A stretch of DNA of 64,000 bases. Origin: Phycisphaerales bacterium (GTDB taxonomy: Bacteria > Planctomycetota > Phycisphaerae > Phycisphaerales > UBA1924). Under the pieces are notes generated by a model. It was not told the origin of the DNA and ran no database searches. It worked only from the letters and a program-made list of their open reading frames with translations. The stretch covers positions 1 to 64,000 of the forward strand of contig JAFIFZ010000072.1 of NCBI GenBank assembly GCA_020831775.1. Reading direction: 5' to 3'. This document shows, in pieces, positions 1 to 64,000 of the stretch (the first letter of the stretch is position 1; each line of letters starts with the position of its first letter). The position numbers and the translations under genes were made by a program.

Positions 1-655
1 CGTGGCGAAGCTGGTCTGGCGTTTGCCCTGTGCGTTGAAGGGGCTGACGCGGGCGAGGCGGTGGGTGCCGCGCTCGCAGTTGAGGTAGCCGAAGGCGTAC
101 GGCCCCTTGACATGCAGGGTGACATGGTCGACGCCGACTTCTGTGCCGTAGGTCTTGGAGAGCTCTTCGAGCTTCCAGCCGACGCGCTCGCAGTAGTAGA
201 TGTACATTCGGAGAAGCATCTCGGCCCAGTCGTTGGCCTCGGTGCCGCCGTCGCCTGCGGAGATGGTCAGGAAGCAGTTGCGGTGGTCGTGCTTGCCCGA
301 GAGGAGGGACTGGAGCTCGACCTGGTCCATCTTCTTTGACAGGGAGTAGAGGGCTTGGTCGGCCTCGAGGAGCATGTCCTCGTCGCCCTCTTCGCGGGCG
401 AGTTCGTAGGCGGCCTTGGCGTCTTCGAGCTTTTCCTCGACCTGGCCGACGGGGCCGATCTGGGCCTTGATGAGCTTGAGCTCGCCGACGACCTCCTGGG
501 CCTTGTCCTGGTCATCCCAGAAGTCGGGGGTTCCCATGCGTTCTTCCAGCTCCTTGAGGCGCTGGGTCTTCTTGTCGTAGTTAAAGAGAGTCGCGGATGG
601 TCAAGATCCGCGCCTCAAGGTCATCGATGACGGGCTGGTGGGTCTCGTAGTGCAT
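1..655 (-). CDS. prfB: Peptide chain release factor 2, partial, with +1 programmed frameshift
   Basis: RF2 ends translation at UGA and UAA codons. The reading opens at the ATG at 655 (GGAG lies 8 nt upstream), runs 24 codons to a TAA at 581-583, and continues in the +1 frame as NYDKKTQRLKELEERM, exactly like RF2 after its known shift site (L-D-Y-D in other bacteria). Downstream the diagnostic stretches ISAGDGGTEANDW and GTHRLARVSPFNAQGKRQTS are visible. The window ends before the GGQ peptidyl-hydrolysis loop, so roughly 110-120 C-terminal residues are missing. The shift site is CTT TAA C, not the usual CTT TGA C, and no Shine-Dalgarno-like stimulator lies just upstream. Identity is very secure; the efficiency of the shift is unknown. 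Confidence 0.93.
580..592 (-). promoter_or_regulatory. prfB programmed +1 frameshift site with UAA stop
   Basis: On the minus strand the codons are GAC TCT CTT TAA C. A slip of CTT forward by one base gives AAC, which restores the RF2 frame. In the classical autoregulatory site the stop is UGA, read only by RF2, and a Shine-Dalgarno-like hexamer sits three bases before CUU. Here the stop is UAA, which RF1 also reads, and the upstream bases do not resemble a Shine-Dalgarno sequence. Confidence 0.85.
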
Positions 656-889
656 GGCTTCTCCGGGACGGGGAGTGTAGACGGGAGGATGGGGGGTGGG
701 CAGCGGGTGATGGGCGCGGGGCGCTGGGAGCCGGGCGCGGGGTGGGCGGCACTTTTCTTTCGGGGGAGCGCCGGATCGGCCGTTCGGCGGCGTTGAGAGG
801 GTGGGACGGGCCCCACGCCCGGCACATGCACCCAGAGCCACGCCCAGAGCTCACCCAGCACTCACCCAGCTCTCACAAGGAGACCAGCC

Positions 890-2098
890 ATGCCAGCACG
901 CAGACCCGCCCGCCTCGGCGCGGCGTTGATCGCCGCATCTCTCGTTCTCGCCCCGGCCCCTGTGCTCGCCCTCCAGAACGGCGAGGGAAGCGGCGCCGCG
1001 GAGGCTCAGAAGGCCAAGACCGCCGACATCGACTTCCCGGGGGGGACGGTGGAGTGGTACATCGAGGCGCTGCGGCGGGCGTTTGAGGAGCCGCGGAATG
1101 TGCTGATGGATGACGAAACGGCCGGCACGAAGCTCGGCAGCGCGAGGATGCGGTCGATGACACTTGAGGGCGCGCTGAGTCTGATGCGGGATCTGGGCCC
1201 GCAGCGAGGCCCGACAAGCCGACTCTCGATCCAAGAGCGCCCCGGCTACTTGAGGATTCATTTGTTGCCGGAACCGCCTACGCGGCAAGCTACGCCGTCG
1301 AACGAGGTGCTGGTGCTTTCGATCCGCGGACTGATCGCATCGCCATCCGATGACGACTCATCTGCGCTGCGCCCTCAAGACATCCTGACCGCGGTCGAGC
1401 TGGTGATCACCGCCAGCAACCCGGAGGCCGATCCTGAGATCCGCTTTCATCCGGAGACCGGTCTTCTGATTGTTTCTGCACCGACGAATTCGCTGGGCGC
1501 CGCGTCGAGAGCGATCGATCTGATGGCCAGAGACGCGCGGACACTTCGAGAACAGGCCGAGGCCGCGCGACTCGCCGGTCCCGACGGCAGGCTTGAGGCC
1601 ATGCTCAGAGGCGAAGGCGGCGACCCTGAACTCCGCCTCATCGAGCTCCGAGGCCTGCTCGACAGCGCGAAGCTCAAACTCGAACAGGTCGAGCTCCGCG
1701 TCAAAGAGGCCGAAGCGGAGCTCAAGAAGAACCAGACGATCTACGAGAACGAGCAAGGGCTTGTCTACGAAGAAGTCCGGGAGGCCGAGTTCAAGCTTCG
1801 CCATCGCCAGCTCGAAGCCCGGATGGCCGCGGCCGAGGTCGAGCGGATCCAAAGGCTCGTCGAGCACACCGAGAAGACCGCGGATCCGCGCGAACGCAGG
1901 AGTCGGGTCTCAAGCCTTCAGCGGAGCATCGCCGAACTGACAGGCGAACTCGAAAGACGCAAGGTTGACTCCATCAACGCGGGGGTAGATGCCGGCAAAC
2001 GAGGCCAGCTCGCGTATCGAATCACTCTGTTGGAGCTCCAAATCGACGAGATGCGTCGCGAACTCGAAGAGCTCACCCGCCGCCCCGGCGGGGATTGA
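890..2098 (+). CDS. Exported protein with secretin-N-like domain and C-terminal coiled coil
   Basis: Protein of 402 residues of unknown function. AAGGAG 7 nt upstream fixes the ATG. Residues 1-28 are a Sec signal peptide (basic start, alanine/leucine core, end near VLALQN). Residues about 40-200 hold a segment resembling the short N-terminal modules of secretins, including DPEIRFHPETGLLIVSAPT followed by a helix with AIDLMAR. Residues about 230-400 are highly charged heptad-like helix rich in E, R, K and Q, probably a long coiled coil. It stands alone, divergent from prfB and upstream of a sigma factor gene. A role in the envelope is inferred from the signal peptide only. Confidence 0.75.
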   Translation: MPARRPARLGAALIAASLVLAPAPVLALQNGEGSGAAEAQKAKTADIDFPGGTVEWYIEALRRAFEEPRNVLMDDETAGTKLGSARMRSMTLEGALSLMRDLGPQRGPTSRLSIQERPGYLRIHLLPEPPTRQATPSNEVLVLSIRGLIASPSDDDSSALRPQDILTAVELVITASNPEADPEIRFHPETGLLIVSAPTNSLGAASRAIDLMARDARTLREQAEAARLAGPDGRLEAMLRGEGGDPELRLIELRGLLDSAKLKLEQVELRVKEAEAELKKNQTIYENEQGLVYEEVREAEFKLRHRQLEARMAAAEVERIQRLVEHTEKTADPRERRSRVSSLQRSIAELTGELERRKVDSINAGVDAGKRGQLAYRITLLELQIDEMRRELEELTRRPGGD

Positions 2099-2165
2099 CC
2101 CGCCGTACCGCTCCGGTTCTACTGCCCGTGTGCCCCCAGCCCTCTCCATCACCCAGGCCCGCCCC

Positions 2166-2735
2166 ATGCCGGACGAGACGGCCAGACTCACCACTGCCGC
2201 GGCGTCCGGCGATGACCGGGCGTTCGCGGCGCTCTATCGCGCGTGGTTCGACCGCGCCCTCGCCCTGGCCTACCGCCTCACGGGGCGCGACGAATCGTTC
2301 TGCCTCGATGTGGTGCAGGACGCGATGCTCAGGGCGGCGAGGAAAGTGCCGCCCGGGCTCGACGAGGACGCGTTCCGGCGATGGCTCACCCGCGTGGTGC
2401 ACACCTGCGCCCTGGACCGCCTGCGGGCCGAACGCCGCAGGCTCAGGCGGGAGTCGCTCGGGCATGGTCGGCCCGGCGATGGCGAAGACCATGCCCGGGG
2501 TGTCGAGCTCGACGAACGCATCGAGCAGCTCAGGGCGGCGATCGCCCGTCTTGAGCCCGACGATCGGTCGCTGCTGTTGCTCCGGTTTGTCAGAGGGTGC
2601 ACGCTGGATCAGGCCGCGGGGGCGAACGGGATCACCGGGGGCGCGGCGCACGGCAGGATCCGGCGTCTGCTCAAACGGCTCCGCAGCGACCTTGACCCGT
2701 CGGCCTCGGAGCGATCGGCCGATCGTGACAGTTAG
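2166..2735 (+). CDS. ECF-family RNA polymerase sigma factor
   Basis: Protein of 189 residues with the region 2 and region 4 layout of group 4 sigma factors. Region 2 is seen around FAALYRAWFDRALALAYRLTG and DVVQDAMLRAARK (the usual DxxQEvfLra core). Region 4 is seen around IARLEPDDRSLLLLRFVRGCTLDQAAGANG, followed by a recognition helix GGAAHGRIRRLLKRLR. The frame is open further upstream, but the ATG at 2166 gives the usual length and start. It is followed after 17 nt by a single-pass membrane protein, an arrangement typical of a sigma/anti-sigma pair. Target promoters cannot be told from this window. Confidence 0.88.
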   Translation: MPDETARLTTAAASGDDRAFAALYRAWFDRALALAYRLTGRDESFCLDVVQDAMLRAARKVPPGLDEDAFRRWLTRVVHTCALDRLRAERRRLRRESLGHGRPGDGEDHARGVELDERIEQLRAAIARLEPDDRSLLLLRFVRGCTLDQAAGANGITGGAAHGRIRRLLKRLRSDLDPSASERSADRDS

Positions 2736-2752
2736 CCCGAAGGAAGTGACTT

Positions 2753-3343
2753 ATGTCCGGACCGCAACTCTCTGAAGAAGGCGTGGAGCGGCGCGAGCGG
2801 ATGCTCGATGAGCTCCGTCCGATCGTTCGGCGTCGCCCGCGTGTCGCCCGTGCTCGGGCGGGGATGGCGGCGGGTCTGCTTGGGGCGGTGGTGCTGGGTG
2901 TGTTTTGGCAGTTTTCGATGCCGAAGGGGGTCGGGCCGGGAGAGGGCGTCGATCGTGGGCCGACGCAGGTCGCCGACGCCGGGCGTGGGGAGCCGGAGGC
3001 GGCGCCGCGGGAAACAGCGGTCGAGGCGTCCTCGGAAACGCTGGCTGGGCGTGGCGAGGGGGGCGGCGAGGGGACCCGTGAGACAGCCGGTGAGGAGGAG
3101 GGTCGGAAGTCGAGGATCGTCATCGTCCGGTCCGACCCGTCGGTGATCGGGCGGGTGAAGATCGCGGGGCGGGAGCCGACGCTGACGCGGATCATCGGGG
3201 ACGACGATCTGGCGAAGGAGCTGGGCCCGCGGGGGATCGGTGTGGTGCGCACGGCCGACGGCGTCTTCCTCACCGGCGACCCGACGGAGCGCCCGGGCCG
3301 CTCGATGCTCGATGCGGAGCGGGCGACCGAATCGATCGAGTAG
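2753..3343 (+). CDS. Single-pass membrane protein, possible anti-sigma partner
   Basis: Protein of 196 residues starting 17 nt after the sigma gene, with GAAGGAAG as ribosome binding site. Residues 1-37 are a charged cytoplasmic segment, about 38-55 a membrane helix (AGMAAGLLGAVVLGVFW), and the rest an acidic, glycine-rich extracytoplasmic part with a small folded-looking end (RIVIVRSDPSVIGRVKIAG). It has the topology and gene position of an anti-sigma factor but no HxxxCxxC zinc motif, so the role is inferred from context only. No family was recognised. Confidence 0.6.
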   Translation: MSGPQLSEEGVERRERMLDELRPIVRRRPRVARARAGMAAGLLGAVVLGVFWQFSMPKGVGPGEGVDRGPTQVADAGRGEPEAAPRETAVEASSETLAGRGEGGGEGTRETAGEEEGRKSRIVIVRSDPSVIGRVKIAGREPTLTRIIGDDDLAKELGPRGIGVVRTADGVFLTGDPTERPGRSMLDAERATESIE

Positions 3344-3370
3344 GGACGGGGTGGGCGGGCGATCGTCCCG

Positions 3371-3376
3371 TATACT
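3371..3376 (+). promoter_or_regulatory. Putative -10 box (TATACT) for leaderless start at 3382
   Basis: TATACT ends 5 nt before the GTG at 3382, and no Shine-Dalgarno sequence is present. Transcription would begin at or next to the start codon. No good -35 hexamer is visible. Confidence 0.45.
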
Positions 3377-3381
3377 CGGTC

Positions 3382-3675
3382 GTGCTCGAACTGCTGTACA
3401 TCCTGCAGTCCGATCCGTCGCAGACGCAGGCCGTGCGGCGGTTGGTGATGCTGCTCCTGCTCTTTGCGGTCATCGGGATCGTGCTGGTGACCTGCGTGGC
3501 GATGGTGTTCGTGCTGCGGCGACGGCGGCATCGCAAGGCGAAGTCCGGGCGCAAGCGGGTTCCGACCGAAAGCGTCGACGCCTGGGCCGAGGCGGGGCGG
3601 CGGGCCACTGTCCCCGATGATGATGAGGACGACGAAGACGAGGATGAAGATGACGACCGGGGCGGGGCGCGATGA
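3382..3675 (+). CDS. Small membrane protein with acidic C-terminal tail
   Basis: Protein of 97 residues, starting with GTG. Residues about 20-45 (VMLLLLFAVIGIVLVTCVAMVFVL) form one membrane helix, followed by a basic stop-transfer cluster RRRRHRKAK. A cytoplasmic tail ends in a run of Asp and Glu. The stop overlaps the next gene's ATG by 4 nt, so the two are probably co-translated. No family was recognised. Coding use is supported by the clean topology and the overlap with the reductase gene. Confidence 0.6.
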   Translation: MLELLYILQSDPSQTQAVRRLVMLLLLFAVIGIVLVTCVAMVFVLRRRRHRKAKSGRKRVPTESVDAWAEAGRRATVPDDDEDDEDEDEDDDRGGAR

Positions 3676-4457
3676 GCGAGCGGGCATCATCGAATGAGCA
3701 CGCACGACGCCCCGTCGCGATGGTGACGGGCGGGGCGAAGCGGGTCGGAAGGGCGATCGCGATCGAGTTCGCGTCGCGCGGGTTCGATCTCGTGGTGACC
3801 TACCGGAGCAGCGAGAGCGAGGCGGCGTCGCTGGCGGCGTTGGTCGCCGAGTCGTTCGCGCCGGCTTCGGTCGAGCTGCACCGGCTTGATCTTGGCGACC
3901 TTGAAGCGGTGCGGGCGTTCGCTCGGGGGTATGCGGCTTCCGGCGCCGGGCTGGATGTGCTGGTGCACAACGCGTCGCTGTACTTTCCGACGGCGCTGGA
4001 CGGACTCGACGCCGAACGGGCGGAGCTGTTGCACCGTGTCAACGCGATCGCCCCCCTGCTGCTCACGGCCGGGCTTGCGCCGGTGCTGTCAAGGAGCACA
4101 CTGCCCGGGGGCGGGTGCGTCGTGGCGATGAGCGACATCCACGCGCTGGGGCGGCCCCGCAAGGATTTTTCGGCGTATTCGATGTCGAAGGCGGCGCTGT
4201 CGGAGATGGTGCGGTCGCTCGCACGGGATCTGTCGCCGCGGGTGCGTGTGGTGGGTGTGGCGCCGGGGGTGGTGCAGTGGCCGGAGGATGGGTACGAGGC
4301 GGACCTTGCGGCGCAGGAGGCGTATCTGCGTCGTGTGCCTTTGGGGCGGGCGGGGACGCCGGAGGACGCCGCGAAGACGGTGGGATGGCTGGCGACAGAA
4401 GCGACCTACATCACCGGGCAGATCATCAAGCTCGACGGGGGGCGATCGATCGCGTGA
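3672..4457 (+). CDS. SDR-family oxidoreductase, FolM/pteridine reductase-like
   Basis: Short-chain dehydrogenase of 261 residues, NAD(P)-dependent. The N-terminal cofactor loop is TGGAKRVG, the TGxxxRxG variant that marks the pteridine reductase/FolM branch rather than the usual TGxxxGxG. The other family marks are present: HNAS for NNAG, a serine in MSDIH, YSMSK as the catalytic YxxxK, and the C-terminal GQIIKLDGGRS. The FolM branch reduces dihydromonapterin or dihydrofolate. This assignment rests on the loop alone, so the substrate is tentative. The start overlaps the upstream small gene (ATGA), and the gene converges on tatD. Confidence 0.82.
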   Translation: MSERASSNEHARRPVAMVTGGAKRVGRAIAIEFASRGFDLVVTYRSSESEAASLAALVAESFAPASVELHRLDLGDLEAVRAFARGYAASGAGLDVLVHNASLYFPTALDGLDAERAELLHRVNAIAPLLLTAGLAPVLSRSTLPGGGCVVAMSDIHALGRPRKDFSAYSMSKAALSEMVRSLARDLSPRVRVVGVAPGVVQWPEDGYEADLAAQEAYLRRVPLGRAGTPEDAAKTVGWLATEATYITGQIIKLDGGRSIA

Positions 4458-4489
4458 AGTGTCGAGGGCCTTCTGTTGCGACTTAGTGA

Positions 4490-5269
4490 TTAAGCGATCC
4501 CGAAGAACCGTTGCGTGTTTTCGTTGAGGCGTTGATGGAAGTCGTCGAAGGGTTCTCTTCGGACTTGGGAGAGCTTTTCGGCCGTGTCGCGGACCCAGGC
4601 GATGCGGCAGGGGCGCTTGCCTCTGTTGGGCGCGGGGGCGAGGAAGGGGGCGTCGGTCTCGACCATGATCCTGTCGGCGGGAACGAGCTTGGCGGCGTCG
4701 CGCACCGCCTGGGCGTTTGGGTAGGTGACCACGCCGGTGAACGAGATCATCGCGCCGAAGTCCAGGCACTTGCGGACCTCCTCGGGCCCGCCCGTGAAGC
4801 AGTGGAAGACGAACCGGTCGCCCGAGAACCGTGTTGACTTGAGGATCGGGATCAGGTCGTCGAACGCTTCGCGGCAGTGCAGCACGATGGGCAGGTCGAT
4901 CCCCTCGCCCCGCCAGCGTTCCAGATGCCCGAGCTGTTCTTCCAGGACGCGGCGCTGCAGGTCGCGGGGCGGGCGGTCGTAGTGGTTGTCGAGCCCGAGC
5001 TCGCCCCAGGCGACGCATTTAGGGTGCTCGGCGACTCGGCGGAGGTTGGCCCACTCGTGGGGCCCCTTGTCTGCATAGAGGGGGTGGACGCCGGCGGTGC
5101 ACCAGACGCGGTCGTGGGCCTTGGCGATCGCCAGGGCGTCGAGGCAGTCGCGGGTGGTCGTGGAGATCGTGATCGCCCCGGTCACCCCCCGCCCGGCGGC
5201 CTCGTCGAGCAGGCCGCCGATGTCTGTGCGCAAATCCTCGAAGGTCAGGTGGCAGTGGGTGTCGATCAC
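4490..5269 (-). CDS. TatD-family metal-dependent deoxyribonuclease
   Basis: Metal-dependent hydrolase of 259 residues. All the metal ligands of the family are visible: DTHCH at the N-terminus, the Glu in AWGELGLDNHYDR, His in VLHCREAF, His in VFHCFTGG and Asp in MVETDAPFLAP. TatD proteins act as 3'-5' exonucleases, with proposed roles in DNA repair. The GTG at 5269, immediately before IDTHCHL, gives the normal length. An in-frame ATG at 5323 would add 18 residues without homology. No Shine-Dalgarno sequence is seen at the GTG, but TACCCT sits 6 nt upstream, suggesting a leaderless message. Confidence 0.88.
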   Translation of the reverse strand: MIDTHCHLTFEDLRTDIGGLLDEAAGRGVTGAITISTTTRDCLDALAIAKAHDRVWCTAGVHPLYADKGPHEWANLRRVAEHPKCVAWGELGLDNHYDRPPRDLQRRVLEEQLGHLERWRGEGIDLPIVLHCREAFDDLIPILKSTRFSGDRFVFHCFTGGPEEVRKCLDFGAMISFTGVVTYPNAQAVRDAAKLVPADRIMVETDAPFLAPAPNRGKRPCRIAWVRDTAEKLSQVRREPFDDFHQRLNENTQRFFGIA

Positions 5270-5275
5270 GCATCG

Positions 5276-5281
5276 AGGGTA
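5276..5281 (-). promoter_or_regulatory. Putative -10 box (TACCCT) for leaderless tatD
   Basis: On the minus strand TACCCT ends 6 nt before the GTG start at 5269. It fits the TANNNT-start spacing seen at several other genes of this window. Confidence 0.4.
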
Positions 5282-5448
5282 CGCGACGCGGGTAGACTCG
5301 GTCCGGGCAGGAGGCCGACGCATGGCGTATTCGTCTTCGGGCACTCGGACACGGCAGCGGATCTGTGGCACTGGCGGCTTGCCCGCCAGTGGTTGGATGT
5401 GTTTGGGGAGAAGGTGTAGCCAGCGAGGCGACTTCCTCGTGCCTCGCT

Positions 5449-5563
5449 GCCCCGAAGGGGCAGTGGGTTGTAGCCACGGGTGGAGACGACCGCGACGCGC
5501 AGCGACGCGGGCGTCGGAACCCGTGGAAAGGTCACACAACCGAAACATCGCCCCGGAGGGGCG
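5449..5563 (-). repeat. Dispersed palindromic (REP-like) repeat, copy A, reverse orientation
   Basis: Read on the minus strand it has the order CGCCCCTCCGGGGCG, CTTTCCACGGGTTCC, a short variable GC-rich part, CTCCACCCGTGGCTAC, GCCCCTTCGGGGC. The two CCACGGGT/ACCCGTGG arms can pair as one hairpin, flanked by two small hairpins. It forms an inverted pair with copy B 55 nt away. Confidence 0.85.
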
Positions 5564-5618
5564 AAGGACCGAAGGGCGTGCAGGTTTGCAGCGACGGTCC
5601 GGGGCGGGCGCTGTCCTC

Positions 5619-5721
5619 CGCCCCTTCAGGGCGGCACTCATTATTGATCGCTTTCCACGGGTTCCGCTCGGCCTTCGGGCCTCGCTCCACCCGTGGCTAC
5701 AGCCCATCGCCCCTCCGGGGC
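5619..5721 (+). repeat. Dispersed palindromic (REP-like) repeat, copy B, forward orientation
   Basis: It has the order CGCCCCTTCAGGGCG, CTTTCCACGGGTTCCGC, a variable part containing GGCCTTCGGGCC, CTCCACCCGTGGCTAC and GCCCCTCCGGGGC. It is the mirror partner of copy A and matches copy C near 37.2 kb. The stretch between tatD and the next gene (5270-5750) holds this pair and no convincing gene. Confidence 0.85.
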
Positions 5722-5750
5722 TTACGAGAGCAGGACACTCCGATACCCCC

Positions 5751-7262
5751 ATCCGTAATCAGGGACTTTCAACACGGATCTGCCTCGCCTTCCTCCTCGC
5801 CCTGCTGACCCTCATCGCCTCGCCCGTGCTTGCTGGGGAGAAGATCGATCGCTGGTACATCGTCACCCTCGGGGGGGATCGCTCGGGGTATGTGCATGAG
5901 ACCATCGGGGCGGACGAGGACGGGAACACGGTCAGTAGCTACCGCCTCGTGCTGGAGATCCGGCGCGACCGTCAGCGGCTGACGATCGAGCAGGCCTCGT
6001 CGTTCGTCGAGACGCCAGCGGGCGAGCCCGTCTCGATGCGCTCCGAGCAATCGCTCGGCGCAGAGCCGGTGATCCTCGAAGCCTCGTTCAAGCCCGACGG
6101 CGTCGAGCTCGTCACCCGCTCGGGCGGGCGGACCGTCCGCGACTCGCGCCCGCCGATCGAGGGGCGTTGGCTCCCCCCCGCCGCCGCGGCCGAGTACATC
6201 CGCCAACGCCTCGAAGCCGGCGCCGAGGAGATCGTCGTCCGCACGGTCGACCCCGCGGGCGGGCTTGTCCCCGTCACTATCACGCGATCGAACATCACCA
6301 GGACCGAGGTCGAGGTGATCGGCAAGCGTGTCCCGGCGTTCAGGACACGCGTGCGGCACAGCTCCCTGCCCGGGATCGAATCAACCGAGTACCTCGACGC
6401 CTCGGGGCGTGCGGTGCGGTCGTCGATCAACCTCGGGCCGATGTCATTGGAGATCATCGCTTCGGAACGCGAACTCGCCCTCGCCGAGCTCGACCCGCCC
6501 GAGCTGATGCAGCGGACCTTTGTCAGGCCGGACCGGTTGATCGAGCGGCCGCGGGGCGCGGCGTCGGCCTCGTTTGTGCTCAGCGTGCCCGAGGGCGCGT
6601 TGCCGGAGCTTCCTGTCTCGGGGGCGCAGAGGGTCGAGCCGCTGGAGGACGGGCGGGTGCGCGTGCATGTGCGGGCCGGGCGCACCACTGCCGCCCCGGA
6701 TGCGGACGATCCGGTGTACCTGCAGGCGAGCACGATGCTCGACCTGACCGACCCGGAGCTGATCGCCCTGCACAGACGGGCGACTCGGAACCTGGGCGAT
6801 GATCCAAAGGCCCGAGCCGAGGCGCTCCGCCGGTTTGTCTACCGCTACATCACCGACAAGTCGCTGGGTGTCGGCTTTGCGACCGCTTCGGAGGTCGCGC
6901 GGACGCGCCACGGGGACTGCACGGAGCACTCGGCGCTGCTGGCGGCGCTCTTGCGGCTGGACGGGGTGCCGTCGCGGGTGGTGAGCGGGCTGATCTACGC
7001 CGACAGCTTCGCGGGTTCTGACGACATCTTCGGGTTCCACATGTGGGTGCAGGCGGCGGTCGAGATCGATGGGGAGCGGCGGTGGCTGGACCTCGATCCG
7101 GCGCTGCCGGAGCGGTCGATCTTCGACGCGACGCACATCGCGCTGGCGACCTCGACACTCCGCGACGACGAACCGACCAACTCGATGGTCGCGCTGGTGC
7201 CTTTGATGGGCCGTCTTGAGATCGTGGTCGAACGCGTGGAGCACGACTCCCGTGGACGCTGA
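5751..7262 (+). CDS. Exported transglutaminase-like protein (start codon unresolved)
   Basis: About 500 residues. A signal peptide core (CLAFLLALLTLIASPVLAGE) is followed by a beta-rich region and then a transglutaminase-like fold at the C-terminus. The catalytic triad is visible: Cys in HGDCTEHSALLAALLR, His in FGFHMWVQ and Asp in WLDLDPALPE. Such proteins act outside the cytoplasm as cysteine peptidases or amide-bond enzymes. No ATG, GTG or TTG lies in frame between the inverted repeat pair and the signal peptide; only ATC codons (5751, 5778) do. The next in-frame ATGs upstream (nearest about 5397) would read through the repeats. The 5' end given here is therefore arbitrary. Its stop overlaps nnrD by 11 nt. 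Confidence 0.8.
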   Translation: MRNQGLSTRICLAFLLALLTLIASPVLAGEKIDRWYIVTLGGDRSGYVHETIGADEDGNTVSSYRLVLEIRRDRQRLTIEQASSFVETPAGEPVSMRSEQSLGAEPVILEASFKPDGVELVTRSGGRTVRDSRPPIEGRWLPPAAAAEYIRQRLEAGAEEIVVRTVDPAGGLVPVTITRSNITRTEVEVIGKRVPAFRTRVRHSSLPGIESTEYLDASGRAVRSSINLGPMSLEIIASERELALAELDPPELMQRTFVRPDRLIERPRGAASASFVLSVPEGALPELPVSGAQRVEPLEDGRVRVHVRAGRTTAAPDADDPVYLQASTMLDLTDPELIALHRRATRNLGDDPKARAEALRRFVYRYITDKSLGVGFATASEVARTRHGDCTEHSALLAALLRLDGVPSRVVSGLIYADSFAGSDDIFGFHMWVQAAVEIDGERRWLDLDPALPERSIFDATHIALATSTLRDDEPTNSMVALVPLMGRLEIVVERVEHDSRGR

Positions 7263-8223
7263 AACACACGACCTCCCCCGCCTGCCCGCCCGCTCGCCCG
7301 ACGCCCACAAGGGGGACGCGGGGCGCGTGGCGGTCTTCGGCGGGCGCTGCGGCGAGGCCTGGATGCCCGGCGCGCCGGCGCTCGTCGCCCGCGGCGCTTT
7401 CAGGGCCGGGGCGGGGCTGGTGCGGATCTGTGCGCCCTCGCCGGTGCTGCCCGGGGCGGTGCAGATCGAGCCTTCGGCGACGGGCGTGCCCCTGCCGACC
7501 GACGGCACGGGCTCGCTGATCCCGCACGAGACGGCCGAGCTGTTCGACGAGATCGTCGAGACCTGCGACGCGATCGCGGTCGGGCCGGGGCTTGGGACGG
7601 ACATCGGGGCGATCGCGCTCTGCCTCCGGGCGGTGCAGCAGGAGCACGCGCCGGTGATCGTCGACGCCGACGCGATCAACTGCCTGGCGCTGGTGCCCGA
7701 GTTGCACCGGGACTTCCGCGCCCGCGCGGTGCTGACCCCCCACCCCGGCGAGTTTTCGCGCCTCGCCTCGGCGCTGCGGCTGGGGGTCAAGCCCGAGGAC
7801 GGGGCTTCACGAAGAGATTCAGCCGAACGCCTGGCGCAGCGGCTGGGGTGCGTCGTGGTGCTCAAAGGGCTCGGGACGGTCGTGAGCGACGGGGTGCGGA
7901 CCTGGGTCTGCGACCGTGGGCACCCGTGTTTGGCGACGGCGGGCACGGGCGATGTGCTGACGGGGGTGATCGCCGCACTGGCGGGCCAATACCTGCAGGC
8001 GGCGCCGATGCCGGGCCTGCCCGAGCACATCCGGGCCAAGATGCCGGCGGATCCTTCGCGCCCCTTGGACCTGTTCGATGTCGCGCGGCTCGGCGTGCAG
8101 GCCCACGCGGTGGCGGGCGAGCTCTGGGCCGAGCGGAGCGGGGTCGAGAGCGGGCTGCTGGCGCGCGAGCTGGCGGACCTGCTGCCCGAGGCGCTCGGCG
8201 GGCTGCGCGATCACGCGGAATGA
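7252..8223 (+). CDS. nnrD: ADP-dependent NAD(P)H-hydrate dehydratase
   Basis: Enzyme of 323 residues in the YjeF C-terminal/ribokinase-like family that repairs hydrated NAD(P)H using ADP. Visible marks are AGLVRICAP near the N-terminus, the VGPGLGTD loop, DADAINCLAL, TPHPGEFSRL, and the phosphate-binding/catalytic ATAGTGDVLTGVIAAL. The N-terminal epimerase domain of bifunctional YjeF proteins is absent. GTG at 7252 is preferred because it leads directly into the conserved N-terminus. An ATG at 7216 lies deeper in the upstream gene. It overlaps the transglutaminase gene by 11 nt, so the two are probably co-transcribed. Confidence 0.9.
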   Translation: MDAETHDLPRLPARSPDAHKGDAGRVAVFGGRCGEAWMPGAPALVARGAFRAGAGLVRICAPSPVLPGAVQIEPSATGVPLPTDGTGSLIPHETAELFDEIVETCDAIAVGPGLGTDIGAIALCLRAVQQEHAPVIVDADAINCLALVPELHRDFRARAVLTPHPGEFSRLASALRLGVKPEDGASRRDSAERLAQRLGCVVVLKGLGTVVSDGVRTWVCDRGHPCLATAGTGDVLTGVIAALAGQYLQAAPMPGLPEHIRAKMPADPSRPLDLFDVARLGVQAHAVAGELWAERSGVESGLLARELADLLPEALGGLRDHAE

Positions 8224-8246
8224 CAGGCCGCGGGTCAGTCCGGGCG

Positions 8247-8867
8247 TCAGTCCAGGCGTCTGGGGGCGATGCTGGTGACGAGGCGGACGAAGGGGGCGCG
8301 GAGCTCGCCGACCATGCTGTCGGCCTGCGTGTCGTCGGGGCGGAGGGTGAGGTCGATGGTGGCGCGGGTGAGGCGGGGGCCGACATCGTATTCGAGTGTG
8401 AACATCGCGTCCTCGACGCGGCGCACGAGGGTGCGCGTGCTGGTCTCGACGAGGGTCGATCCCTCGTACTGCTCGACGGTGGCCTGGAGCTCGAAGGGGC
8501 CGGTGGGGCCGGGCGCGTCGACGCGTTCGATGCGCCAGACCTGGCGCGCATTGCTGAAGGGGTCGGGGATGAGCTCGAACTCGATGGAGGTCGACTCGAT
8601 GCGCGGGTCGATGATCGGGTTAACGGGGAAGGGGCCGAAGTTTTCGCCGGTGCGGATGAGGGCGGTCAGGCGCTGCATGACCAGGCGCCCGACGACATGG
8701 GTGGAGACGGACTCGGAGGTGACCTTGTAGCTCTTGAAGCTCGTGTCGAGGGCGACCATGGTCGCGGTGAGCAGCGTGGCGCTGATGGTGAGCGCCACGA
8801 GCATTTCGATGAGGCTGAAGCCTCTGCTCATGCTTCTGCGGCGGCGATTGCGTTGGCTGGGATTCAC
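8247..8867 (-). CDS. Prepilin-like protein (PulJ/GspJ-like minor pseudopilin)
   Basis: Protein of 206 residues with a class III/type IV prepilin leader: a short basic N-terminus, RG cleaved before FSLIE, then the hydrophobic helix MLVALTISATLLTATMVAL. The rest is beta-rich and resembles minor pseudopilins of type II secretion and type IV pilus systems. Peptidase and methylase processing before Phe is expected from the motif. It is the last gene of the pilus operon and overlaps the giant pilus protein by 4 nt (ATGA), indicating translational coupling. Confidence 0.8.
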   Translation of the reverse strand: MNPSQRNRRRRSMSRGFSLIEMLVALTISATLLTATMVALDTSFKSYKVTSESVSTHVVGRLVMQRLTALIRTGENFGPFPVNPIIDPRIESTSIEFELIPDPFSNARQVWRIERVDAPGPTGPFELQATVEQYEGSTLVETSTRTLVRRVEDAMFTLEYDVGPRLTRATIDLTLRPDDTQADSMVGELRAPFVRLVTSIAPRRLD

Positions 8868-11797
8868 TGCGCACCCTCCCTGTAGCTGAGCGGGATCGGC
8901 CGGACGCTGAGGGGGAGCATGATGCCGTTGGGCATGCTCATGAGGGGATCGAAGCGGATGGTGATGCGTCCGTAGCCGTGGAAGGGGACGGGTGTGGAGC
9001 CGTCGGGCTGATCGTCGAAGGGGCCGACATCGGCGAGGCCGTCGCCGGTGGTGTCGTAGCCGACGATCTTGACGCCGCCGACCTTGGGGAGGGTGCGGGG
9101 GTCGAGGGATTCCTCGTCGCCGTCTTCGGGTCCGAAGTAGCCGATGGTGCAGTTGAAGAGCCCGGGGTTGCCGATGGGGTTGCCGAAGACATCGACGAGG
9201 GGGGGCTCGCCGTAGCGGGGCTGGAAGGTGAGGAGGATGGCGCCCTCGATGTTTGCGTTGCCCCTGACATCGAGGATGCCCGCGACGATGACGCCCCGGA
9301 GCTGGACATTCTGCTCGGGCGGGCTGTTGAAGGTGCCCACATCGACGGAGTAGTGCGGGAGCATCATCGAGCTCTTGACGATCTCCTGCAGGGCCTGGAC
9401 TGTGGGGTTAAAGTCGGGGTCGCCCGGGTGCTCGGGGTGTTCGTTGGTGAAGCGGGTTTTGCCGGTGAACTGGATCTTGTTGCGGACATGGGTGAAGGCC
9501 TGCGGCTTGTCGCTGACGATCGAGCCGACGAAGAGGCAGTCGTGGAAGCGGAGGTTGTTGGAGAGCTTCTTGGTGTTGACGATGCGCTTGCCGTCGATGA
9601 CGAGGGGATCGGGGAGTCTGTCGTACTCGCTGGGCGCGTAGGTGCTGATCTCGGACTGGAGGATGTCGCCCTTGTCGAGCGCGGGGCGTGCGAGGAGGAT
9701 GTTCTCCTCGGGCGGGACGGCTGTCGGGGGGAGCATGGGCGGCGCGTCGTCGGCGGTCTCGCCGGGGTTGGGGCCGTAGATGTCACGGTTGAAGGCTGGG
9801 GCTGGCCTGCCGAGGCCGGTGTCGAAGCCCATGCGCCCGTAGAGCGACCAGTGCGGGTGGGTGTTGTTGGTCTGGGTGCGGACCCATGTGACGCCGATGA
9901 ACTCGCAGTTGACGAAGAGGGCGTTGAGGCCCTTGGGGATCTGTGTGTTTCTGAAGACCATGTTCTCGAAGACGGGGCGGTAGTACCAGTCGACGAAGAC
10001 CGGTGCGTTGAAGGGCATCTTCTCGAAGTAGGCGTCCATGTAGTTGTCGGGGAGGCCGTCCTCGGTGGTGTCGGGGTCGAGGCGGATGTAGCGCGGGGAG
10101 GACGAGCCCTGTGGGTTGGTCTCGACATAGGTCTCCAGGTCGGAGACGGAGACGCCCAGGTTGTCGGCGACCTGCTCCCAGAAGTCCGGGCCGTTGGCCT
10201 GGGCCTTCAGGCCGTCCTCGGAGTCGATGAAGGTGTCGGCGTCGACGCGTGGGAGTTCGTCCTCGCCGGCGGCGAAGACCAGCGGCGGGTTGCCGGGGGC
10301 CGGGCGGATGGCGCCTCGGATCGAGTCTCGCCATTCGCCGTGCTCGTTGTTCCACTGCGCCTGGGTGACGCCGATCTTGACGGATCCCTGGAGCTTGACA
10401 TAGCGGTCGAGTCGGTCGAGGACGCCGTCGCGGTAGCCGAGGACCTGGTCTCTGACGGTACCGTCGCCTGCGGTGTCGAAGTGTGGTTCGTTGACGGGGT
10501 CCCACCAACCGGTGTTGGCGAGGTCGTCGAAGCCCCAGACGCCGTTGCGGTTTCGGTCTGGGTTAAACGAGTCGATGAGGATGGCGAGGTCTTTGTCGAT
10601 CTCCGAACCGTCGGCGGCGACGAACTCCGCTGCGAGGTGGGAGTTTGGAGTGCCGGCGCGGAGGAGGTCGGAGAGGGCGACCATGCCGTCGTTGTTCTGG
10701 TCGAAGTGGTTGAGGAAGATGTCGAACTCATCGACATAGCCGTCGCCGGTTGCGTCTGCGAAGGGGCTGTGATCGGGCGAGCCGCCGTAGTCGCCGCCGT
10801 GCTTGTCGGGGATGCCGAGGCGTTCGATGGGGTGTGCGACGCGGAGTCTGTTGTCGCCGTCGACATCGTATTCGGCGACGCCTTCGTAGAAATCGTCGAG
10901 CTTCTGGTCGAGGACGGGGTCAACGCCGTAGAAATCGCTCTTCATCAGCAGCGGCTGGGCGTTTGGGAAGTTGATGTCGTCGAACCAGATGCCGAGATCG
11001 CCGGTGACGCTGACATTCTTGCCGATCATCACGCGGTTGGGGCTGACGATGGCGTGGCGGACCTGCTTGGTGATGCGGTAGTCCTTGGAGACGACGCGGG
11101 TGAGGGCCTGGCCCTGGCGCCGGTAGCCGAAGTCGTAGCCGATCGAGATGACGCGGACATCGGTGCCGTTGGCGCGCGGCGCGTAGATGACCTGGAAGCC
11201 GGCGGTTGTGGGCTCGCCGTTGAGGTAGTTGACCTGGTCGAGCCCGATGACGGGCGTGACGACCCAGCCGTCGAGCTTGAACTCTGCGGGGTCGGTGCCC
11301 GCGGGGGCGGAGGTGATGACGGGGGCGGAGACACCGTCGTGGAGGATGATGTTCTGGTCTGCGGCATGGATGAGCGCGACGGCCTCTGCGACGCCCGCGG
11401 GGCTTGCGGCCTCGGGGTGGCCGCTGGGGGGCGGGAGGATCTCGATGTTGCCGAGCCCGCTGGTGTCGCCGGTCCAGAGCTTCCAGACATTGTCCGCGTC
11501 CATCTCGCTGGAGCTGACGACGAAGCGTTGTGAGGCTTCGGTGAGGCGCTGGGCGCCCATGGCCAGCCCGGTCTCGGCGGCGCCCATGGCGCGCATGACA
11601 TGCAGGTGGGTGCCGGCGGCGCGTGTGTTGCCCTGGCTGGCGACAGCCATGGCGGCCACGAGCGAGCCGAAGAGCACGAGGAACATCATGGAAAGCACGG
11701 AGACAACGCCCCGGCGTGTCAGACGCCTTCGGGGCGGTGCGGGCCGGTGCTTGCCAGCCTCCCGGCCGGCGGATCTCCGATCGCGGCGATGGGTCAT
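8864..11797 (-). CDS. Giant PilX-like pilus-associated protein with EF-hand/dockerin-like calcium motifs
   Basis: Protein of 977 residues. The ATG at 11797 has AAGGAG upstream. Near residue 30 a hydrophobic helix follows a basic stretch (RRGVVSVLSMMFLVLFGSL), then AAETGLAMGAQRLTEAS, the arrangement of PilX/GspK-type minor pilins that lack the strict GFxxxE. The middle (around residues 310-460) carries three calcium-loop-like motifs: DATGDGYVDEFD, DQNNDGMVALSDL and DRNRNGVWGFDDL, with a further DTAGDGTV. They resemble dockerin or EF-hand loops. The C-terminal half is beta-rich with no recognised fold. It lies between two prepilin genes in the operon. A tip adhesin or calcium-dependent assembly factor is possible but inferred. 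Confidence 0.72.
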   Translation of the reverse strand: MTHRRDRRSAGREAGKHRPAPPRRRLTRRGVVSVLSMMFLVLFGSLVAAMAVASQGNTRAAGTHLHVMRAMGAAETGLAMGAQRLTEASQRFVVSSSEMDADNVWKLWTGDTSGLGNIEILPPPSGHPEAASPAGVAEAVALIHAADQNIILHDGVSAPVITSAPAGTDPAEFKLDGWVVTPVIGLDQVNYLNGEPTTAGFQVIYAPRANGTDVRVISIGYDFGYRRQGQALTRVVSKDYRITKQVRHAIVSPNRVMIGKNVSVTGDLGIWFDDINFPNAQPLLMKSDFYGVDPVLDQKLDDFYEGVAEYDVDGDNRLRVAHPIERLGIPDKHGGDYGGSPDHSPFADATGDGYVDEFDIFLNHFDQNNDGMVALSDLLRAGTPNSHLAAEFVAADGSEIDKDLAILIDSFNPDRNRNGVWGFDDLANTGWWDPVNEPHFDTAGDGTVRDQVLGYRDGVLDRLDRYVKLQGSVKIGVTQAQWNNEHGEWRDSIRGAIRPAPGNPPLVFAAGEDELPRVDADTFIDSEDGLKAQANGPDFWEQVADNLGVSVSDLETYVETNPQGSSSPRYIRLDPDTTEDGLPDNYMDAYFEKMPFNAPVFVDWYYRPVFENMVFRNTQIPKGLNALFVNCEFIGVTWVRTQTNNTHPHWSLYGRMGFDTGLGRPAPAFNRDIYGPNPGETADDAPPMLPPTAVPPEENILLARPALDKGDILQSEISTYAPSEYDRLPDPLVIDGKRIVNTKKLSNNLRFHDCLFVGSIVSDKPQAFTHVRNKIQFTGKTRFTNEHPEHPGDPDFNPTVQALQEIVKSSMMLPHYSVDVGTFNSPPEQNVQLRGVIVAGILDVRGNANIEGAILLTFQPRYGEPPLVDVFGNPIGNPGLFNCTIGYFGPEDGDEESLDPRTLPKVGGVKIVGYDTTGDGLADVGPFDDQPDGSTPVPFHGYGRITIRFDPLMSMPNGIMLPLSVRPIPLSYREGAQ

Positions 11798-11820
11798 GGC
11801 TTGCTCCGCTCCTTGGTTTC

Positions 11821-12486
11821 TCACGGGACGATCCAGCTGACTCGGACGATTTCCTCGGCCTGCGCGGCGCCGGGCTCGCGGTAGGAGACCACGACGGTGA
11901 CGCGGAGGGGGAACTCGTCGACCGCCCTGCCCGGGCTGGTTCCCGAGGCGGGCTCGAAGTAGTTCGGTGCGAGGGAGAGGGATGTGTCGAAGGGGTGGAC
12001 CTTGTCGACGAGGACGAGCTGCGACCAGCCCCTCATGGGAACGGGGTTGTTGTCGTTGTCGCGGACGACATTGCCGTCGGGGTCGATCTCGAAGATGACC
12101 TCGCCGAAGCCGTTGATGGGTCCGGGCATGTCGCCGCCATCGCCGAAGCGGATGCCGGCGAAGTCGTCGATGTCGTTGAAGTCCTGAACGGTGACCTCGC
12201 CGGGCTCCGGCCCCCAGCCGACGAGGTTGGTGCCGTCGAGCTCGAGGCCTGTGACGGGGTCGTGGCGGCGGAGCGGCCTTGTGATTTCTCGGATCTCGTT
12301 GGCGAGGTAGGTGGCGGTGGCGGCGTGGCTGGACCAGCGGTTGGCCATCATGAAGGACTGCTGGGCGTCGACGACGGCGACGACGCCGACTCCGATGATG
12401 ATGACCGCGAGGGCGGTCTCGAGGAGGGTGAATCCCCGAGGCCGGTTCCTGCGCCGTCGCCTTGCTCGTTGGCTGGCGGGGTGCAT
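11821..12486 (-). CDS. Type IV prepilin-like protein (PilV/GspI-like)
   Basis: Protein of 221 residues. AGGAGG 6 nt upstream fixes the ATG at 12486. A very basic leader (RARRRRRNRPRG) precedes the cleavage site and FTLLETALAVIIIGVGVVAVVDAQ, a textbook prepilin motif with Glu at +5. The C-terminal domain is acidic and Asn/Asp-rich (DGNVVRDNDNNP). It sits in the operon between pilC and the giant pilus protein, with a 23-nt gap to the latter. A minor pilin is most likely; a major pilin would normally be shorter and more strongly expressed. Confidence 0.82.
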   Translation of the reverse strand: MHPASQRARRRRRNRPRGFTLLETALAVIIIGVGVVAVVDAQQSFMMANRWSSHAATATYLANEIREITRPLRRHDPVTGLELDGTNLVGWGPEPGEVTVQDFNDIDDFAGIRFGDGGDMPGPINGFGEVIFEIDPDGNVVRDNDNNPVPMRGWSQLVLVDKVHPFDTSLSLAPNYFEPASGTSPGRAVDEFPLRVTVVVSYREPGAAQAEEIVRVSWIVP

Positions 12487-12518
12487 GTCGGACCTCCTGA
12501 CACCCTTAAGGATGCGAT

Positions 12519-13745
12519 TCAGCTGACGATCTGGCTCATCTTGAAGATGGGGAGAATGATCGCCATGGCGATGAAGCCGACGATTGATCCCATCACAATG
12601 ATCATGATGGGTTCGATAAGCCCGGTGGCGGCCTTGATGTTTTCCTTGAGCTGCTTGGCGTAGTAGACGCTGATCTGGTCGAGCACCTCGCCGAGCTTGC
12701 CGGACTCCTCGCCCGCGGAGATCATCTGGCAGACGGCCTTGGGGAGGAGGGTGTCCTTGAGGAGGGGCTGGGCGATCTTCTTGCCCTGCTTCACATTTGC
12801 GTGGACGCGGACCCACATGGACTTGAAGAGGCGGTTGCCCGAGATCTCGCCGGTGATCACCAGCGTGTCGAGCATGGGCACGCCGGCGTTGATGAGCTGG
12901 CCCATGGTCTGGAGCGAGCGGCTGATGTAGAGCGAGCGGAACATGTTCTTCACCACGGGGATGGTGAGCTTGAGCCGGTCTGCCCAGTAGGCGCCGACCT
13001 CGGTCTTCAGGGCGATGAAGAGCAGCACGAATGCGCCGAACGCGCCGCCGACGATCAACTGCCACTGGGCGACGAGAACCTTGGAGAGGTTCATGAGGAA
13101 GGTCGTCGTCCAGGGCAGGATGTCTTCCTTGCCCTCGAAGACCTCGTAGAACTTGGGCAGCACGAAGGTGAGCAGGAAGATGGTGACGGCCACGGCGAGC
13201 ACGCCGATGACGGCGGGGTAGATCGAGGCGCCGACGACCATCTTGCGGGTTTCGATCTGCTGACCGATGTAGACGGCGATGCGGTCGAGCATGTCGGCGA
13301 AGGAGCCGGACATTTCCGAAGCACGGACCATGTTGATGTAGAGTGGCCCGAAGAGCTTGGGGTGCTTGGCGAGGGCTTCGGAGAACTGCTTGCCGCTCTC
13401 GACATCCTCTTTCACGCCGAGGATGATCTTCTTGAAGGTGGCGTGTGTGGTCTGATCGGCGATGCCGTCGAGGGCGGCGCGGAGGTTGATGCCCGCGCGG
13501 ACCATGACGGCGAGCTGCGTGGTGAAGTCGAGGACATGCTTCTGCGTGGGCTTTGAGGCGTTGGCCCTCTTGATGAGCTCGATGACGGCCGAGCCCGAGC
13601 TGTTCTCCCCGACCGGGGCGACGCTCATGACATGGGCGCCCTGGTTGCGGAGGATCGCGGCGGCTGTCGCGGCGCTGTCGGCCGCGACGATGCCCCCGCG
13701 GACAACGCCTTCGGCGGAACGGACCTGGTAGCGATAGTTCGGCAT
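12519..13745 (-). CDS. pilC: Type IV pilus/type II secretion inner-membrane platform protein
   Basis: Protein of 408 residues of the PilC/GspF family, the membrane platform that contacts the assembly ATPase. It has the two repeated T2SSF domains of the family, each a cytoplasmic helical bundle (TTQLAVMVRAGINLRAALDGI and SRSLQTMGQLINAGVPMLDTL) followed by membrane segments (VIGVLAVAVTIFLLTFVLPKF and IMIIVMGSIVGFIAMAIILPIF). Full length, with a GGAG ribosome binding site. It lies directly downstream of pilT. The gspF name would serve equally well, because the window does not show whether the machine is a pilus or a secretion pseudopilus. Confidence 0.92.
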   Translation of the reverse strand: MPNYRYQVRSAEGVVRGGIVAADSAATAAAILRNQGAHVMSVAPVGENSSGSAVIELIKRANASKPTQKHVLDFTTQLAVMVRAGINLRAALDGIADQTTHATFKKIILGVKEDVESGKQFSEALAKHPKLFGPLYINMVRASEMSGSFADMLDRIAVYIGQQIETRKMVVGASIYPAVIGVLAVAVTIFLLTFVLPKFYEVFEGKEDILPWTTTFLMNLSKVLVAQWQLIVGGAFGAFVLLFIALKTEVGAYWADRLKLTIPVVKNMFRSLYISRSLQTMGQLINAGVPMLDTLVITGEISGNRLFKSMWVRVHANVKQGKKIAQPLLKDTLLPKAVCQMISAGEESGKLGEVLDQISVYYAKQLKENIKAATGLIEPIMIIVMGSIVGFIAMAIILPIFKMSQIVS

Positions 13746-13799
13746 CGTTGCTCCGCTTCCTCACGCTTGGCCCGGCACAGCCCCCGGGCCGGCGGGCAC

Positions 13800-14861
13800 T
13801 CAGGCCGCCAACTGCTTGTCGAGCTTGTCGGGGTAGACGGCCTGGGCGATGGCGTCTTCCTTGCTGATCATGCCGTTGAAGTACAGCTCCGCGATGGAGG
13901 TGTCCAGGCTGCACATGCCGATCGCCCTGTTGGTCTCGATGACATTGGGGATCTCGTAGGTGCGTCCCTCGCGGATGAGGTTGCGCACGGCGGAGGTGCA
14001 GAGGAGCGTCTCGACGGCGGGGACCATGCCCGGGCGGTCCTGTCGTGCGAACAGGGTCTGGGAGACGACCGCCTGGAGCGTGCCCGAGAGCATCGCGCGG
14101 ATCTGGTTCTGCTGGGTGGCCGGGTACATGTCGATGATTCGCTCGACCGTCTGCGAGGCATTGACGGTGTGGAGCGTGGAGAGGACGAGGTGGCCGGTCT
14201 CGGCGGCGGAGATCGCAAGAGCGGTGGTTTCGAGGTCTCGCATTTCGCCGACGAGGATGATGTCGGGGTCCTGTCGCAGGGCGTGCTTGAGGCCGCTGGC
14301 GAAGGTGGGCATGTCCTGCCCGAGCTCGCGCTGCTCGATGAGGCACTGCTCGGACTCGAACTTGTATTCGACGGGGTCTTCGAGGGTGATGATGTGCTTG
14401 CTGTAGCGCTGGTTCATGGCCTGGATCATGGCCGCCAGCGTGGTGGACTTACCCGAGCCGGTGTCGCCGGTGACGAGGACGAGTCCGCGTGGGAGGTAGG
14501 TGAGGCGTGCGATGACCTCGGGGAGGTTGAGGGCCGCCAGGGGCGGGACCTTGGTCTTGATCATCCTGAGCGCCATGCCGATGGCGCCCTTCTGCATGTG
14601 GGCGTTGACGCGGTAGCGGGCGAGATCGGGGATCTCGTAGGAGAAGTCCGCGTCCTTGTTCTTGTGGAAGATGTCCTGGGCCTCTGGGGGCGCCATCTGC
14701 TCGAGCATCGACGCCGCGTCGTCGGGCGTGAGCTCGTCGAAGTCCATCGGGGTCATCACCTGGTGGACCCGCATGAAGGGCGGGTGGCCCGCGATGAGGT
14801 GCACATCGGACGCGTCCGCGTCGAACGCGGCGTGGAGAATGTCTTGCAGATCGATCGCCAT
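13800..14861 (-). CDS. pilT: PilT-type pilus retraction ATPase
   Basis: Hexameric AAA-like secretion ATPase of 353 residues, the PilT length (PilB/GspE are longer). Motifs in order: Walker A GDTGSGKST, Asp box IITLEDPVEY, Walker B DPDIILVGEMRD and the His box ETGHLVLSTLHT. PilT depolymerises type IV pili and drives twitching. GGAGG close to the ATG at 14861 fixes the start. It is the first gene of the five-gene minus-strand operon pilT-pilC-prepilin-giant protein-prepilin, and lies about 190 nt downstream of rnhA. No assembly ATPase (PilB) is present in the window. Confidence 0.93.
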   Translation of the reverse strand: MAIDLQDILHAAFDADASDVHLIAGHPPFMRVHQVMTPMDFDELTPDDAASMLEQMAPPEAQDIFHKNKDADFSYEIPDLARYRVNAHMQKGAIGMALRMIKTKVPPLAALNLPEVIARLTYLPRGLVLVTGDTGSGKSTTLAAMIQAMNQRYSKHIITLEDPVEYKFESEQCLIEQRELGQDMPTFASGLKHALRQDPDIILVGEMRDLETTALAISAAETGHLVLSTLHTVNASQTVERIIDMYPATQQNQIRAMLSGTLQAVVSQTLFARQDRPGMVPAVETLLCTSAVRNLIREGRTYEIPNVIETNRAIGMCSLDTSIAELYFNGMISKEDAIAQAVYPDKLDKQLAA

Positions 14862-15053
14862 GGCGCCTCCGTGGTGGCCGGCCCGGACCGGGCGGCTTCG
14901 AGAGACAGCATCGACGCTTGCCCGCCCCGGGTTGACGGGGGCGCTGCGGCAAACCGGGCGGAACACGCCGTCTGCGCCGACGCGCCCGCGCAACCCCTAC
15001 AACCCGGCGCGTCCGGGAACTCTGTGGCGTCCAGAACGGGCGTGCGGGAGGGG

Positions 15054-15569
15054 CTATCGACCGGCCGCGGCGTCCCGGGCTGCGACGGCGAGCTCGTCGG
15101 CTCGCTCGTTCTCGGGATGGCCGGCGTGCCCCCGGACCCAGTGGAAGTCCAGCTCGTGGACGCCCGACAGCTCGTCAAGCCGTCGCCAGAGGTCCTCGTT
15201 CTTCACTGGCTTCTTCGAGGCGGTCTTCCAGCCCTTCGCCTTCCAGCCGGCGAGCCACTCCTTCAGCCCTTTGAGGACATACTGCGAGTCGGAGTAGAGC
15301 TCGACCTTCGAGGGCCTGTTCAGGCGCTCCAGCCCGTTGATGACCGCGAGCAGCTCCATGCGGTTGTTGGTGGTGCGTCCCTCGCCCCCGGAGCCCTCGA
15401 TCTCCTTGCCCGTGGAGGGATGCTTGAGGATGTAGGCCCACCCCCCCGGGCCTGGGTTGCCCGAGCAGGCGCCGTCGGTGTAGAGCTCGACGGTCGTGTG
15501 GGGGCCTTTGTCGCTGGGCGAGGGGTCTGGGCTGGAGGACCTTGGGCTGGAGGGCGTTGGGGCGGCCAT
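15054..15569 (-). CDS. rnhA: Ribonuclease HI
   Basis: Endonuclease of 171 residues that cuts RNA in RNA-DNA hybrids. The four acidic catalytic residues are in place: Asp in [12 protein letters not shown], Glu in [11 protein letters not shown], Asp in LYSDSQYV and Asp in NERADELA. The flanking [11 protein letters not shown] is also typical. About 25 extra Ser/Pro-rich residues precede the domain. ATG at 15569 is the only reasonable start. It lacks a Shine-Dalgarno sequence but has TACCAT 7 nt upstream. It is divergent from purL with only 81 nt between starts. Confidence 0.94.
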
Positions 15570-15576
15570 GGGGGCG

Positions 15577-15582
15577 ATGGTA
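15577..15582 (-). promoter_or_regulatory. Putative -10 box (TACCAT) for leaderless rnhA
   Basis: On the minus strand TACCAT ends 7 nt before the rnhA ATG at 15569. It is back to back with the purL -10 candidate, giving a compact divergent promoter. Confidence 0.45.
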
Positions 15583-15638
15583 CCGCCCGGAGGGTGTCGG
15601 TCTCGGCGACCGGGTCGGTCTTTGGCAGAGAGCGGAGG

Positions 15639-15644
15639 TACGAT
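15639..15644 (+). promoter_or_regulatory. Putative -10 box (TACGAT) for leaderless purL
   Basis: TACGAT ends 6 nt before the purL ATG at 15651. A GGAGG at about 13 nt from the start is too far for normal use, so leaderless initiation is a fair alternative. Confidence 0.4.
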
Positions 15645-15650
15645 CGGGCC

Positions 15651-18620
15651 ATGACGACAGCCGCGACGCTTGTAGTGAGGTTCGAAGTTCGCCCCAGGCC
15701 CGGCGCGGGCGATCCGCGGGGGGACGATCTCGTCCGTCGCGCCTGGGAGATCGGCGTGCGCCTCACGGCCGCCCGGGCGGCGAGGGTGTACCTGATCGAG
15801 GGCGACCTGTCGGACGAACAGGTCGAGACGATCCGGACCCGCCTGCTGACCGATCCGGTCGTCGAGGTTTCCGAGCTGGGGGCGAGCGAGCCGGTGCCGG
15901 AATCGGCGACGGTCGAGGTCCACCCGTTGCCCGGCGTGATGGACCCGACGGCCCAGTCGGTCCGCGACGCGGTGCTCGCGCTGACGGGGACTGAGGTCCG
16001 CGTCTCGACCGGGTGGCGGTACGACCTTGAGGGGGTCGACGCTTCGGAGGCGGAGGATCTGGCCCGCAGGCTGGTGGCCAACCCGGTGATCAACGCGATC
16101 CACGCCGCGCCCTTCCACCCCGAGGCGCTGCCGAGCGGGACGCCCGCCGAGTTCCGCGTGATGCGGGTGCCGATCCGCGATCTGGACGACGCGGGGCTGG
16201 AGAAGCTCAGCCGCGAGGGGCACCTGTTTCTGGACCTTGCCGAGATGCGGACGATCCGGGAGCACTACGCGGCGCAGGGTCGAGAGCCGACGGACATCGA
16301 GCTGGAGACCCTCGCCCAGACTTGGTCGGAGCACTGCGTCCACAAGACCCTCAAGAGCACGATCAGCTACACCGGTCCGCTCGAAAGCGACGCGATCGAC
16401 TGGTCGGCACGCCCGGGCCACGAAAAATCCGGCGCGACCGAGATCACCGTCCGCAACCTGCTCAAGTCGACGGTCGCCGCGGCGACGCACGAGCTGATCG
16501 CAGAGGGCATCGACTGGACGCTCTCGGTCTTCGTCGACAACGCGGGGATCATCCGCTTCGACGACGAGACGGCGGTGTGCGTGAAGGTCGAGACGCACAA
16601 CCATCCCTCGGCGCTGGAGCCCTACGGCGGCGCCGCAACGGGCATCGGCGGGTGCATCCGCGACATCATCGGCACCGGTCTCGCCGCGCGCCCGATCGCG
16701 AGCACCGATGTCTTCTGCGTCGCCCACCCCGACACCGAGGACATCCCCGCGGGCTGCATCCCCCCGCGTCGCGTGCTGACCGAGGTCGTCGCGGGCGTGC
16801 GCGACTACGGCAACCGCATGGGCATCCCGACCGTCAACGGCGCGGTGCTGTTCGACAACCGGTACATCGGCAACCCGCTGGTTTTCTGCGGGTGCGTCGG
16901 GGTTCTGCCGACCGACCTCATCGAGGGGCATGCCAAGCCCGGCGACCTGATCGTCGCCCTTGGCGGGCGGACGGGGCGGGACGGGATCCACGGCGCGACT
17001 TTTTCGTCGGCGGAGCTGACCGACACGCACGCGGACGAGTTTGCGCACGCCGTGCAGATCGGCAACGCGATCGAGGAAAAGCGCGTGCTTGACGCGATCC
17101 TGCGTGCGCGGGACGAGGCGGGCGGGCCGCTGTTTTCGGCGATTACCGACTGCGGGGCGGGCGGGTTCTCGTCGGCGGTCGGCGAGATGGGCGAGAGGAT
17201 CGGCGCGAGCGTGACGCTCGACTCGGCGCCGCTCAAGTACGGCGGGCTGACCTACACCGAGATCTGGATCAGCGAGGCGCAGGAGCGGATGGTGCTGGCG
17301 GTGCCGGCCTCAAACCTCGACCGCCTGCGCGAGATCTGCGACGAGGAGCATGTCGAGCTGGCGGTGCTGGGCGAGTTCGGGACGCCGGACCGGGAGCTTG
17401 TGCTGAGCTTCCAGGGCGAGGAAGTTGGGCGCCTGTCGATGGAGTTTCTCCACGAGGGGCTGCCGACGCCGACGCGGAGCGCGAGCTGGTCTCCATCCCC
17501 GACGCCGAAGGCGGGCTCCGAGAGCGACCCGGATGTCAACGGCGCGGTTTTGGCGCTGCTGGCCCACCCCGACATCGCGAGCAAGCACTTCATCATCCGC
17601 CAGTACGACCACGATGTGCAGGGCAACACGGTCGTCAAGCCGCTGATGGGGGCACGCGCGATCGGGCCGGCCGACTCCAGCGTCATCGAGCCCAACCCGG
17701 GGACGGGGCGCGGGCTTGCGATCGGCTGCGGCGTCCAGACCGGCGTGGGCGACCCGAGGGTCGGGGGCGATCCGTACCAGATGGCGCTGGGCGCGATCGA
17801 CGAGTGCGTGCGGAATCTGGTGTGCGTGGGCGCCGACCCCGACCGCATCGCGATCCTCGACAACTTCTGCTGGCCGAGCTGCAAGAAGCCGGAGAATCTC
17901 GGCTCCCTGGTGCGTGCGGCCGAGGGCTGCTACGACGGGGCGAAGGCGTACCGGACGCCGTTTGTGTCGGGCAAGGACTCGCTGAACAACCAGTTCACGA
18001 CCGAGGACGGGCGGACGATCGAGATCCCCCCCACCCTGCTCATCACGGGCATCGGGGTGGTGCCGGATCTTGACCGGTGCGTGACTTCGGACGCCAAGCG
18101 GCCGGGCAACACGCTGATCGTGGTCGGTCAGGGCGAGACGCCGCCGACTGCGATGGGCGGGTCGCGCTACCAGTCGCTCTTCGGGCTGACCGAGCGGGAC
18201 GACCCGGCGACGCCTCGTGTGGACCTGGAGGCGGGGCCTCGGACGGCTCGCGCCGTCGCGTCGCTGATCCGCGCGGGGCTGGTCGAGAGCGCGCACGATA
18301 TTTCCGACGGCGGGCTGCTCGTCGCGGTGGCCGAACTGCTCATCGGCGGGCACAAGCCCGGCGCACCGCTCGGCGCGGAATTGGAGCTTCCGGGGCACGA
18401 CGACACGGGGCTCTCTGCGGCGTTCTGCGAGTCGCCCTCGCGCTACCTGCTGGAGGTGTGCGCCGCGAGGTTGCCCGAGATCGAGAAGCTGCTTGGATCG
18501 ACGCCTTGGGTCCACATCGGCGCGATTGACGAGAGCGGGCGTCTCGGCTGGGCCGGGGCGGGGCTGGACCTGGATGTTGAAGAACTGACCCACGCGTGGC
18601 GCGGGACGCTGAACTGGTAA
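15651..18620 (+). CDS. purL: Phosphoribosylformylglycinamidine synthase with two fused N-terminal PurS-like domains
   Basis: FGAM synthase of 989 residues, the ATP- and glutamine-dependent fourth step of purine synthesis. Residues about 5-165 are two PurS-like modules in tandem, each starting EV-P-PG-DP and ending with [12 protein letters not shown] or [11 protein letters not shown]. Then comes the PurL catalytic core with [53 protein letters not shown] and [10 protein letters not shown]. There is no C-terminal glutaminase, so a separate PurQ is needed and is not in the window. It is longer than the small PurL (about 740) and shorter than the enterobacterial single-chain enzyme (about 1300). 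A 311-residue unknown gene follows after 13 nt. Confidence 0.92.
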
Positions 18621-18633
18621 GACGGAGTACTGC

Positions 18634-19569
18634 ATGCACCCAGTGAACAAGGCCTTCTTCGACGGCCTGATCGATTACGCGGGCCTGTTTCCCCCCTCGA
18701 AACTGCCGATGGAGAAGGCCGTCGAGCGGTTCGCGCGGGACATCCGTTCCGAGTACGCGTGGGTGCTCGCCCACTTCATCTGCCCGGTCAGCCGTCTTGG
18801 CGAGTTCATGGAGCACGCGCGGGTGATGCTGCCGGGCACCTGGGCGACCAGCGGCTACCGCGAGATGGCCGACGACAGCGAGCCTTGGCGGATCAGCGCC
18901 ATCGTCGACGGCGACCTCGACGCTTCCCTCGACACGGTTGTCGCCTTCAACGAGCACCACAGCAAGGAAGACAACGGGCTGGCGCAGATCGACTCGATCG
19001 AGATGCGGGTCACCTCGCCCGATGAGATCGACCGGGCGATCGAGGAGATCCCCGAGGACATCCACCCGTACTTCGAGTTCCCGATCTCGGGCGACTGCCG
19101 GGGGTTTGCCGCGGCGCTGGCGGGCGACGAGGCGGCGGCGAAGATCCGGTGCGGGGGTGTGACGCCGGACCTGATCCCCCCGAGCTCGGACATCGCGAGG
19201 TTTCTGCACGCCGCCAGGGCCGGGGGTGTGCGCTTCAAGGCGACGGCGGGCCTGCACCACCCGATCCGTGCCGAGCACGCGCTGACCTACGAGGCGGATT
19301 CGCCAAAGGCGTTGATGCACGGGTATCTCAACCTCTTCATGGCCGCGGCGTTCGTCCGCTCGGGCAAGACTGAACTCGACGCCACCGAGAAGATCCTCGA
19401 AGAACGCGACCCCACCGCCTTCCGCTTCAGCGAGGAAGGCGTGAGGTACAAGGACCTGACCCTGACCCCGGGCGAGGTCGTCAAGGCGAGGGAGGGCTTC
19501 GCGGTGGGCTACGGCTCGTGCTCGTTCGACGAGCCGGTTGGCGATGCGAAGAAGTTGGGGTTGCTGTGA
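18634..19569 (+). CDS. Conserved-looking protein of unknown function
   Basis: Cytoplasmic protein of 311 residues with no signal peptide or membrane segment. It starts 13 nt after purL, with GGAG before the ATG, and is probably co-transcribed. Conserved-looking blocks are FDGLIDYAGLFPPSKLPM at the N-terminus, CGGVTPDLIPPSSDIARFL, FKATAGLHHPIR and HGYLNLFMAAAF. The mix of isolated His, Cys and charged motifs in an alternating alpha/beta pattern suggests an enzyme of barrel type, but no family was recognised. It lies two genes upstream of fumarylacetoacetase. Confidence 0.75.
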   Translation: MHPVNKAFFDGLIDYAGLFPPSKLPMEKAVERFARDIRSEYAWVLAHFICPVSRLGEFMEHARVMLPGTWATSGYREMADDSEPWRISAIVDGDLDASLDTVVAFNEHHSKEDNGLAQIDSIEMRVTSPDEIDRAIEEIPEDIHPYFEFPISGDCRGFAAALAGDEAAAKIRCGGVTPDLIPPSSDIARFLHAARAGGVRFKATAGLHHPIRAEHALTYEADSPKALMHGYLNLFMAAAFVRSGKTELDATEKILEERDPTAFRFSEEGVRYKDLTLTPGEVVKAREGFAVGYGSCSFDEPVGDAKKLGLL

Positions 19570-19595
19570 GAGGGGCGAGCGTGGAAGGAACCGTG

Positions 19596-19601
19596 TAAAA
19601 T
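19596..19601 (+). promoter_or_regulatory. Putative -10 box (TAAAAT) for leaderless start at 19608
   Basis: TAAAAT, unusually AT-rich for this DNA, ends 6 nt before the ATG at 19608. A GGAAGGAA lies 16-23 nt before the ATG, too far for normal spacing. Confidence 0.45.
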
Positions 19602-19607
19602 CCCGAC

Positions 19608-19940
19608 ATGGCTAACCCGCATAGCGACATCCCGCAACTGGTGACGAGTCGTCTCGGGATCGATCTGGGGTTGCTCGCGGAGCTCGCTCGCGAGTTCGGC
19701 GTGCGTCGCCTCTCGTTCTTCGGATCGATCCTGCGGGACGACTGGGGGGATTCGAGCGATGTCGACATGCTCGCCGAGTTTGAGTCCGGTGAGGGCGACG
19801 ACTTTGTCTGCATGGAGCTCGCCGATCGGCTCGCGAAGCTGACCGGGCGGGAGGTGCAGGTCTTGACGCCGGGCACGGTCCACCCCTACTACCGCGACGA
19901 GATCCTCGGCGCCGCCCGGAGCGTGTATGTCGCGGCGTGA
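19608..19940 (+). CDS. Nucleotidyltransferase-domain (MNT-type) protein
   Basis: Protein of 110 residues of the DNA polymerase beta-like nucleotidyltransferase superfamily, minimal (MNT) branch. The core motif is FFGSILRDDWGDSSDVDMLAEF, that is GS-x10-DxD with both metal-binding Asp residues. MNT proteins are usually paired with a HEPN protein as a toxin-antitoxin unit in which the MNT nucleotidylates the toxin. No HEPN gene lies next to it: 149 nt follow to fahA and 38 nt precede. It is either an orphan or acts on a distant partner. An active site is predicted. Confidence 0.82.
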   Translation: MANPHSDIPQLVTSRLGIDLGLLAELAREFGVRRLSFFGSILRDDWGDSSDVDMLAEFESGEGDDFVCMELADRLAKLTGREVQVLTPGTVHPYYRDEILGAARSVYVAA

Positions 19941-20089
19941 TGTCGCAACCCAGTTCGCTTGCAGTCTCCACCGAAATCCGGACCCGATCACAGAGTATGG
20001 ACCCCGACTCGCTCCTCTCGGGCGATACCCTTTGACACCGTCGAACCAATCTTCACGACACGGCACGCGCACACACGGGAGAGCCCCAG

Positions 20090-21481
20090 ATGTCCTACCC
20101 CATCGATGACACGCACGATCCGAAGCTGAAGTCATGGGTCGAATCGGCCAACGACCCCGCGACCGACTTCCCCGTGCAGAACCTCCCCTTCTGCGTCGCC
20201 GATCGGTCTGAGGCGCCCGGCGAGACCGATCCCCGCATCTGCGTCGCCATCGGCGACCAACTGCTCGACCTCCTGGAGGTCTCCAGCGCCGGGCTGCTGG
20301 GGGCGGACGACGGCGACATCGCCATGGCGCTGCAGTTCGAGACGCTCGACGACCTCGCCTCGCTGCCGACCGAAGACCGGCGACGCCTGCGCATGCGTCT
20401 TGTCGAGCTGCTGACCGACAAGTCCGACGACCTGCGATCCGACGAGGAGCTCGTCGGAGTCGCACTCTTCCCCCGGGCCGGCGCCGAGTTGCTGCTGCCC
20501 TTCGAAGTGCGCGATTACACCGACTTTTACGCATCGCTCTACCACGCCACCAATGTGGGCAGCATGTTCAGGCCCGACAACCCGATCTTGCCCAACTACA
20601 AGTGGCTGCCCGTCGGGTATCACGGGCGGGCGAGCTCGGTCGTGATCTCGGGCTCGCCGGTGCGCCGTCCGATGGGCCAGCTTTTGCCCGGGGCGACGAT
20701 CGACGACGGGCCTCCCGCATTCGGCCCGTGCAAGCTCATGGACTACGAACTGGAGGTCGGGTTCTATGTCGGGCGGGGCAATGAGCTCGGCCGCTCGATC
20801 CCGATCGACAAGGCCGAGGAGCACATCTTCGGGCTGTGCCTCGTCAACGACTGGTCGGCGCGGGACATCCAGAAGTGGGAGTACCAGCCCCTCGGCCCGT
20901 TCCTCGCCAAGAGCTTCGCCACAAGCGTCAGCCCGTTCGTCGTGCCGCTCGAAGCGCTGACGCCCTACCGCTGTCGCGCCATGGAGCGCTCGGCGGACGA
21001 TCCGCGGCCCCTCCCCCACCTCACCGGCGACATGGACCGCGAGACCGGCGGGATCGACCTGAAGCTCGAAGTCCTGCTCGCCAGCGCCGAGATGCGCAAG
21101 AAGGGGATCGACCCGATCCGCCTCAGCAGTGGCAACCTCAGGGACATGTACTGGACCATCGCGCAGATGCTCACGCATCACTCGAGCAACGGGTGCAACA
21201 TGCGTCCGGGTGATCTGCTCGCCTCGGGCACAGTCTCGGGCCCCAAGCGTGACAGCCGCGGCTGCCTGCTGGAGCTCACCTGGGACGGCGACCCGTTCGC
21301 GAACCCGCCGGTCAGCAAGCCCGGCAGCGCCCGCACGCCGCTGAAGCTGCCCACAGGCGAGGAACGCAAGTTCCTCGCCGACGGCGACGAGGTGATTCTG
21401 CGGGGCTATTGCGAGCGGGACGGCTTTCGGCGCGTCGGTTTCGGCGAGTGCCGCGGCGTGGTGCTGCCCGCCGGCGACTGA
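20090..21481 (+). CDS. fahA: Fumarylacetoacetase
   Basis: Hydrolase of 463 residues that splits fumarylacetoacetate to fumarate and acetoacetate, the last step of tyrosine degradation. The N-terminal SH3-like domain is followed by the FAH fold with RDYTDFYASLYHATNVGSMFRP (the catalytic His), LPNYKWLPVGYHGRASSVV, LDYELEVGFYVG-type metal-binding residues and CNMRPGDLLASGTVSG. GGGAGAG 8 nt upstream supports the start. No other tyrosine-pathway gene (hmgA, hpd) lies here. Its last 76 nt overlap the 3' end of the convergent bactofilin-like gene. Confidence 0.95.
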   Translation: MSYPIDDTHDPKLKSWVESANDPATDFPVQNLPFCVADRSEAPGETDPRICVAIGDQLLDLLEVSSAGLLGADDGDIAMALQFETLDDLASLPTEDRRRLRMRLVELLTDKSDDLRSDEELVGVALFPRAGAELLLPFEVRDYTDFYASLYHATNVGSMFRPDNPILPNYKWLPVGYHGRASSVVISGSPVRRPMGQLLPGATIDDGPPAFGPCKLMDYELEVGFYVGRGNELGRSIPIDKAEEHIFGLCLVNDWSARDIQKWEYQPLGPFLAKSFATSVSPFVVPLEALTPYRCRAMERSADDPRPLPHLTGDMDRETGGIDLKLEVLLASAEMRKKGIDPIRLSSGNLRDMYWTIAQMLTHHSSNGCNMRPGDLLASGTVSGPKRDSRGCLLELTWDGDPFANPPVSKPGSARTPLKLPTGEERKFLADGDEVILRGYCERDGFRRVGFGECRGVVLPAGD

Positions 21482-21918
21482 GCGTCGCTGGTTGCGCCGA
21501 TGGCAACGCGTTCGGGCGGCGGTTCGACCTCGCCGGGCCCGATGCGGAAGAACCCGCCGAGGATGCTCGCGCCCTCGCGGATCTCCAGCGAGGGCGCGGT
21601 CAAATCGCCCTTCCACTGTGCGCCCGAGTGGAGCGTGACGCACCGGCCGCTCTTGGCGTTGGCGTGGACGATGCCCTCGACCACGATGCCGTCGGCGGCG
21701 ATGATGCGGTCGGCCTGGACGAGCCCGCGCTTGCGGACGGTGATCGAGCCGCAGGTCTCCAGGCGAGACATCTGCTCCATGTTCTTGACGACGATGCTTT
21801 CGAGCTGGATGCCCTTGAAGCATCCCGGGCACGAGCAGGTCATCGCCTTGGCGGGAACCTCGAAGGTTCTCCCGCAGTGGTAACACCGGACCGGTCGGGG
21901 GCCCTTCTGCTTTGCCAT
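21406..21918 (-). CDS. Zinc-ribbon plus bactofilin-like polymer-forming protein
   Basis: Protein of 170 residues. The N-terminus has two CxxC pairs (RCYHCGRTFEVPAKAMTCSCPGC) forming a zinc ribbon, followed by a bactofilin-type beta-helix with regular repeats (ITVRKRGLVQADRIIAADGIVVEGIVHANAKS). A low-complexity basic tail ends the protein. Bactofilins polymerise into cytoskeletal filaments. It lies just downstream of a second bactofilin gene on the same strand. The last 76 nt overlap fahA in antisense, so its basic tail is encoded by the complement of an enzyme gene. The tail may be a recent read-through extension. Confidence 0.75.
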   Translation of the reverse strand: MAKQKGPRPVRCYHCGRTFEVPAKAMTCSCPGCFKGIQLESIVVKNMEQMSRLETCGSITVRKRGLVQADRIIAADGIVVEGIVHANAKSGRCVTLHSGAQWKGDLTAPSLEIREGASILGGFFRIGPGEVEPPPERVAIGATSDAQSPAGSTTPRHSPKPTRRKPSRSQ

Positions 21919-21957
21919 GCGGCGTCTTCCGGGGGCGGCTGCGCCCCGCTGCCGGGT

Positions 21958-22419
21958 TTACTTCTTGGCGGCGGCGGTGGCGCGACCGGCGGACTTGCGG
22001 CCGGCGTCGTCGTCGTCCTTGGACTCGGTGCGTCCTGCGTCGGGCTTGGTCTCGGCGACCGAGGCGGCGCTGCCGTTGGACGAGGCCTTGGCGCCCCCGC
22101 CGATCTTGCAGTGGCCGGTGAAGCTGGCGCCCTCTGCGACGATGAGCTTGGCGGCTTCGAGGTCGCCTTCGAGCCTCGCGTTGGCGCTGAGCTCGAGGCG
22201 ATCGGAGGCCTTGACATTGCCCTGGACGAGCCCGTCGACGGTGACCTTGGCGGCGTCGATGGAGGCTCGGCAGTTGGCGCCGGCGGCGACATGGAGGTCG
22301 CCCTTGGCGACGACCGAACCCTCGATCGTCCCCATGATCTTCGCCGAGGACGCGAAGATCACTTCACCCTTGATCTGCGCATCCGCGCCGATCACCGTCT
22401 CGTTGTTGCTCGAGGCCAT
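21958..22419 (-). CDS. Bactofilin
   Basis: Protein of 153 residues. AGGAG upstream fixes ATG at 22419. The central 100 residues are a bactofilin beta-helix with the typical six-residue periodicity (TVIGADAQIKGEV, IMGTIEGSVVAKGDLHVAAGA, TVDGLVQGNVKASDRLELSANARLEGDL). The C-terminal tail is disordered and Ser/Asp/Lys-rich. Bactofilins form nucleotide-independent filaments tied to cell shape, stalk or envelope functions. It is followed 39 nt later by the zinc-ribbon bactofilin, so the two probably form an operon and may co-assemble. Confidence 0.88.
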   Translation of the reverse strand: MASSNNETVIGADAQIKGEVIFASSAKIMGTIEGSVVAKGDLHVAAGANCRASIDAAKVTVDGLVQGNVKASDRLELSANARLEGDLEAAKLIVAEGASFTGHCKIGGGAKASSNGSAASVAETKPDAGRTESKDDDDAGRKSAGRATAAAKK

Positions 22420-22659
22420 CAGAAGCTCCTGCTCTCCCGGATTGTTCAGAACCCACAGACCGTCGCCGGACGGATCGATCGGCCCGGGGCGGCAAGCGTA
22501 GCGAACCCGAGCCCGCCCGACATGCCAAAGGATCCGGGCCTGGCACTTCCGGGTCAATGCCGGTAATCCGGGCAATCTGCCGGGCGTCCTGCGGGCTCGC
22601 AACCGACAGGATTTCCCCCGCCAGCGACAACCAGCCAACGGCCGGGCTCGACGGCGGGC

Positions 22660-23931
22660 TCACTCCGCCCGGAACAGGGCGATGCAGGCGGTCTGGGTGT
22701 GCAGGAACCCCTGCCCGGCGATCGGGCCGATCTCGCCGGCGGCGAAGAAGCCCGCGGTCGGGAGGATCGGAGCTCCGGCGTCGATGGGCTGGCCGCCGCG
22801 GGCGGCACGCTCTCCAGGCTCGACGGTCTGAAAGGCCCGGGCGACGGCCATGGCGTCGTGGTGCGGGCGACCGAAGAGGGCCGAGCCTCTGGCGTTGCAG
22901 GTGCAGACCAGGGCCCCCGCCGGGGCGTCTTGCAGCCGCTGGGCGTCCATCAGGAGCAGGAGGTCGCTGGAGGCGGTCTCGCGGTCTCGGAGGTGCAGGC
23001 GGACGGTCTGGCCGGTCCTGAGGCGGTCGTCGACGGCGACGGCGCCGGATCGCTTGTCGATGCCGACGATGTGGCGGATGAGGTAGTCGCCCCGGCCGAA
23101 GCGGGGCTTGCGCTCGTCGACCACGCGGCCGAGAAGGAGACCGCCGGCGAGGAGCTTGCGGTCGGCCTGTTCGAGGTCTTCGACGGCTTCTTCGATGCGC
23201 TCCATCGCGGGGCGGCCGCCGAGCTCCTGGATGAGGTTCGGGCGGGCCTTTGTGATCACGAGGTTCGGGCCGAAGGGCTTGCAGCCCTGGCTGACGACCG
23301 CGTCGATCCTGACCGGGCCACGGAAAGACACCCCCACCACGCCGCTGTTGAAGACCCGGTCGTTCAGCATCATGGCGTTGGCGCCGGGCTCGTCGCCGGC
23401 GGAGGCCATGCCGCCGATCAGGGGGGACTCGCGGAGGTCGACGCCGGCCTGGGTCCGGGCGTCGTTGATTCGTGCGAGGAGGCCGCCGACGGGAACACTG
23501 AAGGCATCGGCGAAGAGGATGAGGCCCTTCTGGTCGGGCCCGGCGTGGATGACCCGCGCGAGCCTCTCGGGGTCGTCAGAGGCGTCGAGAACCTCCGGGC
23601 CCGCGAAGGGGTCGATCTGAACGCCGGGCATGGAGGCGACGAGGACGGCGACGCCTGGTCCGTCGTCGAACTCACGGTCGCCTGCGAGCACGCCGACGCC
23701 GCTGACGCCGACGAGGCACCGGGCGTTGGTGATCTCGCGGACGATCTTGCTGACGGTCGCGGCTTCGGCGACATGGGGCGTGGAGATGAAGACCAGTGCG
23801 AGGTCGGCGGGCCTGTCGAGGCGCTGCATCGCGGAGGAAGCGGCGCCGGATGCGGCTGCACCGGCGTCGTCCGCGGCCGAGAGGCCGTGTGCGAAGACGA
23901 TCTGACCGGAGGCGTCTTGGGTCGGGGCCAT
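22660..23931 (-). CDS. FIST-domain sensory protein
   Basis: Protein of 423 residues with FIST N and FIST C domains. Visible marks are the N-terminal LALVFISTPHVAEAA, GVSGVGVLAG, the PLIGGMASAGDEPG block and, in the C-domain, CTCNARGSALFGRPHHDA with GFFAAGEIGPIAGQGFLHTQT. FIST domains are proposed to bind small ligands such as amino acids and often sit in signalling proteins. Here it stands alone without kinase or cyclase domains. It lies 32 nt downstream of nothing co-directional except the SH3 protein gene (23964), which may be in the same transcript. Confidence 0.85.
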   Translation of the reverse strand: MAPTQDASGQIVFAHGLSAADDAGAAASGAASSAMQRLDRPADLALVFISTPHVAEAATVSKIVREITNARCLVGVSGVGVLAGDREFDDGPGVAVLVASMPGVQIDPFAGPEVLDASDDPERLARVIHAGPDQKGLILFADAFSVPVGGLLARINDARTQAGVDLRESPLIGGMASAGDEPGANAMMLNDRVFNSGVVGVSFRGPVRIDAVVSQGCKPFGPNLVITKARPNLIQELGGRPAMERIEEAVEDLEQADRKLLAGGLLLGRVVDERKPRFGRGDYLIRHIVGIDKRSGAVAVDDRLRTGQTVRLHLRDRETASSDLLLLMDAQRLQDAPAGALVCTCNARGSALFGRPHHDAMAVARAFQTVEPGERAARGGQPIDAGAPILPTAGFFAAGEIGPIAGQGFLHTQTACIALFRAE

Positions 23932-23963
23932 GGGTCGGTGTTGCGCCCCGGCGCGGCGCGGGA

Positions 23964-25250
23964 TCAGTCTGCGGCGGGATCGGGGAGGCGCTCGATCCGG
24001 TCGACCCGGATGATGCGCGCGCCCGACCTCCGGGTCGTCTCCACGCTGCCGTGGATGCCCACGACCCGGCCGACGAGCGTATGCGCCCGATCGACCTGAG
24101 CGGGGTCGATGTAGCCGAGGATCCGGTCGAGGCCCGAGACGGAGCGGAGGGCAAAGAGGCGTGGCAGGCCGTCGCCGGTGTAGACCGGCGAGGCGGAGAG
24201 CCTGCCGACGAAGTCGTGGCGGCCTGAAGAGACGGCTTCGCGGAAGCGCTGGACGGCGGCTTCTGTGTCGGTTGCGTCGGCGTCCGGATCGGTCAGGTTG
24301 GCGAGGCGGTCGCGCATCTGGATGCGGAGGTTGATCATCGCGATGCGGTCGCTGAGCTGCGTGCGCAGGCGTTCGGTGAAGGGGCTTTCCTCGGTGGCCT
24401 CCAGAGCGGCCTGGTACTCGCCGAGGAGGGCTTCGAGCTCTGCGGCGCCGCCCTCGCCGGCGCGGAGGCGCTGGTAGGCCGCATCGAGCTGCTGGAGATT
24501 CGCGGTCTCGGGAGCGCGGAGACGAGTCCGCTCGCCCTGATCGATGACGACGGGGGGTTCTTCTGCGCGGGTGTCTTCGCGGGCTTCGGTCTCGCGGTCG
24601 GGACGCTCGCGGTCTGTCTCGGTCGGCGCATCCTCCCGATCGGTGCGCGTCGTGCGCTCGGGAGTCGCCAGCGTGCCGGTCTGTTCGCCCGAGGCGGTCG
24701 TGGGAGCGTCTGAGACATGGTCGCTGCGGATGTAGACGCCCGCGTTCTCGGGCGGGACGACCCGGAAGGCCGCGGGACGCCCGTTGTCGTCGCGGACGAC
24801 CTCGATGAGGCGGAGGTGCTCGCCGGCAGGGAGCGGCTCATCGAGCACGGAGCGCCAGCTCATGCGGAAGCCGCCGGCTTGGTTGGGCGCCTTGAGGCGT
24901 GAGGGGGCGGTCAGGCGGACGCGTGACTGCTCTTCGTCGAGGCGGCCCTCGGAGGCGGGCACAAAGGCGCCGATGCGGCTGGGGTAGCGGACGCGGTACC
25001 ACCCGTCGCCCTCACCGATGACGGTGAGCTGGGCGCCCTCGCGGAGGAGAGCGACGGGGTAGAAGCGTTCGAGCTCACCGCTGCGGAGGGCTGCCTCCGA
25101 GACGCTGACGACGACGCGCCGGGGCTCGACTTCGCGGATCGACCGGCGTTCTGGCTCATCGGCGATCGCTGCGGCGGGGAGGCCCGCGAAGAGGGTGAGC
25201 GCGCAGAGTCCGGCGCAGATCGTTTGGGTGTGGAGTCGACGGCGACGCAT
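23964..25250 (-). CDS. Exported protein with bacterial SH3-like domains
   Basis: Protein of 428 residues. AGGAGG 6 nt upstream fixes ATG at 25250. A basic N-terminus and helix ICAGLCALTLFAGLPAAAIA form the signal peptide. The first part resembles SH3b modules (SGELERFYPVALLREGAQLTVIGEGDGWYRVRYPSRIGAFVP), followed by a second small beta domain. A Thr/Glu/Arg-rich linker leads to a helical segment (about 260-340) and a small C-terminal beta domain with LVGRVVGIHGSVETT. SH3b domains often bind peptidoglycan, so an envelope role is inferred. It is divergent from the TolC-like gene, with 256 nt between starts. Confidence 0.72.
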   Translation of the reverse strand: MRRRRLHTQTICAGLCALTLFAGLPAAAIADEPERRSIREVEPRRVVVSVSEAALRSGELERFYPVALLREGAQLTVIGEGDGWYRVRYPSRIGAFVPASEGRLDEEQSRVRLTAPSRLKAPNQAGGFRMSWRSVLDEPLPAGEHLRLIEVVRDDNGRPAAFRVVPPENAGVYIRSDHVSDAPTTASGEQTGTLATPERTTRTDREDAPTETDRERPDRETEAREDTRAEEPPVVIDQGERTRLRAPETANLQQLDAAYQRLRAGEGGAAELEALLGEYQAALEATEESPFTERLRTQLSDRIAMINLRIQMRDRLANLTDPDADATDTEAAVQRFREAVSSGRHDFVGRLSASPVYTGDGLPRLFALRSVSGLDRILGYIDPAQVDRAHTLVGRVVGIHGSVETTRRSGARIIRVDRIERLPDPAAD

Positions 25251-25506
25251 GGGTGCCTCCTGCCGGGTGCGTGGGCCCGTTGGATCAGCGTGTGATCTTG
25301 TGCGGGCCCTCCGGACCCGCAATGAGGTAGTCTAGATCGCCTCGAAAGACTCCGCCCGCGGCCTTGGCCTGTCGTTTGAGGGGGGTCCGGCGGGAGGCGT
25401 GCTCCGACGCGCTTGGGCGGGGAGGGGTGGCTATCGTTCGTCCCCCCGTAGGCCGGCGTTTGCCGGCTGTCCGACCCCCACGCGGCTCGAACACCTCCCA
25501 AGACGC

Positions 25507-27333
25507 ATGGAATCAGCAAAACGCCATTGGTCCGTCTCCCTCCGCAGCGCCGGCCTTTTGGCCCTGGTCGCGGGAGGGTTGTGGGGCTGCGCAAAGCCCC
25601 TGCCGCCCGACGGGCACGCCGAGTCGCTCCGCCGGAGCGTGATCGAGGGCGTCCGCAACGACCTCGCCCCGCTGACGCGTCGCCCCGAGAAGGTGGAGTC
25701 GACCCGGACGGTCGGGCTGAGCGGGTACCCCGAGTGGCTGGTGGAGGACATCGGCAACCGGATGCCCGAATTGACGCGGATGGCCGGCCCCGAGGCGTAC
25801 GACCTGACGGAGATCGGGCTGCCCGAGATGACCAACCTGCTGGGCGACCCTGTTGAGACGGTCGCGCTCTCCCTCGAGGACGCGATCCGGGTGGCGGTGC
25901 AGAACAATCTGGAACTGGAGTTCGCCAGGATCGCGCCCTCGGTGAGCGAGGCGCAGCTCGTGCAGGCGGAGGCCGCCTTCGACTGGACGCTGTTTGCGTC
26001 GGCGCAGTTCGGTGCGACGGAGACGCCGACGATCTCGCGCGCAGCGCAGCAGCCGATAGGCGGCGACTTTCAGCAGCGGGACGCGCTGACGACGCAGGCC
26101 GGTGTGCGGCGAGCGTTGATCACCGGCGGGCAGATCGAGTTCCGCCAGGACCTTGAGTACTACGACCAGACCGAGGCGGGCCTGAGCCTCTCGCCCAACC
26201 CCGGGTGGCAGATGACGCTGGCGTTCCAGTACGACCAGCCGCTGCTCCGCGGGTTCGGCTCGGATGTGGCGCTGGCGCAGGTTCGTCTGTCGCGCAACGC
26301 CGAGCGTGAGGCGGTCGCCCGGTTCAAGGGCGAGATGCTGCGGACGGTGCTGGAGGTCGAGCGGGCGTACTGGCAGCTTGTCCAGGCGCACTGGGACCTT
26401 CTGATCCTCCAGCGTCAGACCGAGCGAGGCGAGCAACTGTTCAACCAGGTGTCGGCGCGTCGGGCGATCGACGCGACGCCCCCGCAGATCACCGCCGCGG
26501 CGTCGAATGTCGAGGACCGCAAGGGCAATGTGATCCGGGCGCAGAATGTGCTGCGTCGGCGGAGCGACCGACTGAAGGCGCTCTTGAACGACCCGAACAT
26601 CCCGGTGACGAGCGAGCTTTTGCTTGTGCCGACCGACGGCGCGATGGACGCGCCGATCCGGTACAACCTGGGCGAGGCGGTCGCGTCGGCGGTGCGCCAC
26701 CGGCCGGAGATCGACCAGGCGATCCTGTCGATCGACAACACGACAATCCAGCGTGTGGTGGCGGACAACGCGAGGCTGCCGCAGCTTGATCTGCGTGTGC
26801 TGCTCCGGCTGAACGCTTTAGAAAGCGGGCTCGGCAGCGCGTATTCCAGCGCGTTCGACCGTGACTTTGTCGACGCGATCGTGGGCGTGTTCTTCGAGCA
26901 GCCGATCGGGAATCGTTCCGCCGAGGCGCTGCTCCGCCAGCGGACGCTCGAGCGTCAGCAGGCGGTGATCTCGCTTCGGAACTCGGTGCAGCAGATCGCG
27001 CTTGAGATCAAGAACACGCTGGACAACGCGTCGACGAATTTCTCGCTGATCGAGCAGAGCCGCATCGCGCGGATCTCCGCGAGCGAGGCGTTGCGGGCGC
27101 TGCAGGCGGAGAAGGAAACGGTCGGCGGGTTCACGATCGAGAGGCTCGAGGTCGAGTTCAACCGCCAGGACCAGCTCGCCAATTCCGAGCGTGCGGAGGT
27201 GCAGGCGATGATCGACTACCAGATCTCGCTCGCGGAGCTGTACGCCTCGATGGGGACGCTGCTTGAGCGCAACCGGATCAGCTTCGAGGTGCGTGACCCC
27301 GAGGGGATCGACCCGAACTTCCTCGGACGCTGA
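25507..27333 (+). CDS. Outer membrane efflux (TolC-family) lipoprotein
   Basis: Protein of 608 residues. The ATG at 25507 begins a lipoprotein signal (LLALVAGGLWGC, Cys about 28). After an unusual 90-residue extension the TolC/OEP fold starts with SLEDAIRVAVQNNLELEFARI, and its duplicated half is marked by NLGEAVASAVRHRPEIDQAIL. Long amphipathic helices (for example LEVERAYWQLVQAHWDLLILQRQTE) complete the periplasmic barrel. Such proteins form the outer-membrane channel of tripartite efflux or type I secretion systems. No inner-membrane pump or adaptor gene is adjacent. Its stop is directly followed by the ATG of the Sua5 gene. Confidence 0.88.
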   Translation: MESAKRHWSVSLRSAGLLALVAGGLWGCAKPLPPDGHAESLRRSVIEGVRNDLAPLTRRPEKVESTRTVGLSGYPEWLVEDIGNRMPELTRMAGPEAYDLTEIGLPEMTNLLGDPVETVALSLEDAIRVAVQNNLELEFARIAPSVSEAQLVQAEAAFDWTLFASAQFGATETPTISRAAQQPIGGDFQQRDALTTQAGVRRALITGGQIEFRQDLEYYDQTEAGLSLSPNPGWQMTLAFQYDQPLLRGFGSDVALAQVRLSRNAEREAVARFKGEMLRTVLEVERAYWQLVQAHWDLLILQRQTERGEQLFNQVSARRAIDATPPQITAAASNVEDRKGNVIRAQNVLRRRSDRLKALLNDPNIPVTSELLLVPTDGAMDAPIRYNLGEAVASAVRHRPEIDQAILSIDNTTIQRVVADNARLPQLDLRVLLRLNALESGLGSAYSSAFDRDFVDAIVGVFFEQPIGNRSAEALLRQRTLERQQAVISLRNSVQQIALEIKNTLDNASTNFSLIEQSRIARISASEALRALQAEKETVGGFTIERLEVEFNRQDQLANSERAEVQAMIDYQISLAELYASMGTLLERNRISFEVRDPEGIDPNFLGR

Positions 27334-28323
27334 ATGAGCTCCGGACCTGAACAGATCGCCGAAGCCGTCAGACGCCTGAAAGATGGCGGACTAGTCGCCT
27401 TCCCGACGGAGACGGTCTACGGGCTCGGGGCGGACGCGCTGGACGCCGCGGCGGTCGAGCGGGTGTACGAACTCAAGGGGCGTCCGGCGGGCAACCCGCT
27501 GATCGTGCATGTCTCGGGGCCGGAGATGGCGCGGGAGGTCGCGGGCGTGTGGCCCGAATCGGCGCAGCGGCTGGCCGAGGCGTTCTGGCCCGGGCCGCTC
27601 TCGATCGTGCTGCCCAGATCTGAACGATTGCCCGAGCGAGTGACTGCCGGGGGCGGGACGGTGGCGGTGCGCTGCCCGGACCACCCGCTGACCCTGGCGC
27701 TGATCGAAGCCTTCGGCGGCCCCTTGGTCGGCCCGAGCGCCAACCGGTCGGGCCTGATCTCCCCCACCGACGCGGCGCATGTGCGTGCATCTTTTTCTGA
27801 GGACGAGGTGTTCCTCCTCGACGGCGGGCCCTGCCCACGCGGGATCGAATCGACCGTGCTGCGACTGGAGGGCGAGGGCTTCGGCGAGGCGTCGGTGCTC
27901 CGCCCTGGTGTGGTCGGCGCCGAGGCGATCGCCAGCGTGCTGGAAGGGCCGGTGCGCAACGCCGACGCGTGGAGCGACGAGATCCACAGCGTGGCCGAGT
28001 CGCCCGGCCTGATGGGGCGCCACTACGCGCCGCGGGCCAGGGCGGTGCTGGTGGAGCGCGAGGAACTCGTCAGCGCCGAGTCGGGCGAGGCGATTGTCGC
28101 GATCGACTTCGATGAAGCGCCCGAGGGGGTGTTTGTCGTGGCGATGCCGGCGAACGCCTCGGCGTACGCGGCGCGGCTTTACGCGGCCATGCGCGAGGCG
28201 GACGAGGCGAGGCCGAGCCGGATCCTGATCGAGCGTCCGCCGCGGCGCGGGCCGGACGCCGCTTCGGAGGCGGTCTGGCGCGCGGTGCACGACCGGTTGC
28301 GTCGAGCGACGGCGCCCGCGTGA
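27334..28323 (+). CDS. Threonylcarbamoyl-AMP synthase (Sua5/YwlC type)
   Basis: Protein of 329 residues that makes threonylcarbamoyl-AMP for the t6A modification of tRNAs. The YrdC domain shows GLVAFPTETVYGLGADA, ELKGRPAGNPLIVHV, FWPGPLSIVLP, VAVRCPDHP and PLVGPSANRSG. The linker (SPGLMGRHYAPRA) and C-terminal Sua5 domain are present, which distinguishes it from short TsaC. The start abuts the stop of the TolC-like gene with no gap, so it is most likely translated from the same transcript, although the functions are unrelated. Confidence 0.93.
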   Translation: MSSGPEQIAEAVRRLKDGGLVAFPTETVYGLGADALDAAAVERVYELKGRPAGNPLIVHVSGPEMAREVAGVWPESAQRLAEAFWPGPLSIVLPRSERLPERVTAGGGTVAVRCPDHPLTLALIEAFGGPLVGPSANRSGLISPTDAAHVRASFSEDEVFLLDGGPCPRGIESTVLRLEGEGFGEASVLRPGVVGAEAIASVLEGPVRNADAWSDEIHSVAESPGLMGRHYAPRARAVLVEREELVSAESGEAIVAIDFDEAPEGVFVVAMPANASAYAARLYAAMREADEARPSRILIERPPRRGPDAASEAVWRAVHDRLRRATAPA

Positions 28324-28473
28324 GCGCGGGTTCGGGGACTTTTTGATGTTCTGAGGGCCGATGCCTGTCCGCAGGCGGGGCTTTGCGGCGGCTATGGTAT
28401 CGACCCGGCGGCCGAGCCCGAACCGGCACATAACACACGGCTTGTCATGCGACAGGAAGGACCAGGAACGACC

Positions 28474-29958
28474 ATGGCCGAGAAGATCCGAATCGCGCTG
28501 GCCCCCGGTGACGGCATCGGCCCTGAGATCATGGACGCGGCGCTGCTGATCTTCCGTGCCGCGGGCGTGGACGCGCATGTCGAGTTCCTCCCGGTGGAGA
28601 TGGGCGAGTCGGTGTTCGACCGCGACACGCGCGGGATGACCGACGAGACGGTCGGGATGATCGAAGAGACGGGGATCGTCTACAAGGGCCCGATGGGCAC
28701 GCCCAAGGGCGGCGGGGGCAAGTCGATCAATGTCTCTCTCCGCAAGATGTACGGCGCGTTCGCCAACATCCGCCACTTCCAGTCGCTGCCTGGGGTGGAG
28801 ACGGTCTACTCCCGCGCCGGCGTGCCGGTGAACTTCTATGTGATCCGCGAGAACATCGAGGACACCTACGGCGGCATCGAGCACCGGATGACGCCGGATG
28901 TCTTCGAGTGCAAGCGGCTGATCTCGGCGCCGGGGTGCGACCAGGTGCACCGGGCCGCGTTCGAGCTGGCCAAGCGTTTGGGCATCGGCTCTGTGCACTG
29001 CGGGCACAAGGCCAACATCATGAAGCTGACCGACGGGATTTTCCTGGAGCGGTTCCGGTCGATCGCGGCGGAGTACCCCGAGATCGAGCACGGGGATGTG
29101 ATCATCGATGCGTTGTGCATGAACCTGGTGCTCAAGCCGCAGAACTACCGGATGGTCGTGCTGCCGAACCTGCAGGGCGACATCGTGTCGGACCTCGCGG
29201 CGGGGCTCGTCGGCGGGCTGGGGTTTGCGCCGTCGGCGAACATCGGCAAGCATGTTTCGATCTTCGAGGCGGTGCACGGGACCGCGCCCGACATCGCGGG
29301 CAAGGGGCTGGCGAACCCGACGAGCCTGATCCTCTCGGGCCTGATGATGCTGCGCCACATCGGGCTGCTCGACGAGGCGGCGAGCATCGAGAACGCGGTC
29401 CTTCACACGCTCGAAAGCGGCGTGCACACCGGCGACTTCGGCGATCGGTCGACCGAGCCCGTCGGGACGCGGGCGTTCGCCGAGGCGATCATCTCGAACC
29501 TCGGCAACAAGCCGCAGACGCGCGAGGCGGCCCGGGGCGGCTCCGGTGCGTCGGCGGTGTTTTCTCGCCCGGAGCGTCCTCGCGCCAACGCGCTGATGCG
29601 CACCTTCGAGACCACGCGCAGCTCGTACGCGGGAGTGGACCTGTACCTCCACACGACGCTCGGGGCGCAGGAAGTCGCGCAGCGGCTGCAGGGCGTCTGC
29701 GAGTTCGCCCCGTTCAAGCTGACGATGCTTTCCAATCGCGGGACGCAGGTGTGGCCGACGGGCTCTGTCTTCACCGAGTGCGTCGATTACTACCGGGCGA
29801 GGTTCGAGCTCCGCGATCCGACGGGTGCTTCCTCGATGGGCCAGAGCCCGTGCATCGAACTGCTGCGGCGGGTGTCGGAGAAGTTCGAGGTCGTGCAGTA
29901 CCAGCCGCTGAAGAACTACGACGGAGAGCGGGGCTACAGCCTGGCGCAGGGGCAGTGA
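28474..29958 (+). CDS. icd: Isocitrate dehydrogenase, long form with C-terminal extension
   Basis: Enzyme of 494 residues converting isocitrate to 2-oxoglutarate in the TCA cycle. The isopropylmalate/isocitrate dehydrogenase core shows APGDGIGPEIMDA, KGPMGTP, the substrate loop KSINVSLRKMYGAFANIR, RENIEDTYGG, NLQGDIVSDLAAGLVGGLG and HGTAPDIAGKG. A 140-residue C-terminal domain after the core matches the long NADP-type enzyme of Thermus and several other phyla. AGGAA upstream of ATG 28474 supports this start over an upstream ATG at 28447. Cofactor preference cannot be settled by eye. Confidence 0.92.
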   Translation: MAEKIRIALAPGDGIGPEIMDAALLIFRAAGVDAHVEFLPVEMGESVFDRDTRGMTDETVGMIEETGIVYKGPMGTPKGGGGKSINVSLRKMYGAFANIRHFQSLPGVETVYSRAGVPVNFYVIRENIEDTYGGIEHRMTPDVFECKRLISAPGCDQVHRAAFELAKRLGIGSVHCGHKANIMKLTDGIFLERFRSIAAEYPEIEHGDVIIDALCMNLVLKPQNYRMVVLPNLQGDIVSDLAAGLVGGLGFAPSANIGKHVSIFEAVHGTAPDIAGKGLANPTSLILSGLMMLRHIGLLDEAASIENAVLHTLESGVHTGDFGDRSTEPVGTRAFAEAIISNLGNKPQTREAARGGSGASAVFSRPERPRANALMRTFETTRSSYAGVDLYLHTTLGAQEVAQRLQGVCEFAPFKLTMLSNRGTQVWPTGSVFTECVDYYRARFELRDPTGASSMGQSPCIELLRRVSEKFEVVQYQPLKNYDGERGYSLAQGQ

Positions 29959-29962
29959 ACCG

Positions 29963-30409
29963 GTGCAGATCGTCCCTCCGGACGCGAAGACGCTCTCGGC
30001 GTGGGCGCAGATGCGCCTGTCGCTCTGGCCTCGCGAAGCGTTCGACGAGCTGAGGCGAGAGGCGGAAGACTACCTGAGCTCCGGGAAGCTTGACGGGCGA
30101 GCGCACGGCGTGTTTCTCGCGATCGACCTCGGCGCCCCGATCGGCATGATCGAGGTCGGGCTGGCGGGGAGCCCTGAGGAACGCAGGGCCCATATCGAGG
30201 CCTGGTTTGTCGAGCCTTCGGCGCGGCGCAGGGGTGTCGGGACGATGCTCATGGCCGAGGCGGAGCGTTGGGCGCGAGGGCGGGGTTGCCGCACGCTCAG
30301 CAGCGACACCACGCCTGAGTACCCCGAGTCTCCGGCGGCGCACGCGGCGCTGGGGTTTCGCGCCCGGCCGGGCGAGGGCGTGGCGGTCCTGTTCGACAAG
30401 CCGTTGTGA
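29963..30409 (+). CDS. GNAT acetyltransferase resembling aminoglycoside 6'-N-acetyltransferases
   Basis: Protein of 148 residues starting with GTG 4 nt after icd. GNAT motif A is seen as EAWFVEPSARRRGVGTMLMAEAERWARGRGC (acetyl-CoA loop R-R-G-V-G-T). The flanking pattern, MRLSLWP near the start, GMIEVGL in the middle, SSDTTPEYPES and AHAALGF near the end, closely follows the AAC(6')-I group. Whether it acts on aminoglycosides or a housekeeping amine cannot be told. It is co-directional and likely co-transcribed with icd. Confidence 0.8.
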   Translation: MQIVPPDAKTLSAWAQMRLSLWPREAFDELRREAEDYLSSGKLDGRAHGVFLAIDLGAPIGMIEVGLAGSPEERRAHIEAWFVEPSARRRGVGTMLMAEAERWARGRGCRTLSSDTTPEYPESPAAHAALGFRARPGEGVAVLFDKPL

Positions 30410-30499
30410 TGGTGGGCCGGGAAGGCTGTCGCGGGGTCCGGGCTTGGGGCGCGACGCAAAGTGGATCCCCCGGCCCCGCGAGGCCGATCTGTAGCGGTG

Positions 30500-32095
30500 A
30501 TGAGTCCTTTGGACATGCTCGCCATCGTGACGGCGATCCTCCTGTTCCGGCCGTTGGCCGGGCTGTGCGTCAACGCGGCGAATGTGTGTCAGGAGTCGCT
30601 GCGCGACCGGTGGCTGCTCGTGCAGGCGGTCCGGACGCGACCCGCGGCGTGGGGCGCAGTCGGTGTGTTGGCGGCTCTGGGCGTCGCTCTTGGCGGCTGG
30701 CCCGCGGGCGAGGGGGAGGCGGTGCTGCGTGCGGCGTCTGTGGTGATCGCGGGTCCGCTGGTCTGGGCCGCGGCGTTCTCGCACCTGAACCCTTGGACGG
30801 AACGGACGCACGCTGTTGAGCGGGTGCTGTGCGTGGGGCTGTTGGTCGGCCTGTGGTTCTCGCCCGGGTTCGGCGCGGCGCTGGTCGGGGTGCTCCTGCT
30901 GCAGCGGGCGGTGCTTGACCGGACGATGCCGATTCCCCTGAGCACGACCGACGGGCGGCTGGCGACCGACGGCCTGATCGCCATCGCGGCGCTGGGCGTG
31001 GTGTCGGGCGTGATGCCTGTCGCCCCGGCGGCGTGGGTCTTTGTGCTGTTGTGTGTGTTCGCGTCGAGCTACCTCGTGCCGGGGATCGCGAAGCTGCGCG
31101 TCGGGCCGAGGCCTGGGTGGTGGGCGAGGGAGAACCGGCTGAGCAACCTGGCGGCGTCGTGCCGCCTGCACGGGTGGCGGATGGGGCTGAGCGACGCGGG
31201 GTTTGCTCGCATGGCGGGGCTGGTGCGCCGGGTCAACGGGCCGATGCTGTGGGGGACGCTGGTGATCGAGGTCGGGGCGGTGCTGGTGTTCGTGGATCAC
31301 CGGGCGGCGATCGGGCTGCTGCTGGCCGCGTCGGCGATGCACGCGGGGATCTTTCTGCTGACGGGGATCTGCTTCTGGAAGTGGGTCGTGTTCAATGGGG
31401 CGCTTGTCGGGGTGCTTGTCGCGATGCCGGCGGGGGCGATCGGCGGGGCGTTTGGGCCCGCGGCGCTCGTGCTGGGGGTGGTTGCGTGCGCGTTGTCGCC
31501 CTTGTGGCTGCGGTCGATCGGGTTGGCGTGGTGCGACACTCGACTGACGCACCTGTTCGATGTCGAGGCGGTGCTGCCCGGGGGGCGGGTGGTTGAGGTG
31601 CCGCGGAACTGGTGGGCGCCCTACGACCTGGCGTTCGCGCAGAGCCGCTTTGGGTTTCTGTGCGAGGCGCCGACGCTGGTCGGGGCGTGCGGGTGCCACA
31701 CGCGGCGCGGGCGGGAGTTGGCCGACTTGGCGGAGCGGATCGAAAGGGCCGGCGACGATCCGTGCGAGATGGCCGCGTTGCTGGACTCGCACGGGGACAG
31801 GCGGCGCGACGATATCGCGGCGGCGAGGATGGAACGGTTTGTACGCAAGTTCATGCGCAACTCGGCGAGCCGCCGGCGCTGGTTTCTGGGTATGCCCCCG
31901 CCCCCGCCGCACCTCTGGTTCATGGCGAGCGGGCCGAAGCTGCGCCGGGGCGATCCCGCGCCGGAGCTCGTCCGGATCGTGCGGCGGGACATCTACTACC
32001 GCGACGACGGCGTGTTCACGGAGATCGCATCAATGGTCGTGCTGGAAGTCCGCTTAAGCGGAACAGGGACGGCAACGGCGCGGCGGGCGGCGTGA
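30500..32095 (+). CDS. Multi-pass membrane protein of unknown function
   Basis: Protein of 531 residues with about 9-10 predicted membrane segments in the first 330 residues (for example MLAIVTAILLFRPLAGL, VGVLAALGVALGG, VFVLLCVFASSYLVPGI, LWGTLVIEVGAVLVFV, HAGIFLLTGICFWKWVVF). A soluble C-terminal part of about 180 residues is rich in Arg and Trp and has CGCHTRRGRELADL. The region with Trp- and His-bearing helices is loosely like HTTM/gamma-carboxylase-type membrane proteins, but the match is weak. ATG at 30500 is chosen over a GTG at 30461 because it precedes the first helix directly. Confidence 0.65.
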   Translation: MSPLDMLAIVTAILLFRPLAGLCVNAANVCQESLRDRWLLVQAVRTRPAAWGAVGVLAALGVALGGWPAGEGEAVLRAASVVIAGPLVWAAAFSHLNPWTERTHAVERVLCVGLLVGLWFSPGFGAALVGVLLLQRAVLDRTMPIPLSTTDGRLATDGLIAIAALGVVSGVMPVAPAAWVFVLLCVFASSYLVPGIAKLRVGPRPGWWARENRLSNLAASCRLHGWRMGLSDAGFARMAGLVRRVNGPMLWGTLVIEVGAVLVFVDHRAAIGLLLAASAMHAGIFLLTGICFWKWVVFNGALVGVLVAMPAGAIGGAFGPAALVLGVVACALSPLWLRSIGLAWCDTRLTHLFDVEAVLPGGRVVEVPRNWWAPYDLAFAQSRFGFLCEAPTLVGACGCHTRRGRELADLAERIERAGDDPCEMAALLDSHGDRRRDDIAAARMERFVRKFMRNSASRRRWFLGMPPPPPHLWFMASGPKLRRGDPAPELVRIVRRDIYYRDDGVFTEIASMVVLEVRLSGTGTATARRAA

Positions 32096-32118
32096 GGGCC
32101 GTCCGACGGCAGTGCGGA

Positions 32119-32841
32119 TCAGCCGTGATCTTCGTGCTCTTCATCCTCTTCATCTGGGCGGATGATGCGCTCGATTTTGCCGCTGCGATCGACGAGGACT
32201 TCGTCGGCCTCGTAGAGGAAGAGGCCGTGGTCTATGACGCCGGGGATGTCGTTGAGCGCGGCGCTGATGCGTTCGAGGTCGGCGTCGTCTTCGAGGGTGA
32301 CATCGAGGATGAGGTTGCCGTTGTCGGTGATGAAGAGGTCGCCGTTCATGTCGCGCCGGCAGACGCCGATGAGGCCCATCGCGCGGAGCTCGGAGCGGAT
32401 GGCGGTCAGGCCGAAGGCGAGCACGGCGATGGCGAGCGTGTTGTTGCGGCCGAGGCGGTCGACGAGCTTGGAGTCGTCGACCATGTAGACGACGCGGTCT
32501 GCGGCCCACGCGACGATGCGTTCGCGGGTCATGGCGCCGCCACTGCCCTTGAGGACGCGGAGCTCTTTGTCGACCTCGTCTGCGCCGTCGAAGAGGTAGT
32601 CGATCTTTTCGACGAGTGCGAAGTCGAGGAGTTCGAGTCCGAGCTCCTTGGCGAGGGCCTCTGAGCCATTGCTGGTCGGCACGCACTGGACCTTGAGGTT
32701 CTCGTTCTTGACGCGGTCGGCGAGGGCGTGGATGCCGCGCTTGGCGGCGCGTCCGGTGCCGAGACCGACGAGCATGCCCGATTCGATTTCTCTGACGGCG
32801 GCTTCCGCCAGCGCGTCCGCGGTTCTGGCCTCACTACTCAA
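32119..32841 (-). CDS. rpiA: Ribose-5-phosphate isomerase A
   Basis: Enzyme of 240 residues interconverting ribose 5-phosphate and ribulose 5-phosphate in the pentose phosphate pathway. Family blocks: MLVGLGTGRAAKRGIHAL (phosphate loop, here GTGRA for the more common GTGST), DYLFDGADEVD with the catalytic Asp, LKGSGGAMTRERIV, MVDDSKLVDRLG and GDLFITDNGNLILD. The start is TTG at 32841, overlapping the end of the aldehyde dehydrogenase gene by 8 nt, implying translational coupling. A run of acidic residues ends the protein. Confidence 0.93.
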   Translation of the reverse strand: MSSEARTADALAEAAVREIESGMLVGLGTGRAAKRGIHALADRVKNENLKVQCVPTSNGSEALAKELGLELLDFALVEKIDYLFDGADEVDKELRVLKGSGGAMTRERIVAWAADRVVYMVDDSKLVDRLGRNNTLAIAVLAFGLTAIRSELRAMGLIGVCRRDMNGDLFITDNGNLILDVTLEDDADLERISAALNDIPGVIDHGLFLYEADEVLVDRSGKIERIIRPDEEDEEHEDHG

Positions 32842-34360
32842 AGCGGATCCCCTGGGCGAGCTCGAACGCCCCGCTGAAGTTCACTGTGCATGTCTGTCGG
32901 CGCATGTACGCCTTCCACGCGTCGGAGCCGGACTCTCGTCCGCCGCCGGTGTCTTTCTCGCCGCCGAATGCGCCGCCGATCTCGGCGCCGCTGGTGCTCG
33001 TGTTGACGTAGGCCAGCCCGCAGTCGCTGCCCGTCCCGTCAGGAGACAGGAACCGCTCGGCGGCGCGGACCGAGCCGGTGCAGATGGCGCTGGACAGACC
33101 CTCGTTTGCGCTGTTGATCAGGGCGATCGCCTCGTCCAGATCCTTGAAGGTGAAGGCGTAGAGGATCGGCGCGAAGGTTTCTTCGCGTGAGATCGGGAGT
33201 TCGTTGTTCTTGGGCGCTCGCACAATTGTGGGCTTGACGAAGCCGCCGTTGAGACCGTCGACGGAGGCCCGCTCCCCGCCGCAGATCACCTCGCCGCCCT
33301 GCTCGGTCGCGGTCTTGACGGCTTTCTCGAACGCGGTCAGCGCGTCCTCGTGGATCAGCGGGCCCATCAGCACGCCATCGGCGAGCGGGTCGCCGATCTT
33401 CACCGACGCGTAGGCCTTGGCGAGGCGGGCGAGGAACTCGTCGGCGATCGATTCGTGCACGATCAGGCGGCGGGTCGTGGTGCAGCGCTGGCCGGCGGTG
33501 CCGACGGCGCCGAAGAGCACGGCACGCAGGGCGAGCTCCATGTCTGAGTCGGCATCGACGATCATCGCGTTGTTGCCGCCGAGTTCGAGGAGCGATCGCC
33601 CCAGCCGCTCGCCGACGATCGAGGCCACGCGCCGTCCCATGCGGCACGACCCGGTCGCGGAGATCAGGGGCAGTCGCTTGTCTTTGACCATCGGCTCGCC
33701 CACGACATCGTCGGTCCCGATGACCAGCCCGAAGATGTCCGGCGCGTTGTTGCGCTCGCAGACGCGTCGGGCGATCTCGGTCGTTGCGATCGCGGTGAGC
33801 GGGGCCATGAGGCTCGGCTTCCAGAGGATCGAGTCGCCGCAGACGGCCGCGAGCATCGCGTTCCATCCCCACACGGCGTGGGGGAAGTTGAAGGCCGTGA
33901 TGACGCCGACGGGCCCGAGGGGGAGCCATTGCTCGCGCATCGCGTGCCCGGGGCGTTCGCTGGGCATGGTGATGCCGTGGAGCTGGCGGGAGAGGCCGAC
34001 GGCGAAGTCGGCGATGTCGATGGTTTCCTGGACCTCGCCGAGGCCTTCGGAGCGGATTTTGCCGACTTCGAGAGCGATCAGCTCGCCCAGAGGCTCTTTG
34101 TACTGGCGGAGCTCGTCGGCGACCTCGCGCACCAACTGGCCCCGCACCGGGGCTGGGACGCGTCGCCACTGGTCGAACGCCTCGGCAGCGCCCGCGATCG
34201 CCCTTTCGAGCCCCTTCGCGTCGTCGAGCTTCACGCCCGCGATCGGCTCTCCGGCCGCGGGGTTGATGCTCAGGACGACGCCGGGGCCGGGCTCGGCACG
34301 CCCGGCGTCGACGACGCGGGGGTGTTCTTCAAGACCGAGTTGTTGCATCAGGCCGCGCAT
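32834..34360 (-). CDS. ALDH7-type aldehyde dehydrogenase (antiquitin-like)
   Basis: NAD-dependent dehydrogenase of 508 residues. FNFPHAVWGWNAMLAAVCGDSILWKPS, LLELGGNNAMIVDADSD, the catalytic Cys in GTAGQRCTTTRRL, EETFAPILYAFTF and the C-terminal GGEKDTGGGRESGSDAWKAYMRRQTCTVN place it in family 7, whose best-known member oxidises alpha-aminoadipic semialdehyde in lysine breakdown. Other lysine-pathway genes are not nearby. The start is unsure: ATG 34360 is chosen, while a TTG at 34369 and an ATG at 34348 are possible. TAGAGT lies 9 nt before 34360. It overlaps rpiA downstream. Confidence 0.9.
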   Translation of the reverse strand: MRGLMQQLGLEEHPRVVDAGRAEPGPGVVLSINPAAGEPIAGVKLDDAKGLERAIAGAAEAFDQWRRVPAPVRGQLVREVADELRQYKEPLGELIALEVGKIRSEGLGEVQETIDIADFAVGLSRQLHGITMPSERPGHAMREQWLPLGPVGVITAFNFPHAVWGWNAMLAAVCGDSILWKPSLMAPLTAIATTEIARRVCERNNAPDIFGLVIGTDDVVGEPMVKDKRLPLISATGSCRMGRRVASIVGERLGRSLLELGGNNAMIVDADSDMELALRAVLFGAVGTAGQRCTTTRRLIVHESIADEFLARLAKAYASVKIGDPLADGVLMGPLIHEDALTAFEKAVKTATEQGGEVICGGERASVDGLNGGFVKPTIVRAPKNNELPISREETFAPILYAFTFKDLDEAIALINSANEGLSSAICTGSVRAAERFLSPDGTGSDCGLAYVNTSTSGAEIGGAFGGEKDTGGGRESGSDAWKAYMRRQTCTVNFSGAFELAQGIRFE

Positions 34361-34435
34361 CGGGGTCAAACTCTAGACACGCAAGGGCGGATCGGCGGCG
34401 CGTTATCGGCGGGAGCCCCTCTGGCCCCGCCCGGT

Positions 34436-35611
34436 TCAACGCTCCGGGGCCGGGAGATCGCGCAGGAAGCCGATCAGGCGGTCCAAATCGGGCGAGATCG
34501 CGTCGCGGACATACGCCCCGCTGACGGCGCAACCAGCCGCCAGCGACTGTTCGAGGTCCAGCCCCAGAGTCTGGGCGAAGGCGAAGCCGCCGTTGAAATG
34601 GTCGCCCGCCCCGGTCGAGAGGCGGGGCGAGGAAGTGAAGGGGCCTTCGAACCAGGCGTTGTGCTCGGCGTTGGCGGCCGCGGCGCCCTCGCGGGGGTGC
34701 ACGACGACGCAGGCGAGGCCGAGTTCTTCGCGTATGGCCGCCGCCCCGCGCCGCATCACCGAACCCAGCGGGTAGTTATGCGCGTCGTCGAACGCGTCGA
34801 GCCCGAGCACGCGGGCGATCCGTTCGCCCTCGGCGCGGTTGAGCCCGAGCGTGACGCGGACCGACTCGTTCAGCTTGCCCAGTTCTTCAAGTGCGGAGCG
34901 AATGTCTTCGTCGGTGCGTTTGGCGGGGTCTGACAGATCGACGAACAGGCGTCGGTCCGGGTCGGGCTCGATCTTCTGGAGCACATGCTCGCGGAGGCCT
35001 TTCCAGATGCCCTGCACGCCGCCGCAGAGCGTCCAATTGACGATGCCCAGCAGCTTTGCGCCCTCGACGCGTTTGCGGAGTTCATCTTCGCCGACGCGTT
35101 CGACCAGACGCTGCCATGTGACCGACTGCACGGCCTGCGGCTTGCCGAGCATGATCTTGCCGTCTTCGAACTCCAACGCGTCGGTGTGCCCGGGCGAGGC
35201 GACGGGGATCACCTCGCGGCAGCGCTCGGCGAAGGGCTGAAAGACCTCGGCGACCTTGTCGGACGCGTCTTCTTCCCCCACGGCCCCGATGAAGGTGACG
35301 GGCATGCCGAGCCGCCCGAGCGCCCCGGCCATGAGCGGGCCGTTGCCGCCGAAGCGTTCCTCGCGAACGAAGAGCTCGATGTTGGTGCTCTTGCCCGCGG
35401 CGCCGCCGCAGCGGGCGGCGAACTCGGGGATGGTCGAGATGCGCTGGAAATCCTCGTCGGCCATCGACCGCCGGCTGCCCACAACATGGATAATGGCGTC
35501 GACAAACCCGTCGAAGCCGACGAGGGCGGGGAAGCGGTCCAGACCGTCGGCCCGCGCGGCTTCGAGCCTGTCTGCGGCGGATCCGGCCACGCTGCCTCGT
35601 TCGCTGCTCAT
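34436..35611 (-). CDS. PfkB-family carbohydrate kinase
   Basis: Sugar kinase of 391 residues. The N-terminal part shows ALVGFDGFVDAII and FGGNGPLMAGALGRLGMPVTFIGAVGEED, the substrate side of the ribokinase fold. The C-terminal part has RLSTGAGDHFNGGFAFAQTLG with the anion-hole GAGD and catalytic Asp. It is longer than ribokinase (about 310), with insertions in the middle. The sugar cannot be named from sequence. It is upstream of the ALDH7-rpiA pair on the same strand (75 nt gap), and a link to the pentose phosphate route through rpiA is possible. Confidence 0.86.
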   Translation of the reverse strand: MSSERGSVAGSAADRLEAARADGLDRFPALVGFDGFVDAIIHVVGSRRSMADEDFQRISTIPEFAARCGGAAGKSTNIELFVREERFGGNGPLMAGALGRLGMPVTFIGAVGEEDASDKVAEVFQPFAERCREVIPVASPGHTDALEFEDGKIMLGKPQAVQSVTWQRLVERVGEDELRKRVEGAKLLGIVNWTLCGGVQGIWKGLREHVLQKIEPDPDRRLFVDLSDPAKRTDEDIRSALEELGKLNESVRVTLGLNRAEGERIARVLGLDAFDDAHNYPLGSVMRRGAAAIREELGLACVVVHPREGAAAANAEHNAWFEGPFTSSPRLSTGAGDHFNGGFAFAQTLGLDLEQSLAAGCAVSGAYVRDAISPDLDRLIGFLRDLPAPER

Positions 35612-35697
35612 GTGCGGTCCTGCTCTCCTGACGCTGGAATGCGCCGATGGGGCGTTCGCTCGGTCGCTACGGTAGGTGCTGCTTGCAGGAGGCCGCC

Positions 35698-36402
35698 ATG
35701 CGCCGGATCGTCATCGCCACGGGCAACCCGAAAAAGGTCGAAGAGCTCCGGGCGATCCTCGCCGAGGCGATGGGTGATGGCGGGCCGGAGGTGCTCGGGC
35801 TCGCAGACCTGCCCGGGGCCGACCACCTGACCGAGCCCGAGGAACACCATGACGAGCGGGGCTCGTTCGAGGGCAACGCGAGGCTCAAGGCGGTCGGGTA
35901 CGCCGCCCAGACCGGCCTGCCCTGCCTCGCCGACGACTCGGGGCTGGAGGTCGACTCGCTGGGCGGCAGGCCGGGCGTCATCAGCAGCCACTACTCCACG
36001 GGCGGAGTCGAAACGGGCCTGAGCCGCGAGGAACGCGACGGGGCGAACAACCGCAAGCTGCTGGAAGACCTCGCGGGCGTGCCGCTCGAACGCCGGACGG
36101 CCCGTTTTGTCTGCGTGATGGCGCTGGCGATGCCGGGCGACCCGCCGAAAGTCGTGCTGACCTCGCGGGGCGAGTTCGAGGGGCGGATCGGCCTGCCCGA
36201 GGCCGAAGCGGGCGGGCGGGCGGAGCTGGTCGTGCCGCGAGGCGAGGGCGGCTTCGGCTACGACCCCCTGCTGCTGCTCCCGGATCCCGAGACGAGGTCG
36301 GGCGCAGAACTCTTGCCCGAGGAGAAGAACAGGCTGAGCCACAGGGGCAAGGCGGCGAGGGCGATGGTCGAGCGGATCGGGGCGATGCTGGCGGAACGCT
36401 GA
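35698..36402 (+). CDS. rdgB: Non-canonical purine NTP pyrophosphatase (RdgB/HAM1)
   Basis: Enzyme of 234 residues that removes ITP and XTP from the nucleotide pool. Motifs: IVIATGNPKKVEELRAIL at the N-terminus, FEGNARLKAVGYAAQTGLPCLADDSGLEVDSLGGRPGVIS, FVCVMALA and the GEGGFGYDPLLLLP block, with LSHRGKA near the end. AGGAGG 6 nt before ATG 35698 fixes the start. It is divergent from the PfkB gene with 86 nt between starts, and converges on the methyltransferase gene (7 nt apart). Confidence 0.95.
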   Translation: MRRIVIATGNPKKVEELRAILAEAMGDGGPEVLGLADLPGADHLTEPEEHHDERGSFEGNARLKAVGYAAQTGLPCLADDSGLEVDSLGGRPGVISSHYSTGGVETGLSREERDGANNRKLLEDLAGVPLERRTARFVCVMALAMPGDPPKVVLTSRGEFEGRIGLPEAEAGGRAELVVPRGEGGFGYDPLLLLPDPETRSGAELLPEEKNRLSHRGKAARAMVERIGAMLAER

Positions 36403-36409
36403 GCGGAGG

Positions 36410-37090
36410 TCACGCCCGCGCGGCGACGGTCACGATCGTGCACCCCGGGTTCGGCCGCTCGGGCTGCGGGCGCAGCGACATCGAGCGGATCTCGAACCCG
36501 GCCTCTGCGAGCTCGGTGCGGAGCTCGTCGCGCAGGACCCAGTAGCGCGTGCGGTGCTCGTCGATGCGCGTTTTCGGATCGACGCCGAGCTCTTTGAAGT
36601 CGGGCTCGCCCTCTGCGGACATGGTCTCGGAGAAGAGGACGCCGCCGGGTCCGAGCACGCGTCTGGCTTCGGCGAGAAACCTGCGCCGGTCTTCGGGAAG
36701 CACGAGGCAGTGCAGGGTGTGGTTGTCGATCGCCAGATCGAACGCGTCCGACGGAATTTCGGGCATCGAGAGGCAGTCGGCGACGAGGAACTTGATGGAC
36801 CTCATTTCGCTCCCTGCGTTCGCCCGCGCCAACTCGATCGCGGTCGGCGAGAAGTCCACGCCCAGGACGCGATAGCCCGCCCGTTCGATGCGGAGGGAGG
36901 CTTGGCCGCCGCCGCAGCCGAGATCGATGGCGAGAGGTCGCGCGGGGCCGAGCGGGTGATCGGCGAGGAACGCGTCCAGCGCGTCGTAGGAACCGGGGGC
37001 GGCGCCCGGGTGCAGATCGTCCCAGCCCCGCCCGCCGGCGTCCTTGATCCGGCGGTAGGCGGGCTCGTGGTCGTAGTAGGTGCGTCGCAT
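36410..37090 (-). CDS. Class I SAM-dependent methyltransferase
   Basis: Protein of 226 residues. SAM-binding motif I is AIDLGCGGGQASLRI, motif II ends at VLGVDFSPTAI, motif III region is IKFLVADCLSMP and motif IV is FDLAIDNHTLHCLV, followed by RRVLGPGGVLFSETM. The substrate cannot be predicted. The N-terminal YYDHEPAYRRIKDAGGRGWDDL resembles small-molecule methyltransferases. It stands alone, with the dispersed repeat copy C in its upstream region. Confidence 0.87.
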   Translation of the reverse strand: MRRTYYDHEPAYRRIKDAGGRGWDDLHPGAAPGSYDALDAFLADHPLGPARPLAIDLGCGGGQASLRIERAGYRVLGVDFSPTAIELARANAGSEMRSIKFLVADCLSMPEIPSDAFDLAIDNHTLHCLVLPEDRRRFLAEARRVLGPGGVLFSETMSAEGEPDFKELGVDPKTRIDEHRTRYWVLRDELRTELAEAGFEIRSMSLRPQPERPNPGCTIVTVAARA

Positions 37091-37231
37091 CGCTGGGGAT
37101 TCGGGGAGGGTCTGTCGGGCTCCGGGAGCGGGAGAACGGTGTTACTCTATCGATCGGATGTTTGACGACACGCGGAGTTTGGAGTTTCGTTCTGAAGGCG
37201 CCGATGCGCCCTCGCACAGGATCTGTTCCTT

Positions 37232-37343
37232 CGCCCCTTCAGGGCGAGGTCTGTTTTTTTGCTTTCCACGGGTTGCGCTGCGCCCGACGCTGCGCGTCGT
37301 TCTTCGCTCCACCCGTGGCGACAGCCTTGCGCCCCTTCGGGGC
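37232..37343 (+). repeat. Dispersed palindromic (REP-like) repeat, copy C
   Basis: Same build as copies A and B near 5.5 kb: CGCCCCTTCAGGGCG, CTTTCCACGGGTTGCGC, a variable GC-rich part with GACGCTGCGCGTC, CTCCACCCGTGGCGAC and GCCCCTTCGGGGC. A run of seven T follows the first small hairpin (37254-37260), so it might also end transcription. It lies between two divergent genes, 35 nt before the agmatinase-family gene. Confidence 0.85.
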
Positions 37344-37377
37344 TTGATCTGATCCCGACAGCGACACGAGTAAATCC

Positions 37378-38346
37378 ATGAGCCCGACCATTCTCCCCGA
37401 TCCTCGCCGCTCGCCCCGCTTCGCGGGGATCTCGACTTTTTGCCGCTACCCGACGCTGGAGGAAGCGCAGAAGACGAGTGCTCCGGTCGACTGGGCGCTC
37501 TACGGCGTGCCGTTCGATTCGGGCGTGACCTACCGCCCCGGCTCGCGATTCGGGCCGCGGGCCGTTCGGGACGCGTCGCAGTATGTCAAGCGGTACTCGA
37601 TCCACCACGGGCTCGACCTGTGCGATTCGCTCAGCCTCGCCGACGCGGGCGACGCGCCGGTGATCCCCTACGACTGCAAGGCCCACCTCGACGGCGTGGT
37701 CGGGTTCGCCTCGCAGCTCGCCGACCCGAAGCACACGAAGCTGCTGGCGGTCGGGGGCGACCACTCGCTCGCCTACGCCAACATCAAGGCGACCTGGCTG
37801 CGCCGGGGCAAGCCCGAGGGCGGGCTGGCGATGCTGCACTTTGACAGCCATGTCGACACGGTCGATGCGACGCTGGGCGAGAAGTGGTCGCACGCCTCGC
37901 CCTTCATCCGCCTGATCGAAGAGGGGTGCCTGGACCCCAAGGCGATGCTCTCGGTCGGGATCAAGGGCCCGCTGAATACGGGGGCCGACCTCGACTTCGC
38001 GAAGGAGCACGGGATCCGGATCGTCACGCGCGAACGCTTCGCCCGCGACGGGTTCGCCTCGATCGATCCGTTCCTGGCCGAGCTCGGCTCGCGCGAGGTC
38101 TACATCTCGTTCGACATCGATTGCCTCGATCCCGCCGACGCGCCGGGCACCGGCACGCTGGCGATGGGCGGGTTCAGCGCGACCGAGGGGCTGGGGATGC
38201 TCAGGCGCTGCGCGGGGGTCAATGTGGTCGGGGGCGATGTGGTCGAGGTGCTGCCGGATCGGGACCTGGGCGACAACACGGCGCTGCTGGCTGCGCATGT
38301 CGCGTTTGAGATCCTGTGCCTGGACGCGGTCAATCGCCGGGGATGA
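37378..38346 (+). CDS. Agmatinase/arginase-family ureohydrolase
   Basis: Manganese-dependent hydrolase of 322 residues. Metal-binding motifs of the family are visible: AVGGDHSLAY, FDSHVDT (for the usual DAHxD) and SFDIDCLDPADAPGTGTLAMGG, plus GSRFGPRAVRDAS near the N-terminus and DVVEVLPDRD near the end. The GTGT and surrounding spacing favour agmatinase (agmatine to putrescine and urea) or the related guanidine-hydrolysing group over arginase. The exact substrate is uncertain. No other polyamine gene is adjacent. The upstream region holds repeat copy C. Confidence 0.88.
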   Translation: MSPTILPDPRRSPRFAGISTFCRYPTLEEAQKTSAPVDWALYGVPFDSGVTYRPGSRFGPRAVRDASQYVKRYSIHHGLDLCDSLSLADAGDAPVIPYDCKAHLDGVVGFASQLADPKHTKLLAVGGDHSLAYANIKATWLRRGKPEGGLAMLHFDSHVDTVDATLGEKWSHASPFIRLIEEGCLDPKAMLSVGIKGPLNTGADLDFAKEHGIRIVTRERFARDGFASIDPFLAELGSREVYISFDIDCLDPADAPGTGTLAMGGFSATEGLGMLRRCAGVNVVGGDVVEVLPDRDLGDNTALLAAHVAFEILCLDAVNRRG

Positions 38347-38381
38347 GCTTCGGTCTGTCGCGCGTCGCTTATTCGTCAGGT

Positions 38382-39245
38382 CTATTCGCCGGGGATGTAC
38401 GAGATCGCGCCCTCCCAGGGGCTGCTCGCGGTCGCGTAGAGGCGCTTGGGGATGCGCCCGGCGAGGTAGCTCTGGCGGCCGGCGATGCAGGCGTGGCGCA
38501 TCGCGTGGGCCATCATGACCGGGTCTTTGGCGTGGGCGACTGCGGTGTTGAGCAGCACGCCGTCGGCGCCGATCTCCATCGCGACCGAGACATCGCTGGC
38601 CGAGCCCACGCCCGCGTCGACGATGACGGGATAGGCCGCGTCGCCCTCTTTGAGCAGTTCGAGGCAGAGCAGGATGTTGTTGCGGTTCAGCACGCCCTGG
38701 CCGGAGCCGATCGGGCTGCCGGCGGGCATGACGCTGGTTGCGCCCGCTTCCTTGATCTTCACGGCCGAGGCTGGGTCGTCGCTGGTGTAGGCGAGGACTT
38801 TGAAGCCGTCGGCGACGAGTTCTTTCGTCGCTTCGATGGTGCCGACGGGGTCGGGGAGGAGGGTCTTCTTGTCGTGCAGGACCTCGACCTTGACCCAGCC
38901 CGCGCCGGGGTTGTTGAGCTGCTCCAGGATTTCCCGGCCGAGGCGTGCGACGCGTACGGCGTCTTCGGCACTAAAGCACCCGGCCGTGTTGGGCAGGATG
39001 GTGTAGCGGTCGGTGTCGATGAACTCCAGGAGGCTGCGGCCTTCCTTGTTGATCAGGCGTTCGCGCCGGACCGCGACCGTGACGACCTCGGCGCCGGAGG
39101 CGTCCAGGGCCTGCTGCATGGTCTCGTAGGACTCGTACTTGCCGGTGCCGACGATGAGGCGGCTGGACCAAGTGCGACCGGCGAGGGCGAGGGGATCGAG
39201 GCCGGGCTCGGCGGCGGGCGGGCTTGAGGTCTTGGCGGAGGTCAT
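38382..39245 (-). CDS. thiG: Thiazole synthase
   Basis: Enzyme of 287 residues that builds the thiazole phosphate of thiamine from deoxyxylulose 5-phosphate, dehydroglycine and ThiS-thiocarboxylate. Barrel motifs: [62 protein letters not shown] (Schiff-base lysine region), [25 protein letters not shown] and [16 protein letters not shown]. It lies 58 nt downstream of thiS on the same strand. No Shine-Dalgarno sequence is seen, but TATCCT lies 5 nt before the ATG. Confidence 0.95.
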
Positions 39246-39250
39246 GGGTG

Positions 39251-39256
39251 AGGATA
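39251..39256 (-). promoter_or_regulatory. Putative -10 box (TATCCT) for leaderless thiG
   Basis: On the minus strand TATCCT ends 5 nt before the thiG ATG at 39245. It would give thiG a transcript separate from thiS. Confidence 0.4.
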
Positions 39257-39303
39257 GGGGCCGGCCCGGTCGGCCGGACCGTGACTCACTCCCCAGCGGG
39301 CGC

Positions 39304-39513
39304 TCACCCCCCGCCGACGAGGGTCACCAGCTCGACCGAGTCGCCCTCGGCGAGCTCTCTGGAGGGGTGGTCGCGTTTGGGGACGAGGGCCTTGTTCACC
39401 TCCGCGGCGCAGGGCTGGCCGGCGAGGCCGAGGCGTTCGATCAGGGCGGCGAGGGTGGTCCCCTGCTCGACCTCTTGCGGCTCGCCGTTGACGGTGATGC
39501 GGATCTCTGGCAT
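39304..39513 (-). CDS. thiS: Sulfur carrier protein ThiS
   Basis: Ubiquitin-like sulfur carrier of 69 residues ([20 protein letters not shown]), ending in the required Gly-Gly (VTLVGGG, with one extra Gly). The C-terminal Gly is adenylated and converted to a thiocarboxylate that supplies sulfur to ThiG. The terminal GGG, rather than GG, is slightly unusual. It is immediately upstream of thiG; no thiF or thiO is adjacent. No TPP riboswitch consensus is recognisable upstream. Confidence 0.92.
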
Positions 39514-39680
39514 GGCTGGTGCTCGATCGGCCCTGAGAGCATCTCCGGGCTGCGTTGGAACGAAAAATCCTGTGCCCGCTGAAAGAACTTCCCGCCGCGC
39601 CCCAAAGAGCGAGACTGGACCGATCCCGCCCGCGGGCCCTGGGGGACCATATGCGACCGAACAGAGCACGGAACCCGCTC

Positions 39681-40532
39681 ATGAACAAGCTGCTGACGCC
39701 GATCCTCGTTGTCTCGCTGGGGCTTTGCGCCTCGCTGATGGGCGGGTGCGACCGGGGCGACAACTTCACCTGGAGCCAGGAGACGCCCGACGATGTGGTC
39801 GAGTCGGCCCGGAAGATGGTCGTCGAGGGACGGGCGGATCTGCTCAGCGAGCTGATCTGGGCGGAGGACGAGAGCCAGCGCGAGCTGCTCACCGGGATCG
39901 GCAGCGTGATGCGGAGCCTGCAGTTGCTCTCCGAGGCCGTCGCGAGGCAGTACCCGGTCGAGATCGCCACCATCCGCGAGGAGGCCGAAAAGGCCCGGGC
40001 CGAGGGAGAGACCTCGGACCTGGCGATGCGGCTGATGTCGGGCCAGCGGCGCCAGCGCGGGGGCACGTCCTCTCGCTTTGCCCGGAGCGACGACCCGGTG
40101 AACGACCTGACCCAGGCGCTCTTGACCGATCCGTACGGGTGGGTGAGCCGCAGCACCGAGCGGGTCTCGACACAGCCCTACAGCCAGCGGGGCGTGCGCG
40201 TGCTGCTGGACAACAAGCCGATGTTCGGCTTCATGACGCTGACGATGGAGCGCAAGGAAGACGACAAGTGGTACATCAGCCTGCCGACCTTCCTGCCCCC
40301 GGTGCGCAACGCGCTGCCGCGCGACGAGAACGAGCAGGAGGTGCTGCTGGCGGTTCTCGCGGTCTTCCGCAACGCGATGGATGACCTGCGACGGGATGTC
40401 GAGACGGGGCGGGTGCGCAGTCTCGATCACGCCGCGGAGGAACTGGGCAAGAAGGTCGCGCTCCCCGCGATCCTGGCGTACACGGCGTACATGCAGGTGA
40501 TCCGCCAACGCGAGCGCGAGGGCTCGTCGTAA
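39681..40532 (+). CDS. Lipoprotein of unknown function
   Basis: Protein of 283 residues. ATG at 39681 begins a lipoprotein signal (MNKLLTPILVVSLGLCASLMGGC, Cys 23); an ATG at 39651 would add 10 residues. The mature part is mostly helical and charged with a short beta section (VRVLLDNKPMFGFMTLTMERKEDDKWYISLP) of the type found in small periplasmic binding or assembly factors. No family was recognised. It converges on the second pilus locus (15 nt gap), with no evident functional link. Confidence 0.72.
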   Translation: MNKLLTPILVVSLGLCASLMGGCDRGDNFTWSQETPDDVVESARKMVVEGRADLLSELIWAEDESQRELLTGIGSVMRSLQLLSEAVARQYPVEIATIREEAEKARAEGETSDLAMRLMSGQRRQRGGTSSRFARSDDPVNDLTQALLTDPYGWVSRSTERVSTQPYSQRGVRVLLDNKPMFGFMTLTMERKEDDKWYISLPTFLPPVRNALPRDENEQEVLLAVLAVFRNAMDDLRRDVETGRVRSLDHAAEELGKKVALPAILAYTAYMQVIRQREREGSS

Positions 40533-40547
40533 CGCGGTTGGCCCAGT

Positions 40548-41108
40548 TCAGCGACGCCGGAGCTCGACGGACTGTTCATCGCCGCTCTGCGTGTTGCGGA
40601 GGGTGATGCGCCGCCCGGGCTGGTCGATCTCCACGAGCCTCCAGCCCCGGACGGGCTCCTCGCCGATGACCGTCGGCCTGCCGTTGATGATCGCGACTGG
40701 GCGCCTGCCGCCCATGATGCCCCCGAGTTCGACTGCGACACGCTCCTGGGCCTGGCGTTCGGGCTCAGGCTCGGGCGTGGTGGGCTCGATTGGCTCGGGC
40801 TCGGGCAGCTTGATGCCGATGCGGGAGGCCATCGAACGGATCGATTCGAGCGACTGTTCGAGCATCGGGCTCTGGACCATCACAGGGTCGCCCACCGACG
40901 AGGCTGCTTCGCGGGCGAAGCGTTGCTGCTCGCTGGGGTTCTGGGCCCTGCCGGCGCTGACCGGCCCGCGTGTGGTGTAGCTCTGCGATGCGCCCGCCGA
41001 GCCGGGTGACGGCTTGGAGGGCAGCAGGATGAGCACCACCGACGCGATCGCCGGCGTGAGCACGCAGATGCCCAGCAGGGGCCCCGGGATGCGCACGCGT
41101 GACTTCAT
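40548..41108 (-). CDS. Pilus/secretion accessory protein, GspB/PilP-like
   Basis: Protein of 186 residues with an N-terminal membrane helix (LLGICVLTPAIASVVLILLP), a Pro/Glu-rich linker and a small C-terminal beta domain (VAIINGRPTVIGEEPVRGWRLVEIDQPGRRITL), the fold and topology of GspB/PilP-type alignment proteins. It is the third gene of the locus after the PilM-PilN fusion and the PilO-like gene, the usual place of pilP. The match is by layout more than residue identity. Confidence 0.65.
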   Translation of the reverse strand: MKSRVRIPGPLLGICVLTPAIASVVLILLPSKPSPGSAGASQSYTTRGPVSAGRAQNPSEQQRFAREAASSVGDPVMVQSPMLEQSLESIRSMASRIGIKLPEPEPIEPTTPEPEPERQAQERVAVELGGIMGGRRPVAIINGRPTVIGEEPVRGWRLVEIDQPGRRITLRNTQSGDEQSVELRRR

Positions 41109-41644
41109 GGCGAACCTCCTGCGTCGCGGGCCTGCCCTTCCGGGCCGCCGACATGCCTTGATTCCAGCTTGGCCCTGACCGTTCCGCCACCCCCCTCTGT
41201 GGGGGAGATCTCGACGCGGTCCACCACCGAGGCGCCCATGCGCTGTTCGATCTCGCGGATGAAGCCGATCACCTGGTCGTAACCGCCTTCGAAGACGGCG
41301 CGGCGTTCGACGACCTGTCCTCCGCCCGAATCCGTCGTCTCGGCGATGCGGACGCCCGCCCGCTCGGCCCCGACTCTGAAGCCGCCCTCGGAGCGGTCGG
41401 CCAATGCGCCGCGGAGGCGATCGTGCTCTCTCTGGGCGTTGGACACGAGCCGGCCCGGTTCCTGGTCGGCGGTGTCTTCATCGAGCAGCCTGGCGATGCG
41501 GTCGCGCTGCGTCTGGAACTCGGCGCGGACCGCCTCGAGCCGCTCGGCGGCGGGTCGGGCGAGCACCATCCACGCGACGCCCCCGGCCGCGATCGCGACG
41601 CAGAGGTCGATCACCATCCGCTTTGGAAAGACGGGTCGCTTCAC
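41105..41644 (-). CDS. PilO/GspM-like pilus assembly protein
   Basis: Protein of 179 residues starting with GTG 4 nt inside the upstream gene (overlap GTGA-type). It has a single N-terminal membrane helix (VIDLCVAIAAGGVAWMVLARP), a coiled coil (ERLEAVRAEFQTQRDRIARLLDED) and a C-terminal ferredoxin-like beta/alpha domain (VIGFIREIEQRMGASVVDRVEIS). This is the arrangement of PilO, which pairs with PilN in the inner-membrane alignment complex. It overlaps the next gene by 4 nt (ATGA). Confidence 0.78.
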   Translation of the reverse strand: MKRPVFPKRMVIDLCVAIAAGGVAWMVLARPAAERLEAVRAEFQTQRDRIARLLDEDTADQEPGRLVSNAQREHDRLRGALADRSEGGFRVGAERAGVRIAETTDSGGGQVVERRAVFEGGYDQVIGFIREIEQRMGASVVDRVEISPTEGGGGTVRAKLESRHVGGPEGQARDAGGSP

Positions 41645-43248
41645 CGGTCCCCCTCCGCCATCGCGAGGCTGCCGAGTGTGTTCAGTTGCAGGCGCATGGC
41701 GAATCGGACCACGCCGTCGTCGCCCGGCGCATCGAGTTCGAGCTCGGCTGAAGCAATCAGCGGGCTCAGCCCGGCGTTGAGCCCCTCGGCCAGACCCGCG
41801 ATGCCGAGACGGCCGCGATCGATGTGGACGAGCACGCCCTCGGCGATCGCCTCGCCGGCGGTGTCGCCCGAGCGGATGGAGGTGAACCTCGCCGCGCCGG
41901 GCGTGCGTCTGCCGAGCTCCTGAAGCAGCCCGGCCCAAGACACGCGACCGGCCGTCTGTTCGTCGAGCAGCTTGCGCATCTCAACGATCTCGGCGGTGAG
42001 ATCGGCCGCCCTGTCGAGCATCGCGGATCGGTGCTCCAGGCGGGCGAGTTCGGGCGAGAGGTCGTGCAACTGCGTCGCGTAGGCGAGCGATTGTGTGTCG
42101 AGCTGGTGGGCGTAGACGGCGCTGAAGCCGGCCGCGACGCACGCGCCGGCGAAGCAGGCGACGCGCGCCTGGCGGAGCTGTCGCCGGGACTCCTGCGAGG
42201 CGGTGAGCAGCCCGAGGTCTCTGTGCAGTTTCGACGCGGTCGCGAGCGTCGATCCCTCGCCCCCGGGCTCGGCCGGATCGAAGGCGACCGCCTCGGGCAC
42301 GACCTCGACCTCCGAGCCCTTCGCAAGAGACAGGTACTCGGCCAGGCCCGCCAAGGCGGCGCCGGAACCGTCGAGGTAGACGGGCATCGGCCCGGGCTCC
42401 CCGGAGGCCTCCAGCACACGAGAGACCAGCTCGGCGTAGCGGGCAGCGATCGGCTCGGCGAGGCGTCTGGCAGGGCGGCCGATGCGGTCGCCGAGATCAG
42501 CGATCGCGGATGCGGCGCCGGGCGCTCCGCAATCGAACAGGTGCGAACGGAGCTGGTTTCTGAGCATCGGACGGTCGGCGGGGCGGGTGTTCTGGGGGAC
42601 CATCGCGTCGACGATGTCGTGCCAGCCGAAGGGGGCCGTGTCGGCCGAGAGCACCACCCCGCCCTTGGCGATCGCAAAGGCGGTCTGGAACTCGTCGAGG
42701 AAGGCGACACCGACGGGAGCGTCTGCCTCGCGGGAGAGCGTCGAGGCGCGGGTGCTGGCCTGCCGCAGCGCCAGGGCTCGAACCCCGACGACCCCGACGC
42801 ACCTGCAGTTGCAGGCGTTGAGGAACTCGGCGATCTCGGCGAGACGGGACTCGGCGTCGGCGAAGACGAGGCTCGCGCGGCCAGACGCCCCGGCCCTGCC
42901 GACGGCCCGGACGCCCGCCGCGTCGGTCAGGTAGTCCAGCCCGTGCTCGGCCATGAACGGCTCGGCGAGTGTTGAGAAGGCGGTCTGATCGCTGGTGACG
43001 ACCTCGGCGGGCGCCTGCTGGTGGTGCAGGAGGATCGCCGGACGCCTGCGGGCCCTGCCCAATCGCCCGAGGGCCTCAGAGAGCGGCTCGGCGAGCGGGG
43101 CGAGGCCCTGTTCCCAAGCCGCCTGGGCGAGATCGTCGGGCAGGTCGGCCGAGTCGGAGCGCAGCATCCTCCCGCCGGCGGCAATGCCGACGCGCAGGCT
43201 CGAGGGCCCGATCTGTATGGCGACATGGCTCGCGTTCCGCCAGAGCAT
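41641..43248 (-). CDS. PilM-PilN-like fusion protein
   Basis: Protein of 535 residues; GGGAG lies 11 nt before ATG 43248. Residues 1-330 look like a PilM actin-like ATPase fold (HVAIQIGPSSLRVGIAAG at the start, VGVAFLDEFQTAFAIAKGGVVLSADT, and PMPVYLDGSGAALAGLAEYLS as the second phosphate/adenosine region). A membrane helix (ARVACFAGACVAAGFSAVYAH, about 370-390) and a coiled coil follow, then a PilN-like domain with the stretch TSIRSGDTAGEAIAEGVLVHI. In most bacteria PilM is a separate cytoplasmic protein that binds the PilN tail, so the fusion makes that contact permanent. Followed by PilO- and PilP-like genes. Confidence 0.72.
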   Translation of the reverse strand: MLWRNASHVAIQIGPSSLRVGIAAGGRMLRSDSADLPDDLAQAAWEQGLAPLAEPLSEALGRLGRARRRPAILLHHQQAPAEVVTSDQTAFSTLAEPFMAEHGLDYLTDAAGVRAVGRAGASGRASLVFADAESRLAEIAEFLNACNCRCVGVVGVRALALRQASTRASTLSREADAPVGVAFLDEFQTAFAIAKGGVVLSADTAPFGWHDIVDAMVPQNTRPADRPMLRNQLRSHLFDCGAPGAASAIADLGDRIGRPARRLAEPIAARYAELVSRVLEASGEPGPMPVYLDGSGAALAGLAEYLSLAKGSEVEVVPEAVAFDPAEPGGEGSTLATASKLHRDLGLLTASQESRRQLRQARVACFAGACVAAGFSAVYAHQLDTQSLAYATQLHDLSPELARLEHRSAMLDRAADLTAEIVEMRKLLDEQTAGRVSWAGLLQELGRRTPGAARFTSIRSGDTAGEAIAEGVLVHIDRGRLGIAGLAEGLNAGLSPLIASAELELDAPGDDGVVRFAMRLQLNTLGSLAMAEGDR

Positions 43249-43642
43249 GGGCAGCGGGCTCCCTGAGTGGCCTGAAACCTGTGCGGCCTGAAAGAAAGGG
43301 TCCGCTGCGGCGCATCGGCCGGAGCGGTCGCGGGCTTTGGGCCGGGCCCGGACGATGGCGGTTTCCGGACCTTCGGGGCCGGGAGTGCTCCGGCTGGGGA
43401 TGATGCGCAAGGGAAGGTGTTGTCTGAGGGAGGGCCGGATCTATACTTAAGCCCGGGCGCGGATCGGCGTCCGGGGGCTGTTATTGCCTGCGGAAAGGCC
43501 GCGGGCTTGCCAGAGCAGATTGCGGGCGTGCGGGCTTTCGGCCCGGCGCCGAACCGAAGCGCCCTAGAGCGCGGGTCGTTCCATCGATGGATCCGATCCC
43601 GTCCCGTGCCGGTGTCGCTGCCAGCGGAAAGAGACCAGTCAG
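43249..43642 (+). other. Intergenic leader and promoter region of rpsB
   Basis: 394 nt without a convincing gene. It holds the promoter of rpsB-tsf and a transcribed leader of about 190 nt before the rpsB ATG. Ribosomal protein S2 leaders are often regulatory, but no known structure was recognised here. Confidence 0.6.
43420..43447 (+). promoter_or_regulatory. Sigma-70-type promoter of rpsB-tsf
   Basis: TTGTCT (43420-43425) and TATACT (43442-43447) are separated by 16 nt. Transcription is expected to start near 43454, leaving a leader of about 190 nt before rpsB. Confidence 0.6.
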
Positions 43643-44503
43643 ATGGCCGAGTCACTCGTCAAGGACCTGATCGAATCGGGTATTCACTTCGGCCAGCGCG
43701 CCAGCAACTGGTCGCCGAAGATGAAGCCGTTCATCTACGGCAAGCGCAACGGCATCCACATCATCGACATCAAGGAGACGGTCAAGGGCCTGCTCCTTGC
43801 GAAGAAGTTCGTCGCCAAGACCGTTGGCGACGGGAAGGATGTCTGCTTCGTCGGGACCAAGCGTCAGGCGAAGAATGTGATCGAAGAGCATGTGCCTGGG
43901 GTGAAGATGCACTATGTCACTGAGCGTTGGCTCGGCGGCACGTTGACGAACTTCCGCACGATCCGCAGCCGCCTGAAGAGGCTCGAAGAGCTCGAGCACA
44001 TCGAGACCGAGACGAACTTCGCGGGCTACTCCAAGAAGATGGAGAGCCAGCTCCGTCGTGAACTGCGGAAGATCAAGCGGAACCTCGACGGCATCCGCGG
44101 GATGGACAAGCTGCCGGGCGTGATGGTGGTGATCGATGTCCGGCGCGAGATGACGGCGCTGAACGAGGCCCGCAAGCTCGGCATCCCGACGGTCTGCCTG
44201 ATCGACACCGACGGCGACCCGGACATGGCCGACATCGCGATCCCCGGCAACGACGACTCGATGCGTTCGATCGATGTGATCGTGCGTGAGCTGTGCAAAT
44301 CGATCGCCGAGGGCCGCCAGCAGCGGACGGAGCGTTCGGGCGGCGAGCCCGAGCAGGACGCCGAGGGCGAGGACGGGCGTCCCCGTCGCAGCCGGCGTGC
44401 CCAGTACCGCGCCGACGACGCCAACCAGGCCGCCGAGGGCGAGACGCCCGAGGGCGACGCCCCCGCGGCGACCAAGACGCCGATCGGCAACCGCGCAGAG
44501 TGA
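43643..44503 (+). CDS. rpsB: 30S ribosomal protein S2
   Basis: Ribosomal protein of 286 residues. The S2 core is unmistakable: LIESGIHFGQRASNWSPKMKPFIYGKRNGIHIIDIKET, FVGTKRQAKNVI, ERWLGGTLTNFRTI, LPGVMVVIDVRREMTALNEARKLGIPTVCLIDTD and PGNDDSMRSIDVI. About 55 extra residues follow the core, a charged, alanine-rich low-complexity tail (residues about 225-286). GAAAGAG about 10 nt upstream serves as ribosome binding site. It is followed by tsf, the conserved bacterial pair. Confidence 0.97.
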   Translation: MAESLVKDLIESGIHFGQRASNWSPKMKPFIYGKRNGIHIIDIKETVKGLLLAKKFVAKTVGDGKDVCFVGTKRQAKNVIEEHVPGVKMHYVTERWLGGTLTNFRTIRSRLKRLEELEHIETETNFAGYSKKMESQLRRELRKIKRNLDGIRGMDKLPGVMVVIDVRREMTALNEARKLGIPTVCLIDTDGDPDMADIAIPGNDDSMRSIDVIVRELCKSIAEGRQQRTERSGGEPEQDAEGEDGRPRRSRRAQYRADDANQAAEGETPEGDAPAATKTPIGNRAE

Positions 44504-44609
44504 TTTCGGCGCCTTTGGGCGTCTTTTCAGAGACCACGAACTATCCGAATGAACCCCGGCGTAGGGGGCGACGCCTCCGCCGCCCGACCCGAGCAGGGAG
44601 ATGCGACCG

Positions 44610-45410
44610 ATGGCCGAGATCAGCGCCAAGGATGTGATGAAGCTCCGCAACGAGACGGGGCTGCCGATGATGGCCTGCAAGAAAGCGCTCGGCGAGACCG
44701 AAGGCGACTTTGAAGCGGCCAAGGACCTGCTCCGCAAGCAGCTCAAGGGCAAGATGGACACCCGCACCGACCGCGCCGCGGGCGAGGGCCGGATCGCGAT
44801 CGCCATCGACGGCTCCAAGGCCGCGATCGTCGAGTTGCGGGCCGAGACCGATTTCACCGCCAAGAACGACAAGTTCGTCGCGGCGGCCGAGAAGGCGGCG
44901 CAGGTCGCGCTGAGCGCCGCCGCGGGCTCTGTCGACGCGACCGAGGAGATCACCTCGGCGGTCGACGATGTCCGCATCTCCACCGGCGAGAACGCCTCGT
45001 ACGCACGGGGCCTGAAGCTCGAGGGCGGCTCGTTCGGTCAGTATGTGCACCACGACGGGAAGACCGGCGTGCTGATCCAGGTCGAGGGCGAGGCGGACCC
45101 CGAGACGCTGCGTCAGGTGTGCATGCACATCACCGCCGCTGTGCCGCGTCCGATGGGCGTCACCTCCGACGACATCCCCAATGACATCGTCGAGAAGGAG
45201 CGGAAGTTCCGGATCGAGCAGGCGATGGAGAGCGGCAAGCCGAAAGAGATCGCCGAGAAGATGGTCGAGGGCGGGATGCGGAAGTTCTTCGCAGAGCTCG
45301 CCCTGCTCGAGCAGGACTATGTGATCGACCCGAGCAAGAAGATCAAGGATGTGCTGGGCGGCGCGGAAGTGAAGAGCTTCGTCCGCTGGGCCGTGGGCGA
45401 AGAGGGCTAA
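44610..45410 (+). CDS. tsf: Elongation factor Ts
   Basis: Nucleotide exchange factor of 266 residues for EF-Tu. N-terminal UBA-like domain (AKDVMKLRNETGLPMMACKKALGETEGDFEAA), the EF-Tu-contacting ETDFTAKNDKF, and the coiled-coil and C-terminal modules are present. GGGAG 9 nt before ATG 44610 decides this start over the in-frame ATG at 44601. It forms the conserved rpsB-tsf operon with a 106-nt gap and ends in a strong terminator. Confidence 0.97.
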   Translation: MAEISAKDVMKLRNETGLPMMACKKALGETEGDFEAAKDLLRKQLKGKMDTRTDRAAGEGRIAIAIDGSKAAIVELRAETDFTAKNDKFVAAAEKAAQVALSAAAGSVDATEEITSAVDDVRISTGENASYARGLKLEGGSFGQYVHHDGKTGVLIQVEGEADPETLRQVCMHITAAVPRPMGVTSDDIPNDIVEKERKFRIEQAMESGKPKEIAEKMVEGGMRKFFAELALLEQDYVIDPSKKIKDVLGGAEVKSFVRWAVGEEG

Positions 45411-45436
45411 GGCCCCCACCACCATCAGACGCTCAC

Positions 45437-45461
45437 AAGGCCGGGCCCAGCCCGGCCTTTT
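45437..45461 (+). terminator. Rho-independent terminator of rpsB-tsf
   Basis: A perfect 10-bp stem, AAGGCCGGGC with GCCCGGCCTT, around a 3-nt loop (CCA), followed by TT, 26 nt after the tsf stop. The T run is short but the stem is very strong. Confidence 0.8.
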
Positions 45462-45572
45462 CATTGCCCCAGCGGGGCCGGTTCCGACGCTGAACGCTGC
45501 GCGAGGCTCTGTCCGGCGGCGGCAGGCGCGCCCACCTGCGGGCTGAATCGGCCCGCTGAGCCTCCGCCCGAC

Positions 45573-45578
45573 TATCCT
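45573..45578 (+). promoter_or_regulatory. Putative -10 box (TATCCT) for near-leaderless start at 45587
   Basis: TATCCT ends 8 nt before the ATG at 45587, which has no Shine-Dalgarno sequence. The first transcribed base would lie within about two bases of the start codon. Confidence 0.4.
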
Positions 45579-45586
45579 CAGCGGCA

Positions 45587-47071
45587 ATGTTCGGCGGACT
45601 TGACCAAATCGTATCGACAGCGATCGCCTTCGCCGCTTTCGGCGGGCTGATCGCGTTGAGCGTCGTCCTCGCCCGGCCGGCCGACCGCATCGGCATGCCC
45701 GTGGTGCTCGTTCTGCTCGGGCTTGGCATGCTCGCGGGCTCGGAGGGGCTCGGCATCCCGTTCGATGACTACGAGCTCGCGTCGCAACTCGGGACGCTGG
45801 CTCTGGTGTTCATCCTCCTCGACGGCGGCCTGAACACGCGGCGATCGATGCTCAAGGCCGGCGCAGCGCCCGCCTCGGTGCTCGCGACATTCGGGGTCGT
45901 GGGCACCGCCGCGATGACCGCGCTGGCCGCGCGGCTGTTCGGCCTTTCGTGGCCCGAAGCGATCATGATCGGCGCAGTCGTGTCATCGACCGACGCCGCG
46001 GCGGTCTTCGCGGTGCTGCGCGGCAGCGGCGTCCACCTCAAGCAACGCGTTAAGGCGACACTGGAACTCGAGTCCTGCGTCAACGACCCGATGGCGGTCA
46101 TCCTGACCACGGCGGCGATCGCCTGGTTCACCAACCAGAGCGCCAGCGTGCCGGTGCTGCTGGCGATCGTGCCGATGCAGCTCGCGATCGGCGCCGCTGT
46201 GGGCGCATTGATCGGCTACCTGACCTCGCGTGGACTGCGGCGCGTCCGCCTCACGGTCACGGGCCTCTACCCGGCTCTGACGATCGCCGCGGGACTTGTG
46301 GCCTACGGGGTCGCGACCCTCGTGCATGGGAGCGGGTTCCTTGCGGTCTTTGTCGCCGGGTTCGTGCTCGGCAACAGCCAGATCCCCTACCGCGGCGTGT
46401 TTCTCCGCGTGCATGACGCCTTGGCGTGGCTGAGCCAGATCTCGATGTTCCTGATGCTCGGACTTTTGGTGTTCCCGAGCCAGCTGCTTCCGGTGGCGCT
46501 GCAGGGGATGGCGTTGGGTCTTTTCCTGGCGTTTGTGGGCAGGCCGCTGGTGGTCGCGGCGTGCCTTGCGCCGTTCGGCTTCCCCAAGCGTGAAATCGCG
46601 TATGTCGGCTGGGCGGGGCTGCGCGGGGCGGTGCCGATCGTGCTGGCGACCTATCCGTTGATCGCGGGCGTGGGCGACGCGGGACGCGTCTTCAATGTGG
46701 TGTTCTTCATTGTCGTGGTCAGCACGATCGTGCCGGGCATGGGCATCCGGCCGCTGGGGCGACGCCTGGGTGTCACCGTGGCGCCGCCTTCGGTGCCTTC
46801 TGCGGCGCTGGAGATGCACACAACACGCCTGCTCGACGCCGACCTGATGGTCTTCCACATCAGCGAGTCGCTGGTCGTCAGCGGGGCCAAACTGTCGGAG
46901 CTGCATCTGCCGTCCGACGCCGCCGTCACCCTCATCGTCCGGGGCGAGCACCTGATCGCACCGCGCGGCAACGCACGCCTCCAGCCGGGCGATCATGCCT
47001 ATGTCTTCTGCCAGAGCAAGGACCGCCCGCTGATCGAACTCCTCTTCGGCAGGCCGCAGGTCGAGAGCTGA
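45587..47071 (+). CDS. K+/H+ antiporter (CvrA/NhaP2-like CPA1 family)
   Basis: Protein of 494 residues with about 13 membrane segments in the first 390 residues (cation:proton antiporter fold), including the ion-binding ESCVNDPMAVIL (Asn-Asp pair) and SSTDAAAVFAVL. The last 80 residues form an RCK-C/TrkA-C domain (LPSDAAVTLIVRGEHLIAPRGNARLQPGDHAYVFC), a cytoplasmic ligand-binding regulator. Such proteins expel potassium at high cell K+ or alkaline pH. It stands as a single gene between the rpsB-tsf terminator and the kinase gene. Confidence 0.9.
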   Translation: MFGGLDQIVSTAIAFAAFGGLIALSVVLARPADRIGMPVVLVLLGLGMLAGSEGLGIPFDDYELASQLGTLALVFILLDGGLNTRRSMLKAGAAPASVLATFGVVGTAAMTALAARLFGLSWPEAIMIGAVVSSTDAAAVFAVLRGSGVHLKQRVKATLELESCVNDPMAVILTTAAIAWFTNQSASVPVLLAIVPMQLAIGAAVGALIGYLTSRGLRRVRLTVTGLYPALTIAAGLVAYGVATLVHGSGFLAVFVAGFVLGNSQIPYRGVFLRVHDALAWLSQISMFLMLGLLVFPSQLLPVALQGMALGLFLAFVGRPLVVAACLAPFGFPKREIAYVGWAGLRGAVPIVLATYPLIAGVGDAGRVFNVVFFIVVVSTIVPGMGIRPLGRRLGVTVAPPSVPSAALEMHTTRLLDADLMVFHISESLVVSGAKLSELHLPSDAAVTLIVRGEHLIAPRGNARLQPGDHAYVFCQSKDRPLIELLFGRPQVES

Positions 47072-47230
47072 GGCGGCAAGCCGATCCGGTTGTTCGTTCA
47101 GACCGCCGGAACGGGCGGTTGGCATGGCGACCGTTTCCCGGAACTGGTGAGCCCCCCCGCGACGCGCCGATCAATGCCGGTCCGCCCGCGGCGGATCGAC
47201 GCCTGTACGCCCCGCCCGAGCGACCCCACG

Positions 47231-50200
47231 ATGACAGAGCACGACGATCCCCTGCAACTCCCCCCCACCGGAGAGGCTGCGCACCCGTCCGGCGGCGGGT
47301 CTGAACCGGGAGATACGGCGCCCCGTGATGGGAGCTGGTCGTTCGTCAAGGGAGACCGGATCGGGCCCTACATCCTCCGCGATGCGTTGGGCAGGGGCGG
47401 GTTCGGAGAGGTCTGGCGCGCTGAGCGGCGATCGCCCAACATGACCGTGGCGGTCAAGGTCGTCCGGCGGGACAAGGTCGACGCCAACAGCCTGGCGAGG
47501 TTCTCGGCCGAGTGCCAGGCGCTGGCGATGCTCGACCATCCCTTCATCGCGCGGATCCACGAGGCGGGGGTCACCGAGACCGGCTCGCCCTATCTGGCGA
47601 TGGAGTACATCCACGGCGTGCCGCTGCGTGAGTTCTGCGACCGCGAGATGCTGGGGATCGATGAGCGGCTGGCGATCGTTGCGAAATTGTGCGACGCGGT
47701 GCACCACGCGCACACGCAGGGGATCATCCACCGCGACCTCAAGCCCGACAACATCCTTGTGAGCATCCACGAGGGAGGCGAGGCGACGCCGAAGGTGGTC
47801 GACTTCGGCATCGCCAAGGCGGTGAACAAGAACACGCGCCTGAGCGATGTGACGATCACGCAGGACCTGCACACGACGATCGGCACGCCGCTGTACATGA
47901 GCCCCGAGCAGCTCGAGAGCACGCAGGCGGGCGTGGACACGCGGACTGATATCTTCGCTCTCGGTGTGGTGCTGTACGAGTTGCTCGCGGGCGTCTTGCC
48001 GATGACACCCGGGCACGGCACGCGGGGCGGGCTGGACGAGCTCTTGCGATTCGCTCGCGAGCAGCGCCCCGAGCCGGCCCCCCGCTTCGCCTCCTTGAGC
48101 GAGCAGGAGCGGGCGACGATCGCGCTGCGTCGGGGGCGGATGCGTCCGCAGGCGCTGGAGAAGCTGCTGCGTTCGCGCCTGCGCCACCTGCCGATGAAGG
48201 CGATGCGTCCGGAGCGGAACAAGCGGTTTTCGTCGGCCGCGGCGATGGCGCAGGACATCCGCCACTATCTCGCCGGTGAGAGCTTCGCCGAGGCGGCGGC
48301 GGAGGGAAGGCTCGAACGGTTCGGGCGGAGCGTTCAACGCAACAAACTCGCGTACGGATCGGGCGCGATGATCGTGCTGCTGCTTGCGGGGTGGACCGCG
48401 ACGGCGACGGTGGCGCTGCAGCGGGCGCTGGCGGCGGAAGAAGCCGCGTCGTTCGAGGCGGCCCGGGCGTCCGAGGCGGAGGAGCGGGCCGTGGCGCGGG
48501 CCAACGAACTGGCGTTGGCGGCGGAGTTTCAGCGGTCGCAGCTCGGGGCGATCGAGCCGGCGGTGATGGGCGCGCAGATCCGCGAGGACGTGCTCTCCGA
48601 GGCCGGATCGCGCTGGCGGAGGGCGGGCCTGGACGAGGGCGCGGTCGCTGAGCGGGCGGCGGCGCTCGGCTCGCTGCTCGACGGCGTGAACATGACCAAC
48701 ATCGCGATGCGGACGCTGGAGCGCAACCTGTTCGACCAGACGCTCGCGGCGATCGACGAGCGGTTTGCTTCCCAGCCCTTGCTTCGGGCGCAGTTGTTGC
48801 AGAGCGCGGCCAAGTCGCTGCGTGAGCTCGGGCTGCACGGGAGTGCGATCGTGCCGCAGCGCGAGGCGAGGTCGGTGTTCGTGCAGGCGCTGGGCGAGGA
48901 AGACCTTTCTTCGATCGTCGCGGGTGTGGAGCTTGCGCGGGCGTTGCGTGACGCGGGCGAGCTTGGCGAGGCGGAGGCGTTGATCCGGCGCGTGCTGGAG
49001 AGCGCCGAACGCTCGCTCGGGCCCGACGATCCGGCGACGCTCGCCGCGATCGGCGTGCTGGCGCACTTGCGGTCAGACGCTGGGGATCTGCAGGGCGCGC
49101 TCGTCGGCCATAGGCAGGCGATGGAGGGCTGGCGCCGGGCGGGGAGCGAGCTTGATGCTGCCGCGTTGACCGCCGCGGCGAACTACGGGGCGGCCTTACG
49201 CGCGTTGGGGCGGTCCGACGAGGCCGAACCCTACTACCGGCTTGTGCTGGAGGGGCGTCGGCGCACGCTCGGCGATGATGCTCCGGACACGCTGGCCGCG
49301 ATGAACAACGCGGGGGTGCTGCTGCTTGAGTCGCTGGATCGGCCCGAAGAAGCCGAGCCCCTGTTGCTTGGGGCGCTGCAAGGGCGGCGGCGCGTGCTCG
49401 GCGATGCGCACCCGGGCACGATCGCGACGATGACGAATGTCGGCGTGCTGCGGCTGCGCCAGGGACGGCGCGCCGAGGCGGGGCGGGTGCTGCGGGAGGC
49501 CCACGCGAGTTCTACCCGTGTGCTCGGGCCATCGCATCCCTCGACGCTGAGCGCGGCGGTCAACCTCGCGGGGCTGAAGCGAGACTCGGGCGATCTTGCC
49601 GGTGCAGAATCGCTGCTGCAGGAAGCGGCCGATGGCGCCCGAGTGTCGCTCGGTGAGCGTCACCCAACGACGCTGCGGCTGCTGCACGACCTCGCCGATG
49701 TGCTCGCCCGATCCGGACGGCTGGGCGAGGCGGGACGGTTGTTCGCCGAGGTGTTGGACGGTCGGCGCGAGACCCACGGCCTCGATCATCCGTACACCAG
49801 CGCGACTGCGAAGGCGCTCGGGGATGTGCGCGCAGCGATGGGCGATGCGGCCGGGGCCGAGACGATCTATCGGGAACTGCTGGAAACGCACACGCGCCGG
49901 GGCGAGGCGGAACGCCGGCAGGCGTGGGCGGCGGCATCGGCGCTGGCGAGCGTGCTGCAGCGGCAAGGCCGGCGTGCCGACGCGGCGCCCGTTTTGGAGC
50001 GAGCCGCGGAGCTTGCCGAGGCGGAGTTCGGGCGCACCCATCCCAATACGCTGACTGCGGTGCACACCCTCGGCGCGGCGCTGCTTGAGGAAGGCCGGTT
50101 CGAAGATGCCGCGGCGGTGCTCGGACCGAGGGTGTCCGACGCGCGCGAGGCTTGGACGGAACGGGACGGGTCTGCGCTTGGTCTGTACCTGCTGCGTCTT

Positions 50201-50419
50201 GGGGCGGCGCTGCTGAGCACGGGGAGAGCGAGCGAGGCCGAGCCGGTGCTGCTTGAGGCGCATGCGCTGTTGGCCGGTGCGCTGGGCGAGGGGCACGGGT
50301 ACCCGCGCCAGGCCGCGGCGATGCTGGCGAGCCTGTACGAGACCCTGCACAACGCCGAACCCGGCGCCGGGCATGATGCGTCGGCCGTCCGTTGGAGGGG
50401 GCTGGCGACCGGCGGGTGA
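47231..50419 (+). CDS. Membrane Ser/Thr protein kinase with C-terminal kinesin-light-chain TPR array
   Basis: Protein of 1062 residues. Kinase domain about 45-350: glycine loop LGRGGFGEVWRAE, VAVKV (Lys), HRDLKPDNILV (catalytic loop), DFGIAK and GTPLYMSPEQL; all essential residues are intact. A membrane helix near 375-395 (YGSGAMIVLLLAGWTATATVAL) is followed by a helical linker and about ten TPR units of 42 residues (consensus RxAEAEPLLxxALEGRRRVLGDAHPxT) in the extracytoplasmic part. This is the planctomycete/myxobacterial STK-TPR design. It is followed after 139 nt by an FHA-protease gene, suggesting a kinase and phosphothreonine-reader pair. Confidence 0.93.
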   Translation: MTEHDDPLQLPPTGEAAHPSGGGSEPGDTAPRDGSWSFVKGDRIGPYILRDALGRGGFGEVWRAERRSPNMTVAVKVVRRDKVDANSLARFSAECQALAMLDHPFIARIHEAGVTETGSPYLAMEYIHGVPLREFCDREMLGIDERLAIVAKLCDAVHHAHTQGIIHRDLKPDNILVSIHEGGEATPKVVDFGIAKAVNKNTRLSDVTITQDLHTTIGTPLYMSPEQLESTQAGVDTRTDIFALGVVLYELLAGVLPMTPGHGTRGGLDELLRFAREQRPEPAPRFASLSEQERATIALRRGRMRPQALEKLLRSRLRHLPMKAMRPERNKRFSSAAAMAQDIRHYLAGESFAEAAAEGRLERFGRSVQRNKLAYGSGAMIVLLLAGWTATATVALQRALAAEEAASFEAARASEAEERAVARANELALAAEFQRSQLGAIEPAVMGAQIREDVLSEAGSRWRRAGLDEGAVAERAAALGSLLDGVNMTNIAMRTLERNLFDQTLAAIDERFASQPLLRAQLLQSAAKSLRELGLHGSAIVPQREARSVFVQALGEEDLSSIVAGVELARALRDAGELGEAEALIRRVLESAERSLGPDDPATLAAIGVLAHLRSDAGDLQGALVGHRQAMEGWRRAGSELDAAALTAAANYGAALRALGRSDEAEPYYRLVLEGRRRTLGDDAPDTLAAMNNAGVLLLESLDRPEEAEPLLLGALQGRRRVLGDAHPGTIATMTNVGVLRLRQGRRAEAGRVLREAHASSTRVLGPSHPSTLSAAVNLAGLKRDSGDLAGAESLLQEAADGARVSLGERHPTTLRLLHDLADVLARSGRLGEAGRLFAEVLDGRRETHGLDHPYTSATAKALGDVRAAMGDAAGAETIYRELLETHTRRGEAERRQAWAAASALASVLQRQGRRADAAPVLERAAELAEAEFGRTHPNTLTAVHTLGAALLEEGRFEDAAAVLGPRVSDAREAWTERDGSALGLYLLRLGAALLSTGRASEAEPVLLEAHALLAGALGEGHGYPRQAAAMLASLYETLHNAEPGAGHDASAVRWRGLATGG

Positions 50420-50558
50420 CCGTTTTCTTACGGACCCGGGATGAACCTCCGTGGAACGAATGACCGATAGCCAACCGGTTTCTGTGTGAAGACATGCCCG
50501 AAGGCGACCGGAGCGACGCACGCTCGGGGCCCGGGCCCTGGAACAGGTGAATCCGAAG

Positions 50559-52448
50559 ATGGCCGCGATCCAGATCGAGATCCAGACGGGGTACGCAAGC
50601 CCGTGGTCGGGCAAGTTTGAGCAGGAGCGCGTAACGATCGGGCGCGGGCCCAACGCGGATGTCCGGCTCCACCCGACCAAGGACACCGCCTGCGCACGCG
50701 AGGTCCACGCGACGATTGAGCGATCGCCGGACTCGCCGAGCGGGTGGAGGCTGACAGCCAACCACGCCAGCGGCTTGGGCGTGCTCGGCCCGGGGGGGAG
50801 GACGCTCAAGCGGCTGGGTGCGGGCGAGTCGCACCCGATCGACATCGAGGTGCAGTTCGAGCTCGGCGAGGGCGGGCCGCGGCTGGGTGCGAGCGCCGTG
50901 GGCCAGGAGCTTCCCGCGACCGAGGCGAGGCCGACGGGCGGGCGTGCCCCGCTGCCGGTCGGGCGCGTGTCGGGCGATGTGATCCAGCGGGCGAACCGGG
51001 CACCGAAGCTGATCGCGGCGGTGCTCGTCTTGGTGCTGCTGGTGGGGGGCGGGCTGGGCTACTGGATCATCGTGGTGCGAGGGCAGGGACAGGTGATCGC
51101 CCAGCAGACGACCGAGGCGCTCGAACGGCGAACAGAAGAACTCCGCGCCGCGATCGCGGCCGACACGGAGCTGACCGAAGCGCAGCTCGCCACGCTGCGC
51201 GAGTCGGTGACCGAGCTGCGCGAACAGCCCAGCGACCGTATGGCGCAGGTGCTTGTCGAGGCGTCGCCCTCGGTCTGGCTGACGGGCGTGATCAACCCGG
51301 AGACCGGCGGGTTTACCGCGGGCGGCACCGCTTGGACGGTTTCTGAGAACCAGCTCGCCACCAACGCGCATGTCGCCGAAGCGCTCGAGACGCTGACCAA
51401 GATGATCGAGGGCGCGATGCCGGTCGCGCTGCGCGAAGGGCGGCGTGACCAGATGATCACGCTTTCGTCCGAGATGCTCCTCCACCCGGGCTACAAGCGA
51501 TGGTCCGAGATCCTTTCGCGCCAGCTGCAGGGCGACGCTGCGGGGCGGCTGCTGCAGTTCAGATTTATCCAACCGTGCGATGTCGCGATCCTCACACCGG
51601 CCGAGCCGGGCAAGGATCTCGGCGCGCCGCTGAAGATCGCATCGGGCGTCGATTCCAGGTCGCTTGTGGGCGACGCGGTCGGGTATGTCGGGTTTCCCAG
51701 CGAGAACATCGCGGGGCTGCCTTCGCAGCAGCGTGTCTCGGGGCGGATCTCCAACCAGACCGACTTCATCTTCCAGCCCGCGGATCTCCGCGACAACATG
51801 CTGCTGCACTACAGCGCCGTCACGACCGGCGGGGCCAGCGGCAGCCCGCTCTTTAACGAAGACGGCGAGGTGGTCGGCCTCGTCTCGGCGGGCAGCGTTA
51901 TCGGCCTGGGCGGGTACCGCATCCCCGTCGGCATCAACTACGCCCAGCGGGTCGACTTTCTGACCGAACTGCTCGAAGGCGTCGCCGAAGCACGCCAGAA
52001 CGAACGCCACGAGCGGTGGTCCGCGTCGCTGCGGTCGGCGCTCATCCCGCCCTCGCAGTTGCTCGAACGCATCACCCGCGACCAGACCCGGGGCGCAGAG
52101 GGCGCGACGTGGACCGACCGCGAGTTCGAGCTGAACCGGAGCGGCATCGAGCACGGGCACAGCGTCTCCATCCGCATCGAGCCGGGATTCCGGTACGCCT
52201 TTATCGCGATCTCTGAGGATTGGACCGACATCCGGAGCACGCTGCTCGCCGGAACCCTGATCCTCGCTCAGGAAACGAGCCCGAACTACTACAGCGTCAT
52301 CACCGCCAACCCGCCGATCTTCGGCTACGACGCGACGCTCACCGTTTACATGCCGCAAAAACTCTCAGAACAGCCTTCAAAGATCCGCTTCCGGATCTTG
52401 CAGGCGCCCGTTGAACCGCCCCCGGATCAGGCGCCCGGCGGAGCGTAG
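50559..52448 (+). CDS. FHA-like domain, membrane helix and trypsin-like serine protease
   Basis: Protein of 629 residues. Residues about 10-105 are an FHA-like domain (SGKFEQERVTIGRGPNADVRLHP, REVHATIERSP), the phosphothreonine-binding fold with GR and H conserved. A membrane helix follows (LIAAVLVLVLLVGGGLGYW, about 150-173), then a trypsin-like protease with His271 (TNAHVAEA), Asp341 (CDVAIL) and Ser427 (TGGASGSPLFN). About 190 C-terminal residues are of unknown fold. A cytoplasmic FHA reader would thus be tied to an extracytoplasmic protease. ATG at 50559 is preferred (AGGTG 9 nt upstream) to GTG 50547. It follows the TPR kinase gene. Confidence 0.85.
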   Translation: MAAIQIEIQTGYASPWSGKFEQERVTIGRGPNADVRLHPTKDTACAREVHATIERSPDSPSGWRLTANHASGLGVLGPGGRTLKRLGAGESHPIDIEVQFELGEGGPRLGASAVGQELPATEARPTGGRAPLPVGRVSGDVIQRANRAPKLIAAVLVLVLLVGGGLGYWIIVVRGQGQVIAQQTTEALERRTEELRAAIAADTELTEAQLATLRESVTELREQPSDRMAQVLVEASPSVWLTGVINPETGGFTAGGTAWTVSENQLATNAHVAEALETLTKMIEGAMPVALREGRRDQMITLSSEMLLHPGYKRWSEILSRQLQGDAAGRLLQFRFIQPCDVAILTPAEPGKDLGAPLKIASGVDSRSLVGDAVGYVGFPSENIAGLPSQQRVSGRISNQTDFIFQPADLRDNMLLHYSAVTTGGASGSPLFNEDGEVVGLVSAGSVIGLGGYRIPVGINYAQRVDFLTELLEGVAEARQNERHERWSASLRSALIPPSQLLERITRDQTRGAEGATWTDREFELNRSGIEHGHSVSIRIEPGFRYAFIAISEDWTDIRSTLLAGTLILAQETSPNYYSVITANPPIFGYDATLTVYMPQKLSEQPSKIRFRILQAPVEPPPDQAPGGA

Positions 52449-52525
52449 CCATCCGGTGCATGTAACACCCTTGCGGGGCGTGTGATGATCGGGAGTCTTC
52501 GTTCGCTACGGTCTTCGGTGCACGC

Positions 52526-54214
52526 TCAGAGCAGCGTCGCGGCCGCCGCGGCGATCGCTGCGTAGATCAGCATCGGAACGATGGTGAGGCGGAGGATCGA
52601 GGCGACGCCGCCGTGGAGGGCGTCGGGGGCCTCGCCGGCGGTCGGTCTGTCGCGCAGGCCGATGACCGCGGCGACCGCCACGATGTTGTGGATGCAGACC
52701 ATGTTGCCCAGCGATCCGCCCACGGTCTGGAGCGCGAGCACGCTGGTGATCTCCAAGTCGAGCGAATCGGCGATCGCCGCCTGGACGGGCGCGAAGGTGA
52801 GGTTCGAGACCGTGTTGGAGCCAGAGAAGAACGAGCCGAGCGCGCCGAGCAGCGGCGCGAGATAGATCCACGAGTCGCCGGCGGCGTCGGCCATGGCACG
52901 CCCGATCAGCATCACGGGGGAGGACTCCCCACCGAGCATCATCAGCTTGACCAGCACGAGCGCGCCGACGAGGGCGATCGCGGGGCGGGCGAGGCGCTTG
53001 AGTGTGTCCGTCCACGCCGAGACGGCGGCTTCGCGCCGGATCCGCAGCCCCGGGATCGCCAGCAGCGAGACCAGGACGAACGGGATCAGGAAAGGCACGA
53101 ACAGCAGCGGCATCCGCCACGCGACATCGGTGCCGAGAATGTCGCGGAACCCGACGACCAGCCCGGGCGTGATCCACGCGTTGCCAGCGGTACCGAGGTC
53201 GAGATCCGCCGCCGGGCCGTCTGCCGTGAGCAGGGCGCGGAGGCCGAACTGCTCGATCCTCGTTAGTGCGAGAAGCAGGACGACGGCGATGATGGGGCTG
53301 GCGGCTCGGATCGTTCCGAAGGGATGCCCGGTGTCTTCGGAATCGGGGAGCGGAAGCGATTCTGCTTCCGGGCTGGCCGACAAGCCGACACGCTTGTAGG
53401 CGAGCAGTGCGCCGACGACCGTGCCCGAAATGCCGCCGATGATCGAGGGGAACTCGGACGAGTGCATGGCCATGAACGCGTACGGCAGTACGGTGGCCAG
53501 CGTCATGAAGAGAATGAACCCGAGCGAGGCCCGGATCGTTCGCCAGGGGAGCACCACTCGCAGGGCGAGGACAGGGATGACCAGCGCCGCAACGGCGTTG
53601 ATGAACGCGGCCTTTGTCCCGACGGTGAGCAGTTCTTCCGAACTGAGCCCGAGTTCACCGAGGCCGAACCAGATCGGCGTGCCGACCGCCCCGAACGAGA
53701 CGGGCACGCTGTTCATGATGAGGCACATCGCGGCGACGCGGACCGCGGGGAAGCCGAGCCCCACGAGAATGGGTGCGGCGAGTGCGGCGGGCGCCCCGAA
53801 CCCGCAGAGGCCTTCGATCAGGAACGAGAAACCCCAGCCGACAAGCATGAGCTGCGCGACGGGGTGCGGGCTGAGCCCTCGGATGCGCCCTGTGAGCACG
53901 CGCATCGCGCCGGAGGCCTCCATGGTCTTGAACAGGAGCACCGCGCCGAACACGATCCCGATCGGGGTGAGCGCGGAGAGGGCGCCGTCGATGGCCGCGG
54001 CATGGATCCAGCGCCCGGGCTGAGCAAGTCCCGGCGGCGCGCCATCGGGGGTCGATCCGGCCCGAAACCACAGAAGTTGGAGGAGGTACGCGAAGGCGGC
54101 GACCGCCGGGAGCGCGATATGGGCCGGCAGCGGGAGCCAGCGGCGCGGTCGCGTCGCGGTCATCAGGACGATGAGCAGAGCGAGCGGCAGGATGGCCAGC
54201 ACCAGCGACATCAT
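52526..54214 (-). CDS. L-lactate permease family transporter
   Basis: Protein of 562 residues with about 12-14 membrane segments, of the LctP/GlcA family of proton-linked lactate or glycolate permeases. Typical stretches: FKTMEASGAM, GFSFLIEGLCGFGAPAALAAPIL, NSVPVSFGAVGTPIW, SFFSGSNTVSNLTFAPVQ and SLGNMVCIHNIVAVAAVIGL. AGGGG lies before the ATG at 54214, and a second ATG follows at once. It is a single gene on the minus strand between the protease and sigma genes, with 77 nt to the convergent protease gene. Confidence 0.93.
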   Translation of the reverse strand: MMSLVLAILPLALLIVLMTATRPRRWLPLPAHIALPAVAAFAYLLQLLWFRAGSTPDGAPPGLAQPGRWIHAAAIDGALSALTPIGIVFGAVLLFKTMEASGAMRVLTGRIRGLSPHPVAQLMLVGWGFSFLIEGLCGFGAPAALAAPILVGLGFPAVRVAAMCLIMNSVPVSFGAVGTPIWFGLGELGLSSEELLTVGTKAAFINAVAALVIPVLALRVVLPWRTIRASLGFILFMTLATVLPYAFMAMHSSEFPSIIGGISGTVVGALLAYKRVGLSASPEAESLPLPDSEDTGHPFGTIRAASPIIAVVLLLALTRIEQFGLRALLTADGPAADLDLGTAGNAWITPGLVVGFRDILGTDVAWRMPLLFVPFLIPFVLVSLLAIPGLRIRREAAVSAWTDTLKRLARPAIALVGALVLVKLMMLGGESSPVMLIGRAMADAAGDSWIYLAPLLGALGSFFSGSNTVSNLTFAPVQAAIADSLDLEITSVLALQTVGGSLGNMVCIHNIVAVAAVIGLRDRPTAGEAPDALHGGVASILRLTIVPMLIYAAIAAAAATLL

Positions 54215-54453
54215 GACCCCTGAACGCGGGTGCCGATCGTGAGCCTGGAATCCGGGTCAAGCGTAGCTGAGCAAGGGAGCGTGCCGGTTTGTGGGCGAGC
54301 GTCGGATCCGCACCGAACTGACGATGAACGACCTGGCGGGCGGTGCTGGCGTTGGTCCAGAGCGACCAAGAATAACGGTGACAGCCACGAGCGGACTCGA
54401 ATCGGGCGGTGCAAGCGTCTCTGCGGGCAGGCGGCCGCGGCGCGGCGTGCGTG

Positions 54454-54999
54454 TCACTCTTCGTCGGCCAGCCAGCGGCGGAGGTGCTCTGAGGCGTCGG
54501 TCCAGCGGCGGGTGACGGTCCGCTCGCTCAGCCGCAGGATCTCGGCGATGTCCGGCGTTGACAGGCCGCCGAAGTAGCGAAGCTCGACGACCTCCGCCAG
54601 TGCCGCGTCTTGCTCTCTGAGGCGATCGACAAGCCGCTGGACTGTTTCGGCGTCGAGGGCTGCATCGGCGCTTTGGGGTGCCGTGGGTTCTGTAGCGATC
54701 CGGAGTTCGGGGTGACGCTTTCGCTGCCTTGCGCGGTCGATCAGGATTCGACGCATGCAGCCTGCGTAGGTCCGGAAGAGGTGCAGGCGGTCCTGGAATT
54801 CGAGCTCGGAGAGCCTTGCGTAGGCGTCGTTGACCAGCTCTCCAGAACGCGGCAGATCGCCCGTTTCGCGCTCCCTGGCCAGCCGGGCGTTGGCGATCGC
54901 CTGCAGTTCGGTGTAGACGCGGTTAAAGAGCCGGTCTTCTGCCCCCGGCCGCCCCTCGTTCGCCTCGTTGATCAGTCTGGTGATCGAGCCCTCGGACAC
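54454..54999 (-). CDS. ECF-type sigma factor of the planctomycete kinase-associated group
   Basis: Sigma factor of 181 residues. Region 2 shows LVNDAYARLSELEFQDRLHLFRTYAGCMRRILIDRARQRKR, the LV-x-AY...R-RxILxDxAR signature of the Sig-70 X6 (TIGR02999-like) group that is plentiful in planctomycetes. Region 4 shows AALAEVVELRYFGGLSTPDIAEILRLSERTVTRRW. The GTG at 54999 with AGAGG 10 nt upstream is preferred; an upstream GTG (55050) adds 17 residues lacking homology. It is divergent from the DUF4384-like kinase gene, so it may control that kinase-protease operon. Confidence 0.9.
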   Translation of the reverse strand: MSEGSITRLINEANEGRPGAEDRLFNRVYTELQAIANARLARERETGDLPRSGELVNDAYARLSELEFQDRLHLFRTYAGCMRRILIDRARQRKRHPELRIATEPTAPQSADAALDAETVQRLVDRLREQDAALAEVVELRYFGGLSTPDIAEILRLSERTVTRRWTDASEHLRRWLADEE

Positions 55000-55388
55000 A
55001 GTTGAAGGCCTCTTGTGGAAAAAAATCTGTGAAATCGTGTCCGCTGGCACGCCCGGCTGACGCTTGTGAGTGTAGCGAACGGGCGTCCGGAACGCGGACC
55101 CGGGATCGGTGCATGTACGGATCTGTCAAGTGACGGCGACATCGCACAATTCGCCGTGGCGGCCGCTCGAAGGGCCTGACTGTCCGATCCCGGGCCGCGT
55201 CTTCGGGCGGCCCCCTTGCGTCGGCGTGCTCGATCTGTAGGCTGGAGGTGGGTCTGATCGCGAACGAACCCAACCAAACGAACGGGAGTTGGCTTGTCAC
55301 GGATTGAAGCACAGATCGTCCCTTGCGTTCCCGACCGGCGAGATGCACCTCGTTCTGCATCACAAGCCAGACGGCCCGGGCGGCGCCG
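55000..55388 (+). other. Divergent intergenic region between sigma factor and kinase genes
   Basis: 389 nt with no convincing gene. A locally AT-rich stretch lies around 55010-55040. TTGTCA (55294-55299) could be a -35 element of the kinase gene, but no matching -10 was found at standard spacing. As the control region of two divergent signalling genes it may hold promoters read by the adjacent ECF sigma factor. Confidence 0.5.
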
Positions 55389-57224
55389 ATGAACACCGAC
55401 GATCGCCGGGGAGTCAGCACCGATCCGCGCCCGTGGAAGGCTGAGGATGTGCTCAGAGTCGCCGTCGAGCGGCCGGACCGGGACGGAAGCCCCTTGTCGA
55501 CGCGCGAACGGATCGAGCGGTGCTTCGATGCGACCGTCGGCGCCTCGTCCGAGGCCCCCACCGCCGATAGGTTGGGCGGGATCGGTTTGGAGATTAGCTC
55601 GATCGAGCCCTGGTCCGGATCGCCGGCGAAGTGGCCGACCTCCGACGCTGAGCTGCCGTCACAGCCTCCGGCCCAGATCCCCAATCACGAACTGGTCTCG
55701 TGCCTCGGCGCCGGCGGGTTCGGGCAGGTCTGGCTCGCCAGGCAGTTGCTGACCGGGCACTTCCGCGCATGCAAGCTGGTGCCCGAAGAGAAGTCCGTCG
55801 AGCTTGAGGGGCTGCGCCACCTCAAGCAACGCGTGCCTTCTCACCACGGCCTGCTGCCGATCGAGGATGTCGGGGCGGTCGAGGGCTGGCTGTATTGCCT
55901 CATGCCGCTGGCCGACAGCGCGACGAGCACGGTCGTGCGGGATGCTTCGAGCTACGACCCGATGACCCTGGCGGTCTACGCCGGGCGGGGCAGGCCCCCC
56001 AGCACCGAAACCGCCTCGATCGTGGCGTCGCTGGCCGATGCGACGGCCCACCTGCATGCCCACGGCGTGACCCACGGGGACATCAAGCCGGCGAACATCC
56101 TGCGGCTGGACGGCCGGTGGGTGCTGGCCGACTACGGGCTGGCGCGGGACCTCGCAAAGCCGAGTGGGCAAGGCCGGACCCCGGGGTATCTGCCCGAGAG
56201 CGAGGACCCCGGAAGCCCCGCCGCCGATCGCTTCGCGCTGGGCGTGGTGCTGATGGGGCTGCTGACGGTCCAAACGCCCGATCGGCTGGAAGAGGTCAGG
56301 TCGACGGCGCCCGAGCGGTTCGGGCTCGACCCAATCGGCCAGCGGCTCTTCGAGGTGATGCATCGAGCGACCTCGCCGCGGCCGGAGGACCGGTTCGGAT
56401 CGGCCGGGGAGTTGGCCAGTGCGGTGCGGCGTGCGGCCGAGGAGGCCGAAGTCAGGCCGGCGCCATGGAAGAGATGGCTCCCGGCCGGTGTGCTGCTCGC
56501 CGCGGGTTTGTTGATCGCGGTGTTCGCCGGGCTTGTGCTGCTGCAGTCGGCAGGCCCAAAGGAGGGTCCGGCATCAACCGCCGCGGTCGATGCGGAGACA
56601 GCGCCGGCGACGGACGCGGAGGCCCTCTCACCCGCTTCGGTCAGGATCGAATCGTTTGAGATCCGCCATTACCGCTACGACCCGACTACGGACACCTTGG
56701 TCTCTGTCGGCCCGCTGGGGGCGGACAACCCCGCCGCCCGCGATGATGACGATGTGACCGTCCACGCCCGCTTGGACGGGCCGGCCTACTTCTACCTCGT
56801 CTCACTCGACACCGACGGCGTGGTCCGCCCGCGCCTGCCCGATTCGCCGACCGAAGCGCCCGCCCCCGTCGACCGGATCGACTACCCGAGCTTTCCGACG
56901 GGTTCGGAGGAAGACCTCGTGTTCAACCTGAGCCGGGGACCGGGAACGCAGGGATTCATGCTGCTGGTGAGCGCCGAGCCGTTGCCGAGCTGGTCGGACT
57001 GGGTCGCCGCCCGGGGCGAGCCGACCTGGACGACCGAGTCACTGCCGCCCAGCGGCGTGGTGTTCTTCGACGGGTCGGAGGTGCGCTACGCCAGCGCGAC
57101 ACGAGAGCCGATGCCGCGGAGGGGCCGTCTGGTGCAAGATCCGATCGACTGGGCGATGACCCATGGCGAGTTTTCTGCTGTTCGGTTTATCGCGTTCACG
57201 GTGCTTGAAGGCGGGGATGGATGA
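55389..57224 (+). CDS. Membrane protein kinase (non-RD, HGD type) with extracytoplasmic DUF4384-like domain
   Basis: Protein of 611 residues. A 95-residue leader precedes a kinase domain (about 100-350): GAGGFGQVWLAR, Lys129 in ACKLV, THGDIKPANIL (Arg of HRD replaced by Gly; Asp231 kept), DYGLAR for DFG and TPGYLPES as a weak APE. The Lys, Asp and DYG Asp are present, so activity is plausible. A membrane helix follows (LPAGVLLAAGLLIAVFAGLVLL). The C-terminal part, with GPAYFYLVSLDTDGVVRPRLP, resembles DUF4384, a domain common beside caspase-like proteins. The stop overlaps the start of the CHAT gene (ATGA). Confidence 0.85.
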   Translation: MNTDDRRGVSTDPRPWKAEDVLRVAVERPDRDGSPLSTRERIERCFDATVGASSEAPTADRLGGIGLEISSIEPWSGSPAKWPTSDAELPSQPPAQIPNHELVSCLGAGGFGQVWLARQLLTGHFRACKLVPEEKSVELEGLRHLKQRVPSHHGLLPIEDVGAVEGWLYCLMPLADSATSTVVRDASSYDPMTLAVYAGRGRPPSTETASIVASLADATAHLHAHGVTHGDIKPANILRLDGRWVLADYGLARDLAKPSGQGRTPGYLPESEDPGSPAADRFALGVVLMGLLTVQTPDRLEEVRSTAPERFGLDPIGQRLFEVMHRATSPRPEDRFGSAGELASAVRRAAEEAEVRPAPWKRWLPAGVLLAAGLLIAVFAGLVLLQSAGPKEGPASTAAVDAETAPATDAEALSPASVRIESFEIRHYRYDPTTDTLVSVGPLGADNPAARDDDDVTVHARLDGPAYFYLVSLDTDGVVRPRLPDSPTEAPAPVDRIDYPSFPTGSEEDLVFNLSRGPGTQGFMLLVSAEPLPSWSDWVAARGEPTWTTESLPPSGVVFFDGSEVRYASATREPMPRRGRLVQDPIDWAMTHGEFSAVRFIAFTVLEGGDG

Positions 57225-60200
57225 TGGTTGCGAAGCGGACAGGGCTGGCGGTGTCGGCTGCGATTTTGGTCTTCGTGGCCTGCAGCGCGGCCGCTGCTTC
57301 TTCGGCCGAGGCTCGGGATGAGGCATCCCGACAGAATCTGCCCGAGTGGAGCCAGGACCCCGAGAGCCTGCCGCCGGAGTTGCGTCCGCTGGACATCACG
57401 CGGCCGATGCTGCCGGAAGGGGCTGCGGCGGAGGTGGCCGAGTTGGAGGCCCGGATCGCGAAGATCGAGAGTTCATGGCTCACGCTTGAGACTCGGGCCG
57501 AGCAGGACGCGGCGCTCGACGAGGCGATCGGGCTCGCCGAGCGTGTGCTGGCGATACATTTCGAGTACCAGGGCAACACGGAGGCGGGCGTCCGCTGGCG
57601 CGACGCGGCGGGCGAGCCGAGCGAGTGGTACGAAGTCGTCAACGCACGCCGAAAGTTCGCAGACCTTCGCCTGCTGCGAGCGCTCGGAGGCGAAGCCCGC
57701 GCTGCGCTCGCCACGCTCGACGGGAAAAACGCCGATCTCGAGCGACTCTACATGCAGGGAAAGTACGCCGAGGCGCAAGCTGTTGCGGAGCGACAGCTCT
57801 CCGTCCGCCGCCGCGTCTTTGGAGACGAGCATCCGTTTCTATTCGATTCCATCAGCAACATCGGTGTCCTGCTTCGGATCCAAGGCCGACTCGAAGAGGC
57901 CGAGGCGAACTACCGCGAGGTGTTGGAGGGCCGCCGGCGCGTGCTGGGCGACGAGCACCCGGATACGCTCATCTCAATCAGCAACATGGGCGCAATGCTT
58001 CACCACCAGAGCAAGCCCGCCGAGGCCGAGCCGTACTATCGCGAGGCGCTGGTGGGCAGCCGCCGCGTGCTGGGCGACGACCACCCGCACACGCTGACCT
58101 CAATGAACAACATGGGCGGCTTGCTTTCCTTGCAGGGCCGTATGGCCGAGGCCGAGCCACACCTGCACAAGGTGTTGGAGGGCCGCCGCCGCGTGCTTGG
58201 CGGCGAGCACCCGAGCACGCTCCACTCAATGAACAGCATGGGTGTCCTGCTCGGGAGACGGGGCAAGCTGGCCGAGGCCGAGCCGTACCTCCGCGAGGCG
58301 CTGGAGGTCCGGCGTCGCGTGCTGGGCGGTGATCACCCGGACACGCTCATCTCGAGCGGCCACATGGGCGTTCTTCTCCTGGAACTGGGCCGGCTCGCGG
58401 AGGCGGAGCCTTACACACGCGAGGCGATGGAAGGCCATCGCCGCGTGTTGGGCGACGACCACCTTGAAACGGTAACCTCTTTCGCGAGGGTGGGAATACT
58501 GTTCAAGCGCCAAGGTAAGCTGGCCGAGGCCGAGCCGTATCTCCGCGAGGCATTGGAAGTCCGGCGTCGCGTGCTGGGCGACGAGCACCCGGAGACGCTG
58601 AGCTCCAACATCAACATAGGCCTCTTGTTCCTGGCCCAGGGCAAGCTGTCGGAGGCCGAGGCGTACTGCCGCGAGGCGCTGGATGGCCGCCGCAGCGTGT
58701 TGGGCTCTGAGCACCCGAGCACGCTTCAAACCATCAACGACATGGGCTTTCTGCTCCAGGAGCAGGGCAAGCTGTCCGAGGCCGATGCGTACTACCGCGA
58801 GGCGTTGGAGGGCGTCCGCCTTGTGCTGGGGAACGACCACCCGAGCACTTTGAGGAGCATCCACAACATGGGCGCTCTGCTCCGGGCCCATGGCCGCCTG
58901 TCCGAGGCCGAGCCGTACTACAGCGAAGCGTTGGAAACCGCGGAGCGTTTGCGCCTGGATGTGATCGGCGATTCGCAGTCACGGGCGCAGATGGCCGGCG
59001 CGGTCAACTTACCCGGCATCGCGGCGGCGTACGCGCGAATGCTGGTTGAGCTCGGCAGGCCCGCCGAGGCGTTGGTGGTGCTCGAGCGTGGGCGTGGACG
59101 CGCGGGGCTCGATCTCTTTGCCGGCGGGCGTCGCGCGGCGGAGGAGGTGCTGCGGGCCGCCTCGGGTGAAGCGGAACTGACTCTCTACGACGCGGAGTTG
59201 GCTGCCGAGGAAGAGGCCCGCCTGGCGCTGATCGAGGCCGAGAACCGCCTGAGCGCTGCGCCCGAGGAGGAGAAGGCCGCTTGGACCGAGCGAGTCATGG
59301 CGGCGCGGGTCACACTTGGTGAAAAGACGGCGTCGGTCTTCGCCGAGCTGCGGGGTCTGGTGCCCACGCTCGACCCGCTCTTGATCGAACAGATTCTGGC
59401 GGCGTTGGCGCCCGGCGAGGCACTGCTGACCTTCGCCTTCACGCACGACGGCGCGATCGCGCTGGTGGCTCGTGACGGGCGGGTTCGCGGCGTGTCGCTG
59501 GCGAAGGACAGCGACGAGGCCGCGGCGCTGCTCGCGGCGATTGCTGATGTGCGCGGGGCGATCGCGTCGAGGCCGTCCGGCGGCGAGGCGATTGATGCGG
59601 GTGTGGTAGCCGCGGCGCGAGCAATTGCGGCCCCGGAGGAACTCCGCGCTCTGCTCGATGGCGCGGGCTCGGTCATCGCCGTCGCCGACGGGCCGCTGGC
59701 GGGCCTGCCCATGGAGCTGCTGTTCGAGGATCTGCAGATCGCCTACGCCCCCAGCGCGACGATCGCCCTGCGGCCGAGGCTGGAGGGCCAGACCGGCACA
59801 ACAGTCGCGTCTTCGGCTCCGCAGGGCGCGGGCGTCGTCCTGGGCGATCCGGTCTTCGCAGGCTTCGAACGCGAGGAGCCGGACTATCCCGAGACGGGCA
59901 TCCTGCTGGCGATGGTGCAGGAAGGGAGCAACGCCGCGACCGCGGGGCTGACGCGCGGCGATGTGTTGCTCAGCTACGGCGATCACGAACTGAGCTCGGC
60001 CGAAGCCCTCGGACCGGCGATCGGCGCGACGGCCGAGGCGATGGCGACGCGTGGCTCAGCGGAAGGCGACCGCCCCGTGCCCGCACGGGTTTGGCGAGAT
60101 GGCAAAGAGATCGAAGTCTCGCTGGCGTTGGGCCGCATGGGCGTGGAGATGGACCAGCGTCCGCCCGCCGACGGCCTGCGCTCGATGGCGACCTTCGACC

Positions 60201-61018
60201 GTTCGGCAGACATCCTCGCCGCCAACGCCACGGCGCTCGAACAGGTCCGCTTCTACGGCGGCGGGCTGGGCCCGCTGCCTGCGACTCGCCTGGAAGCCGC
60301 CGCCGTCGCCGCGATGCTCGGCGGGGACGCCACGCTGCTGCTGGGCGAGGACGCGTCGGGACCTCGCCTGCGTAAAGCGATCGAGTCTTCCCCGCCGCGT
60401 GTGCTGCACCTGGCGACGCACGGCCTGCTGGGGTCGTCAGACCGCCCGCTGCTGGCGAGCCTGGCATTCACCACGCCCGACGAGCCGACGCTTGAAGACA
60501 ACGGCTTCGTGACGCTGGGAGACATCCTCGCGACATGGGGCGGGCAGCTGCGCGACACCGAGCTGGTGGTGCTGTCGGCCTGCGACACGGCGTCGGCTGT
60601 GCGTCAGGGCGACACGATGATGGCTCTGCCGCTCGGCCTGCTGATCGCGGGCGCCGACACCGTCATCGCGAGCCTGTGGAAGGTCGACGACCGGGCGACG
60701 GCCTTCCTCATGGCCCGCTTCTACGCCAACTGGCTCGGCAAGGCCCAAGCCGAACGCGAGGTCGACGGCGTGCAATACGAGGCGGGACAGCCCATGCCCA
60801 AGCTCGCCGCACTGCGCGAAGCGCAGGCCTGGCTGCGTAACCTGACCGCCGATGACCGCGACCGATTGCTCGATGAGTCGGGTGATCTTGGCGAGAATAT
60901 CGCCGCCTCACGCGGCGTCTCGCCGGCGCGGGCCCGGATCGTCCAGCCCGACCAGCAACGCCCCTACGAGCATCCATACTACTGGGCCGCGTTCGTCCTC
61001 TACGGCAGCCCGGACTGA
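57221..61018 (+). CDS. Exported TPR-CHAT (caspase-like) protein with PDZ domain inserted in the protease
   Basis: Protein of 1265 residues. An N-terminal Sec signal (VSAAILVFVACSAAAASS; Cys within it might allow lipid attachment) precedes about 10 kinesin-light-chain TPR units of 42 residues (about 170-590). A helical linker follows, then a CHAT caspase-like domain from about 730 with catalytic His1067 (LHLATHG) and Cys1121 (LSACDTA), ending in YYWAAFVLYG. A PDZ-like domain (about 887-976; VQEGSNAATAGLTRGDVLLS) interrupts CHAT between its first and second parts. CHAT proteases act in regulated cell signalling or death. It is coupled by a 4-nt overlap to the kinase gene. Confidence 0.9.
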   Translation: MMVAKRTGLAVSAAILVFVACSAAAASSAEARDEASRQNLPEWSQDPESLPPELRPLDITRPMLPEGAAAEVAELEARIAKIESSWLTLETRAEQDAALDEAIGLAERVLAIHFEYQGNTEAGVRWRDAAGEPSEWYEVVNARRKFADLRLLRALGGEARAALATLDGKNADLERLYMQGKYAEAQAVAERQLSVRRRVFGDEHPFLFDSISNIGVLLRIQGRLEEAEANYREVLEGRRRVLGDEHPDTLISISNMGAMLHHQSKPAEAEPYYREALVGSRRVLGDDHPHTLTSMNNMGGLLSLQGRMAEAEPHLHKVLEGRRRVLGGEHPSTLHSMNSMGVLLGRRGKLAEAEPYLREALEVRRRVLGGDHPDTLISSGHMGVLLLELGRLAEAEPYTREAMEGHRRVLGDDHLETVTSFARVGILFKRQGKLAEAEPYLREALEVRRRVLGDEHPETLSSNINIGLLFLAQGKLSEAEAYCREALDGRRSVLGSEHPSTLQTINDMGFLLQEQGKLSEADAYYREALEGVRLVLGNDHPSTLRSIHNMGALLRAHGRLSEAEPYYSEALETAERLRLDVIGDSQSRAQMAGAVNLPGIAAAYARMLVELGRPAEALVVLERGRGRAGLDLFAGGRRAAEEVLRAASGEAELTLYDAELAAEEEARLALIEAENRLSAAPEEEKAAWTERVMAARVTLGEKTASVFAELRGLVPTLDPLLIEQILAALAPGEALLTFAFTHDGAIALVARDGRVRGVSLAKDSDEAAALLAAIADVRGAIASRPSGGEAIDAGVVAAARAIAAPEELRALLDGAGSVIAVADGPLAGLPMELLFEDLQIAYAPSATIALRPRLEGQTGTTVASSAPQGAGVVLGDPVFAGFEREEPDYPETGILLAMVQEGSNAATAGLTRGDVLLSYGDHELSSAEALGPAIGATAEAMATRGSAEGDRPVPARVWRDGKEIEVSLALGRMGVEMDQRPPADGLRSMATFDRSADILAANATALEQVRFYGGGLGPLPATRLEAAAVAAMLGGDATLLLGEDASGPRLRKAIESSPPRVLHLATHGLLGSSDRPLLASLAFTTPDEPTLEDNGFVTLGDILATWGGQLRDTELVVLSACDTASAVRQGDTMMALPLGLLIAGADTVIASLWKVDDRATAFLMARFYANWLGKAQAEREVDGVQYEAGQPMPKLAALREAQAWLRNLTADDRDRLLDESGDLGENIAASRGVSPARARIVQPDQQRPYEHPYYWAAFVLYGSPD
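58265..58644 (+). repeat. Tandem TPR-coding repeats with 252-nt (two-unit) near-duplication
   Basis: Within the CHAT gene the TPR units repeat every 126 nt. The stretch beginning AAGCTGGCCGAGGCC at 58265 recurs at 58517, exactly 252 nt later, with about nine in ten bases the same over at least 70 nt. This suggests duplication of a two-unit block. Neighbouring units share the same 126-nt register but are less alike. Confidence 0.8.
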
Positions 61019-61028
61019 CACACACAGT

Positions 61029-62687
61029 TCAGCGACCAGACCCGAGTTCGACCGAGAACACCGCCACATCATCGGCGAACGCGCCGCCGCCGGCGAACGA
61101 GGTCAGCGCTTCGAGGATCGCTCGCACATCGCCTTCAGCATCGGTCGCGTTTGCGAACGCTTGCAACGCACGCTCTACGCCGAACTGTTCGCCTTCGGCG
61201 TCGGGTTGCTCGACCACGCCGTCGGAGAAGAGCACGAGCCTGGCCCGGTTGTACGCTCCGTCGGGCAGGTCGATGGTCGAGTCGGTGTAGGCCGCGTCCG
61301 GGTCGATGCCGAGAGGGAGGCCGCCTCCGGTCTTGGGGAGGCTTCGCGGCGGACCGTCGCCAGCGATGACCGCCAAGCCGTGCCCGGCGTCGCAGCACCT
61401 CGCCTCGCCAGCGCCGGGATCGATCACCGCAAGGAACAGGGTCACGAACGCCGCGTCGAGCGTGTGCGAACAGGCGAAGCGGTTGGCGGCTTGCATGATG
61501 CGGGCGGGGTTGTCGGTGGTGGATGCGACCGCGAGGATGTGCGAGAGCACGCCGGCCATGGTGATCGCCGCGCCGATCCCCTTGCCAGAAACATCGCCGA
61601 GCAAAACCAACGCCTTGCCGCCTTCAAGATCGGCGACGCCGAAGAGGTCGCCCCCGACCCCGCGGCCGGGCCTCAGCACCGCCCGGTAAGCCAGCCCCGC
61701 GACCTCGCCCTTTTCGGGCGGCGAGAGGCGACGCAGGGCGAGCGTCGCGGCTTCAATGTCGCGCTGTGTTCTTGCCCGCTCGACCTCCAACTCCTGACGC
61801 CGAAGGTTCGCGAGGGCAAGTGCGGTCAGCTTCGCGACGCTGTCGCAGTACGCGACCGCCGCCGAGCCCTCGTCGCTGCCCCCGACCGAGCTGTCGAGGT
61901 AGGCGTACGCGTCGGGCACGCCGCCGACAACGATCGGCACGCAGAGCGCCGAGACCACCGACGACTCTGCGAGCGAAACGGCGCCGGCGAAATCGGCCCG
62001 ATCGCGAAGCTGTACCGGCTCGCCCGCTTCGGCGGCTTTCAGCAGCGTCCGCGAGACCGGGGCTTCCCGCGCGCCGTCGGCGGAACGCGAGGCGAGCAAC
62101 TCGACCCGTTCGAACAGGTCCACCGGCCGCACGATCCTCGCCCGCTGGAACGAGCCGCTCCCGAGCAGCGCACGGCACGCCAGCGCGAAGACCGCCGCCT
62201 CATCGTCGGCGCTGTGGATCTTCTCGGCCGTCTCCATGAGCAAATGCAGGCGTTGTGCGTCCGGGCTGTCCGCGGCCGGCGCCCGCTCGGCCACGCTGCC
62301 CGGTCGTTCCTCGGACCGTGTTTGAGAGAAGGTGGAGGCTTCGCCTTCGGCGCCGGTCTTTGAGACGCGGAAGGTCCACGGGTTGATCGAGAGTCGGTCG
62401 CCGACGCGGAGGCGGGCGGGCTCGTCTGGCGTCAGCTTCATCCCGTTGAGCACCACGCCGTGGCGCGAGCCGAGGTCAACGACCGACGGCGAGGCATCCC
62501 GCCAGTCGATCCGGGCGTGGCGTCTGGAGACCGCTGGATCGTCGAGCTTCAGCCCGCACACCGCCGACCGACCGATGATCAGGCTCTCGCCGCGACCCAA
62601 GCGCGAAGCGTTGATCGAGGGTCCGCGGACGGGGGTGAGGATCAGTTCGTCGGCGTCGCTCCTGCGATGAGCGGGCTGGTCATCCAT
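61029..62687 (-). CDS. FHA-domain, GAF-like and PP2C (SpoIIE-type) Ser/Thr phosphatase
   Basis: Protein of 552 residues, all cytoplasmic. FHA domain about 25-110 (IIGRSAVCGLKLDDPAVSRRHARIDW, LGSRHGVVLNG, with the Arg/Ser/His of phosphothreonine readers). A GAF-like middle lies about 130-310 (SVVSALCVPIVVGGVPDAYAYLDSS). The C-terminal SpoIIE/PPM phosphatase shows PGRGVGGDLFGV, LGDVSGKGIGAAITM and FADDVAVFSVE as metal sites. Likely job: dephosphorylation linked to the neighbouring kinase. ATG 62687 has no Shine-Dalgarno sequence but TATCGT 7 nt before it. The gene converges on the CHAT gene with a 10-nt gap. Confidence 0.9.
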   Translation of the reverse strand: MDDQPAHRRSDADELILTPVRGPSINASRLGRGESLIIGRSAVCGLKLDDPAVSRRHARIDWRDASPSVVDLGSRHGVVLNGMKLTPDEPARLRVGDRLSINPWTFRVSKTGAEGEASTFSQTRSEERPGSVAERAPAADSPDAQRLHLLMETAEKIHSADDEAAVFALACRALLGSGSFQRARIVRPVDLFERVELLASRSADGAREAPVSRTLLKAAEAGEPVQLRDRADFAGAVSLAESSVVSALCVPIVVGGVPDAYAYLDSSVGGSDEGSAAVAYCDSVAKLTALALANLRRQELEVERARTQRDIEAATLALRRLSPPEKGEVAGLAYRAVLRPGRGVGGDLFGVADLEGGKALVLLGDVSGKGIGAAITMAGVLSHILAVASTTDNPARIMQAANRFACSHTLDAAFVTLFLAVIDPGAGEARCCDAGHGLAVIAGDGPPRSLPKTGGGLPLGIDPDAAYTDSTIDLPDGAYNRARLVLFSDGVVEQPDAEGEQFGVERALQAFANATDAEGDVRAILEALTSFAGGGAFADDVAVFSVELGSGR

Positions 62688-62694
62688 GGCCGAC

Positions 62695-62700
62695 ACGATA
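62695..62700 (-). promoter_or_regulatory. Putative -10 box (TATCGT) for leaderless FHA-PP2C gene
   Basis: On the minus strand TATCGT ends 7 nt before the ATG at 62687, which has no Shine-Dalgarno sequence. It matches the TANNNT-start spacing of other genes here. Confidence 0.4.
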
Positions 62701-62880
62701 CCTGAAACCCGCCGGGCCACGCCAAACCCGGGCTACGGACGCATGAAGCCGCCCGAATCGAGGACCTTCCCGGTATCCATCGCTCGAACCGCTTCGGATC
62801 GCGGCCGCCGAGACCCTCCGGCGAGACTCGCTAGGTCGATCGGCCCGTCGGGAGGAACCAGGGACGAACCCTCAGCCAAC

Positions 62881-63118
62881 CCGCCCGAGCTCCAGCGGCT
62901 CTTTGAAGAGGCCCGCCGCCTCCCCGAGGCGGACCGTGCCGCGTTCCTCGACGAGCGGTGCGCCGACGACCCGGACCTGCGGGCGAAGCTCGAAGAGGCG
63001 AACCCCCGATCGCTACAAGGTCCGCAGCGTGATCAGCGAGGGCGGCTTCGGCGTCGTCTACGAGCACCCGGTGCCGCGCCGGGTCTCCCTCGGCCTTCAG
63101 AACATCGCTCGTGACGGC
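62881..63118 (+). pseudogene. Remnant of a Ser/Thr protein kinase N-terminus
   Basis: In one frame, 62881-63000 reads PPELQRLFEEARRLPEADRAAFLDERCADDPDLRAKLEEA, with the typical N-terminal stretch of planctomycete kinases (LFxxAxxLPxxxRAAFLDxxCxxDPxLR). From about 63008 the next frame reads DRYKVRSVISEGGFGVVYEH, the glycine loop of a kinase domain, then VSLGLQNI in place of VALKxI. The frame then breaks and the rest of the kinase is missing. The catalytic lysine and loop are absent, so it is non-functional. Confidence 0.8.
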
Positions 63119-63220
63119 ACTTGCGGGTCGAGCCCCGATCTCTCATCCGATTCGGCCAGGCACATCAAAGAAACGATCGCCTCTTAGCATGAACTCTTCG
63201 GAACGGTCCGTTTCCCAGCC

Positions 63221-63640
63221 ATGCCCCGTGAGACCGGCACATGCCGAACGAGCACATCCTCGGCGAGGCCGCCCGAGCGTTCGTGCCGCACCCGCTTCCC
63301 CCAGCGGATCCTCCGCTCCTGGTCGCGGGTGAGGCACGCCGCGACCGTCGCCGCCCTCGGACTTCTCCGTATGGCCGGAGCGATGGTCCTCGATCCAAGC
63401 TGGATCCTTTACGGCTCCGTCCGCAAGGAAGCCGTGCTCTCGTCGCAGATCGAGAACGCGCAGGCGACGCTCCGCGATGTCGCCACATTCGAATCGACCA
63501 GCAACACCGGCCGCCCGGCCGATGTCGAGGAGATCTGCAACTGCGTGGATGCTCTCAACCACGCCCGTGCCCCCATCGCCGATCCCCACGGCCCGCCGCT
63601 GAGCACGCGGCTCTTGCGCGATGTGCATCGCTCAGACCGG
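63221..63640 (+). pseudogene. Frameshifted and truncated Fic-family protein remnant
   Basis: Parts of the N-terminal half of a Fic/DOC protein appear in two frames: ETGTCRTST (frame of 63221), then LGEAARAFVPHPLPPADPPL (frame of 63241), then back to VAALGLLRMAGAMVLDP and the diagnostic VRKEAVLSSQIENAQATL, VEEICNCVDALNHA and LSTRLLRDVH. At least two frameshifts are needed, and the HPFxxGNG active-site motif that should follow is missing. It is a dead gene; Fic proteins normally transfer AMP to targets. Confidence 0.8.
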
Positions 63641-63775
63641 CGCCCAACTCCCAATCGGGTTGTGAGCACAACCCGCGGTCAGCACAACCTAATCGCTTGT
63701 GCAACACGACCCATTCAACCGCTATTCGGGGCCGCATGGCGTCGATGCATCAGGATGTGAAGCCGCAGTTACCGC

Positions 63776-64000
63776 TCAACGCTTGTCAATCCGCTGCCGC
63801 CTTGAAGCGATGAGCCCTGCGAACGCCAATGCTGCTATAGGTGCAGGGCTCGGAACGACAGTCAGTGTGCCCGCGGCCAGATCGATGCTCACGAGCCCGG
63901 GGTGGATTCCAATGATCGAGACGGTTTCGAACTCCCCACTGATCACAGACGCCTCAATGAACTGGCGGGTCTGCGGGCCGGTGATTCCTGCGAGTGCATA
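63776..64000 (-). CDS. PEP-CTERM-like exported protein, C-terminal part
   Basis: The last 74 residues of a protein whose start lies beyond the window. The end reads TLTVVPSPAPIAALAFAGLIASRRQRIDKR: a VPSP-type motif, a short hydrophobic helix and a basic tail, the layout of PEP-CTERM sorting signals used with exosortase. The upstream part (SIIGIHPGLVSIDLAAG) is of beta type. The function of the mature protein is unknown. Confidence 0.7.
   Translation of the reverse strand, partial: YALAGITGPQTRQFIEASVISGEFETVSIIGIHPGLVSIDLAAGTLTVVPSPAPIAALAFAGLIASRRQRIDKR

Follow-up and report, generated by a model that had tools for sequence, protein, structure and literature searches.

Background

In type III-E CRISPR the TPR-CHAT protease Csx29 cuts a sigma inhibitor (Csx30), and the sigma factor concerned, CASP-sigma, is of the ECF type (PMC10028731). 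The same paper describes the DegS/RseA/RpoE pathway of E. coli, where a PDZ protease in the envelope exerts control over an ECF sigma factor on the other side of the membrane. In Myxococcus xanthus, the ECF sigma factor DdvS is kept inactive by the anti-sigma factor DdvA (PMC4374960), and in the EACC2-caspase systems a caspase domain occurs with ECF sigma and TPR genes (PMC8195603). DUF4384 is fused to a caspase-like domain in 23 of 473 cyanobacterial proteins (PMC8283722). Kinases have been tied to ECF sigma factors as well: in the ECF43 pairs EcfP-PknT and EcfK-PknS the sigma factor is encoded beside a Hanks-type transmembrane kinase (PMC13147305), and among planctomycete groups ECF59, ECF61, ECF62 and ECF217 were predicted to be kinase-controlled, with CHAT neighbours noted for ECF54 (PMC8999054).

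The CHAT-ECF sigma circuits found described are the type III-E CRISPR switch, DdvA and the ECF54 prediction. A literature search of open-licence papers gave no recognised description of a DUF4384-tailed kinase with an exported CHAT protein, and neither CHAT nor DUF4384 comes up in the available excerpt of a paper about planctomycete kinases (PMC11032199).

Organization of the locus

The window, by which is meant the whole 64,000-nucleotide stretch of the Phycisphaerales contig that was analysed, contains these features:

54454..55050, minus strand: ECF sigma factor (Sigma70_ECF / Sig-70_X6), divergent from the kinase gene; likely start near 54999
55389..57224, plus strand: Ser/Thr kinase with one transmembrane segment and a C-terminal DUF4384-like domain; probable ATG at 55389
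56631..57221, plus strand: DUF4384-like domain of the kinase, predicted extracytoplasmic; the portion found repeatedly next to genes for exported CHAT proteins
57221..61018, plus strand: TPR-CHAT protein whose CHAT region has an inserted PDZ, predicted exported; His1067, Cys1121
61029..62720, minus strand: FHA-SpoIIE (PP2C) phosphatase, convergent with the CHAT gene; the ATG form begins at 62687

All four genes of the first-pass annotation are present, and most of the details given for them hold. The sigma gene scored 103.2 bits against PF07638 in a Pfam search and 128.9 bits against TIGR02999 (cut-off 126.15); its likely start lies near 54999, at a later GTG whose counterpart opens the relative in the near genome G011. 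The kinase reading frame opens at a TTG (55323) and ends at 57224, and a Pkinase match of 60.6 bits, with HGDIKPAN and DYG motifs, bears out its description as an HGD kinase. The 4-nt overlap of the CHAT gene with the kinase gene is real, and the phosphatase carries both of the domains ascribed to it (SpoIIE 136.8 bits, FHA 63.1 bits in Pfam). The composition of the block resembles that of its surroundings, and the segment at 54.3-63.2 kb, with all four genes inside, is swapped for other genes in the same-genus genome G002.

Domains and predicted topology of the kinase and the CHAT protein

DUF4384 (PF14326) was matched by the C-terminus of the window kinase at 18.7 bits, below the cut-off of 27, and by relatives at 17.4 to 29.7 bits, some above the cut-off (27.3 and 29.7) and others below; the G011 tail has no match to Pfam DUF4384 at E 0.01, and the DUF4384 model has none in the PDB at E 0.001.

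The CHAT protein scored 389.5 bits for TPR_12 and 164.6 bits for CHAT (PF12770; cut-off 24) in Pfam. Its PDZ_6 match is weak (22 bits, cut-off 27), yet sequence matches to HtrA2 and structure matches to RseP and DegP uphold the PDZ. No anti-sigma domain was matched in this protein by Pfam at E 0.01, its N-terminal hydrophobic segment being followed by TPR. His1067 and Cys1121 were found where they had been placed, and the His/Cys dyad is retained throughout two aligned sets (30 of 30 and 15 of 15); in a wider set of 49 both are conserved in at least 90%, without being invariant. By structure the CHAT region matched separase, Csx29 (Z about 24) and DdvA (Z 20.0-20.4).

Hydropathy shows one hydrophobic segment between the kinase and DUF4384 domains, and 46 of 50 single kinase ORFs longer than 450 aa have a hydrophobic segment past residue 250. 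Of the 30 adjacent CHAT ORFs that reach 700 aa, 25 have such a segment near the N-terminus; among the kinases this is so for 1 of 51, and among the sigmas for 3 of 22. Export of the CHAT protein, previously stated as fact, is here a hydropathy prediction from that N-terminal segment. The DUF4384 end of the kinase is likewise predicted to lie outside the membrane, on the same side as the CHAT protein, a point overlooked by the first-pass annotation.

Recurrence of the kinase-CHAT pair

In the 61 near genomes, matches to the CHAT region were counted at E <= 1e-15 and those to the DUF4384 tail at E <= 1e-3; both fall in the same two genomes. The kinase and CHAT genes are adjacent in G011, with the CHAT start 2 nt past the kinase stop, and the 4-nt overlap is seen again in G178; since ORF calling was mechanical, start positions and overlap lengths outside the window are approximate. 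A family search found a CHAT match in 10 of 163 genomes, three with the kinase pair and one with a DUF4384 ORF only; besides the window and G011 it gave nine matches from eight genomes, and each of these genomes was fetched. A further CHAT search listed 41 matches besides the window's own, and 32 were fetched. With the window and G011 set aside, a kinase-DUF4384 gene lies directly upstream in 3 of 57 flanked CHAT loci (L126, L131, L138), and at L133 the upstream ORF has a DUF4384-like domain without a kinase, recognised by custom profiles and missed by Pfam. The pairing is therefore rare from the CHAT side, 53 of the 57 loci having no recognised adjacent DUF4384 ORF; at one of these 53 (L159) the CHAT gene follows a kinase with a different tail.

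The DUF4384-first search (a separate class, 397 genomes) used a profile built from domains mostly beside CHAT or TPR genes and listed 67 matches, for which 60 neighbourhoods were fetched, five loci having been examined before and two being left out. A kinase head was present at 53 of the 60 examined loci, two of the heads being split ORFs (L217, L239). At 31 of these 53, in 25 genomes of seven families, a same-strand CHAT gene lies within 2 kb, and at 27 it lies within 500 bp, overlaps included; among the loci with 4 kb or more of sequence downstream, the 2-kb count is 31 of 42. No same-strand CHAT gene was found within 2 kb at 22 of the 53, and the absence is real at 11 of the 22, which have that much sequence downstream. 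An apparent CHAT gene at L263 was dropped, being a 67-aa fragment on the opposite strand where the contig ends. Where the DUF4384 ORF has no kinase match, a CHAT gene is adjacent at four of seven loci, one of the four (L250) being cut off by the end of its contig. The kinase-CHAT pair is well supported.

The sigma factor

Upstream of the kinase and on its strand, an ECF sigma gene lies no more than 500 bp away at 19 of the 53 kinase-headed loci; at two others (L240, L244) it is divergent from the kinase, as in the window; a "divergent sigma" at L234 was discounted, as it overlaps the kinase on the opposite strand. Four genomes have 18-57 Sigma70_r2 matches each, and by our estimate from these numbers a sigma gene would be expected as neighbour in about 1-2% of cases. 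Sigma and CHAT genes are both present at 12 of the 53 loci. G539 has a sigma-kinase-CHAT operon of three genes, and in G333 CHAT, caspase, sigma and kinase genes all run in one direction. The sigma step is nonetheless less secure than the kinase-CHAT pair, because no sigma gene lies within 500 bp at 32 of the 53 loci. Conserved linkage in relatives, which the first-pass annotation had set as its test, was found for kinase-DUF4384 with CHAT and less often for the ECF sigma, but not for the FHA-PP2C phosphatase.

Across 60 other genomes, the window sigma is matched best in G011, where its relative adjoins a TPR gene whose product is related to the CHAT protein; this adjoining TPR gene is another than the one of the pair, and contig ends cut the sequence before any link to the kinase. 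The window sigma adjoins a Hanks-type kinase (divergent, 55389), as in the ECF43 pairs, but where those have a phosphorylated threonine (QTTA-like, sigma region 2.2) it has RSGE. The threonine is present in 25 of 26 other sigmas compared with it (the best hit from each of 26 genomes, out of 45 that had a match), and absent from the G011 sigma and from 24 of 26 linked sigmas (L245 counted twice, L263 once); serine takes its place in 7 of the 26 linked sigmas, and the window has a serine beside that position. An ECF43-type switch at this threonine was accordingly rejected, and phosphorylation of the sigma factor, raised in the first-pass annotation, is unsupported at this one position, though it may occur at other sites.

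By eye, G242 (L130) and G476 (L129) seemed to have anti-sigma proteins beside CHAT whose outer domain is DUF4384-like, but profile comparison gave this no support (probabilities of 1.7% and 0.6%); another in G314 (L143), 4 kb from CHAT, is suggestive only, with a profile probability of 63%.

A proposed membrane-spanning unit and its alternatives

The reading that we prefer, at close to even confidence, is of a membrane-spanning unit in which an exported CHAT protein gates a receptor kinase that controls an ECF sigma factor. The kinase would cross the membrane once, with the catalytic domain on the cytoplasmic side and the DUF4384-like domain outside; the TPR-CHAT-PDZ protein would be translated in a coupled manner from the shared mRNA and exported to the DUF4384 side. 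Signalling would then run inward: an envelope signal would be detected through the TPR and PDZ parts of the CHAT protein, which would bind or cleave the DUF4384 domain and so alter kinase activity, and the kinase would act on the neighbouring sigma factor, directly or through another protein. The sigma factor may in addition activate the operon and the gene that encodes it.

Alternatively, the CHAT protein could be the output, with the kinase sensing through DUF4384, the sigma factor raising expression and the exported protein attacking envelope or foreign proteins in conflict or cell death. Predicted export and the retention of both catalytic residues are in keeping with this, as are the added caspase gene in the G333 row, the variability of the block within the genus, CHAT copies that are multiplied and sometimes in tandem in some genomes, and two loci beside CHAT genes, one (L235) where a TIR replaces the kinase on the same membrane-DUF4384 stem and one (L275) with a DUF4384-caspase ORF. 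The TIR-headed relative keeps a conflict role open. However, the translational overlap with the kinase suggests a joint complex rather than an induced output, and CHAT is likewise paired with DUF4384 ORFs that carry other heads, as fits a physical partnership. PADLOC named no specific system, either for six window proteins, which gave only generic kinase models, a TPR model and weak matches (to BovA, 20.8 bits, for the CHAT protein and to protease models for a gene at 50.5 kb), or for four relatives, ten proteins in all. We regard the output role as unlikely.

Somewhat less likely again is a CHAT protein that serves as a non-proteolytic scaffold or ligand-binding sensor, controlling the kinase by binding only. 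The fold is like that of the anti-sigma factor DdvA, and the nearest PDB entries to the TPR repeats are kinesin light chains, which bind peptides; but a pure scaffold would not need the His/Cys dyad that every member of the two aligned sets keeps.

That all four genes, phosphatase included, form one system is highly improbable, even with the four together in the segment replaced in G002 and the CHAT and PP2C 3' ends 10 bp apart, since PP2C homologues occur in 42 of 61 near genomes against 2 of 61 for the CHAT region, the G011 homologue (37% identical) lies on another contig than the module and divergent from a TPR kinase, and in the window an apparent broken kinase start, seen by eye and without a Pfam match, is divergent from PP2C. 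The four-gene system was rejected on the wide occurrence and the lack of linkage in G011, and FHA-PP2C, named as a member by the first-pass annotation, probably lies outside the module.

The preferred unit may be one form of a widespread planctomycete receptor system with exchangeable heads, though this broader proposal is rather doubtful. An exported separase-like CHAT protein, with PDZ/TPR as sensor, would cleave or lock the DUF4384 domain on the outside of a membrane protein that has, at its inner end, usually a sigma-switching kinase and, in at least one case, a TIR. If true, this system would mirror, on the envelope side, the CRISPR-associated Csx29/CASP-sigma switch. A recurrent receptor-kinase version would join CHAT-ECF circuits with kinase-sigma signalling, give DUF4384 a testable role as outer partner of exported caspase-like proteins, and help to account for the control of some of the many kinases and sigma factors that planctomycetes possess.

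Comparison with known systems

Type III-E Csx29 shares with the window protein the TPR-CHAT fold and a genetic tie to an ECF sigma factor. The comparison made in the first-pass annotation holds for the fold, but Csx29 is cytoplasmic, whereas the N-terminal hydrophobic segment of the window protein predicts export, with a membrane kinase as partner; neither Csx30 nor Cas7-11 is among the Pfam names of the genes at 54.4-62.7 kb, by Pfam annotation only. In DdvA (PDB 8ROT, 8RW5), judging by entry titles and aligned range, a CHAT-like fold lies inside a transmembrane anti-sigma factor and is part of the anti-sigma itself; in the window the CHAT protein is separate and its membrane partner is the kinase-DUF4384 protein. 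DegS/RseA/RpoE is an analogy only, with a protease of an unrelated family and an anti-sigma factor where the window has a kinase.

The EACC2-caspase systems resemble the window in combining a caspase-type domain with ECF sigma and TPR, but have other core domains, and a DUF4384 kinase goes unmentioned in the available excerpt (PMC8195603). Orthocaspases with DUF4384 likewise tie this domain to a caspase-like one, there in a single protein and here in neighbouring proteins. The ECF43 pairs differ in their region 2.2 phosphothreonine, against RSGE here, and the window adds a CHAT partner. For ECF59, ECF61, ECF62, ECF217 and ECF54, a kinase or CHAT near the sigma gene had already been noted, each separately; in the excerpt available (PMC8999054), a kinase-DUF4384 protein and an exported CHAT protein are not mentioned as one unit.

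Gene content of the locus

The first-pass annotation had proposed a four-gene signalling system, and all four genes were found where it placed them:

54454-55050, minus strand: ECF sigma factor (Sigma70_ECF and Sig-70_X6 matches)
55323-57224 (ORF; probable ATG at 55389), plus strand: Ser/Thr kinase with a DUF4384-like tail (kinase motifs HGDIKPAN and DYG)
57221-61018, plus strand: TPR-CHAT gene with a PDZ insert, overlapping the kinase gene by four bases
61029-62720, minus strand, convergent with the CHAT gene: FHA-SpoIIE phosphatase (FHA-PP2C), by Pfam

The 4-nt overlap proposed to couple the kinase and CHAT genes was confirmed, as were the positions of the catalytic His1067 and Cys1121. The HGD kinase is also upheld, with HxDxKxxN kept as HGDIKPAN and DxG as DYG; the DUF4384 part of that claim is softer, the tail past the single hydrophobic segment scoring 18.7 bits, under Pfam's cut-off of 27. 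HGD and DYG are common to three members of the window's family (window 56073-56140, and relatives at loci L085 and L126), whereas in most of the remaining listed kinases these motifs read HRD, HQD or HLD, and DFG or DLG. From N- to C-terminus, the CHAT protein consists of a hydrophobic segment, TPRs, whose nearest PDB structures are kinesin light chains, and then CHAT, interrupted by the PDZ.

Linkage of kinase-DUF4384 and CHAT genes in a separate class

A nine-sequence DUF4384 profile was run against 397 genomes of another class and matched 51, with the proviso that its domains came mostly from beside CHAT or TPR genes and could favour that subgroup. Sixty neighbourhoods, none of them in the profile, were fetched and scored with profiles built for this work, and 53 had a kinase head. 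Thirty-one of these, from 25 genomes of 7 families, had a same-strand CHAT ORF no more than 2 kb away, and in 27 the distance was at most 500 bp; where at least 4 kb of downstream sequence was available (n=42), CHAT was present in 31 and absent from 11. A same-strand sigma ORF lay within 500 bp upstream of the kinase in 19/53, two further loci (L240, L244) had the divergent arrangement of the window, and 32/53 had no sigma ORF within 500 bp; 12/53 had both sigma and CHAT. Of the linkage expected in relatives, the kinase-CHAT part stands, and the sigma factor joins it less often. With at least about two CHAT matches per genome (from summed counts) and 18-57 Sigma70_r2 matches per genome (four genomes counted), chance alone is estimated to put a CHAT gene next to the kinase at roughly 1% of loci or fewer, and a sigma gene at 1-2%. 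Complete sets were confirmed by Pfam at L222, L240 and L262 (DUF4384 scores 17.4, 26.8 and 29.7 bits), L240 having both the divergent sigma and a PDZ in its CHAT protein.

DUF4384 ORFs of this class that lack a kinase match also adjoin CHAT (4/7). At L235 (G804, 3966-9139) a 395-aa ORF, consisting of TIR (78.4 bits), one hydrophobic segment and DUF4384 (27.2 bits), ends 23 bp ahead of an exported-looking TPR-CHAT gene, and appears to be a receptor-like TIR protein replacing the kinase. At L275 (G609, 3772-8825) DUF4384 (82.6 bits) is joined within a single ORF to a caspase domain (45.4 bits), directly beside the CHAT gene. The CHAT-adjacent DUF4384 ORF of L260 had no Pfam match, and that of L250 is cut by the contig end.

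Distribution in the phylum

Searches starting from CHAT (163 family members, 392 phylum members and 17 earlier loci outside near relative G011) gave 57 flanked CHAT loci. Kinase-DUF4384 lies directly upstream of CHAT in three: L126, where the genes overlap by 4 nt; L131; and L138, a single operon of sigma, kinase and CHAT. At L133 the upstream ORF has a DUF4384-like domain without a kinase, and at L159 the preceding kinase has a different tail. In the other 52, the same kind of profiles recognised no kinase-DUF4384 or DUF4384-like ORF, so that pairing, seen from CHAT, is the exception.

A DUF4384 profile matched 11 of the 392 phylum genomes, three of which had contributed to it. The eight new ones include G302 (kinase, then CHAT), G333 (CHAT, a caspase gene with Peptidase_C14 at 81.8 bits, sigma and kinase-DUF4384 in a one-direction row; L182 9089-18999), G295 (the start of an exported-looking TPR gene, truncated where the contig stops) and G518 (sigma and kinase only); in the remainder CHAT was absent from the neighbourhood or the available sequence was too short. 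At locus L125 (G126, 6793-18999), consecutive TPR genes with exported-looking products are related to the N-terminal part of the CHAT protein, and one stretch includes CHAT itself. A sigma factor and a second small gene lie near CHAT genes at L130 9290-10734, L134 7453-9025 and L143 14486-15965, possibly anti-sigma versions of the same logic.

Near relatives and the phosphatase

Sixty-one near genomes, the window's own included, were searched with thresholds of E <= 1e-15 (CHAT/PDZ region), 1e-3 (DUF4384 tail) and 1e-30 (FHA-PP2C). The CHAT/PDZ region and the DUF4384 tail occur in the same two, the window's own and G011, whose kinase and CHAT genes adjoin with two bases between them (identity to the window 62% for the tail, 74% for the CHAT region). 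The window sigma factor's top match (48% identity) is in G011, on another contig, divergent from an exported-looking TPR gene that runs off the contig and matches the window CHAT protein at 66% identity over its first 294 aligned residues. FHA-PP2C homologues, in contrast, occur in 42/61; that of G011 (37% identity) is arranged divergently with a TPR kinase gene on a third contig. The phosphatase was accordingly dropped as a fourth member. Of 29 short loci from relatives, 4 have a divergent kinase close to the phosphatase, two of them with a sigma gene between. Divergent from it in the window lies 62870-63140, which on visual inspection resembles what is left of a frameshifted Ser/Thr kinase N-terminus, without a Pfam match.

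In G002, of the same genus, window segment 54286-63169 is swapped for 2.6 kb of different genes, including one for a bicarbonate transporter (Sbt_1) and another that is P-II-like, which shows that the whole block, PP2C included, is gained or lost. G001 likewise diverges right of the permease. Right of the lactate permease, both have bicarbonate-transporter and P-II-like genes (L187 11795-13074 in G002, identified by Pfam; L186 2577-3856 in G001) in the place that the CHAT block occupies in the window. Window 63169-63631, split into short frames, is 83% identical to part of a G002 Fic ORF (L187 14124-14912; Fic_N 81.0 bits, Fic 75.3 bits). Window 47076-52526 is also absent from G002; within it (47090-52448) lie a TPR kinase gene, then one with a trypsin-like domain and, by eye and without a Pfam match, an FHA-like N-terminus.

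Topology and structure

A hydrophobic segment beyond residue 250 occurs in 46/50 single kinase ORFs >450 aa. Of the adjacent CHAT ORFs (34 in all), 30 reach 700 aa, and 25 of these 30 have such a segment near the N-terminus, versus 1/51 kinases and 3/22 sigmas. From these positions, the CHAT protein and the kinase's DUF4384 tail are predicted to share the outer side of the membrane. The catalytic His and Cys are conserved in 30/30 adjacent CHAT ORFs; PDZ was seen by inspection in 7/15 aligned sequences. The AlphaFold model of the window CHAT-PDZ region (mean pLDDT 87.4) resembles separase (Z 25.0, rmsd 3.4, 315 residues), Csx29 (Z 24.5, rmsd 3.3, 300 residues) and DdvA (Z 20.4, rmsd 3.3, 275 residues), its PDZ insert resembling those of RseP, DegP and HtrA. 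The DUF4384 model (pLDDT 83.5) had no PDB match at E 0.001.

Proposed mechanism and comparison with known systems

The recurring pair is predicted to consist of an exported CHAT protein and an extracytoplasmic DUF4384 domain; the inward-facing part is a kinase in most cases, often encoded near a sigma factor, and TIR in one. In the simplest reading, CHAT, together with its TPRs and in some cases a PDZ, would act on DUF4384 and so control the membrane protein, while the kinase would control the sigma factor, the latter being the weakest step. Phosphorylation of ECF43 sigmas is described at a Thr of region 2.2 (PMC13147305; PMC8999054). An ECF43-type Thr is present in 25/26 other sigmas from related genomes, with an acidic residue in the motif in 2/26; 26 module-linked sigmas have acidic residues in 24, QxTA in 2 and Ser at the key position in 7. 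Unlike ECF43, the window sigma has RSGE in place of the phospho-Thr motif, and G011 has QRDD; control may go through another residue or another protein. CHAT-ECF links (type III-E, ECF54, DdvA) and planctomycete kinase-ECF links are separately known. The open-licence literature searched gave no description of the kinase-DUF4384/exported-CHAT unit; relative to those links, what appears new from the gene arrangements is the combination of the two as one unit.
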